From contig CM032117.1 in NCBI GenBank assembly GCA_018894105.1, positions 48,394,503-48,458,502 of the forward strand: DNA of 64,000 nt, given 5' to 3'. The notes beneath the pieces are model-generated. The model did not search any database. It had not been told where the DNA came from and saw nothing but the letters and a program-made list of their open reading frames with translations. Below, piece by piece: positions 1 to 64,000 of the stretch (positions are counted from its first letter, which is position 1; the number at the start of each line of letters is the position of its first letter). The translations under genes and the position numbers were made by a program. The DNA comes from Jacaranda mimosifolia. Taxonomy: Eukaryota; Streptophyta; Magnoliopsida; Lamiales; Bignoniaceae.

Positions 1-216
1 GGATTGTTGGAAACTGTTTTGGGAGAAGGATTTGTTTGGAAATACTCTGGGATGAGACAACTTTCATAATATAGGTCACTTCAGTCTGATTTTTGTTGGG
101 TAGGTACAGTGAAATTAAATTTTTTTTTCTTAATTATACATGCATATATATATAATTGTAATGATTGGTGTATATAGATGTATGTGTAATAATTAACAGA
201 TGAGATTTTTTTTTTT

Positions 217-247
<31 letters not shown>

Positions 248-1207
248 GGTGGGGGGGGGGTTGTTGATGGGGAGGGGGGCGGTGGGGGTGTTGGATACAG
301 GATTACACATGTGGTGAATGTATTATTGGTGAATATGGATGTTTGCTTGGAGGAGTTTTCCCTATTGGGACATGTTCTTGAAAAATACAGGCAAACAAGC
401 CCTAAGTATCTGTAGAAACTTGGTACTCATTTAATGCAATCAGTTCAGTGCCATTTTGATGGATAAAAATGCTTATCATGAATCTCACTGAACGTAGTTT
501 CATATCTCATATGACATGGTCAATAGAATCTAAGCAGATCATAGTACCATCATGAACCATTAAAAGTAACATTAACAGCATGTGTTAATTGACATCTCTG
601 ATTTATGTGCAACTGTTCTTAAAGTTTTAATAGTGTGTATTTATTCTAAACTGGACCTAGGATCAATTTACATTCAAATCATACAATAACAATAAAGACT
701 GGGTCATGTCATTCAGGTTAGATAGCGTGAAGCTGCAATAGTTTATAAGTAAGGCAGGAAATTTAGCTTTAGACTACACTGTTGATGATGCAAGATAAAA
801 TGTACAAATGCACAAAAATTATCCAGACTACAATAATTCTACACTAGCATCGTTCAGTTTTAGTACCTTATATGTGAGATTGTTCAAAAGGAGTCAATAT
901 GTCTTCACGATATATGACAAGCCTACCTTAAAAACTAGTATAAAAATAGTCAAAACCTATCAATTTGTTTTCTTGCATTTTTCAAATTTGAGTTAGATCC
1001 ATGAAAATTTCAACATGAAAAATATTTACCCCAACCCTCAACCCCCCAAAAAATTGGAGAGAGGAGGAAAGAAAAGAGGGAGAAAAAAAAACAAACAGTT
1101 TTATGTAAAAAACCTGCAGAAATGGGACAATATGAAGAATTTACTTAGTTTTGAATTGCCTTGACTTTCTTCCTATTGGCACAATAATTCTATTAAACGT
1201 GCTATAC
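1..1207 (-). other. part of GRV2 intron 8 (no coding exon seen)
   Basis: This is downstream, on the minus strand, of the GT donor that closes exon 8 at 1208. I see no further GRV2-like coding stretch here, so the intron must run past the left edge. It contains the T/G homopolymer at 206-260 and otherwise ordinary AT-rich sequence. Confidence 0.6.
206..260. repeat. T-run/G-run homopolymer junction
   Basis: A run of 21 T is followed directly by 23 G, one T and 10 more G. It lies within the intron that follows GRV2 coding exon 8. The short reading frame across it is purely homopolymeric and is not a gene. A similar junction (C16 then A12, which is T12 then G16 on the other strand) occurs at 63661-63688. 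Run lengths may be affected by sequencing. Confidence 0.9.
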
Positions 1208-4200
1208 CTGGGTCGGAGTAAGAACGGGAACTCGAACAGCCATTGCCCATCGGAGTTCACGTATATCTCTTAGTCTCTTCCAGTCTGGCATCCCAGATGC
1301 CCAGCATCTGGTTGTCCAGTCAATTTCTTTTATTGACCAAAATCTTCGAATTGCGTCCTTCTCCAGTGGCCCCACTTGTGCATTGTCCTTGTCTATGAAC
1401 ATCCATTCCTTTAGGGGTTCCATAAAGGCAGTAGCAGCAATTAAGTTAGACTGCAATGGTATAGCAGTTCTCTCTGAAGCTTCATGCACTACTGTTAGTA
1501 AATCAACAGCGAGTACACATCCTCCAACCAAGACACATGCCTCTACATTTGACAGAACCTTGATCAAAACCTGCAAAAGAAAGAGAAGTATCAATCAGAA
1601 TAATTTGTCTTTTAAATTAATGTCATATTTTTCCATCATAGCAAGGTCTCTATTCATGAAGGTGTAAATCACCAGAACTACATTGTTCTAATTCGGAAGT
1701 CAGGACATGTAAATCCTAGATATACCATCAGCAATTCAAAATAGCTATACGAAGATGCCACTACACTGAAAGTTTTGACAATCATGGTCATGTTCGAATT
1801 TTGGCAATGATGTTGCCTCAGATGCCAATATGGGGAAGCAACAGGTTGATGGCGAACAAGAAAGATAAATAGCTGGGTACTTGAAACAATTTCTCCCAAT
1901 AAAAGTAAGAGGAACTAAATATAAGCAATATAAATTCCAGTAAGACACATTCCTAAACCAGTTGGTTAGATAATGGAGTAGGACCCCTCAGTCGGTATTA
2001 TGTGATTTGAGGGCTCAAATTAATTGCAAATTTGTGGAATTTTCTAAAATATGATGGACTCCATGAACTGTGATTGTAAAATTCAGACTTCACCGTAATT
2101 TGCTTAAATTTTGTTGCATGTTATAAAAATGCACTGTTTCCACGACTAAGACTGATTTTTTGTTTTACTTCCTTCAAAATTATTGACAATATTGATACAT
2201 ACTGAAAAAACTGCAGCTTACTTCAATAAGGAACGCACTTCACCTTGCTCCTAAGACCCAAATATCTAGCACCTTCCTGTATCTTATGCACTTAACAAGT
2301 AAGCTCAAATGTCAGCCCTAGAAAATCCCAGACCACTCTATACTCCATAACTCTTCTGCCACTATCATTGTCTGGCCCCACATTTGCTAAACAATATCTT
2401 AATGTAAGGATCATACTCCATAATGTATCATCCCCGGACAAATCCTGCTTATGAGCCTAAATTTATTTTTCTCCACTAGTGAAACTAAAACAGTATACAA
2501 CATCATAAAAAAGTAGAGAGCAGCCTCATCTGTGAACAAGTATGAAAGATCACCTTCACATTGTTAAAATGAAAACTTGACTTCAGATCAGAATTAAATG
2601 GGTTACATAACATGACTTCTCGATTAAGTAGCATGCTAAACAAATCTTTTATTGTATATTACTCTTTCTGTTTAATTGTTCTATTTCATCTCAATTGGCA
2701 ATTTGATTTATTAATTTCTATACTGGGTAGAGAAGGGACGAGAAAGAAATTGGGGCAGTGCGCTTATTTACCTTCAAAAGGAGGAGAAGCCGATGTCTTA
2801 GAGCTCTATCATTTGTTCTGTCCAAGAGTACGGTAACATGTGCAGTGCCTTCAAATGGGCCTACTGAGTTGTAATGTTGCTCATATACAATTGCCATAGC
2901 CCTTGCACAAAGCTCCCTGACTGAGGAACCTCCCCCTCCTCCAAAACCATCTAATCTTCCCATATCACACCAATCATCAGAGGGACCCATTTCATCGGGA
3001 ATGGCACCATCTACAGTCAGCCCAGTGTCCGCATCACACAGGAATTTATGATAGAGTGCCCTAAAAAAAGCAACTGGATCACGCAGTGGAAAGTCCTGTG
3101 CCCTACCACTGGTGCCACTCTCAAGCAGCAGCCGAAGGTAGTATTGACCCACACAAACTTCTTTAGCCAAGCTAGGGTACCGAACAGAAAATTCTGTGTA
3201 GTTCCACGATACTTGAGGCACAGTTTCTTGTCCACTCATGGTTTCCTTAGATGTACCTCCAGGAACAATATCTTCAGTTCGTTCCTTCTCAAGGTCAAGT
3301 TTATGAACCTCAGCCTGCAAAGCCTCCATTAACTCCTGCCTAGTACGCTCATTCCAGATCAAGTCTGCACGGTTATGATCAAGACCAAAAGCCCGCCAAA
3401 AATCAGGCCAATTCAATAGCAATCTTCCACATCCCACAGGTGCATTCTCCATGACCACCTGGGCTGGAGCAGGGACGCCTGCATTCTGGGTGCCAGATGT
3501 ACCAACATCAGAGTCACGTGTGCTTGTAGCATTTGTTTCAACCGACTCACTTGCATGGACTGCATAATTATCAGGAGAAGTAATGGCTGATGACTGATCA
3601 TTTGGAGCAACCCCTACAGCCAGAAGCTCATTAGAAAAGTTTTCACCAGCATGAGTCAGAGAAGAATGAACAGATGGAACCTGCATAGAATTTGGATCTC
3701 CTGCAGGGTTTTGATAGCCATCTACACTTCGAAATGCATAACCACTTGTCTGCCGTGCTTGATCGCTGCCTTCAGCATCATTAACAGAGGGCATGTTGTG
3801 TCCTTGAGATGGTATTCCTTTCACTGGACGATTTCTTCTCTGTTGAAGTAAACGTCGCTGTCTTCTGCTCATCAAGGAAACTTCCTGATTGGATATCTCT
3901 TCAGCTGGAGCTCCATTAGATCGTGTATGTAAATATGCAACCAGCCCAGGTGGCAGAACTCTAGATAACAAATCAAGAGCAGGCTGATAAGAATCTGCCC
4001 ACAGAGCCACAAGCTGTCTGCTGACATCACGTCGTTCACCGGCAGGAAGGTAAAATGCATGTAACAAATGCCTCAGCAGTGCACCATCACGTAGAGCAGC
4101 ATCCCGCATTGATTCTGCTGCAACAGCATCTTCTTCAGCAATTGAACGCATAACTACAGCCACTGTTTCTCGGACACTTTCTGCAGGATGCCCAAACAAT

Positions 4201-7200
4201 GCAAACAAGCGACGGCGTAACCCAGCTACAAGGCGAAGTAATTCAACAAAAACTGAGTATTGGGTTGTTTCACTGTGTGGTTCACATATCATTGCTTCAA
4301 GAACTTCAACAACAGCCATTGACAACAATGGTGAGACAGAGATTGGCTTTAATCTGTTGACAAGGACGGTTAGGTTACTCTGTTCAGCGAATAATACAGA
4401 TTTGGCATGCATGATTGTTGCATGTTGTTCTCCTTTTGTATCAGATAACATATTTGTATCCCCTGGACCACCACCAATAAGCATAGCAATAAGCCCTACC
4501 GTTTCAGAAGCAACTCCCTCAGAACCATTTCTAAGCAGGCCCATGATTCTTCCAACAGCAGCAGGAAATGACATCACATGTGAAGCAGCACTTTTTGAGG
4601 CCAGCAACCTGCGTAGGCATGATACAAAACCAATCACAGTAGCGGCTGCTTTAGGAGATGGTGGTGGTAAGGGAAGGGATTCCGGAGGAAGATTGGGAGC
4701 AGCAGGAAGCAATGTAATCAAGGCCATCAAAGTCACCTCAGGTACTTCAATACTAGGGGGAACTCCACTAAATGGAATACATGCATTAAATTCTCTTACT
4801 CTGCGCCACAATTTAGCCCTTGAACCAGGAATAGAACCACCTTCAGCCACAGCGTCTTTGGCAACTGCTGCCAAGTGTTTCAAATGCATTGTTGCAGATT
4901 CCACATCAGCAACAGGCCGCTGCAGCTGTTGTGGATATTGCAAATAAACTCTTCCACAAGGGGGATCAATCCGATGACCAGGCATCGTCAACCTTGGTAA
5001 TACAGGCACTGGACATTGGCCCTGCACGAGCAAAAGTTACACCATACCAAATTTTAATACATATGATTGCTTATGAGAACTCATTTCCTATCATTTATAA
5101 ATTGCGACACATGCAAAGCAAGCACAATAAGTACAACTAACATTGGGTGCAGAATTAGCAGACAGACTGTGACCAGAATCATTCAGAACACATTTCCAAT
5201 TGGAAGTTAATCAACCAAAAAAACGCATCTACCTACTTCGGTTTGCAAAACATCCAAAACTGCTGCGAGTAAGCCATCACGAGAGGTGCTAGCATACACC
5301 TGAAATAATATTCATGCATAAGCAACATCATTATTTAAAATCCTTTTCAATGAAACACAATTTAGGAACTTAAAACCTTCGCAACAGTACACATTATTGA
5401 CAAGCCAAAAGTACTCACATGTATAGGACATCCATCATTAAATTCAACAGCAAACATTTGAGGCTCCTCAGCAAATCGAACAAGCGCACTAACTGAAGAT
5501 AAGGGCCGAACAATAACAGCCTGAATGCATTCAATGAACATGCAGCGGTTAATGTTCATTAACTCCCAACAATTCCATTAGAAATATATGTTCCGAGCAC
5601 AATCAAAGCAATACTACATAATCATAGGTAGAGAAAATTGGAAAACTGGAGGTATGCAAGACGAATGCCAACTATATGAAAATTGGGAAGCTCCAGCATT
5701 GTTGCATGGCATTTCCCAATCTTTTTGCATTTAATTTGTACGTTTCAATATAACACAGTCATACATGAATCATGATTAGATTCGGTCTCAGATATTTATT
5801 CAATATTGCACTTGTGATCTAAAAAACTACTTGGAGGCCAACAAATAATTAATTCAAGGTGAAGGGTCAGACTGAAACCATCTATTGAGACAAAACGAGG
5901 TAACATATTCCCGAAAAATGAGAGTTAAAACATAGTGGAAGCTATCGTATACGTGAGCAACAATCAAATTTTATCCAACAGTCTCCAATGGCATATGACA
6001 GGCCATAAAGGAATTAAAGAAATTGATAGACGCTAAAAGCAGCATGGGAAGAGAACCAAGCTCTCTCACCGAATACATGATTTAAATTAATTATTTTTTC
6101 ATATAAAACACATATGCAAAGCTTGCAAATGTAAACTTGGGCGGCTTTTATCTTCTTAGCGTTGATATAAGGCTCCTCCATGAAATCAAGGTAAACTTCT
6201 TTAAAGAAAGCAAGAAGGGTCCGAGAATCACTTCCACAAAAAGTACATTGCTCATCATATTGAAAGGATATGCTTACTTCATAGTTTTCCGGGCGCCTTT
6301 CAACAAGCGAGGCCTTGGTAAGAATAAGCTGACGAGAGACAGCATCTCCGGTGTCCCCAAGTCCTCCTTTTGGTCCAAGTGCCAAACTCAATCCAGCAGA
6401 ATGTAGCATTCCATGAGCAGCAGTTCGCAACCTTGTAACGGACCAACCACCAAGAGGGGTTTCAGCAGCCCCCACAGCCTCCTTAGCTACATTTTACATG
6501 TGGTGAAATAGAGAAGATACACAAAGCACATCAGAAGGATAAATATGCAGATCTAAAACATGAACTGCATGCCGTCTTGATGTTAAAGCTTACCCCTTCG
6601 CTTCATATACTCTGTGATGGTAAGTGATTGAGAACTATCAACAACTAATGGCACACCAACCATAGAATTTGCAGTTTTAGTCTGGAACAAAATGTTTAAG
6701 CAAAATCGATTTAGTATATGAAAATATTTTTAGCAGCAAACTGTTCAGTAGAGCTGATACAAAATAGCTATCTAGCATCTTAACGCTTTAGCAGATATAT
6801 TAACGGTGCTAGTGTCAAGATAACACAAAATGTGCTTTTGTTAAAGACATAATATCAGAACAGAAGAAAATATGTTACATACTAAATTTGATATAATGGC
6901 AGCATTTGAAGTCCCTGAAGCAGCCTGGAAAGCTTTAGATTTCCTTCCATATAAAGAACAAAGAACAAATCCACCATGGTCAGCATTTTTCCTTCCAGAA
7001 GCTTCAGAGAGAAGAACTATGGCTGGAGAATCCATATCTCTGAAGTCCAAGCACCAACGAAGGTCGCCAGACTTCAAGTCGATCACTTCAACTCCAACAT
7101 AAGTAACTTTCATTTTCTGCCAAGAAAATTTTACCACAATCATTGTCCAAATTGTTAGTGCATGGACAAGATAGTAAAACAACAGCAAAGTGACATATCC

Positions 7201-10200
7201 CACTAAAAAAACAAAGAAAGAACCTAATAACTGAACAAGTGCCCTTATTTTCGTAAAAGTTCCAGACAGAGTAAAAGCAACTTCCAGTTATCATAATGGG
7301 GAACTTGAAAGAGTGACCAAGTATTTAGTCTATTTTAAACAAAACCCTAACTGTGCACCCATATGCAACCACTATCATGTTAACCTCTTTAATTTATCAA
7401 CATATTCCCTCTTCTTTTTAGATCCGAATTCATAGTTCTATAGTTCCATTTTTATGCTCCAAGTCCAGCAGGACAAAGACAAAGGAACATACTTGAGTTG
7501 CAACAATTCATGGAAAAGTATAACACTCAGCTTAACAGTAAATGCCTTCAATCTGAATATGGGTATATAAAAATAGAGAAGATCTTTTTAATCTAGCTCA
7601 AGAATCGCATGCAATCAATTGAGTATTAGTTAATTTAATTTTAGTTGCAAATTCTTTTCTTGCATTAGTCAAAAGCTAATGCAATAATGCAGTTCCAGCA
7701 ACAAAAAGAAACCCATCTTCTTATCAGATATGCATGCAGTAATGCTATGCTTACCAGAAGAGGGGAGAGGGTTGAAAACAGAAAACTAAAATCAAATGCT
7801 ACTAAAGTTTCCCTCATAATGTAAAAAGTAAGTCAAGGAAATTCAATTTCTAAACCAGATATTCCAACTCTAAATAGTTAGCATAATAAAGGAAGCCAAA
7901 GTATCAAAACATGAATATCCAAAAAACTAATTAAGCTAAACGTAGGAAGCACTAATGATGCTATGAAAGAACATCAGAGCCAGGCACATAACAGCATTTG
8001 CAATGTCTTCCCTGCAAGGATCCACCAGATATGATCAACGGACCATTGCCCAATCCTTAATTATGGCATAAGAATAGAGGATATTTATGATGAACAGAAA
8101 TTAATATGCTCAAATTTTTCGAAAGAGATGGAAAAATGTAAAATACAAAAGAGGTCTTTACTTAAACTAACATCATATCAAATAGTTCAATATCTCCAAT
8201 CGCCCAGGGAGCGTGGAACACAATACAAACAACTGTACTTCTGTGATCAATGATCTATTGCAAGAATGAATGCAGCTTCGTCATCCTAAGAAGGAGCACT
8301 CCAACCACAGGCCAATTCATCAGGTAAAGCTACCCAACTAGCAACCTCTCCACACAGGAAGATCAATGCATTAGAATGAGAGATTCACCACTAAATTAAG
8401 CATACAGGGGAGCTAGCACAAAGCCTATCAAAGTTGTCCCTTAAATAAGTAAGGATTCCAATGATACAACCACTAAAGATGGGGGGGAGAGGTCCAGCTT
8501 ACACTAAGATCATATGAATAAGATCCCAATATTCTAGCTAAATACAAAACAAAAGTTTGTCAATCACAACCTGAAAATCAGGGAACAAGTCCAGCTCATT
8601 TAGGATCATAGTTGTCAGTAGCGCGAAGCGCAGCGACGCGCAAAGGGACGCTGGAGCTATAGTGCATAGCGCGCTTTATTGAAATAAAGCGCACAATAAT
8701 TATATATGTATATATTTCTAATATATACCTAAATATCAATATATTTTACCTATTATAAAGAATAAACAACTAAATAATCACAAAAACAATGAAGAGACTT
8801 TTTTACCCAATAATTAATATTCAGTTTTTGTCCACCCTTGGAAACCAAAATTAGCATTTAACTACCCAGTAATTAATATTCAGTTTTTGCCCACCCTTGG
8901 AAACCAAAATTAGCATTTAGGTACAGTGAGATGAAAGGACACAGAAAAGGGGGAAAAAAATACAAAAAGATTTGGAAGAAGATGACGGAAACAAGAAATG
9001 AAAGAATAAAAAAAAGACGAAGAGGCTGCCAGTTCTGTAGAGAAGGCGAGAAGATGGCGGAATTGCAAAGAAGAGGGCTGCTGTTGCTCGTCACATGAAG
9101 AAGAAGGCTGTTGCTACTCGTTTCTTGCTGGTGGGAAGGGCAGAAGTCATGAAAAGGGGGTGGGTTTTCTAGGTTTTAGAGTTTCCGGCAGAAGCTTAAA
9201 GCGTATCCCTTTCTTTTTCCTAAAAACTGAGTAGCGATTTCTTTTTCTTTTCTTCTTTCTCGAAAAAGAGACTGGGTTCACCGTAGCGCAAGTAGCGCTG
9301 CACTGTGCTACTGCACAATAGCGCAAGTAGTGCAACAAAGCGCGTGCTATGTTTAACCTCGTTGTGCAGTGCGACACGAAGCACACAGGGTGCACTTCGC
9401 ATCGCACTGCGCTATAGCGCGCTATCTGCGCTTTTGACAAGTATGCTTAGGATGGTGATAATAATGCTCAACCAACGACCAAAACTTTTTCCCAACAGCT
9501 GAACAATTAATATTCCTTATCCTTCTTAGCCCTCTGATATTATGTTATGTATGGGGTCTGTTTCATTTAACATGGAAACAATGGTGAAGCCATTGAAGAT
9601 GAAGAGAGGTCGTAGAGAGAACTTCATCTCTCTTTTTTATATCATTTAATGCTACTGCTTCCCACAGTTTTGCACTCAATGAAAATGTGAATACTTTGTA
9701 ACCAAATAGTGCAATTTCCTTCCCAGCAAAATATGTGACTATTTATTTGTTGCAGAAGCTTTAGTCAGCAAAAAATTATCCCATGCTATAGCACCATGTC
9801 AACAATATCAATCATCAACAAGAAAGAAGGGAACCTAATCCAGCCCCGGTTATCAACATAATGGTTCTGACTAACGTTTAAGTCCAAAGGTATGAGCCAA
9901 CGAAGTAATAATCAAGAGAAACAGCATATGGAGCCAATAAATAGTAAACCCCGGATAAAATACCAAAGATTAGCATAACAAGTCAAGTAGAAGAAACATG
10001 TCAAAAAACTTACAAAAGGGACCCACTCTGAGGTCCTCCTCCGCAAATGAAGAACCGGAAACTCCACCACGGTAGCTAGCCTATTCCACCTTATTCGGTG
10101 CAGTTCAGTCAATATACTGGCCCTGTACTTGGACGAAAACTTTATGGCCTTAAATTTCCCACGGCCATCAGTCCGCACACTAATATTGAACTCATTGGAA

Positions 10201-10478
10201 TTTTCGCCCCTCCCAATGATTGGTGCAGCACCTTCGAAATCACTACCCACATCATATGAATTAGTCACAGATAAAGTGCTCGGATCCAAAGTAATAATAG
10301 CGTAATTGGAAATGCAGAGAATTCTCTTGTAACGACCGCGCCACGAGTGCTTAACGACCATGTATCGGGCCACATACTCGGGCTCTTCAGGAGGGGCAAC
10401 AGGCGTGGAAGTTGAGGCGGAGGGAGTAGGTTGTGGGTGGTCGGAAGGGGCCGCGGCGTGGCGGCTGACGAAGTCCAT
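1208..10478 (-). CDS. GRV2: DnaJ homolog GRV2/KAM2 (plant RME-8), 5' eight coding exons, partial
   Basis: Coding exons on the minus strand: 10478-10014, 7116-6883, 6681-6594, 6486-6278, 5520-5419, 5299-5237, 5021-2772 and 1570-1208. All have GT donors and AG acceptors, and the phases join in frame (155, 78, 29.3, 69.7, 34, 21, 750 and 121 codons; about 1,258 residues). I recognise the protein as GRV2: the N-terminus with the RME-8 PH-like region (YMVVKHSWRGRYKRIL), the AKEAVGAAETPLGGW and RPENYEAVIVRPLSS segments, the large armadillo-like exon 7, and in exon 8 a GYF-like region around KEWMFIDKDNAQVGP. The J domain and C-terminal half lie beyond the left edge (the family is roughly 2,500 residues). 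In Arabidopsis, GRV2 acts on endosomes in vacuolar and endocytic sorting and shoot gravitropism. The start is the ATG that begins MDFVSRHAAA. No stop or frameshift is visible, so this copy looks functional. Confidence 0.96.
1571..2771 (-). other. GRV2 intron 7
   Basis: A 1.2-kb intron with a GT donor next to 2772 and an AG acceptor next to 1570 (minus strand). Short open frames inside it show no family resemblance. I see no transposon ends. Confidence 0.8.
8607..9445. mobile_element. non-autonomous hAT-type element in GRV2 intron 1
   Basis: The ends match as imperfect inverted repeats: CATAGTTGTCAGTAGCGC at the left and, read on the other strand, CATACTTGTCAAAAGCGC at the right. Both continue into clustered AGCGC/GCGC subterminal motifs. 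Direct 8-bp flanks TTTAGGAT (8599-8606) and CTTAGGAT (9446-9453) differ at one base. An 8-bp duplication with subterminal motif clusters is typical of hAT elements. The interior has no transposase. It is an 839-bp MITE-like insertion inside the intron, away from the splice sites. Confidence 0.8.
8804..8921. repeat. 59-bp tandem duplication inside the hAT element
   Basis: Two near-identical 59-bp units start at 8804 (tacccaataattaatatt) and 8863 (tacccagtaattaatatt). Only a few bases differ. Both lie inside the hAT-like element. Confidence 0.85.
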
Positions 10479-10976
10479 TTGTGGCTCAGGGAGATAGTGG
10501 AGGGAGTGGAGCTGAGGAGGACTAGGCCGTAGAAAGAACCATATTCCACCTGCCGACGACGACGGCAGAGGTCTCGGCCTTGACTGATTGGCACCCAGAG
10601 CTTCAAATCTGAAAACCCTAAGGTGTTAACTTAAGCTATTGAAATCAACTCACAGTAGAACGATCGACTTTAAAACTCAATCAATCCGCATATGTGTTCA
10701 GCAGATCACTGAGATGAATAATAGTTGAATAAACAAATAATCAAATAAACATATAAAGGTTTGAGAAATTGAGATCAGGAGAGATTGAGGAGGAGAAATT
10801 GGGAATCAGCGTCGGTTCACAGGTAGAAAGACATTTCTCGGAGGATCGAAACCTATTCATGAAGAACAATAAATTAACAGAATCCGCATTCCCAAACCCG
10901 TAGACGCTATAACGCCTCTCGTTTTCTTAATCTTTTATTTTCTGTTAGCAAATAGACAAGAAAAAATTATGAATTA
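10479..10976 (-). promoter_or_regulatory. GRV2 5' flank: leader and proximal promoter
   Basis: This 498-bp stretch lies between the GRV2 ATG and the target-site duplication of the Mutator-like element. On the minus strand a pyrimidine-rich segment ending ttttcag (near 10611-10617) could be the acceptor of a 5'-UTR intron. That is inference; no donor was fixed. Any promoter elements farther than about 0.5 kb from the start codon have been pushed about 12.5 kb away by the insertion, unless the element supplies replacements. Confidence 0.5.
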
Positions 10977-11381
10977 TAAAGGGACACTTATTTAAAAGTA
11001 CCAAATATATTTTCCACTTTTGTGATTAGTTTCTACTTAATTTTTATTAGAAAAAACTCCATAGTTTTGTTAAAAGTTTAGAGATCACTCCCCACTTACT
11101 TGATTTGACAAAAATGCCCTTAAATATAATATTTTTTATTTATTTTTTCTCACTTCTTCTTCATTCGGACAAGCAAATAATAAACCCTATCATACCATAA
11201 ACAGAAAGAACAGAAAAAACGCAAGAAGCTCCACGGCAGGAACAAGAATAACGTTAGAGCCAAAAACCACCAACCCGATAGCTGCATTGTCTTCTTCTCT
11301 TTTTATTTTCATCATTTTTGGGTTTCATCTTCTTTTCAGTTTCTTCTCAGTTGCTTCCGAGTTTCTTATATTTTTCCAACA

Positions 11382-14300
11382 ATGTCAACCAGTAGTGAAG
11401 CAAGTGTACTCAATCAAGTGTTGGGGAATTGCCGCTACAAAGACCAGCTCTATATAATGTCAATTAAGGATAATATGACTTTAATGGATATGTACATTGA
11501 TCTTGCAAGAAAATGGAGTGAAATCAACGCCGAGCACTTCAGTTTGCAATATATAGCTCCACATCAAAGATTGTATGTGAGTTTAACTGATGACGATGAT
11601 GTCATGAATATGGTCTTACTGCATTTGACATTGAAGATGAATATTGTTGACATCTTGGTAAGCCAAAAGGATGAATCAAGTAGTAGGAAAAGAAGAGCAG
11701 TGATGTTTTAAGGTAATACTTCTACAAAATCTAAATTGTACTGCAGTTTATAAAGTTTTGTACTTGAAGTGTTCCGAAATTGCATTCTGTTTATTTGAAA
11801 ATCTTTCTGTACTTGTAACGTTCTACATTATACTTCATTGCAGTTAACATTGTACTTCATCTCACAAAAATTATACTTTATTATGTAAGTTTTATACTTT
11901 AAGTGTTCTACTAAAAGATTATCTAAAATTGTACTGCAACTTGTAGAGGTTTATACTTGAAGTGTTTCCAAATTGTACGTAATCTATACAAAATTATACT
12001 TTCTGTTTTCTGAAATTATTCATTTAACCAAAACTGTACTAAGTTGGTAGGGTTTTATACTTCAATTGTTCGGAAATTGTACTTAATTTTACACAAATTT
12101 GTACTCCAGTTATCTGAAATTGTACTTCATTTCACTAAAATTGTACTCTATTATTTAAGTTTTATACTTCAAAGTGTTCTACTAATTGATATCTAAAGTT
12201 ATACTGCTATTGCTAACGATTTATACCTGAAGTGTTAAAAACTGTACTTTTTTTTATTCAAAATTGTACTTCAATTTTTTGAGATTATACTTTATTTTAC
12301 AAAATCTTTACTTATTTATTGAAGGTCTATATTTTAAGGGTTATATTTATCGATTATCCAAAATACACTGCAGTTGCTAGGGCTTTATACTTCAAGAGTT
12401 TGAAATTGTAATTCACTTTATCTAAAATTGTACATTTATTTTCTGAAATTATATTTTCTTTTGTACTTCATTTTATAGAAACCTATACTCTTTTCATTGA
12501 AGTTCTATACTTCAAGTGTCCTAAATTGTACGTCATTTTATATAAACTTGTACTTCAATTATCTTAATCTACTATTTAACTTTCATGTTTTCTACTAATA
12601 AATTATCCAATTTGTACTGAAATTGCTAAGGTTTTATACTTCAAGTGTTCAGAAATCGTTCTTCACTTAATAAAAAATTGTATTTCTGTTTTTTAAAATT
12701 ATATTTCATTTTATACATCATTTTATTTAAATCTGTACTCTTGACATTGAAGTTCTATACTTCAGGTATTCCCAAAATGTACTTCATTTTACCTAAACAT
12801 GTACTCCATTCATTGAAGTTCTATACTTCAAGTGTCCTAAATTGTACTTCACTTTATCTGAAATTGTACTTCAATTTTTTGAATCTATTATTTAATTTAG
12901 AAGCGACTACGAATGGATTATCAAAAAATTATATTGCAATAGCTAAAGTTTTATACTTCAAGAGTTTCGAAATTGTACTTCAGGTTATCTAAAATTGTAC
13001 TTCGATTTTCTGAACTTATATTTCAGTTCTTAATAATTTCACCTAAATCTGTATATTCTTTTCATTGAAGTTCTATACTTCAGGTATTCTAAAATTGTAT
13101 TTCACTTTGTCTAATATTGTACTTCAATTTTTTGAAATCATACTTCATTTTATACATCATTTTACCGAAACTTGTACTACATTCATTAAAGTTCTATACT
13201 TCAAATGTCTGAAGTTGTACTTCATTTTATCTAAACTTGTACTTTAATTATCTGAACCTATTATTTAATTTTTAAGCGTCTACTAATGTATTGTCTAAAA
13301 ATTATACTGCAATAGCTAAGGTTTTATACTTCAGTTGTTTGAAATTGTACTTCATTTTATATAAAATTGAACTTAGATTTTTCGAAATTATACTTCAGTT
13401 TTTACATAATTTAACCTAAATTTGTATTCTTTTCAATGAAATTCTATACTTCAGGTGTTCTCAAATTGTACTTCACTTTGTCTAAAATTATATTTCTATT
13501 TCTTTAAATTATACTTCATTTTATACATCACTTTACCTAAACTTGTTCTCCATTTATTGAAGTTCTATACTTCAAGTGTCCTAAATTGTACTTCACTTTA
13601 TCTGAAATTGTACTTCAATTTTCTGAATCTATTATTTAATTTAGAAGCGACTACGAATGGATTATCAAAAAATTATACTGCAATAGCTAAAGTTTTATAT
13701 TTCAGGAGTTTCGAAATTGTACTTCATCTTATCTAAAATTGTACTTCGATTTTCTGAACTTATATTTCAGTTCTTACATAATTTCACCTAAATCTGTATA
13801 TTCTTTTCATTGAAGTTCTATACTTCAAGTATTCTGAAATTGTATTTCACTTTGTCTAATATTGTATTTCAATTTTTTGAAGTCATACTTCATTTTATAC
13901 ATCATTTTACCGAAACTTGTACTCCATTCATTAAAGTTCTATACTTCAAATGTCTGAAGTTGTACTTCATTTTATCTGAACTTGTACTTTAATTATATGA
14001 ACCTATTATTTAATTTTTAAGCGTCTACTAATGTATTATCTAAAAATTATACTGCAATAGTTAAGGTTTTATACTTCAGTTGTTCTTAAATTGTACTTCA
14101 CTTTATATAAAATTGAACTTAGATTTTTTGAAATTATACTTCAATTTTTACATAATTTAACCTAAATCTGTATTCTTTTCAATGAAGTTCTACACTTCAG
14201 GTCTTCTCAAATTGTACTTCACTTCTTTTACTTCTGTTTCTTAAAATTATACATCATTTTATCTAAATCTGTACTCTTTTAATTGAAGTTCTGTACTCCA

Positions 14301-16436
14301 GGTGTTCTCAAATTGTACTTCATTTTATTTTAGCTTGTACTTCAATTTTATAAATCTCTTAATTAATTTTCAAGTGTTATACTAATGAATTATCCAAAAA
14401 AGTGTACTGCAATTGCTGCGTTGTATACTTCTATTGTTTTGAAATTGTACTTCGTTTATTTGAAATTATACCACAATGCTGAATTATTCTACATATTGTA
14501 CTTTATTTTACCTAAAATTGTACTTCATTTGTCAACCTCAAGGGATGCAGTCGAGGAGGAAATTTGTTCGACCAATGCATCGCACAATGAATTGGCTTTA
14601 ATTAGCAACTCAATTAATGCATGGAGGAATTGCATACATGGAGAGGGTCAAACATTCAAGGATGCTGAGGAGTTCAGAATTATGCTTAAGAATTATGCAG
14701 TATCTACTTTGCGGTCGTTTAAATACAAGAAAAATGACAGCAGAAAAATCATAGCCGTTTGCAGTGATGAAAATTGCAAATGGAGAATCTATGCATCAAG
14801 GCATGAAGCTGATAAATTATTTGACATTCGAAAATGCAATCTAGAGCACACATGTGGTGAGACTAATCTTCGGACAAGGGGACATCCTAAAGCTGATTTC
14901 GCTTGGGTTGCTAATGTAGTGAATGATAAATTGAGATTAGAGCCATGTTATCGGCCCTCTACCATACTGAAAGATATTCACAGAGAATAGAGTGTGGAAC
15001 TTAGGTACCATAAAGCATGGATGGGTAAGGAATTAGCTATGCATAACATCCATGGAGCTGAGAAGGGATCTTATGATAAGTTGAGGTGGTACTGTGATGC
15101 TGTGAATAGGACAAACCCTGGAAGTATTGCAGACTGTGAGATTGACCCAATCAGTCGAAAATTTCGTCGGCTATTTATATGTTTCAATGCCTGCCTTCTC
15201 GATTTTCTCAGGGGATGCAGGCCATTGATATTCTTGGACGGCACCCATATTAAAATAAATACAAAGGAGTCTTACTCAGCGCTGTCAGTAAGGATGCTAA
15301 TGATGACTTATTCACGATAGCATATGCAGTTGTTGACTCTGAATATCTTAGATTCTGAATATCTACCTGGTTTTATCAATCTCTACCTGGCTTATCAAGG
15401 TTTACTTTCTTCTCCGATCGACATCCAGGTCTTCTTAAGGCCCTCCCTATGATATTTCCCGGTAGCCACCATGCATATTGCTTGAGATACTTAGTGGATA
15501 ACTTTAAGAAACAAGTAAGTGTACTTTATCTTTGTTTGTGAGACAATTATGTGAAATAAAATCTACTTCATAACATTAAGTACATTACTGTTCTATTATT
15601 TTAAATTCAGGTATTAAGGAAATACCCTCTACATAACAAGAAACATTGGTGTTCTGTTTTTATGAAAGCTGCATATGCGCCTACAAGGCAGGAGTGTCGG
15701 GTATATAGACAGTATGTTGGCGTCAATGCCGCTTGCCAAAGACTTTATTATGCAGTCTGACCCACCATGTTGGGCAAATTCTTTATTCAGTGGAGATCGA
15801 TGGGGGGTAATAAACAATAATCAAGCAGAAAGTTGGAATAATTGGGTTAAACTAGCCCGATTTATGCCAGTTGCAGCCATGGTTGATCACATACGCATGC
15901 AAATAATTGTTATGATGCATGATAGACGAGAAGAATCTCATAAGATGGTTGGCCAATTATGTCCTAAGCAAGAGAAGAAGTTAGCAATCAATCATATGCG
16001 TTCTCTTAACTTAAAAGTTGTCATGTCTAGCGGTTGGAGCTTTGAGGTGATTGGGCAAGATAAATCGTATGCTGTAGATTTACAGAGCAGAGTTTGTTCG
16101 TGCGGAGTATGGCAGATTGATAAAATACCATGCAGACATGCTTGTGCTTGTATTGAGTCAAAGTCACTTTCACCGTATGACTTCACCGATCAATACTACC
16201 GAGTTGAGATGTATCAACAAGCATACCAGGCAGTTATAAACCCTATTCCTACGTTTGATATGCAAATGTTCCCTGTATATGATGATGACGTCATTCATGC
16301 ACCTGATTGTCGATCTCAGCCTGGGCGTAGAAGGACACAGAGGATTCCATCACAGATTGAGAAACGTGTAATTAAGTGTAAAAAGTGTGGTAGAACAGGG
16401 CATAATCGTCGAACTTGCAAAGAATTAGTAAACTAG
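11382..16436 (+). pseudogene. MuDR-type MULE transposase, decayed
   Basis: Parts in order: an N-terminal PB1-like segment (11382-about 11657, MSTSSEASVL... with acidic TDDDDVMNM, ending at a possible gtaagc donor); a 2.8-kb repeat-filled gap; the MuDR N-terminal DNA-binding domain (14560-14987, CSDENCKWRIYA, CNLEHTC); the DDE core with first Asp in LIFLDGTHIK (about 15222), second in SDRHPGLL (about 15413) and Glu in NNNQAESWNNW (about 15820); a SWIM zinc finger (CSCG...CRHAC, 16099-16140); and a CCHC knuckle CKKCGRTGHNRRTC (16377-16420). Breaks: a TAG at 14988-14990 where copy 2 has a Tyr codon, a frameshift near 15262, a missing stretch near 15345 corresponding to about 20 residues of copy 2, and a frameshift near 15690. 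Introns are likely, including one at about 15517-15610. It cannot make a full transposase as it stands. Confidence 0.9.
11712..14530. repeat. TGTACTTCA-type degenerate repeat array in the transposase gene
   Basis: About 2.8 kb made almost entirely of variants of TTGTACTTCA and TTATACTTCA with short AT-rich linkers. Superimposed is a larger duplication of about 744 bp: the block ending near 12992 recurs ending at 13736, and the block 13065-13247 recurs at 13810-13992. Short open frames in it translate to repetitive LKFYTS/LYFIL strings and are not genes. The array separates the N-terminal and core coding segments of the transposase, so it probably lies in an intron. Confidence 0.9.
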
Positions 16437-17540
16437 TTAACTTTTGTACCTCAATACAAGATAATTGTACTTGATTTCTTCGCATTTGCACCTCACTTGG
16501 GCAATGAAGTAGGTGATTTAGCGTGAAATTAGCATTCCCGCATGTTGTCTGAGACATAGTTAACTTTTGTACCTCAATACGGGATAATTGTACATGATTT
16601 CTTCGCATTTGCACCTCACTTGGACAACTTTGTACTTAATTAATATCTTGGTATTTTTACTAATATTTTTGAATTGAAATTTGTTCAAAGATTTGATTTT
16701 TAATTCTTGGTAATTAATAACCAAACTATTGAAGTATGTGTCCAATATTTATCATATGAATAAAATAATATTAAAAATTTTAAGTTGTTAATCACTAGTG
16801 TTCAACGGATGAATGTTATCAATCGCAGTAATGAAAGAATACTTATGCTTTCAAAGATGTAACGAAATGAGAATTTGACGATGCTATCCACCCTACCATC
16901 CGTACAAATTCATATTTCACCAGATCCGACAATCTCAAATTATTGTACTTGCCCATCATTACAATTATTGGAGAATAATTATTCAATTTGAATAAGTGTA
17001 CTTCAAGAAAACAAATCTTATACTTCAATTGTCCGATTTTATACTTCATATCTCCGGAATTGTACTTCATTTGTACTTCGTTCCCCTGATTTGTACTTTG
17101 TTTTCCATGAATTGTACTCAAGATCCACGCCTTGTTTCAATTGAATTTAAGTGTTCTTTAGCGACACACATTTTATACTTTCTTTCTTCCGGGTTTGTAC
17201 CTCATTCCCCCTTAATTGTATTCAAATTCCCTGCCCAGTTTCAATTGAATTGAAGTGTACTTCAACGAAGCACATTTTATACTCTGTTTATCTAAATTTG
17301 TACTTTGTTTCCCGTGAATTGTACTCAAGATCCCCGCCTTGTTTCAATTGAATTTAAGTGTTCTTCAGCGACACACATTTTATACTTTCTTTATTCCAGG
17401 TTTGTACCTTATTTCCCCTGAATTGTATTCAAATTCCTTGCCCAGTTTCAATTGAATTTAAGTTATAAATAATTAATGGAAAATTAAACTTACATACAAA
17501 ATAATATTATAAACAAATTATGCTTCAATTTACACATGTA
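16437..17540. repeat. spacer between convergent MULE genes, GTAC-cored duplications
   Basis: Contains a direct duplication of about 120 bp (16437-16500 recurs at about 16557-16622, ttaacttttgtacctcaata) and a second duplication with a period of about 207 bp (caagatcc...ccgccttgtttcaattg at 17119 and 17326). Many tgtactt and tgtacct motifs recur, as in the transposase intron. No gene is seen. Confidence 0.85.
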
Positions 17541-18639
17541 TTTACATACAAGTGATTCAAATCCTGGCATTTTCATAACTTAATATTGTATATGCCATTT
17601 TCGCATGATATTTATCAATTTCAATTGTTCTAGCATCCCTCCAGAACTCGGGGGTGTCTCTAGCAAAACATTCTGCCCAAATGCATACATAGACACCACA
17701 ATCCACTGTACCCACTTGCTGCCTGCCTTTTCTCGGCTTTATCTGTTCATCCACACGACTCCCCAATGAAAGCTTCATGTACCAAGAATAGAATGAAGCC
17801 TACAAAAATATTGATCAGTTGTTGACTCCCTAATTTATGAAGAAATCATAGGGAAAGAAAGCAAACTTACAATAGCAATAGCTATCGGTTTGTATCTGGC
17901 GGCCATTATTGAATTCATGTATAAGAAAGAATGAGTTGAGGTGTTGAGGACAACCAAGAACCAGTGCTAGCGCCGGCAAATCGATAGGATTATGTAACGA
18001 CACTCGTTTAAAACATCCATCGTGAGCTCTTCCAAGTCTGTACAGGTGAAGTTGTTCAGTTTAAGCTTCAACTCCACAAATTCTTCATCCGTAATATCCT
18101 TGATGTTGCATTCCTCTAGTCGGTCTAATATATCAGCTTATGAAGTATAAAACAAATGGTTAGACTCATTTGTCACCGTGAACTAAATTAAGTTAGGAAA
18201 CTGCCACATACCTGCGCTATTGAGGACGTAAACCACACCTTGTAGTGACACTTCTCCCTGAAAGATGGGCTACATAATATCGACATGTAACAGTCCACTA
18301 TGTCACCGGTAAGTTCTCCTCCAAATAAAAGCTCACAAAAGTTTTGTCCATCTAGAAACTGTCTTGCTCCTTCCCATACAGTCACCCTACACAATTGTTA
18401 ATGGTTAGTTCAGATACCAATTTATCCAACAGAAAAATAATAAGCAAATTTTGTTACCTCAAATTATCTCTTCTGACAAAGTTGTCGATGACTTCTGGCT
18501 CTTCTACTGGAATAAGAGCAAGACCTCTACAATAGTCCTTCCTTTATAGGGATCGGCCACTTCAGTCTTTGGGATGGTTGGTTCATCTACCACCTAGAGT
18601 GGTTCATCTGCCACCTGGATTAGTTCATCTGCCACCTGG

Positions 18640-19560
18640 GGTACAAAACACAGCACATAGGTACAAAGTATCAACTATTGAAGTAGAAAATATAAGCACA
18701 TGAAGTACAGATATCACCAACATGGAGTACAAAAATTTAGCACATTAGGTATAAAGTGTCAACTATTGAAGTAGAAAAGATAAACACATGAAGTACAGAC
18801 ATCACCAATGTGGTGTACAAAATTCAAGCACATTAGGTATAAAATGTCAACTATTGAAGTAGAAAAGATCAGCAGTTGAAGTACAGATATCACCAATATG
18901 GTGTACAAAACTCAAGCACATTAGGTATAAAGTGTCAACTATTGAAGTAGAAAAGATCAGCACTTGAAGTACAGATATCACCAACATGGTGTACAAAACT
19001 CAAGCACATTAGGTATAAAGTGTCAACTATTGAAGTAGAAAAGATTAGAACTTGAAGTACAGATATCACCAACATGGAGTACAAAGATTAAGCACATTAG
19101 GTATAAAGTGTCAACTATTGAGGTAGAAAAGATCAGCACTTGAAGTACAGATATAACCAACATGGTGTACAAAACTCAAGCACATTAGGTATAAAGTGTC
19201 AACTATTGAGATAAAAAAGATCAGAACTTGAAGTACATATATCACCAACATGGAGTACAAAAATTAAGCACATTAGGTATAAAGTGTCAACTATTGAGGT
19301 AGAAAAGATGAGCACTTGAAATACAGATATCACCAACATGGTGTACAAAATTCCAGCACATTGGTATAAAGTGTAAAGCACAGAAGTACAGATATCACCA
19401 ACATGGAGTACAAAACCCAAACACATTAGGTATAAAGTGTAAAGCACAGAAGTACAGATATCACCAACATGAAGTACAAAACTCAAGCACAATAGGTATA
19501 AAGTGTCAACTATTTAAGTAGAAAAGATCAGCACATAAGTGCAAGTATCACCAACATGAA
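18640..19560. repeat. 88-bp tandem repeat array in a Ulp1-gene intron
   Basis: Units contain cacattaggtataaagtg, caactattgaagtagaaaa and gaagtacagatatcaccaac. Copies of cacattagg begin at 18741, 18829, 18917 and 19005, an exact 88-bp spacing, and about ten units continue to near 19560 with some shortened. The minus-strand frame at 19199-19492 is a translation of the array, not a gene. Every unit carries several GTAC cores. Confidence 0.93.
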
Positions 19561-21309
19561 GTATAAGACATCATCCATTAAGTGCAAATATCAACCAATC
19601 AAGTATAAGATATCATAACATTTATTACAAACAGACAGTTTACAAATGAAATGCAAGTAGCAAAAAAATAAAACATTAAGTAGTGTACAACACCTTCTTC
19701 TCTTCTTGTTCTTTGTTTTTTCGTGCACGAGGACAAGCATGATAGGTCTTTTTCACTTGTCTTCCTCTTTTGGCTGGTGTGGTGCTCGGGGGGCTGACAA
19801 AATCTGGAGATTTTTGTTTTGGCTTCCTGTCTCCTCAATTGCGCACATTTGTCACAATTGAGGACATGACATTTGCCACTTCAATCTCAGATTCCTCGAA
19901 CTCAGCCGCTTGAATTAGTATATAATGTTCTGTCTTCAAATGTAAGGGGGAATCTAAATGATCATGACGTTGTTTGGTTCGACTTTCTTCATCCAACATG
20001 TCTTCAAAATCATCCCCTTCTTTATGTGCATCATGTACCAAATCAAGTTCCCCCTCATGCACATACTCACCAGCTTCCTCCTCAAGCTCCACCCCATCAG
20101 TCTCTTCATCAGTTAGATGCTCCTCATCACCCTGCTCCTTCATTGCCATGTATTCGAATGAAGCAATTTTTTCTTTCAATGATTTAATTTCTTCACCTTT
20201 CGCTGTAATAATTGCTTCATATATTGTATGATCACAGACATGGACTTCACTGATGGCAGTACTGGCAGCCTCTAATTTCTTGATCAAATCTACCAATTCT
20301 AACTCATATGGAGCAGGGTTGAGGGCTACAACCTATTATAATGGAAATAATTATCAAATTCAAATTATTATACAAAAAAATAATAATGAATTATTACAAT
20401 TATTACCATATTTGCTGTAACTTGCTTCAATTTATTCTCTGCTTGCTCCATATTTTGTGGGAGTTTGCTATCCTTCCACCGGTAAAAACGTGGAAACTTA
20501 AACAAACTCACTGGTGAAGCCAGTGACGGGATGCGTTCATAAACCTATGCCTGTCATACATAAATCAAAAAATTATATTCACTTGAATATAAATATAATC
20601 AATGTCATTAGAAAAATGAAGCAAACACTTACCATCAAGCCGACTGTACACCCATCAATGTACTTCTTTCTTCTTTCTCCACCTACTCCTAAATGGTTCT
20701 TCATATCTTGCACAAGAAAACTGTATGCAGCTATGCCCCATGCATACAGACCAACTCTAGACAAATTGTCCAAGTATGGTAGGAGAAATCGTGGAGTCCA
20801 ATAATTAGATGTTGGAAACAGAATACAATTAAAAACAAAAACTATGTACAACCTACAAAAATTATTCAAGTCCTCCACACTATCCTTATATATATACTCC
20901 TCAAGTTTTTTTGCTATTTCAGATCTAGTTATATTCTGCACTTTCCAGAAAAAAGGCGGTCAAAGGTTGAAGACTTCAACTTCAATGTTATATCAACAGA
21001 TTGCCCCACGTGTGGCAACCCTAAAACCATTGAAAATTCAGCTGCAGAAAAAGGAACCTCACCCCCCTCCGCAAAGTGAAATGAGAGCTTTTTTGGGTCA
21101 AACCTCCTAACTATAGCTTCAAGCCGAATGAAGCTTGAACTTAACTTAGGCATATCTATGTATATATAGAAAGAGGTCTTCTTCAATGCATCAAAATGTT
21201 TGGACCCCATCTTGGACTTCACAAGCTCCAACTTACTTTGAAAATATTGGGGGGAGCAACGAGAACAGACCTCACAATGTCTTGACTTTGCTGCAATGAG
21301 AAAAAAAAT

Positions 21310-22830
21310 AGTATATAAACAGATAATAAACTAACCCTTTTAGATAGAGTGTATTACACTTTCAGTTATTCTATGCTTTACGCTTGAATTTTTTATATTA
21401 CAGTTGCTTCTAAAATATAATGCAGATACACAGATTATATACTAGAGTTCCATTTAATGTATACTGCATGCTTAAAGGTTTTATACTTCAGTTGCTTCTA
21501 AAATGTACTGCAAATACAAAGATTATATACTACATTTTCAGTTAATGTATAATGCAGGCTTGAATGTTTATGTACTAAGATGCTTCTAAAATGTACTGCA
21601 TACACTTATGCCTAAAGTGTACTGCCTGTTTGAATGTTTTATACTACATTTGTTTATAAAATGTACTGCACCTACAGAGATTTTATACTACACTTTTGCC
21701 TAAAGTGTACTCCAGATGCTTCTAAAATGTACTGCAGCTATTCAGATTATATACTACCTTTTGCCTAATGTATACTGCAAGCTTGAATGCTAAATACTAC
21801 ATACATTTGTTTCTAAAATGCACTGCAGCAACGCAGATTATATACTACACTTATGACTAAAGTGTACTGTCAGTTTGAATGTTTTATACTACATTTGTTC
21901 CTGAAATGTACTACACCTACAGAGATTTTATACTACACTTTTGCCTAGAGTGTACTCTAAATGCCCTAAAATGTACTGCAACTATGCAGATTATATACTA
22001 CATTTTTCCTAATGTGTACTGCAAGTTTGAATGCTTTATACTACACATATGCCTAAAGTGTACTGCCAGTTTGAATATTTTATACTACATTTGCTTCTAA
22101 AATGTATTGTACCTACAGAGATTTTATACTATACTTTTGCCTAAAGTGTACTCCAGATGCTTCTAAAATGTACTGCAGCTATTCAGATTATATACTACCT
22201 TTTGCCTAATATATACTGCAAGCTTGAATGCTTTATACTACATACATTTGTTTCTAAAATGTACTGCAGCAATACATATTATATACTACACTATGCCTAA
22301 AGTGTACTGTCAGTTTGAATGTTTTATACTACATTTGTTTCTGAAATGTACTGCACCTACAGAGATTTTATGCTACACTTTTGCCTAAAGTGTACTCCAA
22401 ATGCCCTAAAATGTTCTGCAGCTATGCAGATTATATACTACATTTTCTCTAATGTGTATTGCAAGTTTGAATGCTTTATACTACACATATGCCTGAAGTG
22501 TACTGCCAATTTGAATATATTATACTACATTTGCTTCTAAAATGTACTGCACCTACAGAGATTTTATACTACGCTTTTGCCTAAAGTGTACTCCAGATGC
22601 CCTTAAAATGTACTGCAGTTATACATATTATATACTACCTTTTCCCTAATGTGCACTGCAAGTTTGAATACTTTATACTACACTTATGCCTAAAGTGTAC
22701 TGCCAGTTTGAATGTTTTATACTACATTTGTTTCTATGTTACCTAGATTATATACTACACTTTTGCTGATGTGTGCTGCATGCTTCGATGTTCTGTACTA
22801 CAGATAACACACTACCACATTCAAATAGTT
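21310..22830. repeat. GTACTGCA-type array in the large first intron of the Ulp1 gene
   Basis: About 1.5 kb of alternating tatactacattt, aaaatgtactgca and taaagtgtact motifs. A higher-order duplication of about 440 bp is visible (21879-22100 recurs at 22319-22540), with a partial third copy near 22680-22740. It lies between Ulp1 exon 1 (23158-23095) and exon 2 (from 21290), so it is intronic. The short plus-strand frames are repeat translations. Confidence 0.9.
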
Positions 22831-23687
22831 TTATAATATAATTTCACCATATAATTTTAGTTAAAAAGAAGTATAAAGCCCAAAAAGGTGAAGTGCAACT
22901 TTCGTGACCTTCAAGTACAAATCAGAACTTCCCATCTCACAATAGAAATCATATATATATATATATATCAAATGGGTTCAAGTGTTTAACGACTAAAAAA
23001 TGAATAAAAACCCTAAACATGAGAAAATAGACAACAAATCAGTGTAACACTGAAAAATCACGGACATTTGAAGTTTCAAATGCAAAAAACATACCTTTGT
23101 TCCTTTTCGTCACTTCTTTTTGTACTTTGCTTCTTCTTGCCGCTGTTTTTCCTTCCATTGTCGCAGAAAAATGGCAGAAATTTTGTTGTTGTTTTTTTTT
23201 TTTTAACTTCTTATTCTCGCGTCAGTGGCAGAGGAACGGTTTTGCGCCCTTTTGTTTTGGCGCTTAGAGAAGTCGATTTCAGGCAAAAATATAAAAAAAG
23301 AAAGTGTTCTTCTTAAGAGATAACGCATTTCCCAGGTATTTTTGTTGTTTTTTCCAGCTGCAAGGCTATACAAGTCTTTCTAAAAGATATGGGAGTGATT
23401 CCTAACTTTTGTGAAAAAGTGGGGAGTTTAGTGTGTAAATATTTAAATGGGGACTGAACACTAAATTAAAAGTAGATTGAGGGATTTTTTTCTAATTAAC
23501 TCAATTATGAATTACTTATTCAATTATCAAAAAAAAAAAAAAGAATTGCTAATTCGCTATTTTAGCTACACATGAATCGTGATACCTTCCTAATAAATCC
23601 TTATATTTAGTTTTAAGGCCACTTACTACTATAAAGTACCAAAATCATTTTTCAATTTCAAAATTAGTCCCCACTTGATTTTTTAAA

Positions 23688-24718
23688 GGATTAAATTTAT
23701 TTTATCCCTTTATACTATGAGGTAGGTGTCAAATCCTCTTATACTACCAAAACCTTCAAATACTCCCCTCAAACTTCTTTATTGTTAGAAAAATAACGAT
23801 TGTTTAACTGATGTGACACTAAAATTATATTCCTTTATGCACATGATAGTTGGAAATTTTGATGTCCAAAATATCCTTATGAGTTACTGTATAATGCTCA
23901 AGTTTCTTACTTCAATTTTGTTATTTCATTTTAGAACTTAAAGCATCATCTAACTTCTAATCCAATAAAACAAACACATTAAATCATTTCATTTCTCTTT
24001 TAAAGAACATTAAAGAACTCAATTCTAATGTATAACATATAAGACCAACAAAACAAAGGTTGCTTGCGCGGAAAAAAACACATGGAACCATTATATGTAT
24101 TTCTATTTCGTAACTATTTGTTTAAAAAATTTTAAATCTGCATTTGTTTTGGGATATAAAAATTCTATAATAATATGTAGGATTTTGCTATATTTCGCTT
24201 ATAATTTATCATTACTCTATAAAACTCTAATTGAATAAGTAAATTGAAAAAGAAATCAAAATTCTAGGGTTTTAAGGTTGAGATATACTAACCGATTAAT
24301 TTCAGACATCTCGTAAAAGATTAATTCGCTTGTTCCTCCACATATAAATACTATATCTTTTGGTACTTACCATCGAATTTCTGCTAGATCTTTTTTAAAA
24401 TTTTGGAATGATATTTTAGGGTTTTTCTTTGTGAGTAAGAAGAAAAGGAAGCCAAATATATTTGTCTCTTTCAGTCTTTCTTTTTATGCCAAGAACAAAT
24501 TTGTCTATACAGGAAAAAAAAATGCCACATGTCCCTAGTTTTTATGTTATTTAGTTATTTTTTTAGTTTAAATAAGTAATTTACGGTAGAGTTTTAATAC
24601 AGTCAACTATTTTATTAATGACATATAACTTTGAGGGGAATATTTTAAGGTTTTAATAGTATAAGGGGGTATTTGACATCTCTCTCATACTACAAGGGGG
24701 TAAAATGAATTTGAACCC
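23688..24718. mobile_element. 1,031-bp Mutator-type MITE inserted in the terminal repeat of MULE copy 2
   Basis: A perfect 9-bp direct repeat TTTTTTAAA flanks it (23679-23687 and 24719-24727). The ends are inverted repeats of roughly 80-90 bp: left GGATTAAATTTATTTTATCC; right, on the other strand, GGGTTCAAATTCATTTTACC. Matching blocks continue inward (ACTATGAG, GTGTCAAAT, TACTCCCCTC-like). A 9-bp duplication with long TIRs is the Mutator signature. There is no coding capacity inside. Its TIRs differ from those of the host MULE, so another element probably mobilised it. Confidence 0.9.
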
Positions 24719-25120
24719 TTTTTTAAACAATGAACTCCCTACTTTTTGTAAAATTTAGATATCATTCCCTACCAATTTGATTCGACAAAACTACCCTTAA
24801 GTATAATATTTTTCCTATTATTCTTTTAACTTCTTCTCTATCCACACAACCAAACAACCTTTATCCCAATTCTCAACCACTAAACCCTACCTTCATCTTT
24901 CTTTGCTAGAAATAGAAAGAAAAAAAAAAAGATACAGAAGACAACTGATCTCGACGGAGCGAACGACGAGCTCGACGGTGCAACCACGACCACCACATTT
25001 CCTTCTTCTCATTTTATTTCATCATTTTCAGGTCATTTTCTCAGTTTATTTTCATTCTTTTCAGTTTATTTTCTCAATTTATTATCAAGTCATTTTCTCC
25101 ATATTGTAGTTTTTCGAAAA

Positions 25121-25364
25121 TGTCAACTAGTGGTGAAGGATGAGTGTTCACTCAAGTTTTAGGGAGTTGCTGCTATAAGGACCAGCTCTATATAATGTCA
25201 ATTAAGGATAGTATGACTTTAATGGACCTGTACCTTAATCCCACGAGAAAATAGAGTGAAATCAACGACGAGCTCTTCACTTTGCACTACGTAGCTCACC
25301 AAAGATTGTGTGTAACTTTGAGCAGTGACGACGATGTCATGAATATGGGCTTACTTCATTTTAC
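25121..25364 (+). pseudogene. N-terminal PB1-like segment of MULE copy 2 transposase
   Basis: Closely resembles the N-terminal segment of copy 1 (11382-11635): MSTSGEG, then an in-frame TGA where copy 1 has Ala-Ser, then YKDQLYIMSIKDSMTLMDL, an internal TAG, and SSDDDVMNMGLLHF. It is followed directly by the repeat block. Confidence 0.85.
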
Positions 25365-26310
25365 CTAAAATTGTACTGCATTATTGAAGTTTTATACTTG
25401 AAGTGTTCTACTAATTGATTATCTAAAATTGTACTGCATTGCTAGTATTTTATAATTGAAGTGTTCTGCAATTGTACTTCATTTATTTGAAACTGTACTA
25501 TGATGATGAATTATTATTCTTCAAATATTCTATATTTATACTCCATTTTACCTAAAATTGTATTGCATTGTTGAAGTTTTATACTTGAAGTGTTCTACTA
25601 ATTGATTATCTAAAATTGTACTGTATTGCTAATATTTTATACTTGAAGTTTTCTGCAATTGTACTTCGTTTATTTGAAATTGCACTACAATGTTGAATTA
25701 TTATTCTTCAAATATTCTATATTTATACTTCATTTTACCTAAAATTGTACTGCATTGTTGTCGTTTTATATTTGAAGTATTCTATTAATTGATTATCTAA
25801 AATTATACTGCATTGCTAGTGTTTTATACTTGAAATATTCTATAATTGTACTTCATTTTATTTTAAACTGTACTACAATGCTAAATTATTGTTCTTTAAG
25901 TATTCTACATTTATACTGCATTTTAACTAAAATTATACTGCATTGTTGAAGTTTCATAGTTGAAGTATTCTATTAATTGATTATCTAAAATTGTACAGCA
26001 TTGCCAGTGTTACTTGAAGTGTTCTTGCAATTGTACTTTGTTTATTTGAAACTGTACTATGATGTTAAATTATTATTCTTCAAGTATACTACATTTATAC
26101 TTCATTAGTTTATTTTACCTAAAATTGCACTGCATTGTTGAAGTTTTATACTTTAAGTGTTCTACTAATTGATTATCCAAAATTGTACTACATTGCTAGT
26201 GTTTTATACCTGAGGTGTTCTACAATCGTATTTCATTTAATTGAAATTGTACAATGTTGAATTATTGTTCTTCAAATATACAACATTTATACTTCATTTA
26301 CCAAAAATTG
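25356..26310. repeat. GTAC-cored repeat block of MULE copy 2
   Basis: About 0.95 kb of repeated units of roughly 170-190 bp, such as aaattgtactgcattgttga, tactaattgattatctaaa and ttattcttcaaatattctac. It occupies the same position as the 2.8-kb array of copy 1 but is about one third as long, so array length differs between copies. Confidence 0.88.
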
Positions 26311-26319
26311 TACCGCATT

Positions 26320-28550
26320 AGTAAACTCCAAGAGGTGCATTAGAGGATGAAATTGGTTCAACCAATACATCTGAAAATGAATTGGCTTTAGTTAGCAACT
26401 CAATTGATGCATGGAGGCATTGCATATATAGAGAGGGTCAAACGTTCAAGAATGCTGAGGAGTTCAGAATTATGCGGTCGCTATTATGCAGTCATTTCAA
26501 TAAAATAAAATGACACAAAAAAATCATAGATATTTGTAGTGATGAAAATTGCAAATGGAGAATCTATGCATCAAAGCATGAGGCTGATAAATTATTTGGC
26601 ATTTGAAAGTGCAATCTAGAGCACACATATGGTGAGGCTAATCTTCAGATGAGGGGACATCCTAAAGTCGATTCCACTTGGGTTGCTAACATAGTAAAGG
26701 ATAAATTGAGATAAGAGCCATGTTATCGCCTATCTACTATGTTGAAGGATATCCACAGAGAATATGGTGTGGAACTCCAATACCATAAAGCATGGATGGA
26801 TAAGGAATTAGCTATGCATGACATCCATGGAGTTGAGAAGAGGTCTTATGATAAATTGAGGTGGTACAATAATGCTGTAAGGAGGACAAACCCTTGAAAT
26901 ATTGCAGATTGTAAGATTGACCCAACTAGTTGGAAATTTCGCCAGCTATATATATGTTTTAGTGCCTGCCTTATTGGCTTTATTAGGGGATACAGGTCGT
27001 TGATATTCTTAGATGGCACCTATATTAAAAATAAAAATAAATATAAAGGAAGCTTACTCAATGTTGTCAGCAAGGATGCTAATAATGCCTTATTCATGCT
27101 AGCATATGCAATTGTTGACTCTGAAAATATTAGTAATTGGGAGTGGTTCTACTTTAAGCTAAGAAGTGTTTTAGATTCTAAATATATGCCTGGCTTATCA
27201 ATGTTTACATTTTGCTCCGATCGACATACAGGTCTTCTTAAGTCCATCCCCATGATATTTCCTAGTAGCCACCATGTATATTGTTTGAGATACTTAGGGC
27301 TCGTTTATTTTGAATGATGTGATTAGAAGTGATATATAAGCAAATTGATACATTTTAATCCCATTAGAAATTATAATATTTTAATTTTATGTTTGCTTGG
27401 TAAGATTAATATATAAATAAATTAAAATATAATATATATATAAATTTACTATTATATTCTTTATACTTTTTAATAAGTTTTTCACAATTTCCTTATTCTT
27501 CCCCATTCTTAGGAACAAGGTTTAATTGGAAATAAGATAAAAAAAAAAAAAAAAGGTTCTATTTGATCTTTGTAATTATAATCACACCACATCAAGCATT
27601 CCCTCCCTTGATCCATTTTCCAAAAACAACAATAAATAATGTTGGGCCTTGAATTTATCAATGGCCTTTTATCAATTGAAACAAACATTAAAAGATGCTT
27701 GATTATGTATGTATCATACCTAATCAAGCCAAGTAAACAAGCCCTTAGTGGATAACTTCAAGAAATATGTAGGAACTTTATCTTTACTTGTGAAACAATT
27801 ATATAAAATAAACTCTAATTCATAACATATAGCATATTAACAATCCCATTATTTTAAATCCAAGTATTAAGAAAATAACCCCTACATAACAAGAAACATT
27901 GGTTTTCTGTTTTTATGAAAGCTGCATATGCGCCTACAAATGAGGAGTACAATCGACATATAGATAACATCTTAGAGTCAATGTCGCTTGCTAGTAACTT
28001 TGTTATGTAGTCTGAGCCACAATGTTGGGAAAATTCCTTATTCAGTGGAAATCGATGGGGGTAATAAACAATAATCAAGTAGAATGTTGGAATAATTAGG
28101 TGAAACCAGCCCGATTTATTCCAATTGCAGCCATGGTTGATCACATACGGAAGTAAATAATGGTTATGATGCATGGTCGACGAGAAAGATCTCACAAGAT
28201 GGTTGGTCAATTATGTCCCAAGCAAGAGAAGAAGTTAACAATCGATTATATGAACTCTCATACCTTAAAAGTTATCATGTCTAGCAGTTGGAGCTTTGAG
28301 GTGATTGAGCATGACAATCGTATACTGTAGATTTGCAGAGTGGGGTTTGTTCTTGCAGAGCGTGGCCGATTGATAAAAAACCATGCAAGTATGCTTGTGC
28401 TTGAATCAAGTCAAAGTCACTTTCACCATGTGACTTTACAGATCAATACTACCGAGTTGAGATGTATCAACAAGCATACCAAGCAGTGATAAACTCTATT
28501 TCTACTTTCGATATGCATATGTTCCCTCCAGATGATGACAACAATATTAG
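26320..28550 (+). pseudogene. MULE copy 2 transposase core, decayed
   Basis: Parallel to 14550-16300 of copy 1. It shows the MuDR N-terminal domain with several stops, FLDGTYIK (first Asp, about 27005), an intact stretch through FCSDRHTGLLKS (second Asp), then the Tourist insertion, then QVECWNN (Glu, about 28080) and a SWIM-like CSCRAWPIDKKPCKYAC in which the His is now Tyr. It retains the roughly 20-residue segment (SNWEWFYFKL...) that copy 1 lacks, and reads Tyr where copy 1 has the TAG, so the two copies decayed independently. It has many stops and is not functional. Confidence 0.88.
27297..27744. mobile_element. Tourist-type (PIF/Harbinger) MITE, 448 bp
   Basis: Flanked by TTA (27294-27296 and 27745-27747). 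Terminal inverted repeats: GGGCTCGTTTATTTTG at the left and GGGCTTGTTTACTTGG at the right on the other strand. MULE copy 1 provides the empty site: there the same coding stretch reads gatacttagtggataac without interruption. The interior is AT-rich, has an A14-16 run, and has no gene. Confidence 0.95.
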
Positions 28551-28555
28551 GAAAT

Positions 28556-31201
28556 TGATAATTGTAAGACATAAGGCAATCACCTTCTTCGCCACGCACG
28601 TCCATTTTCAACATGCAAGTGCCGTCATCCTTTCCACATTCATTCTCACTGGCACAAGAAAATTTAAGAAACAAGACCACCATTCCTTTTCTCTCGTTGC
28701 AATGATCTCAACGGTACCAATTTCTCTTAAAAATTCCCAGTGAATTGGTGGCAGCAAGTGACCAAACAACGACTAATGGTAGTGGCGATGGTTTGGTGGT
28801 TTCGATGGCCAGAACATAGAAATTGAAGTGTATTCTGACAGGCTTGAAGAGTAGAACGCAATGGTATCTTCAATTTCTCAATTGGGCCACCGGTCATAAA
28901 GTAATTTAAGGAAAAATATAGCGGCAGTCAATAGCAGACTGTCATGATTTTCTTCAAATTAATAGGAGACCAAGCATCGAATCGCAAAATTGATTGGATG
29001 GAGTATGACGCACCTTGTGCTGGTAGCTGTACACAACTCCAGCAGGCCACCGTCGCGCGGCTAGGGGGGAGAGTGGCTAAGGGCTGCCTTTTCCATCAAT
29101 CTCCGGCCACTCAGTGCTGCTATTAGTATGAGTTGTAAGGAGTCAAGCTGGGGGCGACTTCGGCGACTGAGAAGCAAGAATTTGAACGCATGCGGGCTGG
29201 TTTTGGGCAGTAAATTGACCTCAAACTCAGTTAATTTGGTAAAATTTTGTTTAAATGATGTGTTTTCTGATTCAATTTGAGTAAATTATTAAGTTGGTTT
29301 TTTTATATAAATTTGAGTTAATTGAACCGAATGATGATGTTGGACCGAAATAATGGGATATGATTTAGTTATAAAATGACATGTGAACCTGAATTCGACA
29401 ATAAAAGACTAGTTATTATTTAAATTAAATTGATTGATACAATTAAGAAGTCAATTTATGAATCGATAATGAAAATTTTTTACTCATATGGAAAACATAT
29501 TAACTTCATAGACAAAAAATTAATTAATTAACCATGAACTAAAAATATAATTTTAATGTTAGTTGTGAAGTGAGACATGGGCATGGAATTAAGTAAAAGA
29601 TATAATTAATACTATTTAGTCCAAAATGACATGTTAAGATGTCAAAACTGTAAAATGAGAATAAATTTTTACTATTACAGAGGAATATACTAAATTTACG
29701 AGTATAAGCTAAATTTATTAGTTATGGACTAAGAATATTGATTTGAGTATTAATAAATAATAATGAAATTGGAATGAGGGCACGAAATTTATAAAACATG
29801 TAAATGATATTGTTTGGCCCAAGTGGCGTGCTTAGGAAGTCAAAAGTATAAATTGAGATAAGAATTGATCATTATAGTTAAGTGCATAAATTTGGAGAAA
29901 ATGAATTCAAACCTCAATGATAAAATAGAACTTTTGATCGCTAAAATGAGCTCGTTATCAGCCGAGCGTAATATCTAGGTTGAGGTGGTCGCAAGAAAGT
30001 AAATCACTATATTTGAATACCTCGACACGGATATCAAATAAAATGAAAACTCGCGAAGAAATAAACAAACATATAGAACTAAAATGTTCAAATAATAATA
30101 GCTACTAATAGTAGATGCTATTCGGTAGTGTCGATACTTATATTGCATTTTGGTTGAAAATAGATGACGAGAACCCGAGCATTTCAGGCTAGTAGAGAAT
30201 TCCTGTCGTGGGCATAGAATACCAAGTGAGTTTATATAGCCGCTTTATTGCTAGGAAAAAGATTATGCCTGTTAATCATGAATCTCAGTTTGTTCATATA
30301 TGTCCTATTCGTTTGCCATCATCCTTGTGTTCAAAGCATTTGTTGAGTTTGATAAATTCGTATTCTTTGCAATCCCCAGCCTTGCCAACTAGTTCCGTGA
30401 TTGATTTATTGACCTTTTAAAATGCCGTCAATACGGTCTTGCCAACCTATTAATTTGTTATTTTCTTAATTCATTGTTCTAAACTATTATTGAAATGGTC
30501 TTGCCAACTGATTGTTTTTATTATTTCTCGAGTTCTTTATTTTGAATTGTTGTAAAGACGGTCTTGCTGACCAATTATTTTACTATTTTCCTAAACTTTC
30601 TACTTTAAACTCGTTGTATTCAATTGTTATTCATTAATGGTATTGTTTAAATTCTGAATCCACTATTAGAAAACTTATTGTTTACCTATGCCCCTTGGAG
30701 ATGCCCTTGGGAAAAATTAGGCCCAGGACTAGGACTGAAAAGACAATAAGGCAAAATAGACCGATGGTGACTGGTCTCCCAGCTAGTACCTATTATGATC
30801 CTAACCTGCAAGTAGTTGAAGGTAGTTGTTTGCAAGTACAGGATTAACATGTGATCGGCTATGCCATACCAACCAACCGTTTGAGCTAATTACTTGGAAA
30901 ATAGAGGAATAAGGGAATTATTTCATACCGATCTAAAGGAGTCATAACGTTGGAGACCCACCAACAGCTCCACCATTTAACTATGTTTCTTATTGACTAT
31001 TGAGCTCTATTATTTGTACGACCGTATTTCTTACCAACTGATCGATTCTAAACCTTGGTTAGTAGGGTCTATCCATAACAGTTCATGTTGTCGTAATTGG
31101 CTCAACGTGAGCGTTTTATTAATCCCCAGTTTCATTGATTTCTTTCAAAGCACCTTAGTTATCTTCTTCTTATCTGATATTCCTATATGTAAATTAGTTG
31201 C
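28556..31201. mobile_element. unassigned old repeat, possibly one half of a Ty3/gypsy LTR
   Basis: No coding region is recognised. Features seen: a G-rich segment near 29000-29200, a diverged tandem duplication of about 220 bp (around 29578 and 29797, gggca-gaa-tt...aaaatgacatg-like), and repeated 'cggtcttgcc' units at 30430-30570. The sequence continues on the far side of the nested gypsy element (40846-41287), where it ends with ggtcgggtgttaca, a typical plant gypsy LTR end. Read together, the two pieces would make a roughly 3-kb old LTR or solo LTR starting near 28560. The left boundary and flanking duplication could not be fixed. Confidence 0.4.
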
Positions 31202-31892
31202 TGATATGGGATGGCCCAAGCAGCTCGGCCCAAACCAAATTGGCCCAAAGATGCAGTACCAGGCCTAGTCTTACATCCGAGGCCCATAGGCGCAATCGAC
31301 CTCAGTCGACCTCTTTCTCGACCCGCGCCTCTAATCTGTTCCCTAAAATGATGTCAAGTCGACCTTATTGACCAGAGAGGTCGGTACAGTACAATACTCT
31401 GCCGCTGCATTAAATGCACTGACAGGTGGCATGCCTCCGCATTAATGGCGCATGCAGTCCCATTATCGCATGACGCAGCAGGCGCTTCAACAATGTACTA
31501 CTCTGCCTTATAACCTGGGAAGATGGCCACTTGGAATGGCATAGGGAGGGGAGTTGACCAATTGCCCCTCATGCAAGGACAAATGCCCTCTCTACACGTC
31601 AAGGGCATCACAGACAAATCCCTAAGTAGAGAAGGCTATAAATACCCCCATTCCAACCTTCTAAATGTATGCTCTCATATATACAAAAAGCCCATACTTT
31701 GCTGCTCTTATTATCTAGTCGACTCGTATTGACTTGAGCGTTGGAGGGCCTAAGCCGAAGGCTCCTCGACTAGCCTGATGTTTGTTAGTGATTGCAGAAT
31801 TCAGCCCACCAAAACAAGTATAACGACCAGAGAGGTCAAGTTTCACCAAGTCTTCTAGTTGATCTAACATCCAACGGATTCAACCCTCATCA
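31202..31892 (+). repeat. 5' LTR of the Tat element
   Basis: 691 bp, TGATATGG...CCTCATCA. It aligns over its full length with 40150-40840. By eye I count about 23 differences in the first 310 bases, mostly transitions, so the insertion is not recent. Confidence 0.95.
31637..31644 (+). promoter_or_regulatory. TATA box of the 5' LTR
   Basis: TATAAATA at LTR offset 435, preserved at the same offset in the 3' LTR (40585-40592). It is the likely core promoter for the retrotransposon transcript. Confidence 0.7.
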
Positions 31893-31913
31893 TTTGGCAT
31901 CGTCTGTAGGAAA
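31893..31913 (+). other. primer-binding site region of the Tat element
   Basis: Directly after the 5' LTR comes tttggcatcgtctgtagg, a diverged form of the TTGGCGCCGTCTGTGG motif found at this position in many plant gypsy elements. The tRNA identity was not determined. Confidence 0.65.
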
Positions 31914-31934
31914 CCTTTGAATCCGCTATCGATA

Positions 31935-33577
31935 ATGGTAAACACCAGGCGAGCCTCCTCAAGAAGAGAAGAAAGTAGGAGATCCAGGTCTCCCCTGCCT
32001 AGGCCTCACCAAGAGCCAGTAGCACCAGGGGCCAGCGCCCATCCAGAGCCAGTGGTCACTTTGACCATGCCCCAATTAATGCAGCTCATTAGTGAGCAGA
32101 TTTCAACTCAACTCTCGATGACCCTGAATCGACACACCACCCAACCGAAGCTGGCAGCTAGTGCAACACCGCAATCTGCGGCCCCGAAGAGAAAACAGGC
32201 CGAAGCAAATTTTGAGTAGGCCACCATCGAGGTGCGAAGTGAGCTCAGGCTGTTTTCCAAGAGAGATGCCTCGACCTGTGCCATGCGAGGAGGTGGCAGA
32301 TTTAATCAACTATGATGTTCGACCTATTTGAGCCCCGCAACGTGATAATGTCGAACGCTCAAGACATCCCGCGAACAGAAGTGTATCCCGGGCGGATAAA
32401 GAGGAATGGGAAAAGATATCGCACCAGGTGCAACAATTGAACCAACGACTGGAGGAGATTTCGAGGAGAAACATGGGAAGGTTGCCCCATCAAGAGGGAC
32501 CGCAGAGGTTCCAAAGAGAAAGAGACTCCCCCTTTGTCCAAGATATCATCGACGAGTGCATTGCTATCGATGCCAAGATTCCGACTGGCCTGCCGAGATA
32601 CGACAGATCAACCGACCCGAATGAGCACCTAATGCAGTTTGAACTTATGATGTAGCTGCATGGACATAATGAGTACATCCATGCAAAAATGCTGGTGACT
32701 ACTTTCCAGGGAATAGCACTCAACTGGTTTGTGAAACTGGAGCCGGCATCAATATTCTCATATGACCAACTGTGCAAAAAATTCTTGCACCAGTTCGCGA
32801 GCAGAAGAAAAGCTAAGCTTCCCCATACACATTTGCACATGATAAAGCAAGCCGAGGGAGAATCCCTCTTGGACTTTTCACCCGATTCAACACAGAGGTG
32901 TTAAAGATCGATTGCCCGAGAATTGAATTCTTGATCGACGTGTTATTTCTGGGCCTTAGCACAAGGAATTTGCCAATGCTTTGGCTCGCGAGCAGCCAAG
33001 AACGATGGAGGAGATCCTCTACCTCACAGACAGGTACATGACCCAAGAAGAGATGAACAAGTTGAAATATGGAAACCTGAAAGTCGACAAGAAGAAAAAC
33101 AAAAAGAAAGATGGTCGTTAGGTCAGAGAGGGACGTCGTTCCCCCATAAAATGCTTCCACGAATACACTCCACTCAACCTCCCGAGGAAAGAAGTGTTGT
33201 TCGCCATACAGCACGAAAACCTGCTCAAAAAACCCCAAAAGCTCACGGAGACCAAAGCCATGAAAAAATCAAAGAAGTACTGTCATTTCTATAGGCAGAA
33301 AGGACACGACACGGAAGGTTGCTTCAACTTGAAGGATGAGATTGAAAGACTGATCAAGGAAGGCCATTTGAAAAAATATATTGAGGAGCAGGTCACGCGC
33401 GAAGAGGGCAGGACCGACCGGACTCCCCGTAGAGAAAGGTCGGTCAGCCCGATGAGAGAAGAAAAAGGGAAAAAACCTGCCCAAGAACCCAACCCGCCCA
33501 TTAGAGGAGTCATCGACATGATCATGGGAGGTCCCACTGGAAGGGATTCCAAGAACACAAGGAAACAAACCCAAAGA
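31935..33577 (+). pseudogene. gag of the Tat element, broken
   Basis: Starts MVNTRRASSRREESRR. Later segments in shifted frames show the gag core (IPTGLPRYDRSTDPNEHL, GIALNWFVKL, FLHQFASRRK). The C-terminal part has a single zinc-knuckle-like CHFYRQKGHDTEGC followed by NLKDEIERLIKEGHLKKYI, typical of this lineage. Stops include a TAG after FELMM (about 32653) and frame changes near 32220, 32870 and 33120. Confidence 0.88.
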
Positions 33578-33708
33578 TAGCTAGAGTCGACCAAACCAAC
33601 CAAGGTCGAGACGGTATTTCAGCTCTCAACCAGCGCCGAGCCAATCTCCTTCAGCAACTCAGATCTCGACCATATGGAGAACAAAAGGGTCGATAGAAAA
33701 ATAGACTG

Positions 33709-36700
33709 CCCATGGTGGTAACCCTGGAAATAGCCAACTTCGAGGTCAGAAAGATATTGGTCGACAATGGCAGCGCTGTGAACATCATGTGCTTGTCTAC
33801 ATTAAACAAAATGAAACTGGGGGAACTAAAGTTTGATCCAGTCAGAACACCGCTAGTAGGATTTGGTGGGTCTGAGATCATCCCAGAAGGATCTGTCAAC
33901 CTTTCCACAACATTCAGACAAGGCTCCTGGAGCCAAACCTTGATGATCAACTATTTGGTGGTCGACGCTTTATTTGCATACAACGTCATCATTGGTCGAC
34001 CAGCCCTAAACGACTTCATGGCCATCGTCTCCACTTACCACATGAAGATAAAGTTCCCGACCCCAGCAGGAGTAGGAGAACTCTTATGCAACCTTAAGGA
34101 CGAATGGTGCTGTTACACCATTTCCATCGACTCCAACGAACAAAAAAAATGACCTCAACTGAAGCCCTCGGGGGATGCCCCTGTAGCGAACTCCGATGAG
34201 GGACCTTCATCTAAGAAGAGGAAGTTGGAAGACACTCGGGTCGGGAGTGATATGGGCGACCGTTTGGAATGCCTCATGGTCAATTTCCTTCGACGCAACA
34301 TTGATGTGTTCGCTTGGAAAGCTGCAGATCTTCAAGGAATCGACCCAAGTATCATCGTCCATCAACTCAATGTGGACCCAGCTCACAAGCCAGTGAGGCA
34401 AAATACAAGAACCTTTAATGTTGAGAGGTCCTAAATCATCGAGGAGGAGGTTAGCAAGCTTTTATAAGCAGGATATATTGTAGAAATTCAGTACCCTTCT
34501 TGGCTTTGTAATGTTGTACTTGTCCCTAAGAATGAGGGAAAATGACGAATGTGTAATAATTTCACTGATTTAAATAAAGCTTGCCCGAAGGATCCTTACC
34601 CCTTGCCTCGTATAGATTTATTAGTAGATTCTACTGTTGGATGTGAATTATTGAGCATGATGGATGCCTTCCAAGGCTATTATCAAATATTTATGGCACC
34701 CGAGGATAGGGATAAGACTTCTTTCGTCGTCCCCAACGGAGTATATTACTTTTTAGTCATGCCCTTTGGACTCAAGAACGCGGAAGCAACGTACCAAAGA
34801 TTGGTCAACTTTATGTTCAAGAATGAGATCGGAAGGTCGATGGAGGTCTACATCGACAACATGATTGTCAAAATCGAGAAGGCTAAGGACCACCTAGTCG
34901 ACCTCAGCCATACCTTTGCCATATTAAGGGCCTTCGTCATGAAGCTCAACCCTAAAAATTACACATTCGGAGTACACGGGGGCAAGTTCCTCAGGTATAT
35001 GGTCAGTCAAAGAGGGATTGAGGTAAACCCACAGAAGATCCAAGCAATTCTGGACATCGGCCCGCCTCGCACAGTTCGTCGCACAGTTCGAGATGTCCAA
35101 TGCCTAGTCAGCAGGATCATAGCCCTCGGCAGATTCATAGCTCGGCTGGCCGACAAGAGCCTACCTTTCTTCAAAATACTTAGAAATGCCAAAAAATCAG
35201 GGTTTCAGTGGACTCAGCATTGCGACCAGGCCTTTGTAGAGCTCAAGCAGTACTTGTCTTCACCACCTATGCTCGCCAAACCCGAGCTGGGAGAAGTGCT
35301 ACAGCTTTATCTAGTTGTATCTACTACATCAATCAGTTTAGTATTAACATCGACAAGAGAAGTGACTCATCGTCCTGTGTATTATTGCAGCAAAGCTTTA
35401 CATGAGCCCGAACATAATTATTTGGAGATCGAGAAGTTTGCCCTCGCCCTCGTTACGGTAGCCCAAAAGTTACAACCTTACTTCCAATCCCATGCAATCA
35501 TGGTGTTGATGAATCAACTATTAAAGCAGGTGTTGTCGAAGCCCGACACTTCAGGTCGACTTACCAAATGGGCCATTGAGCTTGGGGAGTTCGACATCAC
35601 ATTCCAGCCGCAGACGGCCATAAAAGCATAAGTCCTGGCAGACTTCATCATCGAAAGACTTGACCTACCGATCCAAAATGTTGAGAATGCCTCGGTATGG
35701 ACATTGCACGTTGATGGATCAGCAACCACATCAGGAGGTGAAATAGGTGTGTCCCTCCGTTCCCCACTTGCCGAGGAGTATGATTTTGCCATAAAACTTG
35801 ACTTTGCGGTTACCAACAACGAAGCAGAATATGAGGCTCTCATCGCAGGAATGTGCATGGCCGCAGCTCGCGGCGTCGAGCAGCTTGTAGCGATCACTAA
35901 TTCTCAGCTAGTCGCGGAATAGGTTGAAGGCAATTTCTAGGTGAAGGAACTCAAAATAACTCAGTATCTGACAGAAGTAAGACAATTACGACAATTATTC
36001 AGGAGTTTCACCCTGAGCTAGGTCCCCCGAACAGAGAACGAACGAGCAGACGCACTCTCAAAGCTAGCCAGCTCAATGAAAGGTACCAGGGAAAGAACCA
36101 TAACATTTTTGGTGGCCAGCAAGCCCTGTATCACAACCACCAATCATAGTCTCATCGGGTGCGTCGAGGAGACAGCCCCCTCTTGGCAAGAGCCAATCAA
36201 GCTTTACCTGAGTCAAGAGACCATGCCCATCGACGATAAGGAAACCTACAGGCTTAGAGGGCAGGCAGCCAAGTTTGCACTAGATAACATAGACAGCTCT
36301 ATAGGAGATCAATATCAGGACCCCCATTGAAATGCCTAGCACCCGAAGAGGCAAACAGAGTACTGTATGAGATACACGCCGGCATTTGCGGTAACCATTC
36401 CGGTAGTCGATCTTTAGGGCACAAAGTTGTCCGTTATGGTTATTTTTGGCCCACCTTATTGCAAGACCCAGTCGACTTCGCTAGAAAATGCCCGTCGTGC
36501 CAAATCCACTCGAATATACAACACCAACTAGCATTGATGGTCAGCATCCATATCACATGGCTATTCGACCAATAGAGGATCGACATAGTTGGATCTCTCT
36601 CGAAGATGTCGGGCCAGCATAAGTTTATCATAGTGGCGGTCGAATACTTCACCAAATGGGTGGAAGCCGAAGCAGTTCCAAAAATTACCGATGCGACCAT

Positions 36701-37403
36701 CAAGAGTTTCATTTGGAAAAATGTAATCTGTCGATTCGGGTTGCCTAAAGTCTTAATCTCGAATAATGGCACTCAGTTTCAAAGTAAGAGCACGAGAAAA
36801 TGGTACGAAGCCTTGGGAATTACCCAACACTTCACGTCGGTGGGAAATCCCTAGGCTAATGGTCAGACCGAGGTCACAAATATAATAGTTCTCGACCACC
36901 TTAAGACTCGAATAATAGGGACAGGGGCTAGTTGGGCAGACGACCTCCCAGGGGTGCTTCGGGTTTACAGGACCACACCTCAAATAGCCACGGGCCGCAC
37001 AGCTTAGTCTACGGATCCGAAGCGGTAATTCTGTCCGAGATGATCCAGCACACAGCTCAAGTAATCTACTATAATCCGATCAGAAATGCGACAGAGAGGA
37101 CGCTTGACCTAATCACCATCGATGAGCAGCGCCACGCAACCTACAACACAATGCAGCGATACCAGTCGAAAATGGCAGAACGCTATAAGAGAACAATGCG
37201 ACCCCGGAGCTTCAAAGTTGGCGACCTCGTCCTCAAGAAAGTAGAAGTATCAAAAAAATGTAGGAAAACTTGACCCAAAATAGGAGGGACCTTACTCAGT
37301 GATTAAAGTGTCCAAGAATAATGCATACCAACTAGCAGACGCGACAGGCCGCGAACTACCACGACCTTGGAACGCAGTAAACCTGAAAAAGTTCTATGTG
37401 TAA
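33709..37403 (+). pseudogene. pol of the Tat element (PR-RT-RH-aRH-IN), broken
   Basis: Aspartic protease with ILVDNGSAVNI (about 33756), the DNGS variant usual in this lineage. RT with NKACPKDPYPLPRID, SFVVPNGVYYF and the catalytic motif at 34849-34860, which reads Tyr-Ile-Asp-Asn instead of the expected YxDD. First RNase H at about 35200-35640 (PVYYCSKALHEPEHNYLEIEK). Second, archaeal-type RNase H at 35700-35925 (HVDGSAT, NNEAEYEALIAG). Integrase zinc finger (HAGICGNHSG...CPSCQIH, 36370-36520). Integrase core with RIDIVG, ISNNGTQF (second Asp is Asn) and NGQTEV. The C-terminus ends NAVNLKKFYV at 37403. Several in-frame stops (for example near 34431, 34540, 35630, 35920 and 36575) separate the parts. 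The catalytic changes in RT and IN mean the copy is dead independently of the stops. Confidence 0.92.
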
Positions 37404-37492
37404 AAGGCCATTGGCCTCCTTTGTATCTCTCCCCAGCAATAAAAATTATAACACATTCTGACAACATAAAACCTGAAAAATCTCCTCTTTAG

Positions 37493-37800
37493 TCAACCCC
37501 GTAGTCGACGAAGCAGACTCCATGCTGCCAAGCCGAGACTTATCCGCAAAGAGCAAACAGTCGACCCCGTAGTCAACAAAGCAGGCTCCATGCCGCCAAG
37601 TCGAGGCTTATTAGCCAAGACCAAACAGTCGACCCCATAGTCGACAATGTAGGCTCCATGCCGCCAAGTTGTGGCTTATCAGCCAAGACCAAACAGTCGA
37701 CCCCATAGTTGACAAAGCAGGCTTTATACCGCCAAGTCGAGGCTTATCAGCCAAGACCAAATAGTCGACCTCATAGTCAATAAAATTATTTGAACTTTAC
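37493..37800. repeat. 68-bp tandem repeats downstream of pol
   Basis: Units of cagtcgacccc-tagtc-ac followed by gccgccaagtcgaggctta recur with tcgacc at 37561, 37629, 37697 and 37765. That is an exact 68-bp period with about five units, the first starting near 37493. Tandem repeats between pol and the 3' LTR are common in Tat elements. Confidence 0.93.
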
Positions 37801-38104
37801 CGTTAGTTATATAAAATCAACCCCGCAGTCGCTAAGTTATTCAAAGTTTGATTACTAATTATTTTGCTTGCATATTAGTCACAATCTACTCGACGAGGAT
37901 CTTGAATGAATCTCGCAAAATATAGCACTGCGAACACTCGACTATAAATTTATTCGCGCAACAGAATAAAGATAGTGAAGGAAAAAGATTAGCTAAACTT
38001 GCTAAAAAGCGAAAAGCATTTGTTTATACATCATCAGAAATGATCCAAAGTACAAAAGCCTCATTGAGGCACGTTCATTACACATTAAAAACAAAAATGA
38101 ACAA

Positions 38105-39730
38105 AAACTTAGCTAGAACCAGCATCCTCATCACCAACCGCCCGAGCTCCCTCCTCAATGGCCTGCTTGAGCTCGTCACTCGAAGGGATAGCTATCGGCG
38201 CAGGCTTGGGCATAGCCACGGCAACGGGCACAGCGACGGTCGCCTGTTGAGATGGACTGGCAACATCGATAAGGAATCGCTTGTCAGGAGTAGAAAAATA
38301 TGCCGCTGCGTCGATCGCCTTCTTCTTGACCTCGAACACAAAGTCATCGGCGAACTCAAACTCCTGGGTGATGGCCTTCAGCTTCTACTCGACCTCGGCT
38401 TGCCTCATCTACTCGTTTGTCAGTTAGGTCGATGCCGAAGCCTCCGTGATGCCCTCGCTACAGTAGCCTCGACGCCTGCTCCCTTAGCCCCACCCTCATC
38501 CTCCGAATAAAGCTATAACTGCTCATCAAGCAAGTGGCTAACACGACTCCTATCTTCTGGTCGAAAGTAGTACCCCAAAAATTGCAATTGTTTGAATGCC
38601 TTCTCGAAGGAGCTCCGGGCATCGTGGAGCGCGAAAACAACGCTCGCATCCTGGAACGCCGCACTCAGCATGAACTGCTGCACTACCTCTCGTTGCATCA
38701 GCGGCAGTATCAGGTAGAACTCAGTTCGGGCTTCGTCCAGACCTGTAGTCCGACTAGCATTGAAGGCGACATGCCCATCCAACCTCAACTTTTTTAGCAA
38801 CTCATCCATCTTTGTCCTCTCCTGGACAGATGCGACCAGCTGCTTGTCCTTCAGTTAGAGCTCCTTGGTCAGCTTCCTGACCTGTTTCTCCAACTCGTCA
38901 ACCCTCATCTGTGAAGACTCGAGCTGAGCCTTTAGAGTCTCTGCATCCCCACCAGCCTCCAGCTATTCCCGATCGACCAGGGCCTGCTCCAACCTCTGGT
39001 AGAAATTATATTCCAGCTGGCCGACCTGAAAGACAACGCTGTTAGATAATCTATCAACATGCAGCAGCGTAATAAGTGCGAGCAAAACCTTACCATGTTG
39101 GCATGATAGGCCAACGCCTAAAGAGTCGCGTCTTGGCTCAGTCCCATAATCTTTCTCTGGTCGGCCAGGAACTAACCAGCCATCAACACTTTCAGTGAGG
39201 CAGCCCCCATCAACCCCGCCGTCTCCATGGAAAGCGAGTTATGCACCACCATACCCAACTCATTCCCAAACCTAGGCGAAGACAGCTTAGGCAGGTTGAA
39301 TAGGACATCGTCCCCACGCGGGCCAAAGAGGTCATCTCTGCTCGGTTATGCACACTTGAAGCAGGTCAATCATGGGAGCACTCAGAGGAAACCTAAGACC
39401 ACATCTGAAAGCATCCTCGAAAACAGTAATACAACCTACGAGAGGACGGTGCATTCGGCCAATGGCCCCAGGAGTCAGCAGTTCGTATTCGACAGGAATA
39501 TGGTATAACTGCATAAGACGTCTCAGGTCCACAGGGTTGATGGTGGACACAATCTCGCTATAATGATCCAGTGTGAATAATCGACCCCACGAGGGAGGAA
39601 CCTGGCTCGGCCCAGCTTCATCCCCCCCGCGGTTGCTACTTGAGCTGCTAGAACTAGAATCGTCACTCGATGACTCTCTAGACTCTCCAGATACATATCT
39701 AGGCCTATCAGACTAGGTGGCCTCACCATC
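38105..39730 (-). pseudogene. antisense extra ORF (aORF) of the Tat element, broken
   Basis: On the minus strand from about 39720: an Arg/Ser-rich acidic leader (SRESSSDDSSS-like), then YHIPVEYELLTPGAIGRMH and EDAFRCGLRFPLSAPMIDLL, which match the 'putative gypsy type transposon' domain (PF04195-like). It continues toward a coiled-coil-like C-terminal half: 38809-38513 (FKQLQFLGYYFRPEDRSR) and 38339-38109 (KRFLIDVASPSQQ). Frameshifts and stops break it, for example a TGA after CITEQR (about 39332). Antisense ORFs in this position are known in Tat/Retand elements; their function is unknown. Confidence 0.8.
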
Positions 39731-40131
39731 CCCTCATCGACTACCCTCAGAGCTAGATAAACCCAACATTATGTCAAAAAAGAAAAAATCTAAAGGACAC
39801 GGAATAGAAATGAAGGAGACACTTACTGAATCGAAGAGCTAAAAGCAGAAAATCTTGACTGCGAGAACGTTTAGCTAAGCGCTCGACCAGAAGCTAAAGC
39901 AATAAAAGTAAGAATGGTTAGTTTTACCGTGGATATTTATAGGTGTGTAAATGCGAGAACCCAAGCGCCTGTAATAATGCAGTAACCGCCATGTCGCCCC
40001 ACACGCGCCACGATGTAACCGCTTAATAAATACGCCAAACCATGGTCGATTTTCAAAAAACCTTGGTCTATTCTTGTAACTGGCTATCAAGCTACTTCTC
40101 AATGCTTCTCGTCGAATCCTCATTCAGCCTT

Positions 40132-40147
40132 GGGAAGTGGGGGGACT
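40132..40147 (+). other. polypurine tract of the Tat element
   Basis: gggaagtggggggact lies just upstream of the 3' LTR. It is the expected primer site for plus-strand synthesis. Confidence 0.8.
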
Positions 40148-40149
40148 CA

Positions 40150-40840
40150 TGATATGGGATGGCCCAAGCAGCTTGGCCCAAACCAAATTGGCCCAAAGAT
40201 GCAGCGCTAGGCCCAGTCTTACATCCGAGGCCCATAGGCGCAATCGACCTCAGTCGACCTCTTTCTTGACCCGCACCTCTAATCTGTTCCCCATAACGAT
40301 GTCAGGTCGACCTTATCGACCAGAGAGGTCGGTACAGTACAATACTCTGCCGCCGCATTAAATGCACTAACATGTGGCATGCCTCCGCATTAATGGCGCC
40401 TGCCGCCCCTTTACCGCCTGACGAAGCAGGCGCTTCAACAGTGTACTACTCTGCCTTATAACCAGGGAAGATGGCCACCTGGAATGGCATAGGGAGGAGA
40501 GTTGAGCAATTGCCCCTCATGCGAGGACAAATGCCCTCTCTACACGTCAAGGGCATCACAGACAAATTTCCAAGTAGAGAAGGTTATAAATACCCCCATT
40601 CCAACCTTTTAAATGTATGCTCTCATATATACAAAAAGCCCATACTCTGCTGCTCTTATTATCTAGTCAACCCATATTGACTTGAACATTGGAGGGCCTA
40701 AGCCGAGGGCTCATCGGCTAGCCTGACGTTTGCTAGTGATTGCAGGACTCAGCCCACCTAAACAAGTATATCGACCAGACATGTCGAGTTTCACCAAGTC
40801 TTCTAGTTGATCCAACATCCAATGGATTCAACCTTCATCG
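40150..40840 (+). repeat. 3' LTR of the Tat element
   Basis: 691 bp, the partner of 31202-31892. The last base is G instead of the A expected from the TG...CA rule and present in the 5' LTR. TATAAATA lies at 40585-40592. GTTGC follows at once. Confidence 0.95.
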
Positions 40841-40845
40841 GTTGC

Positions 40846-41287
40846 TATATCCCCTTACAAAGTGTTAGGACTTATACCTCTCCTATGTTCTTGATTCTTT
40901 TTTCCGAGATAGGTGTGAAAGATGACAAAAGCTACAGTCATGCTCCTAACTTGGTATAAATGGTTTTTAAATAGCTGCTACGTGTTCAAGACTACTGGAC
41001 TTATTGTGTGAACTTGAGTATGTAAGCTTGAACCACGATATCTTATGTAAATATTTTGTATACATTTGGGTTTATAATGCTAGTATCCATTTATTGTTCA
41101 AGTTTTGCTAATATGTGTTGAGATGTTGGGTTGAAAATATTATCTACTAGAAGTAATGTAATATTAGCAGCTTGTTTGGTTGAAATGGTTTTGTGCTCAT
41201 GTGCAATCTAAGCATGATATGATACTGTTGTATTAATATGAGTAGCACCTCGGCCCGAAGTAGGCACCTCTTGGGTCGGGTGTTACA
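40846..41287. mobile_element. right part of the older LTR-like sequence
   Basis: Follows the GTTGC duplication and ends in ggcccgaagtaggcacctc then ttgggtcgggtgttaca, a form typical of plant Ty3/gypsy LTR 3' ends. It has no coding content. It is probably the second half of the sequence at 28556-31201. Confidence 0.5.
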
Positions 41288-42598
41288 CATATTGTATTAA
41301 TTCTGACTTTATCTTTAAAAATAAAAAATGCTCACATCGGTTGCAAAACGACAACTTTAACTCTTGGTGACAACTAGTTTTAAAGTAGCTCAAATTTTTA
41401 TTTTTCTTTCCCTTGATGCTTGAATTCAAAGTTTCACACTTTTTATAATAAATGTATAATTAGTTTAGATGAAAGGTGAAATTGATTATAATATTGTGAT
41501 TGTATTTCAAATTATGTGTTGCCAACTATACTAATTTAATATTTAATTTTAGATATCCAAATATTGTCAGGACCATTTAACCCGAACAGCCGTATGCCCA
41601 TTCAATCCCATTCCAAAATTCTTGAATCTATTAGCCCCCATTAATGGACAATTACTGAGGCCTTATTTACATTCTTGATAGCCCTAATGAAGACCATAAT
41701 TTAGGCACATAAATTGTTTACTCTACACTATTCGAGCTTGTTAGGTTTCATTACTGTATATAGATATTGAATGATGTAATATGCTAACTTTTATGTCTGA
41801 TTAAAGAATCAAACTTAGACCAAATATGAGATGAGGTCACGACATGACATGGATGCCCCTCACTTATATGTTGTTTACATAAATAGCCTCAACCCATCCT
41901 AAATTAACATAATTTTCAGTATATCATGTTAGGATTTTCATTGTTCACACTCAAATCAAAACTCATATCGTTATTGAGAAAAAGTTAGCCATAACAATGG
42001 TGACGAGCTCGAGAGAGTAGATGGAGGTGTTGGGAAATGGAATAAGGGGAAAAGAAGAAAAGAGGAAAGGAAAATGGGGAGGCAGATGAAGAGAAGAAAA
42101 ACGAAGAAAAGAAGATAGAAGATGAAAAGTAACAAGGGAAGAAAAGAATAATAGAGGAGAAGAGAAACGGGAAAAGGCAAGGAAAAAGAAATGGGTGGCC
42201 AGTGGACATAAGTGCAGTTGTGGAGATGAAAAGTGGATAATCGACAGTGGCAATCGGTAGGAGCAAGCAATGGATAATAGGTAAAGGTCGATGGCAATCA
42301 CATTTTAGAATATTATTATATATGTAATTGGATGAAATATTGAAGTGTTTGGAGTTCACATTTCCACTTAAGTTTGTAAAAGGCGTTGCCAATTTGTTAA
42401 TTTATATAATAGCAATCATATTCTTTTTACTGAGGGCATTCTTATTAATATACAATTTATCCTCCTTTTTTCATCTATATAATTAAATAATATATTTAAT
42501 TATCATTCATCATCTTATATTTTACTAACAATATAATATAATAATTATAATTATTATCGTTATCAAAAATTTTATTCGATCACATTCCATCATCTTAA
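41288..42598. other. non-coding AT-rich stretch with a purine-rich tract
   Basis: I see no gene. A strongly purine-skewed tract (almost only A and G on the plus strand) occupies about 42001-42200. The minus-strand open frames over it are low-complexity Phe/Ser/Leu strings and are not counted as genes. Confidence 0.7.
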
Positions 42599-42608
42599 GT
42601 AAATGAGG

Positions 42609-45600
42609 AGAAGTATTTGCGAATCATCCTCTTGTCCTCAGGTGACAAGCGTATGTCTCTTATCAATTTGACAAGTTTTTTGCATCTTTTTTTTCCTAAA
42701 TCAAAACTTTCTTACTCCAAAACTCTCATGGATCATCTTATAAATATGCAAAAGTTACAATAGAAGAAGAGGATGAAAGGGGAGTAATCTTGGAAAATGA
42801 CAAGGAAGAGAGGACAAATCAACCCCAATATTGCTTGATGGGCTGACTCCTTACGAGTAAGCATATAAATTTTATAGCGTTCAAGAATGCCATGGCGGCG
42901 ATATGGCAACCAGTTAAAGGGGTTTGTATTTGTTCCAAATTTTTCATTATCTAGATATGCAGAGGATATTAACAGATAGACTGTGGATGTTTGATTAGCA
43001 TCTACTCATCTTGAAACAAGTTCAGCCGGATGAACAACCCCAGAATATACCGCTTACTTGTGTTGGTTTTTAGATTCAACTTTACAATTTAACAGTTGGT
43101 TTTAACTCTGAACGAGTATGTTAAAGCATTGGGAATTATGTTAGGGATTATATTGAATCGGATCCTAACAATTTTAGTGGTATATAGAGATAGTTTATGA
43201 GGATCCGAGTAGATATAGATACCTGATTACCTTTGAAAAGAAGAACAAGGATGAAAAAATAGGGGAGAGATTGATTTTTGATACATTTCAAATATAAACG
43301 ATTACCCATATTTTGTTTCTTCTGCGGGATTTTAGACCATTCTGGGAAGTTTTGTTCGAAACTATATGACTGTGATAAAGATCCCTCTGAATTTGCCTAT
43401 GGGAGTTGGATGAGAGCTCCTAATTGAAAGCAACAGTCAGGAATCGACGAGCAGTGATTACAATACACAATGCTGAAAGAAAGAAAGAACGTTCAAACTA
43501 AAAACACAGTGGGAAAGAAAACTAATGAAGGAAATCTTTCTAAAGCGAAAAAATAGGATGCAATAAGAAATCATAGGATAGTAGGCGAGTTTCACAGAGC
43601 GAAAAAAGAAAATGTGAATCGGTTGAGATAAGGAAAGATAAGCATGTGATGGGGGAGGGTTGGTATTAACGATTCTAAATTGTGATGTATGGAAGAATTG
43701 GTGGATCAAGCTATATTTTTTAGAATTTAACTCAAAGCCCATATTTGATAGAGAATTGAGGCACAAAAAACTAGCTAGTGGCGGGTTCTGGATCCCAGGC
43801 CTGCCAAAATCTATGAGTACTATAAGTTGGAATTGTTGTGGGCTTGAGAACCCACAGACAATTCATGTTTTGAAAGACTAAATAAAGTCCAAGCAACCTA
43901 ATTTTTTATTCTGAATAGAGATGATATTGGGCCGAGAACAAATGGAGCGGATTAGAGTTGAAATTTCCTATAAGGGGTGTTTTGCAATAAATAGCATTAG
44001 GAATATTGGTGGGATTGCAATGTTGTGGCGGTAGGAGGATGTGGCAAAATTGATAAGTTTCTCTCATAACTTTATTGATGGAGAGGTAAATATTGAAGGG
44101 ATGACTAAATGGAGGCTTACATGATTTTATGGTTACCCTGAGAGAGCTAGAAGGAGAGAATCGTGGGAGCTTCTTTGCAGCATTAAGGAGAAATCTAATT
44201 ATGTATTGGAGATTTTAATGATTGGTTACCCCATTTTGAGAAAAATGGCAGATACCCTCATCCTATTGGACTTTGCTCATACTTTAGAAATCATGTTAAT
44301 ATATGTGGACTTAGGGATTTGGGCTTGATTGGGCACCCATATACATGGGAGAAAAGAAGAGGAACTCCCTAGTTTGTTGAAGAAAAGCTTGATAGGGTAT
44401 TTGCAAATCAAAATTGGAGTAGATTTTTTAAAGACGCTAAAGTGTTTAATCTTCAAGCTGTAAGGTCAGACCACTCCACTATCTTCCTTAGTCGAGACCA
44501 TAGGTTTACAAAGAAAAAAATAGGCATTTTAAATTCAAAAATGGTTGATTGAGGGAGAAGCAATGTAAATTGATTGTTTGTTATAGTTGGGAAGCGAGTC
44601 GTGGTTCTCTTATCCAAGATAGATTAGGAAAATGTAGCCATGATTTATTAGTTTGGGGTTACAATTTGATGAAAAATTTTAGGGAAAGGCTAGAAGAAAG
44701 TCATAGTAAGATGAGAAAGTTCAGGGCAGAATGAGATGTACAATCGTAGCAAGAATATACAAAAGTTCGGTATCAGTATGTTACAGTTCTTGAACAAAAA
44801 GAGGGTTATTGGAGACAGTAGGCTAAGTAATTCTTGCTCTAGGAAGAGGATTCAGATACTCATTATTTTCATGCTAAAGCTTCAACTCGTTGGAAGAATT
44901 ATTCATTTACTCAGTTAAAAGATAGTGAGGGTAACTGGAGAAATGGGAAAAATGGGTTTGGTAAAGGTATTGCAATTATTTCAATAATCTTTTTTCATCC
45001 ACTGGTAATGAGAATGAACCAATGTTGACTTGTATTGATAATAGAGTATCCCTGAACCAAAATGAAGGTCTTACCTGAGAGTTTAGTCATCTTGAAGTTA
45101 AAGAAGCCATATTTTCTACGCATCCAAAAAAAATCTCCTAGCTCGAATGGAATAAATCCTACATTTTATCAAAATTTCTAGAATGTGGTAGGAGAGGATA
45201 TTACTGCAGCTTGCCTAGACTTGTCAAATAATGAGTACCTTCCCAAAGGGCTGAATGATACAAATATTTATTTAATTCCTAAGAAGAAAAATCTAGAAGT
45301 AATGACTGATCTAAGGCCTATTGCTCTATGTAACATCTTGTACAAGGTTGTTTCAAAGGTCTTAGTGAACAGGTTGAAAAGATCTCTTCCATCAGTTATT
45401 TCAAAAATCCAAAGTGCATTTGTACCAAGAAAACTAACCACAGATAAGATTATAATTGCTTTTGAGTCTATACACTTTTTGAAGAGGAAAACAAAATGAA
45501 AGAAGGGTATTGTAGCACTCAAGATTGACATGAGCAAAGCATATGATAGAATTGAATGAGAGTTTCTCAGAGGAATGATGGTGAAAATGGGCTTCAATCA

Positions 45601-47875
45601 AAAGTTTGTTAAGCTGGTTACGATGTGTGTAATTTGTTAAGTTCAGGATTAATCATCATTGTTGTAATATTGGTTCATTAATTCCTCAAATAGGCCTACG
45701 TCAAGGGGATCCCCTTTTCACCATATCCATTTATTCTTTGTGCAGAAAGACTCTCTGCAATTCTAAAGAAGACTAAAAGCCAAGGAAATATCCATGGACA
45801 TAAAATTGCTAGAAGAGCTCTTTCGATTACTCACATTTTCTTTGCGGATGATTACCTCTTATTCTTTAGGGCCTCCTTAGATAAGTATAGAGCCATAAAA
45901 GAACAGTTGCAGGAGTATGAGAGAACATCAAGGCAAATTATTAATTTTTAAAAATCTGTCGTTTACTTTAGTTCTAACACAAAGTCTAAAGATAGAAACA
46001 ATATTTGTTCTTTCCTTAATATCCAGGCTATGGATGATCATGGAAAGTATTTAGAACTGCCATCTTTGATTGGAAGAAAGAAGAAGGAGATGTTCAATTA
46101 TGTTAAAGAAAAAATGTGGCAAAGAATGCAAGGATGGAACAAGAATCTCTTAACTAGAGCTGGAAAGAAGTGTTAATCAAAATAGTGGCACAATCAATCC
46201 CGAACTATGTAATGAATGTATTTTTACTGCCAATTGAGTTGTGTGATGAAATTGAGAATATGATGAACTTCTTCTATTGGAACTTAAACCACAGTAATTC
46301 AGGAGGTATCAAGTGGATGATATGGGACAATTTGTGTGCTGATAAAATTGATGGAGGGCTGGGGTTTAGAAAATTAAGGGAATTCAACATTACAATGTTA
46401 GGAAGATAGGCTTGGAGGCCGATCCCATCCCTAGAATCTCTTGCTGCCAGGATTTTTAAGGCTCGTTAAGTCGTTATTATGAAGGAAAGTCATTTTTTGA
46501 AGCAAAATTGAATTCGAACCCGAGTTAAATCTGGAGAAGTATTTTAGCATCCCAATCTCTTTTAAGATAAGGAAGTTTTCTTAAGGTAGGAAATAGAGAA
46601 ACAATTACTATTTGGAAAGATCCATATTTGAACGACCCTCATCACCCGTATATCATAACAACAGTAAGCAATGAAATATTTGATAGCAATGCTAATCTCT
46701 TAATAAACCTAGATAATAGAAGCTGGAATGTTGAGCTTATCAAGTCCTTATTTAATAAAAGAGATGTATGCAGGATTTTGAGCATTCATCTGAGCAAATG
46801 GAGAAATAAGGACATTTAGTTTTGGAAGTATGAGAGTAAAGGTGCATATTTAATGAGAAGTAGCTATAATAGATTGATTCAAGGAAGGAATAGCCAATTA
46901 GCGAAACCCCAAAATTCCATCTGGAAATGGATTTGGAAGGCAAAAGTACCATCGAAAGTTCACAATTTGGTGTGGCGACCGTGTAAAGGATGCATGCCTA
47001 CCAGGGATATTCTTCTCTCTAAGAAAGTTGAAGTCAACCAACTATGTCTAGTTTGTCAATCGCACTCTGAAACGGTTGCTCATGTTTTGATCTGATGTCC
47101 AGTAGCTGGCTTTTGTTGGAATTTTATCACAACAGATATTCCATCTATGGAGGTACCTAATTTGGTTGAATGGTTGAAACACTTGAGTTCCAGAATAGAC
47201 AATGACAAAGTAAATAGAGCATTGATGATTCTCTGGGGCATTTGGAATAATAGAAATCAACTGGTATGGAATAATAGAGGTGGGACAGTGCATAGTATTG
47301 TTATTTAGGTTGATCATCTTTTGGAATAATGGATAACAACTCAACAGAGTAGAGGGAAACGAAGACAAGGCCACAACTATGCAAATCTGCAAAAGTGGAC
47401 TTTGCCATCTAATGGATGGTTTAAATGTAATGTCGACGCAGCAATTTTCCCTCATATTTCTAAGTATGGGGCTAGCTGGGTAGTAAGAAATGATCAAGGA
47501 GTGTTTTAAGTGGGTAAAACAATCCCTTTTGATGGACAAATTTCTCTATTGATAGCCGAAGTTCTGAGCTTTCATGAGGCACTTAGTTGGGCTAAAGAAA
47601 ATTTTCATTTTTCAATTATGTTCGAGTCAGATTCTGAAGATGTGTTATTTTTTGGGCTAGTAATAGACGAATGTAAAACTGTTTTATATGCGCTTAATAG
47701 GTTTGTTTCTCTTGTTAGGCAGTCAGCGAACCAAGTTGCTTATCATATAGCGAGGGTAACTGTTTCTATGTCTGATGCTATTGTGTGGGAGAGTAGTCCT
47801 CCTACTTTTATTTCAAATGTTCTTTTTGATGATTTGCAATGGAGTTTTCTCTTTTTAGTCAAAAAGAAAAAAATG
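42609..47875 (+). mobile_element. near full-length L1-type LINE with C-terminal RNase H, 5.3 kb
   Basis: A 10-bp direct repeat GTAAATGAGG flanks it (42599-42608 and 47876-47885). It has a 5' leader, ORF1 (DUF4283-like plus CCHC), ORF2 (APE endonuclease, RT, zf-RVT, RNase H) and an A-rich 3' end (aaaaagaaaaaaatg). Order and content match plant L1 LINEs that carry RNase H. Both ORFs have many stops. Confidence 0.9.
42729..43430 (+). pseudogene. LINE ORF1 (DUF4283 / zinc-knuckle RNA-binding protein), broken
   Basis: Starts MDHLINMQKL with EEEDERGVIL soon after. Then come NFIAFKNAMAAIWQPVKGV (the DUF4283 core), DPSRYRYLITFEKK, a diverged knuckle near 43320-43380 and a YGSWMRAP-like end. Several stops and frame changes are present. 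The start is chosen because MD-L followed by an acidic stretch is the usual N-terminus of these proteins. Confidence 0.75.
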
Positions 47876-47896
47876 GTAAATGAGGTCTATCTATAA
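43813..47896 (+). pseudogene. LINE ORF2 (endonuclease, reverse transcriptase, RNase H), broken
   Basis: APE-type endonuclease start SWNCCGLENPQT (43827). RT with LIPKKKNLEVMTDLRPIALC and VLVNRLK (45270-45390), LKIDMSKAYDRIE (45520), GLRQGDPL (45692) and the catalytic FFADDYLLFF (45838). Then a zf-RVT region (IWKWIWKAKVPSKVHNLVWR, 46920-47090) and a plant RNase H-type C-terminus (WFKCNVDAA, about 47420; FESDSEDVL, about 47625). The RT motif ADD is intact. Stops and frameshifts occur throughout, for example after KRKTK at 45499 and inside the endonuclease. Confidence 0.9.
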
Positions 47897-49734
47897 CTCG
47901 ATAGACTTAATAGAACCAACTGATTTAATGGTTCAAGCCAGATCAGTGCAAATAAAACTATCCCATTTTGACATCTATATGGCATATGCAAGGCGGTTGG
48001 TGCTGATAGTGTCGATGGAGGCTTGTGTGCCAGCACCTAACGCCGTAGCGAATTAACATTAGTCTTGTAACTAAGAGCCCATTTGTTTTCATTTTGTACA
48101 CCTATTTTCATTTTATCCTCAAAATGAAAATACAAATTTATCAACTTTTACGCCATTTTCACATACATTTTCATTCTCAAAACATTTCTTTTTACATTCT
48201 CTCTCTATTTTCATACCTATTTCCCCTTATTATTACCTATATCTACTATTTTATCTTTCCAATACTTCTCAAATGCCATTCATTTCCATCAGTTGTCATT
48301 CCTTGTCCCCAATTTAAAGAAAAATAGAGGAGAATAATGAAGACTTTGAACCTTTGCAAGACAACAACCTTTCAAAGTCTACAACAAGAAACGATCATCC
48401 ACCACGGCCAGCCATGACCATTCCTCCACCGATGAGACAAGCCCACTACGTCGACCTATGAAGCGACGACGACCACCATCTCCGATGAGCTTTTCTTACG
48501 ATAAAAATGGGTGCAGTAAAATAAATTGTTGTACCCTTCCGATCTGGGCATAAAATGCACGATACTTTCAATGTTCTTCCATTTTTTGCTCCGTTTTCCA
48601 AGATTTGCATGGTTTTGTATGGGTATATGTATGTTGGCTTCAATTCACAATAGGTGGCCCGATTTAGTGATGCATTGTTGCTTTTGTACTTGTTTGCTTC
48701 AAATTTACTAAAATTTGGGATGGATTTCGATAAGCATTTGGCTTGGTTGTTGATTATATGAATTTTTGAAGTTTTTGCATTTTTTTATTTTTTTGTTTTG
48801 TTTTTTGGTTTGCTTAGTACCCTTTCTTAGTTAGAACCATTGGATATATATGGTATTGGATTTATGTTGTTTGGGTTCATAGCATGATGGCTGGAAACCC
48901 CGTCTTGTTTTGTATGAGGATATGAAGTTTTTGTTAATACAGTGCATTTTGACCTTTGTGTTAGCTGTTACATTTGTTGTATTGGACAAGTTTTATTGCT
49001 GAAATGCTACATTATGTTTTTTGCATTAGTGACAAATAGGAACGTAGCGAACCATATTAAATCCTCCTTAAGCCTCAAGAATTCTTAGGTTGAATCGTCA
49101 TCATGAAACAAAAATACAGTTGTAGCCGCATTTAGATTGAATATTTGGACTACGTTTAACCCACTACATGAAACAATAACACAATAGAATCCTAATTACG
49201 ACTTTGAAATCAAACACAATTATGTAGCATAAATCCATACCATGAACTTAAAACACAACTGCAAATTATTAGCACAAATATGTTTGAGTTTGGCCCTCAT
49301 ATACTCATAAATATGTGCATACACATAGTATGCATATATGCCTAATAATTCCTACCCATAAGAACATAGAAGAAGCCTGATATACCCCACCAATTCTAAA
49401 CCCAAAAATTGTTTAACATATATATCGAGGGCCAACTATATGAATATTAGTGAAGGAAACGAAATGTAATTTGCATAGAGCTTCATATTGAACCTTAATC
49501 AGTGGTTTACTTTTGCAATCCCCACGAAGCTACTCAAACTATATTTTGGTGAATAATTACCTATTATTGTCCTAATAATAGTTCAATGTAATTAGTAAAA
49601 TCCTTACAAGTGTTTATTCTATAAAATCTATGTTGAATATATATTCATCATGTAATGATAGATAAAAGTAGAAGTTTATGAAACTAACTTAATATCATCT
49701 TCTATGAATAGATGCCCAGGACTGCAAAATGAGT

Positions 49735-50680
49735 GTACAATAAGGCAGCTGAGGCCAAATGGAATTTTCCATTTAGCCTACTTTAATTGTGCTTATAGAA
49801 TTGATGTATGAACAGTTCATCAAAGGACAACTTCTCTCCACTACCTTCACGACATCCATTTGGTTGGACATACAATGGGAACTTTACCTTAGACCAAGCC
49901 ATTTCTATGATGTTAACCAACTAAAGAGTAAACTGAATACAGTCCAAGGTTTATGTTGTAAGTTTCATGACTTACTCACTAAGAGGATGGGATTCAGTTG
50001 GGATAGTGTGATTGGACAGTCACAACATCAGAGAAGTGTTGGGCCAAATGGCTTCTTGTAAGGAAAAAAACCCCATTTAGTCTAGTTGGTACAATTGTAT
50101 TTGTGAAGTAGTCTAACCCAAATTAAGGACACTGCTAACTTGTGTCATGTTGCTACTCTTAATAGGAAAACCCAATGGATGACAACCTAAAAAAATAGGG
50201 TCTCCCACATTATTATCTTTGCACTGAGATGTTTTACAACATGGTGGCTAGTGGGAGTTGTGCTAGGTCTTCTTCACAACAACCATATGAGAGCGAAGAG
50301 GAAATAAACTTAAATGTTCCCAGCCTAGATGCACTAGAAGATCCTCTAAATACCTTTGAGCCTCAACCTACCAATGAAGGAACTTCTAATCCTCCTTTTA
50401 ATGTTGCCCCCTACCCACCAACTATGCTCAACCAATGCCTAAGTCAAAGAAATAAAAAAGCAACTGCTCATCGAGGATAGATGACATAATTGATGCTTGG
50501 ACTAGTGTTAATAGTGCTAAGGCTAAGAAGCTTAAGAAAGTTGCTTCGCATAGCTTGCATGGTTGCGCTAAAGAGCATGGACGGCATGCCTTGCTGCTTG
50601 TTTTTCATATCTCAAGATGCTCTCTTGAGCAAGACGTGCCGCAAGATGTTTCTCTTGATGAATGATGAAGAGAGAAGATA
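49735..50680 (+). pseudogene. Harbinger ORF1: Myb/SANT-like DNA-binding protein, broken
   Basis: The segment 49780-50060 reads LIELMYEQFIKGQLLSTTF, then QLKSKLNTVQG and FHDLLTKRMGFSWDSV, matching the Myb/SANT-like domain (PF12776 type) used as the second protein of plant PIF/Harbinger elements. A Ser-rich and acidic stretch follows (50229-50480, YESEEEINLNVPSLDAL), then a degraded C-terminus. Stops and frame changes are present. It lies 1 to 2 kb upstream of the transposase in the same orientation. Confidence 0.78.
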
Positions 50681-51010
50681 GTCGGTTGAGTCTTTGGGTG
50701 AGGCTTGATGTGGGTCCATGTTGAAAAAAAGAATGTTTTATGCTAGACTATGTTACTTTAAGTCTGTATTTAAATTTGTATTTTCATGCATTTGAAGGAT
50801 GTTTTCGGATGTTTCATAAGGTTTTAATAACTTTGCTATGTATAATAGTTTTATGAATGTTGTAATCATGTAGGGTATATTTGTTGTGACCGTACTTGAA
50901 CTTGAGCCTTCACGTATAGGGCCACATGCACTGGAGTTTTCCCCATTAACTGGTGCATGGTTAATCTAAGGTGGTAGGTTTTTTTTTTTTTTTTTATGGA
51001 TTTGGTTTTT

Positions 51011-51612
51011 TTTTAGCAATACACAGCCCGTGAGTGTGTCAAATTGCACATCATTGATTTGCATAAGTAAACAACATTAATAATCTATAAGTATACATAT
51101 CATGATTATTTCATTATTGCAGTCTGTAAAATGATCATTTTACATAGCAGGCGTTTTCTTTTCATTATTACATTTTTAATGGATTTTGCTTACGTATTAG
51201 CCTGCTAATATGTGGTGTCCTTATTCATATGTAGCTTAATTTATGATAATAATACATGGACTTTAAAATGTGCAACAAACTTATTGTTGCATCTATTTTA
51301 ATGGACTTTCTTTTTTAGCAATACACAGCCCATGAGTGTGTCAAATTGCACATCATTGATTTGCATAAGTAAACAACATTAATAATCTATAAGTATACAG
51401 ATCGTGATTATTTCATTATTGCAGTCTGTAAAATGATCATTTTACATAGCAGGCGTTTGCTTTTCATTATTACATTTTTAATGGATTTTGCTTACATATT
51501 AGACTGCTAATATGTGGTGTCCTTATTCATATGTAGCTTAATTTATGATAATAATACATAGACTTTAAAATGTGCAACAAACTTATTGTTGCATCTATTT
51601 TAATGGACAAAT
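51011..51612. repeat. 302-bp recent tandem duplication
   Basis: agcaatacacagccc begins at 51015 and again at 51317. The two 302-bp units are nearly identical along their length (differences such as cccgtgagtg versus cccatgagtg and cttacgtatt versus cttacatatt). They lie between Harbinger ORF1 and the transposase. The low divergence makes this one of the younger changes here. Confidence 0.93.
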
Positions 51613-51619
51613 TAGTTAG

Positions 51620-53175
51620 TCCGAGTCTATATGTCTAATGACAAAATGTATGAAAATGGAAGCTCATCATCTGATTCTAATTCTAGCACATCCTCATCTT
51701 CATCTGACTCTTCCTCCTCTAACTCTGACAAAAGTACCTAATCTGATGATGGCATGGCTTTTATTTTCCTTTCACAAGTTTTTTGCCCATCTTACTTCCA
51801 AAACAGAACACCTTGCAATACGTCCAGGTTAAGAGGGGCAGATTAGGTTTGGGAGCTTGTTGGCAGTCATCCCGATAGAATAAGAAATGCATGCATTACG
51901 AATGACACATGTCGGCTTCAATACCTTATGTGATTTTATAGCATCGCTTGGAGTCCTTAAGGAAGAGAGATCCAACTAGAGTTTATCTTAAAAAATTAGT
52001 TGCAGTATTTTTGCAAATAGTAGGGCAAGGGAAGTTTCAGCATGATAATTGTGAGAGATTCCAACACTCAAGTGAAACTGTTCATTGTCATGTGCGAAGG
52101 GCTGCTAAGGCATTAAATATCCTAGCACCTGAGATAATCACTCCACCTGATTTCAATATTGTGCATCGCAAAATTGCTTTGAATAGTTCTTTCTACCCCT
52201 ATGTCAAGGTAACTCCACTAACCTTATTTACCCCATTGAATATAGCCCGACAACTTGATTACTTGCGATCATAAAATCATCAAATCCTTGTTTGTAGGAT
52301 TATGTTGGTACAATTGATGGCACAATTGTTCCCAAATCGGCACCTACACAGCAACAAAATGCATACAGATGTCATAATGCCACAATTGCACAACATGTTC
52401 TGGCCATCTGCGACATGGACCTCATGGTCACTTATGTTTATACGGGGTAGGAGGGAAGTGCAAATGATGCACGTGTGTTGAGTCATGCCATTACCACATA
52501 TCCTCATTTTCCATGGCCACCACAAGGTGAATAGATAAAATAGACTTATACACTTAGTATAAATCATGTGTTCCTTATGTTCATCCTCTAAAATTCTCAC
52601 TTTCCATCTTTTTAGGCAAGTACTATCTCGTTGACTCTGGCTATTGCAACTTCCCTAGGTTTTTAGCCCCTTATCGTCTGCACTGCTACTACTCGAATGA
52701 TTATAGGACTCATTGTGGAAGGCTAAGGGGCCAGTCAGAGTTATTCAACCATGGACATGCAAGACTCCGAAATGTTGTCGAGTGTGTGTTTAGGGTTCTT
52801 AAGGCTAGATTTTCTATATTACAAGGACGAATGCCCTACTACAAAATGTATCGTCAAGTGCAAATCGTTGTTACTTGCTACGTGGTCCATAACTTTATTA
52901 GGAAACACTTTAAGGATGATTATTTCTTCTTGGAGGAAGATCATCAATACATTCTCAATAGAGGACAAAATTGTGAGCCACAATCGAGGCCATCTCAAGC
53001 GGACCTTGATCACATGTCTCAATTTCATGATTCCTTGCTCATCAAATGTGGGCGAATTATGCACATTAGACCTAAACTTTGTGATGCCTTGTTTGGTGTA
53101 AGTTTTTGGCAGTTTCGCTGCATGCTGCTAAATGTAATGGATTGGGTTGTGGTAGGTGTGTTGGATGTTTTGTAG
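51620..53175 (+). pseudogene. PIF/Harbinger DDE transposase, broken
   Basis: N-terminal HTH region 51840-52220 (WELVGSHPDRIRNA, then FLQIVGQGKFQHDN, ERFQHSSETVHCHVRRA, APEIITPPDF). Catalytic motifs: DYVGTIDGT (first Asp, 52297-52323), an intron with acceptor near 52615, YYLVDSGYCNFPRFLAPY (second Asp, about 52637), and RLRNVVECVFRVLKARF (Glu, about 52780). A TAG replaces a Trp-like codon at about 52447 and several earlier stops occur. The family is the HARBI1-like DDE superfamily. Confidence 0.88.
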
Positions 53176-54046
53176 GTTTGTAAATATTTTTGCCCTAAAA
53201 CTACTGTATCGTACTGCACATATATGGATTGTTAAGTTATATTCTATAGTACTACATGTGATGTGCACATCAATGTCGTGCCATATTTTGTTATATTCTT
53301 ATAAGTTTTACTTGTTCTATTATGTACCCAAAATGACTATTCACAGAACCCCCCAATGTGCTTGCAGAGCTGGGCCAATGGTACTTCGCATGGCAAGGAC
53401 ACAAAATAACTATGGACTGTTCTTCTACCGAAGTCTTTTAGGTTCGAACTACCCTGGTGGGTTCATGTAGGTTGATTCATCATCACGCACTCTATTTGAC
53501 AACTCTAATTCATACACCGATGATAATCATTCTACAGTGAATAATACTACTCAAAGTTCACAATCCTCGGCATCTAGTTACATGAGGAGTGCAACTATTA
53601 ATCCAAACATTGACATGGATACCATTAACCTTTGACAGTCCAGTTATCATATTGAAGCACTGATGCGAGATACCACACGCATGTTTGTTTGTTGTGGTGT
53701 GGGACTTTGCGTACTGATTACGTGTGTTGTCCTTAATTTCTTACTATTGTCCTATTTAAGTTGATGCTTTTTTGAGTTACGTAAGCCACCCTAGTGTTTT
53801 TTTGCAGTATGGTTTATGTTGCAATGTACTATTGAAAATGTACTAAATATGTAATTTATGTTTACGGTTGTAATGTATGACAACATGTTCAACCTTAGTT
53901 TTCAATATGTTCCATGCTCGAATAGGGTAAAATGTTTATTAGGCAAGCTATGTTATACTCTTATTTTAGATGTATTGTCATATTTGTTTTACGATTTAAA
54001 ATGCATGTTGTTTTTGTAATTTTGGTACATTATCGTGGTAGACATA
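53176..54046. other. no gene seen
   Basis: AT-rich sequence after the Harbinger transposase. A short open frame at 53156-53470 shows no family features and looks like chance. Confidence 0.5.
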
Positions 54047-54690
54047 ACATCACCAGCTAATCGTACGAGGAGTAAGTCTTTTGTTAACAAGGAGTGGGGA
54101 CCTGCCTAAGAGGAGAAGTTTCTCCTTCATTTAGTAGAGGCTCGTTCCATTTCCCAAGTGTTAGATGAAAAATTAGATTTAGTTATAGAGCACACATGAG
54201 GGTGGCTCGTAAATCATTTCCGCAGGCCTTTCCCTATTGGACTCTTAAGGCACAAGTATGATGAGATGTGATGGATTTATGATACATTCTCAAAGCTCAT
54301 CCAAGTTGAAGGGGTGTCTTACTCGTTGCAAACCTGTTCAGTTTATGTCCTAGTCCTACTGCGATCTAAGCTTAGTCGGGTTAGTATATACTTTTCATTG
54401 TTTGCTTACTTATTGTGAGGTTGTTACCTTTATGTTATTTACATTTTTACACATCTCATGCCATATTAATCTTATTCATGCTTAATTGTGTTTCACTAGG
54501 ATGTTGATAGATCAGTGGAGTATTTCATAGAGTGTCCCCGCAATTGGCTACTCATCATAACTGGTTTTAATGGATGACACCCTAGTTTCTTCATAGCTGT
54601 TATAAATTCTGTAACCGCCATCGCATGTAGAGCCATCGACTAGCGACGAGTCAAATCCAATATTACTTTCTGAAGAATGCCGTTAGGAAT
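54047..54690 (+). pseudogene. unrecognised transposon-protein remnant
   Basis: Conceptual reading with stops: SPANRTRSKSFVNKEWGPA, then EEKFLLHLVEARSIS, HFRRPFPIG, IQVEGVSYSLQT, an intron-like gap (54380-54500), then VEYFIECPRNWLLIITGFNG. The early part has the R-x-W...EE...LL pattern of Myb/SANT-like domains. I cannot name it with confidence. Confidence 0.3.
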
Positions 54691-54889
54691 GTTTTTCTTT
54701 TCATGTGTGTATGCAATGAGCCTGGAGCTTGCTATCTTAATCACCATGACTCTAGAGTGGCAAATGTTAATATTTCAAATCAACAACCTAAGGTGACTTC
54801 ACTATCCATCAAGCAAGCTATGTTATAACCTTGGTTGTAACACTTTTATTCCATGTATTCGAACTGGTCATCAACACAATTATAAATTA

Positions 54890-55545
54890 ATACCCAAGGA
54901 TATGACTGTAGCAATGCTCCTGGGCGTTGGGAACGTGCGCAATGATTATGCATTTCGCGCATAATGAACTCTAATAATATAGACAGTAGCCACATGCTAA
55001 GGATAAGCATCCTTGCGCCCCGGCTCAAGCCTGCCGTCTATCAATAGAGATGATTCGCGCTGGGCACAAGAATGGTGCACCCCGGCTTAAGATCCACAGC
55101 ACTTGGCCCCAAGTTCGCTATCCTCATGGACAGTAACCTTGCGCCGGGGTGTAGCAATAGTGCGCCTCAGCGCAAGCATGCTGTCCATGAGGACAGTAGA
55201 TTTGCACCAGGGCGCGGGGCGCAAGAATAACAAAACTTGGCCTAAGATTGTTGTCCTCACGGATAGCAACCTTGTGTCGGGGCGCAACATCTTTGTGCCC
55301 CAACGCAAGCGTGCTGTCCATGAGGACAGTAGATTCATACAGGGCTGCAAGGATATTGCGTCCTGGCACAAGAATTGTTACACTTGCCCCCAAGTTTGCT
55401 GTCATCATGGACAATAATCTTGCATCGGTGCACAGCATCCTTGCGCCTCGGCGCAAGTTTGCTGTCCATGAGAACAATAGATTTGCGCCGGGCCGCAAGA
55501 ATTGTGCGCCCCAGTGTGATAATCATATTCCTTGGGGTAACATGC
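54890..55545. repeat. GC-rich minisatellite with embedded palindromes
   Basis: Composite units of roughly 130-150 bp, each made of two inverted half-units: one with gctgtccatgaggacagtag (55180, 55313, 55461) and one with ctatcctcatggacagtaac or relatives (55109, 55249, 55398). Linkers are rich in ttgcgcc, cggggcgca and gcgcaag. The core CTGTCC-ATGA-GGACAG is a perfect 6-bp-stem palindrome. All six frames stay open for long stretches because of the repeats; none is a gene. Confidence 0.88.
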
Positions 55546-56001
55546 TTGTGTAAACTTAAAATTATTATGTAGGAGAAATTATAATCTTGAAATTTTAGAT
55601 AATATTACAAAATATATTCAATTGATTTGGAGGCTTGATAAAACGATTTTTGTTTGAACATACGAGTCACAACACAATAAAAGTGAAGTTTTAATTATTT
55701 GTAGATAGGGCACTATTACATCATGGTCGATGTTATTATCCTTAAATTCATACATTTTTTGCACCTCTTTCATGCAACTAGACGCTCAATAGAGTGCTAA
55801 TTTGACAGGCGCCACTTTTTCTCAATAATGACAAGCTATATAAGACGATATGAATAGCTAAAATTGAGATTAGATTAACAGGGTCCAAGTGCAACAATGT
55901 GAACAACATGTAAAGAAATAGAACAAAAGCTACAAATAGAAAATGCAGATGTGTACAAATTGCACGCAATTAAGGTAAAGGATTTAAAAATAACATTCGG
56001 G
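55546..56001. other. no gene seen
   Basis: AT-rich sequence between the minisatellite and the end of the minus-strand transposon-protein gene. Nothing recognised. Confidence 0.5.
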
Positions 56002-57144
56002 TCAATCCTCAGTGTTGTCATCCTTATCGCTCTCTAGTGGTGGAACTGCATCATCAGGAGCATCAAAGTGTGGTGCCCATGGGAAAGTGGGCCACTGTTC
56101 CGATGGAATATTCTGATAGTGTGCCAAAGTCATGTGCCACTATTGTTGAGTTAGAAGACATGCATGTCGATGCTCCTCAATAACCCGATGACGACCCTCT
56201 ACGGCTTGCTGGTTAGATATAATCTGTGTAAGCATGTTTTCCAATCTATCAAGTTGTTGCGATGTGGTCCGACGTTGATTATGAGGAACTAGATCTACTA
56301 GAACAAGCTGTGCGGCAGGTTCAATTCTGCGCCCCGCTCAGGAACAATGGACTCAGGATAGTGTAGTTCCTCATCATCATCCCATTACACCCCTGAAGCA
56401 GCACATAATTCTGCGCTCACATAATTCTGTAATGAGATTGGGGAAATGTAAGCTATCTTGAGAACTTTCGGCCTCATAACTATGTATCATTGGATTAATC
56501 AATAATCCAATATTAATAGGAACCCTTTCTAAGATAGCGTACACGAGGATATCCCTTTCCCGAGTTATTTCTCTAAAGTGGGAGCTCGGTAATATTCTTG
56601 CAAAAACAAACTTGAACCAGAGTAAGCTCTCATTGTTTAATTTGGCTGATTTGAAACGTCGAAGCTAATTATTAGCTCCTACTATCCATTCTGGTGATTG
56701 CTCGCAAATGCACTCAACCACTCTATCAATAGATACCTCGGTTTCTATAAAATACTGATATTCATCATCACTATCAATGCAAGGTGTCTCAAAAAAATTG
56801 TTTATAGCCTTTCGTGATATAGATACTTGACAACCCCACACAAATATGTCAGCTCCATATGTGAACTAAAGATTAGTGTAAAACTCTCTAACAACTGATC
56901 TGACTGCTACTGATGGAGTTGTAACAAATTTAAACTAACTTCTTCTTTCTATGATTACTTGTCTGAATGGATAGTAATTATTCTAGGACGGTATCCCATG
57001 CTTCTTCACAAATGGTCGGTCCTTAGAATCTTTTGAATAAAGCTTCTGTGCTTCAATAGAAATAAAACGACTAGCATCAAATGGTGCCCTTTTACTACTT
57101 TATGCCTAATTCTTATTTCTCTTTCTACTAGCTTTCGGTGCCAT
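56002..57144 (-). pseudogene. 'putative plant transposon protein' (Transposase_32-like), broken
   Basis: Starts MAPKASRKRNKN on the minus strand. Recognisable blocks: SVAVRSVVREFYTNL, FVWGCQVSISRKAINNFF, CEQSPEWIVGANN, SAKLNNESLLWFKFV and ILPSSHFREITRERDILVY, then PINIGLL and SLHFPNLITELCER, and a C-terminal region RRTTSQQLDRLENMLTQI. This order matches the plant-specific domain PF20167. It has several in-frame stops (for example after KRNKN and GANN) and probable frame changes near 56330-56400. It runs opposite to the Harbinger genes, which suggests an origin in another element. Its biochemical role is not known. Confidence 0.78.
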
Positions 57145-57917
57145 TATCAATTTGATATCGAACTATCAAGTCACTGCCACGACAAAAGGGAAAAAAATGC
57201 CATCAACACCATAATTGCACAATCACAAGAACACCATCTTTAATAGGAAAATATTTATAATTCAATTAGTTTAATAAAAATAACGACTAACAACTCCAAA
57301 TACCACAATTGTTAACTCCATTAATAAATAATATAACACCCTTCTATCTAGTGAACTTGTGCATACAAATATCAAATTATGGGAAGAAAAAAATTTAAAT
57401 ATACACCCATCAATAAGTTTAGACTGCAATCACCTCTATTAAGAAAGAAAGAAATATTGTGACAATTAAAACAAATAACTAATGAAATATAACTTTTCAC
57501 CTAATCATTAGCAAAATATAATCCAACTTCTCTTGTGCCCAACAAATTATAAACAAAATATTACCAACTAATCTTGTGTAAATTTATTTAAAAATTATTA
57601 TTCTACAACCAACAATAATTATAACAAAAAAAATATAGCAAAATTGATCTATTATTATCTAAATATTGAAATATTGAAACTCTACCCAAGTAATCAACAA
57701 CATACTTAACAAATTTTTCTATAAAGAACCCAAAAATTTCTTTTAACACACCTATCATATAAACATATATTTTAATCAAATATGTCTACTTAAAGCACAC
57801 ATGCAAACATTACAAGATTCAAAAAATAAATTAGCACACCAAAACTTGCCCACAATGGTGAATACGGTTGTGTCACCGGTAAAGTATATTTCGCCGGAAA
57901 TAATGGTAGACATTGGT
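57145..57917. other. AT-rich spacer, no gene seen
   Basis: Very AT-rich sequence upstream of the minus-strand transposon-protein start, with no recognised open frame, ending at the hAT MITE target duplication. Confidence 0.5.
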
Positions 57918-57925
57918 GGTGCGGT

Positions 57926-58631
57926 TAGGGATGATAAAATTACCCATCCCCATGGGTAGCTGCGGGGAATTCCCCACGACGAGGCGGATTCAGGGAGAAT
58001 TTTCTCCCTGCGAGGACGGGGATCACAGTCCCCGTCTCTGCGGGTACCCGTTACCCATTAATGCTTCTAATTTACAAATCCTCAATTAACTTTTTTCTTT
58101 TTCCCCAAGGTTGTTCAAAAGTAAAAATGGAATTTGAATGCTTCACAATACAAGAGGATAAAGATGATGATGTAAATATTTTTTAAATTAATATCGAAAT
58201 ATATTTGGTTATTTGAATTATTTTTTCTTCTAATAAAATGCATATATTTTTGGAGGAGCCAATTTAAATGGAGAGCTCTTGGGAAGAGACAAGCTAAATG
58301 GAAGAATTGACGAATTGTTATGTTTTTTTTTAAAATTTATGTTTATGTATTATTTATCTTTTAATATTTTATTATAAAATATAATTAAATATCATGTGTT
58401 ATGTACTTATGTTTGACAATCTTTTAATTTTGGAAGTAATTTACATTATTGAAAAAGTTTAGTACTTCTTTTTTTTTTAATATTTTTTAAGAATTTGATA
58501 AATTAAAAATCCGTGGGTACCCGTCGCCCCAGTGGGGAACAGGGACGGGGGTAGGGATGGGGGGCATTTTCACTTCGCGAGGGGGGTGGGGGGCCTATCC
58601 CCATCCCCACCCCGTCCCGTTGACACTTCTA
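57926..58631. mobile_element. 706-bp hAT-type MITE with GC-rich subterminal regions
   Basis: Termini TAGGGATGATAAAATTACCC (left) and, on the other strand, TAGAAGTGTCAACGGGACGG (right), which fit the TAGGGATGKCAACGGG type seen in plant hAT MITEs. Flanks GGTGCGGT (57918-57925) and GGTGCGAT (58632-58639) form an 8-bp duplication with one mismatch. Subterminal regions hold many CCCC/GGGG and GGTACCCG motifs in inverted orientation (gggtacccgttaccc; gtgggtacccgtcgcc). The AT-rich centre has no gene. Confidence 0.85.
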
Positions 58632-58639
58632 GGTGCGAT

Positions 58640-59549
58640 GGGGTGTATTTGTGGTGGACTTGTTGGTGGATGAGTAGTTGAGAGACGGAAATGGGAGGGA
58701 AAGAGGAAAAGAGTGAGAATGGGGGTGGAAAGAAGTTGCCAGTAAAGTACTGCTTGTCGAAAAACATGGTGGAAATAGGTGGTGGACTTGGTGAAGGGAT
58801 TGAAGACAAGGGGAGGTAGGGAAATTGAAAAAGAGGTAGTGGGGCGGCAAAGAGAGAGTGAGGGAAAGGGGAGGGGAGATAATAACAATGTTCTGCAAAG
58901 TTTTTGTTTTGTTTTTACTTTTTTTTTAAATGCAGTTTGTGTACTGTTTGTTCCTTGTATTGGGCACATGAAATTAGTGCCCCAGTGCAAGACGTCTGCC
59001 TTTAACTTCGCCAGTCGTGTCGTGCGCAGAGGCGCAACATGCATGCGTCCCCCGCTCGCAACTGCTCCAAACAAAATTAAACCACGTGCTAAGGCGCATA
59101 AGACTTGCGCCCCAGCGCACGCTATCAACACGATTTTATCTTTCCTTTTTTTATTTTCTTTTTTTATAAACAATTTAGAATGTAATTTTTTTTTTCAAAT
59201 TATACAACTGTAAAAACCACTATTTTTATTGCCACAAAAATATTATATATTTAATGTAATCTTATATTATTTTTTTTTAAATTAGTACAAACCATATCAT
59301 CAATTCAAAAATTGCACGATTTTTAATACAAAAATACTCGACAATACATCTCATTTTCAAACTTATATAAATTTATAATTTTAAACAACACATCCAAATA
59401 CAATTTTATTTTCAAAATTTATTTTTTTATTAATTTTTACTATGCATTTTTATTTAAAAATGAAAACACATCAGAAAATGAATTCAAACGGACGGTGAAA
59501 CCTCTTGATTTATACAATGACAAATGTAAAAGCCCAATGTGTGCACACG
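58640..59549. promoter_or_regulatory. 5' flank of the RMI1/TDRD3-like gene
   Basis: G-rich then AT-rich sequence upstream of the ATG at 59550. It holds a GCGC-rich patch at 58975-59125 (gtgccccagtgcaag; ttgcgccccagcgcac) resembling the minisatellite units at 55 kb, and the possible right terminus of the Harbinger element about 54 bp before the ATG. I did not recognise a clear TATA box. The open frame at 58779-59213 looks like chance. Confidence 0.45.
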
Positions 59550-62500
59550 ATGGATATGGAAGCCTCCACCACCTCCCCTTCTACTCCTCTAACTCCTTCT
59601 TCTTCTTCTTCAGAGTCTCTCCTGCTGCAAGCTTTCATCGCCAGAGGCTGGCGTTTCAGAGACATGGACCGAATCCGAGGACTCATCACTGCTCAGTTAT
59701 CAGTTCCTGCCTCCCATTGTACCGTTGATTCAATTGAATCGGAGCTCCTCAACATGGACTTGCGATCAATTGGTGGGAAATGCTTGCCCGACCCCTCTCT
59801 TCTACGCAAAACCTCTCATCTTCAAGGCCCGATTGTCCTTCAGGTATCTCTTCCCCATTATTTTAGCTATGGTAATTGTCGAGTTGCCAAAAGTAGACGA
59901 GAAACTTTGTGAAAAGCTTGCTGTACAATTTCTCGATTATAAAAACTGCTGGTCATGTAATGCCTTCTAACCTAACCTCTGAAACAAAACTTGTCTTCGT
60001 TGCTAATTCTATATCTCGATTTACCCAAGTTTCTGGACCAAGCTTTGATGGTGACCTATCATTTGTCGGCTTAAATTTGACTTTAGAAGTTCATTTGGAT
60101 TTTCACATCAAAATGACCCTGGTGAATAGAAATAGAGGTTAAAACTCTATATCTATAGTGTGTATATCTTGTTTCAAGAGTAAACAAGTTGTACTCTTAA
60201 GTTAAATGCTGTCCAGAAAACGTATGAATGAGAGAGTTGCAGTGAAATTAAGGAAGGAAAAATACTAAAAAAGGGACGCACCATGAATCCTTCCTCATTT
60301 CACCAGAATTAGCAGAATTATGTAACTTTGGGCTTGTAATAAGTTAGATGCATGCCGAATTTGTCTGTAATTAAGCATAGTTCAGTTTTCATGTGAATGA
60401 AGACTTGGGAACTAGCTCTGGGATTGCCAAAAAAATGACTGACCAAATATTCCACTAAACTATTGACAGCAATGACTATCACTAGGTGTAGTAACATTAT
60501 CCACTCCATCTATGACGACTGTTAGAATCATAAGTATCATATGTGAAATCTCAAAAAAGAGAAAGAGAGAAGAGGTAAAATATGTGGTCTAATACAGCAT
60601 CTTGATAGGCTGTGTGCTGATTATTAAATTAACACTACCAGCAGCATGGTTTTTGTGTCTCACGAACAATTGTACCTACTATTAAGTGTATTAGCCACGA
60701 TGAATTTGATTCATAGAAAAATGAGTTAGATGCTTACTTCAAAAGTTTCGTTGAGCATGCAGCAATGTAGCAGCTCAAAGAGATGGGAAGTATATTAATG
60801 GTATTTATGTTGTTTTCTGCGGTAATGAGATTAAAACCAAGTAGGTTCTTTCTGTGATTGAAATAATAAAATTTCTTTTGAACCAAACAACTGTAGGTGG
60901 GGATGAAATTGAACCACTTTTGAGAAAAACTATTCAGCGAAAACCAATTGTTATCTCCTATTTCCAGTAAAGCGCTTCACTCGTGCGTGCTTGCACTTGT
61001 CTTGAGCTTCACACTGCCTAAACTCTTGCTGTGATTGTGATTAATTGAAACAATTTTTATGTCTAAGTTGTCTTTGTAGTGCTATTGAACTCATTTTGAT
61101 CTGAATAACTTGCTTTACGAGTTCTTAGTGCAATTCTCTTGATTGCAGTACCTTGTCATTACATTGTTGTGGGTATAATCAAGTCCATCCTGGAATATAC
61201 ATATTTTAATGTCTAGTTATATATATGGTACTTCAAAAGTCATCTTGATCCTTGCAATCGCTGCTTTACAAGTGGTTGATGCCCTCTGTAACTGCAATAT
61301 CTTGTCTTTCTATGCATTATCATGGAATATCTTGCATCCACATCGCCCTTCTAGCTAGAAAAAGGGAAAGAAATGAACATCAATTAATAAATAAGAAGTA
61401 AGTAAAAACTTCTTATGTTCTCATCAAGATTCTAATTACTCATGAACTTTTTAATCTTTTTATGGACTAAACTGTTGTATGTATTGAACAGGTTTGTTCA
61501 AGTAGAGATATATCTCGGAGTTGTATTACCAATGCTTCAGAAAATTCGGGCAATCGACGGCTATTAAGATTGAAACTCACTGATGGACATTCTGAAATAA
61601 CTGCCGTAGAGTACTCTCATGTGCCATCAATTCCTGAAGATGTTGTCCCTGGGACTAAGGTTTCTAATTTTTTGAACTTTCTGAAGCCAATCATTTTGAG
61701 TCATGTTTTACAAAAATTGAAATCATTGAAGTACTCATTTGATCAACTAATCTGTGCCTAGCTTTTGGGCCTGCCAGAAAATTCAGCTTAAATATATATA
61801 ATTTGGGAGCTTCCAAGAATCTCGAACAAGTTGATTTGTGGTAGATTCATTAAGTTAATAATATTATATGGAAAATTACATGTGCATTATAATGGCCTCA
61901 TATATCAAGCAACTTAGAAGGATCACATTTTTCTTAGAGAAAGAGGAAATTGTATGTAATTGTAATATTATATGCTTACACATCATTCTGAATGATTTTT
62001 CCAATGAGTGTTAATAACATCATGGCTTGTTTAATTCATGTAATAGATTTTATATGCTGCATCAAATATCATTCACCCGGGGGGGTTGTTAGATTGGGGG
62101 AGGTAAGACTGGTGAGATGGTTTTTATCTAAGTTATGGCATCTTGGAGTTTCCATGTATCTTCTAAATGTTGACCTCCTTATGAGCTTTGTGAGATTTTC
62201 TACCAGCAAAAGCAACATTTTTTTATTGTGTTACTACAAGTTGAATTAATAGGCATGACGGAAAGACTCTTTACTCTAGTCTAGTCATTTTTATTTATAG
62301 ACTAATCAGAATATTAATTATTTGTTTTTGCCCCGTTTTAAAGATGATTGATGCAGAGAACTACGTGTATTGTTGTCTTCTTGACTCAAGTTTTGCTACA
62401 CTGTTAACCAACAGATTAGGAGCTCAAATGAGAATTCTATCGGAAGCCAAATAACCTGTCAACTGCAGAAAGCATTGTCAAAGATAATTTCTGAGTCGAA

Positions 62501-63352
62501 GTTATGGCATGGAAACTGATTAAATCATAATGGGGATAGTAATAGATAGTAATAACTTAACTGGAAATTAAAGGGGCATCTTGAATGTCTGTTGAATTAT
62601 GATTGTTGACCATCTGTTCCAGTCAATGAATTTCTGGTGTTGGAACTAATTAAAGAACAATTGCTCTGACCATTAAATATGATGGACAAGTACCAACACT
62701 AATAACCGAAAATTCTTGCGAACCTGTGCAGTTTTCTTGGAATTGCAATGCAATTTTTGCCAAGGACAAATACTTTTTAAATATGCTTTATGTATGTTCT
62801 TATATCAGTGACTTGAGCTGAGGTATTAGTTTATGGTTGATTGAACAGCAGTTGTACTTTTTAAACATTTTTGTTTAAAGTCATTAGAGGCTGCCATATG
62901 GGAGCACATGGGAGCATATGCTTTTGAAGTACAAGTGCGTGTGTACAGCTTTAAGATTCTGTATATGTTTTCGTGCTAGTTCCCAATGTCTATGTTTGGT
63001 CATCCGTAATATCTTGCAACTGATTTAAGCATCTGTATTCATGTTGTTTAGTTTTTCTTGAATTTCCAGGTCTGTCTGCACAGTAAAGCAGATATATGTA
63101 GTGGTATTTTATGTTTGAACAAAAAGGTGATTACCATTTTAGGGGGTGTTGTTCAGTCCCTTTATGAAGAATGGAAACTGAAGCGCAAGTATTTGGATGA
63201 CTCCACTTGTACCTTAAGGCTCTCGCAAGAAAATGCATCAAGTTGTCCTCCACCATTTGAAAAGCTCCAAATTCGGGCACCTTTACGAGAAACTGCATCT
63301 ATTTTACATACTTCTGCAACTAAAGGAACACTTGGTTCATCAGACACCACAG
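59550..63352 (+). CDS. RMI1/TDRD3-like OB-fold protein (DUF1767), 5' three coding exons, partial
   Basis: Exons 59550-59843, 61492-61659 and 63070-63352 (98, 56 and 94.3 codons) have GT/AG borders and join in frame. Exon 1 begins MDMEASTTSPST, has a Ser-rich leader, then the RMI1 N-terminal helical region (LLQAFIARGWRFRD...ESELLNMDLRSIGGKCLP). Exons 2 and 3 form the OB fold: RLKLTDGHSEITAVEYSHV, EDVVPGTK, GILCLNKKVITILGGVVQSL, ending PPPFEKLQ. RMI1/TDRD3 OB folds bind topoisomerase III partners. Plants have a short RMI1-like DUF1767 family besides RMI1 itself, and this gene looks closer to that, but the C-terminus is outside the window. No stops are present, so it looks intact. The first ATG of MDMEAS was chosen; two in-frame ATGs upstream (59505, 59517) give a less typical start. 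Confidence 0.88.
59844..61491 (+). other. intron 1 of the RMI1/TDRD3-like gene
   Basis: Bounded by gtatct after CTTCAG and by ttgaacag before exon 2. It is 1.65 kb with no recognised insertion or gene. Confidence 0.85.
61660..63069 (+). other. intron 2 of the RMI1/TDRD3-like gene
   Basis: Donor gtttct after GGGACTAAG, acceptor ttccag before exon 3. It is 1.4 kb with no recognised gene or element. Confidence 0.85.
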
Positions 63353-63490
63353 GTACACAATCAATTAGCATTTTTTCATCTCAAACATGTTTTCCTGCTG
63401 GAAACTTCATGATATGTTTTGGCATTTACGATTAAAAGAATACACCAAGCTACATAGTGTCTTTGGGTTTTCTGCTTAAATGTGAACAAA

Positions 63491-63704
63491 TGTTAGAGTA
63501 TTTTCCTTTGTATAATTTATTTGTTTAAGGTATGTAGATCATACATATTCATACTATTTTGTTGATCATAATAGTATCTCTAGATCTTTGGTAATTAGAA
63601 TATAGAGTGTATTTCTTTTCTTGTTTACATGGTATTGGAGCTGTGTCTCACACATAAACACCCCCCCCCCCCCCCCAAAAAAAAAAAAGAGAAAGAAAAA
63701 CATA

Positions 63705-63740
<36 letters not shown>

Positions 63741-64000
63741 AACTCAACACCTCCTTCCCGCCACCATAGCTCATTGCTGATAGTGGCTCTTCCCAATCGC
63801 CTTCTCCCTACAGTTAGCCCATCACCTCCAAACCCTACTCATAGTATACCATCACCGCCCATCGCCTTCTCCACTCATTAATGACAACCTCCTAGGGTCG
63901 AGCAGAAATCCTTCAAAATAATCAACATCATTATAGCAAGACTCAAATTCGTAGGAGTTTCAGCCGGTTTGGCAAAATACAAATTCATAGTAGTTTCAGC
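63491..64000 (+). mobile_element. Copia/TRIM-type LTR retroelement, 5' end, in intron 3
   Basis: A short 139-bp LTR-like segment (63491-63629) starts TGTTAGAGTA and ends TTGTTTACA. It is followed at 63630-63641 by TGGTATTGGAGC, two bases different from the Copia primer-binding site TGGTATCAGAGC (initiator Met tRNA). After homopolymer and microsatellite runs, a proline/serine-rich reading segment begins near 63740. The other LTR would lie beyond the right edge, so whether this is a TRIM, a full Copia or a fragment is open. Confidence 0.5.
63661..63741. repeat. C16-A12 homopolymers plus (GT)n(GA)n microsatellite
   Basis: C16 (63661-63676), A12 (63677-63688), then after an A-rich linker a GT run near 63708-63721 and a GA run near 63723-63741. 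It lies just after the putative Copia primer-binding site. Confidence 0.93.

Follow-up and report, generated by a model that had tools for sequence, protein, structure and literature searches.

The closest described systems are the VANDAL transposons of Arabidopsis, where VANC proteins, which bind short motifs in tandemly repeated non-coding DNA, cause DNA methylation to be lost (Hosaka 2017, PMC5735166). In that account, VANC21 recognizes YAGTATTAY within non-coding tandem repeats, including those in VANC introns, and the motif of VANC6 is AGTTGTMC. Mutator-like elements (MULEs) carrying a Ulp1 gene are known from Arabidopsis (KAONASHI/KIU) and from melon, rice and grapevine (PMC2528002, PMC13317346); the Ulp1 gene of KI-MULEs lies in reverse orientation to the transposase (PMC2528002), and Ulp1-bearing VANC proteins (KIU) are reviewed as acting like VANC (PMC13317346). 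An earlier note on the locus studied here knew of no description of its repeat architecture. The VANDAL account contradicts this: the architecture is already known from Arabidopsis, and what is new here is the motif, TRTACTDCA.

The 64,000-nucleotide stretch of Jacaranda mimosifolia DNA that we analysed (the window) contains a multicopy element of the host plant genome with two convergent genes, a transposase gene on the plus strand and a DUF1985/PMD-like and Ulp1 gene on the minus strand (Table 1). The MuDR-type domains of the transposase, as in other Mutator-like elements, and the antisense Peptidase_C48 match, as in KIU, bear out the identification of a Ulp1-carrying Mutator element. We consider it, at roughly three chances in four, to be an anti-silencing Mutator-like transposon of VANC/KIU type with a motif of its own, for which binding and demethylation would be expected by analogy with Arabidopsis.

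Table 1. Features of the element and of a neighbouring sibling copy, in window positions
Feature	Coordinates	Strand	Evidence
Left target-site duplication (9 bp; differs from the right copy at one position)	10972..10980	.	By eye; sister copies begin GGGACACTTA
Whole Mutator-like element	10981..23502	+	Termini common to sister copies
Transposase exon 1, PB1-like domain	11382..11712	+	PB1 E 3.7e-4, 20.8 bits (below the gathering cut-off of 23.6 bits)
Transposase intron 1, almost wholly array A1	11713..14542	+	Tandem-repeat, lag and motif counts
Transposase exon 2, MuDR DNA-binding domain	14543..15514	+	DBD_Tnp_Mut E 1.1e-17
Transposase exon 3, SWIM	15611..16436	+	SWIM E 4.7e-7
Spacer between both 3' ends, array A2	16437..17556	+	123- and 207-bp units
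VANC/KIU-like exons 8-5, Ulp1 (Peptidase_C48)	17557..18635	-	C48 E 5.5e-11 on read-through
VANC-like intron 4, array A3	18636..19693	-	Tandem-repeat, lag and motif counts
VANC-like exons 4-2, acidic variable region and DUF1985/PMD-like region	19694..21290	-	PMD, DUF1985 matches; translations; junctions
VANC-like intron 1, array A4	21291..23094	-	Tandem-repeat, lag and motif counts
VANC-like exon 1, start codon, basic segment	23095..23158	-	ATG and donor located
Right target-site duplication	23503..23511	.	By eye from sister-copy comparison
Degraded sibling copy, transposase part alone	24733..28540	+	Extent of alignments
Array in the sibling's matching intron, 187-bp unit, 14 TRTACTDCA	25352..26319	+	Tandem-repeat and motif counts

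The element had been placed at 10977..23502. Its right end stands, and its left end moves to about 10981, where the sister copies start; the border at 10977 is the one that a neighbouring 12-bp exact match, AATTATGAATTA, at 10965-10976 and 23503-23514 gives. The terminal inverted similarity is degenerate and weak (score 63 versus a null maximum of 53), and terminal inverted repeats that are degenerate or missing are a trait of VANDAL-type elements. The 9-bp target-site duplication, a Mutator-like trait, is exact in 4 of the 10 sister copies retrieved from the same genome (C1a, C17, C12, C5). By eye it was also found in a fifth, C6, and with one mismatch in the window copy, C1b and C7a; none was seen in C4, and the 5' end was not found in C15 and C7b.

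Exon 1 of the transposase gene shares 38% identity with the N-terminus of Henckelia P0011, in which one chain spans the counterparts of exons 1 and 2. Exon 2 of the window copy has an in-frame stop near 14988 and deletions, being 972 bp long versus 981-994 bp in the sister copies (it was found in 9 of 10), and exon 3 includes a weak zinc-knuckle match below cut-off. In the antisense gene, Peptidase_C48 is matched by the last exon alone (E 1.8e-5), and a 21-bp coding tandem repeat lies at 18581-18643, mostly inside the block of exons 8-5. The PMD match (E 1.5e-7, 31.4 bits) and the DUF1985 match (E 8.2e-5, 23.0 bits) fall below their Pfam gathering cut-offs of 34.9 and 35.1. The window copy of this gene has a frameshift near 20945 and a stop near 19837, and the segment 23095-23502 is present in all 10 sister copies. 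Stops interrupt the modelled VANC-like frame in 11 of 11 copies and the transposase frame in all nine with a complete transposase model; reading frames are thus broken in every sampled copy. Searches by sequence for a solved VANC structure found none, the best matches of one of them being calreticulin tails, which we take as acidic low-complexity similarity; the structure predicted for the Henckelia relative, at a mean pLDDT of 35.7, gave no information.

Lag analysis recovered the five arrays with periods of their own that had been described before, one of them corrected from 120 to 123 bp. The periods are 744 bp in A1 (11.7-14.5 kb, where lag 22 scores still higher), 123 bp at 16.4-16.6 kb and 207 bp at 17.0-17.5 kb in the spacer, 88 bp in A3 (18.6-19.6 kb) and 440 bp in A4 (21.3-22.8 kb). 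TRF, run with a period limit of 500, agreed on 207, 88 and 440, gave 374 for A1, and listed nothing at 16.4-16.6 kb. The long periods are higher-order forms of a single spacing, one TRTACTDCA per 21-22 bp, which is the basic unit in every array: A1 has a 22-bp monomer within a 374/744-bp higher-order unit, the 88-bp unit of A3 is 4 x 22, and A4 has units of 44, 88 and 440 bp. In each of the five arrays tested, a spacing of 21-22 bp between neighbours was commoner than under random placement (for example 45/76 and 40/53 versus null maxima of 11 and 11).

The proposed GTAC core was enriched against dinucleotide shuffles (48 vs 8.4, 17 vs 2.4, 21 vs 6.3 and 26 vs 8.1), and TRTACTDCA proved the better core, with 49, 5, 9 and 34 occurrences per array versus 0.0-0.6 expected. 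A de novo expectation-maximisation motif search gave only blurred AT-rich motifs and was dropped. The four large non-coding compartments of the window copy (6,812 bp) hold 98 TRTACTDCA, placing the same motif in introns of both genes and in the spacer as claimed before: 49 in the A1 intron, all on the plus strand, 5 (with 16 TRTACT) in the A2 spacer, 9 in the A3 intron on the minus strand, and 35 in the A4 intron on the plus strand. One more lies in a short intron, and one in 46.3 kb of flanks (1-10900 and 28600-64000); none occurs in 4,496 bp of modelled exons of this copy or in the exons of all 11 copies taken together (47.7 kb). Confinement of a short, tandemly repeated motif to non-coding parts is a VANDAL-type trait. 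The four arrays have a word and a spacing in common and hardly any common linker sequence, in line with the earlier claim that several distinct arrays amplify a single motif. The positions at which the arrays agree are mainly the T lying two bases before the TACT anchor and the CA that follows TACT; at other positions agreement is mostly near zero, being weak just upstream, with one exception at +9.

In these respects the locus resembles VANDAL21 (Hiun), as described in PMC5735166: a MULE with a second gene bearing DUF1985 (here a putative one, matched below cut-off), a 9-bp motif massed in non-coding tandem repeats (in VANDAL21, in VANC and VANB introns and in front of the transposase gene), copies varying by repeat gain and loss, and variable protein regions with tandem peptides. 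It differs in its motif, TRTACTDCA instead of YAGTATTAY, though the former is HAGTAY-like on the other strand, in its Ulp1 domain, and in having two recognised genes versus three. YAGTATTAY does not occur in the five arrays. VANDAL6/8, with VANC6, likewise have motif arrays in non-coding DNA, and AATTGTAC of A1 is one base off AGTTGTAC, but exact AGTTGTMC is almost absent from the Jacaranda element (3 in the five arrays). Among KAONASHI/KIU and the melon, rice and grapevine Ulp1 MULEs, KI-MULEs have the same reverse orientation of the Ulp1 gene to the transposase, and the group differs in host and motif (PMC2528002, PMC13317346); the text of the grapevine paper does not contain the term 'tandem repeat' (PMC2528002). 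MULE-Solanaceae_1, from the MULE groups with an antisense PMD ORF, also combines that ORF with a SWIM transposase, and 'tandem' is absent from the main text of that paper (PMC6446971). Our transposase tree compared 38 hand-picked matches, none of them a VANDAL sequence. A sequence search found 134 transposase homologues, and among the 120 listed, some without a name, there was no named Brassicaceae protein. A single scan of viral contigs found no relative.

Together with the window copy, the sister copies made a set of 11. Arrays are kept in the same compartments and orientations, and even in C17, where exon 2 has been lost, a remnant of A1 persists. Between copies, the differences are of whole units: of 28 intron indels of 15-200 bp, 26 lie near a multiple of 21.8 bp (a count that excludes the spacer and nine intron indels above 200 bp, of 285-749 bp); such gain and loss of repeats is another VANDAL-type trait. 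The sibling copy, whose array lies beyond the earlier note's coordinates, is 84.9% identical across the stretch that contains most of exon 3 and 66.5-73.8% in two long stretches including the array.

The expectation that the core decays more slowly than the linkers held only slightly, a split outcome given that the arrays are kept. Across copies, the ratios of motif to linker differences were 0.84, 0.67, 1.10 and 0.78 (p 0.16, 0.018, 0.36 and 0.11). Base-matched counts, given without significance test, were 91 vs 114.6, 45 vs 71.5, 134 vs 127.1 and 48 vs 62.4 differences (observed vs expected from linkers), slightly fewer than expected in three comparisons and more than expected in the remaining one. 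The comparisons covered introns: transposase intron 1 in two length classes (6 and 4 copies, C17 left out), VANC-like intron 1 in 8 of 11 copies (length excluded C17, C1b and C5) and VANC-like intron 4 in all 11. Strong purifying selection on the motif after insertion was not supported, one of four comparisons reaching p<0.05, uncorrected.

The slight advantage of the motif would suit neutral satellite growth, in which AT-rich introns spawned 22-bp repeats by slippage and the motif has no function, as would length changes typical of unequal exchange and the sibling copy, where some phase other than that of the motif has changed least. We regard this as improbable. Four arrays with largely unrelated linkers nevertheless have a common word and spacing, which argues against one neutral expansion, since the linkers would then be common too, and no array lies in an exon. 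The C of TACT also changed less than linker C in 4/4 comparisons (methylation context uncontrolled), and when the higher-order copies inside the window are compared with each other, A1 and A4 show mismatch in the motif phase that is among the lowest, a pattern that A3 does not clearly share.

Repeated short words also occur in En/Spm, where subterminal repeats are transposase-binding sites. Transposase sites spread inside the element in this manner, a role suggested before, could account for a short word almost uniform in orientation within each compartment; we find this very unlikely, since the 417-bp 5' end and the 356-bp 3' end, where the transposase must act, contain no TRTACT, and it is introns that the arrays fill. 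A role as host-factor sites or as keepers of intron length (enhancer, splicing or insulator repeats) would fit long array-bearing introns and the persistence of arrays in the sampled copies, but is equally implausible given the array in the intergenic spacer and a motif that is sense in intron 4 and antisense in intron 1 of the VANC-like gene.

Most likely, the motif is a landing site for an element-encoded protein that would switch off host silencing, and the protein-binding role proposed earlier is kept as likely. The antisense-coded VANC-like protein would bind TRTACTDCA, many bound copies lying on nearly one helix face, and would demethylate the DNA of the element and of its sister copies; the transposase could then be expressed, mobilising them. 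Unequal exchange or slippage would lengthen and shorten the arrays, with the spacing kept while linkers drift.

A wider and tentative reading, which we hold to be rather doubtful, is that of a separate MULE lineage outside the Brassicaceae VANDALs, with sequence-specific anti-silencing, its own TRTACTDCA code at two-turn spacing, high copy number in a Lamiales genome and horizontal transfer into ginger, a monocot. If true, it would take the system beyond eudicots, where such systems are described. The VANC/KIU-like reading itself would extend VANC-type transposon counter-defence to another, probably asterid, genome, and would give sequence-directed demethylation a new DNA word, TRTACTDCA, to address. 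Motif, spacing rule and unit-sized copy variation can be read from sequence alone, and a direct test is therefore possible, namely predicting from the arrays which copies a VANC-like protein demethylates.

The arrays of the element carry separate higher-order periods, as the earlier note had claimed, measured here at 744, 123, 207, 88 and 440 bp. In every array the commonest distance between neighboring cores was 21-22 bp. Such spacings made up 45 of 76 and 40 of 53 in two arrays, where random placement gives at most 11, and 8 of 15, 5 of 15 and 10 of 24 in the smaller arrays (null maxima of 5, 4 and 7, respectively), the spacings not being fully independent because the units are copied. The 9-bp core word, TRTACTDCA, was counted 49 times in transposase intron 1, 5 times in the spacer between the two genes, and 9 and 35 times in introns 4 and 1 of the VANC-like gene (DUF1985/PMD-like plus Ulp1). 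The window copy has one further occurrence in a short intron and none in its modeled exons (4,496 bp), and none was found in the pooled exons of all 11 copies (47,652 bp). When these four arrays were anchored on TACT alone, agreement was strong at the T two bases upstream (excess 0.61), moderate at the following CA (0.18 and 0.24), 0.09-0.12 just upstream, 0.23 at position +9 and near zero elsewhere. Since this agreement is confined mostly to word positions, the word is common to the four arrays and the linkers largely are not. Of the A. thaliana words, YAGTATTAY was absent from the five arrays and AGTTGTMC occurred three times. CpG is almost missing from the arrays of VANC-like introns 4 and 1 (0 and 4 sites), and CHG sites are present at 21 and 41 per kb, respectively.

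Features of the window and their coordinates
Feature	Coordinates	Strand	Remarks
ORFs	2718-10478	minus	ATG at 10478; element ~500 bp beyond
Element	~10981-23502
21-bp tandem repeat	18581-18643		mostly within VANC-like coding exon
Array, VANC-like intron 4	18625-19616	minus
Array, VANC-like intron 1	21340-22800	
Apparent nested insertion	near 23720-24690		by eye
Sibling MULE	24733-28540		degraded; same orientation as element
Array of sibling MULE	25352-26319		187-bp unit
Apparent nested insertion	near 27300-27740		by eye
ORF	34549-35631		resembles Ty3-type reverse transcriptase (by eye)

Ten further copies were retrieved from the genome, and both ends were located in eight. Array compartments and orientation were the same across copies; in C17, exon 2 is lost and transposase intron 1 was unmeasurable, with the 657 bp there retaining 18 TRTACT. 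Including the window copy, lengths varied over 2054-2842 bp in transposase intron 1, 1026-2026 bp in the spacer, and 620-1213 and 1347-2238 bp in VANC-like introns 4 and 1. Pairwise alignments with the window copy revealed indels of 22, 44, 65, 87, 109, 197 and 440 bp, among others. Within three introns, 26 of 28 indels of 15-200 bp (15 of 17 distinct sizes) were no more than 2 bp off a multiple of 21.8 (~23% by chance). Longer indels and those of the spacer, whose units are of another kind, lie outside this tally, and indels shared by descent keep its entries from being fully independent.

One result runs against the proposed reading, in which a VANC/KIU-type anti-silencing protein would bind the motif and remove DNA methylation: were every site constrained in every copy, motif columns should differ much less among copies than linkers. 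In four comparisons, covering transposase intron 1 (two length classes of 6 and 4 copies), VANC-like intron 1 (8 of 11 copies) and intron 4 (11 of 11), motif and linker differences were 1.8 vs. 2.2%, 1.8 vs. 2.6%, 3.3 vs. 3.0% and 3.1 vs. 4.0%; motif differences numbered 91, 45, 134 and 48 against 114.6, 71.5, 127.1 and 62.4 expected at base-matched linker rates. The C of TACT changed less than linker C in all four comparisons (3.8 vs. 5.4, 2.1 vs. 6.8, 5.3 vs. 6.3 and 2.9 vs. 7.7%), with sequence context, which governs plant methylation, uncontrolled. Among higher-order repeats within the window, motif mismatch was below linker mismatch for transposase intron 1 (5.3 vs. 9.8%, p 0.003) and for VANC-like intron 1 as 88-bp units (8.6 vs. 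15.2%, p 0.0008), the only two arrays for which a phase-shift control was consistent with lower motif mismatch. The remaining values were 3.6 vs. 3.9% for VANC-like intron 1 as 440-bp units (p 1), 1.4 vs. 6.2% for intron 4 (p 0.11), 0/10 vs. 11/364 for the spacer (p 1) and 9.6 vs. 6.4% for the sibling array (p 0.14). Among copies, the effect is mild at most. Of the two outcomes anticipated earlier, arrays were retained in related copies, but the core did not decay clearly more slowly than the linkers. Such decay is also expected for silenced, dying copies, so this result separates the models poorly.

The plus-strand transposase gene was modeled as three exons, encoding PB1-like (below cut-off), MuDR DNA-binding and SWIM domains. 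One Henckelia protein spans both the PB1-like and the DNA-binding exon, which supports the intronic nature of the 2.8-kb array between them. The nearest transposable-element relatives, among the matches listed, come from the Lamiales genera Henckelia, Primulina, Erythranthe, Andrographis and Striga, plus ginger, which makes a host in the Lamiales likely. The convergent minus-strand VANC-like gene has eight modeled exons, with the start codon and junctions located in the sequence and the exon 7 acceptor placed by eye. Its read-through matched Peptidase_C48 (Ulp1; E 5.5e-11), and PMD (E 1.5e-7) and DUF1985 (E 8.2e-5), both below curated cut-offs. Searches turned up four relatives of its protein: one from Primulina matches part of the DUF1985/PMD region at 59%, one from Henckelia reaches 47%, and two from Handroanthus ~30%. 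The 21-bp repeat encodes 7-residue peptide repeats, which recall the tandemly repeated peptides described from the variable regions of VANC proteins (PMC5735166).

Neither gene is intact in the window copy. Of the 11 copies examined, nine have a complete transposase model; each of these carries an internal stop, and the first stop differs in position in each, suggesting that their ancestors were probably intact. Transposase exons are partly duplicated in C7b. The modeled VANC-like frame contains stops in 11 of 11 copies and is open to residues 607 (C12) and 623 (C15); beyond these residues it is lost alike in many copies, possibly through an error of the exon model.

Sister copies begin with GGGACACTTA and end with AACTC, flanked by 9-bp target duplications (by eye); the duplication pair of the window copy has one mismatch (by eye). 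They move the start from the 10977 given earlier to about 10981; the 12-bp exact match fitting 10977 includes some target context. The termini share weak inverted similarity (score 63 vs. a shuffled maximum of 53). For the Ulp1 part there were 706 candidate places in the 707-Mb assembly of 65 contigs, of which 40 were scored; one is the window's own and the other 39 match at 95-97%, making this a high-copy family. The upstream minus-strand ORFs look, by sequence features only, like a GRV2/RME-8-type DnaJ gene. The sibling MULE lies just downstream of the element, with its PB1-like exon partly missing at the array edge and with apparent nested insertions; alignment found no match to the VANC-like gene there.

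Transposase relatives from the monocot Zingiber officinale (P0015, P0020 and P0053) are nested among copies from Henckelia and Primulina. A topology uniting the Lamiales copies in one clade that leaves ginger out was rejected (p-AU 0.0004) on 30 hand-picked rows including three of the four named ginger matches, the group having been named after a first tree. The four matches lie on contigs of four different sizes (134-166 Mb), possibly from two assemblies. From these sequences, the MULE lineage looks to have been transferred horizontally; a limited literature search found no report of this.

Work by Sasaki (2022, EMBO J) reportedly shows specificity to depend on the sequence, density and helical periodicity of the motif, and the two-turn spacing of the element's motif fits this. 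In Arabidopsis, VANC proteins of VANDAL elements recognize short motifs within non-coding tandem repeats and take away DNA methylation, and the element matches that architecture (Hosaka, 2017; PMC5735166). Ulp1 lies antisense to the transposase in KI-MULEs, as it does here (PMC2528002), and KIU are Ulp1-carrying VANC genes acting in the same way as VANC, according to a 2026 review (PMC13317346). In the literature searched, this motif or host was not described. The motif-array observation is sound, and the architecture, previously thought undescribed, is of a known kind. The element, at most a candidate for the VANDAL clade proper, is a further case of that kind with a word of its own.
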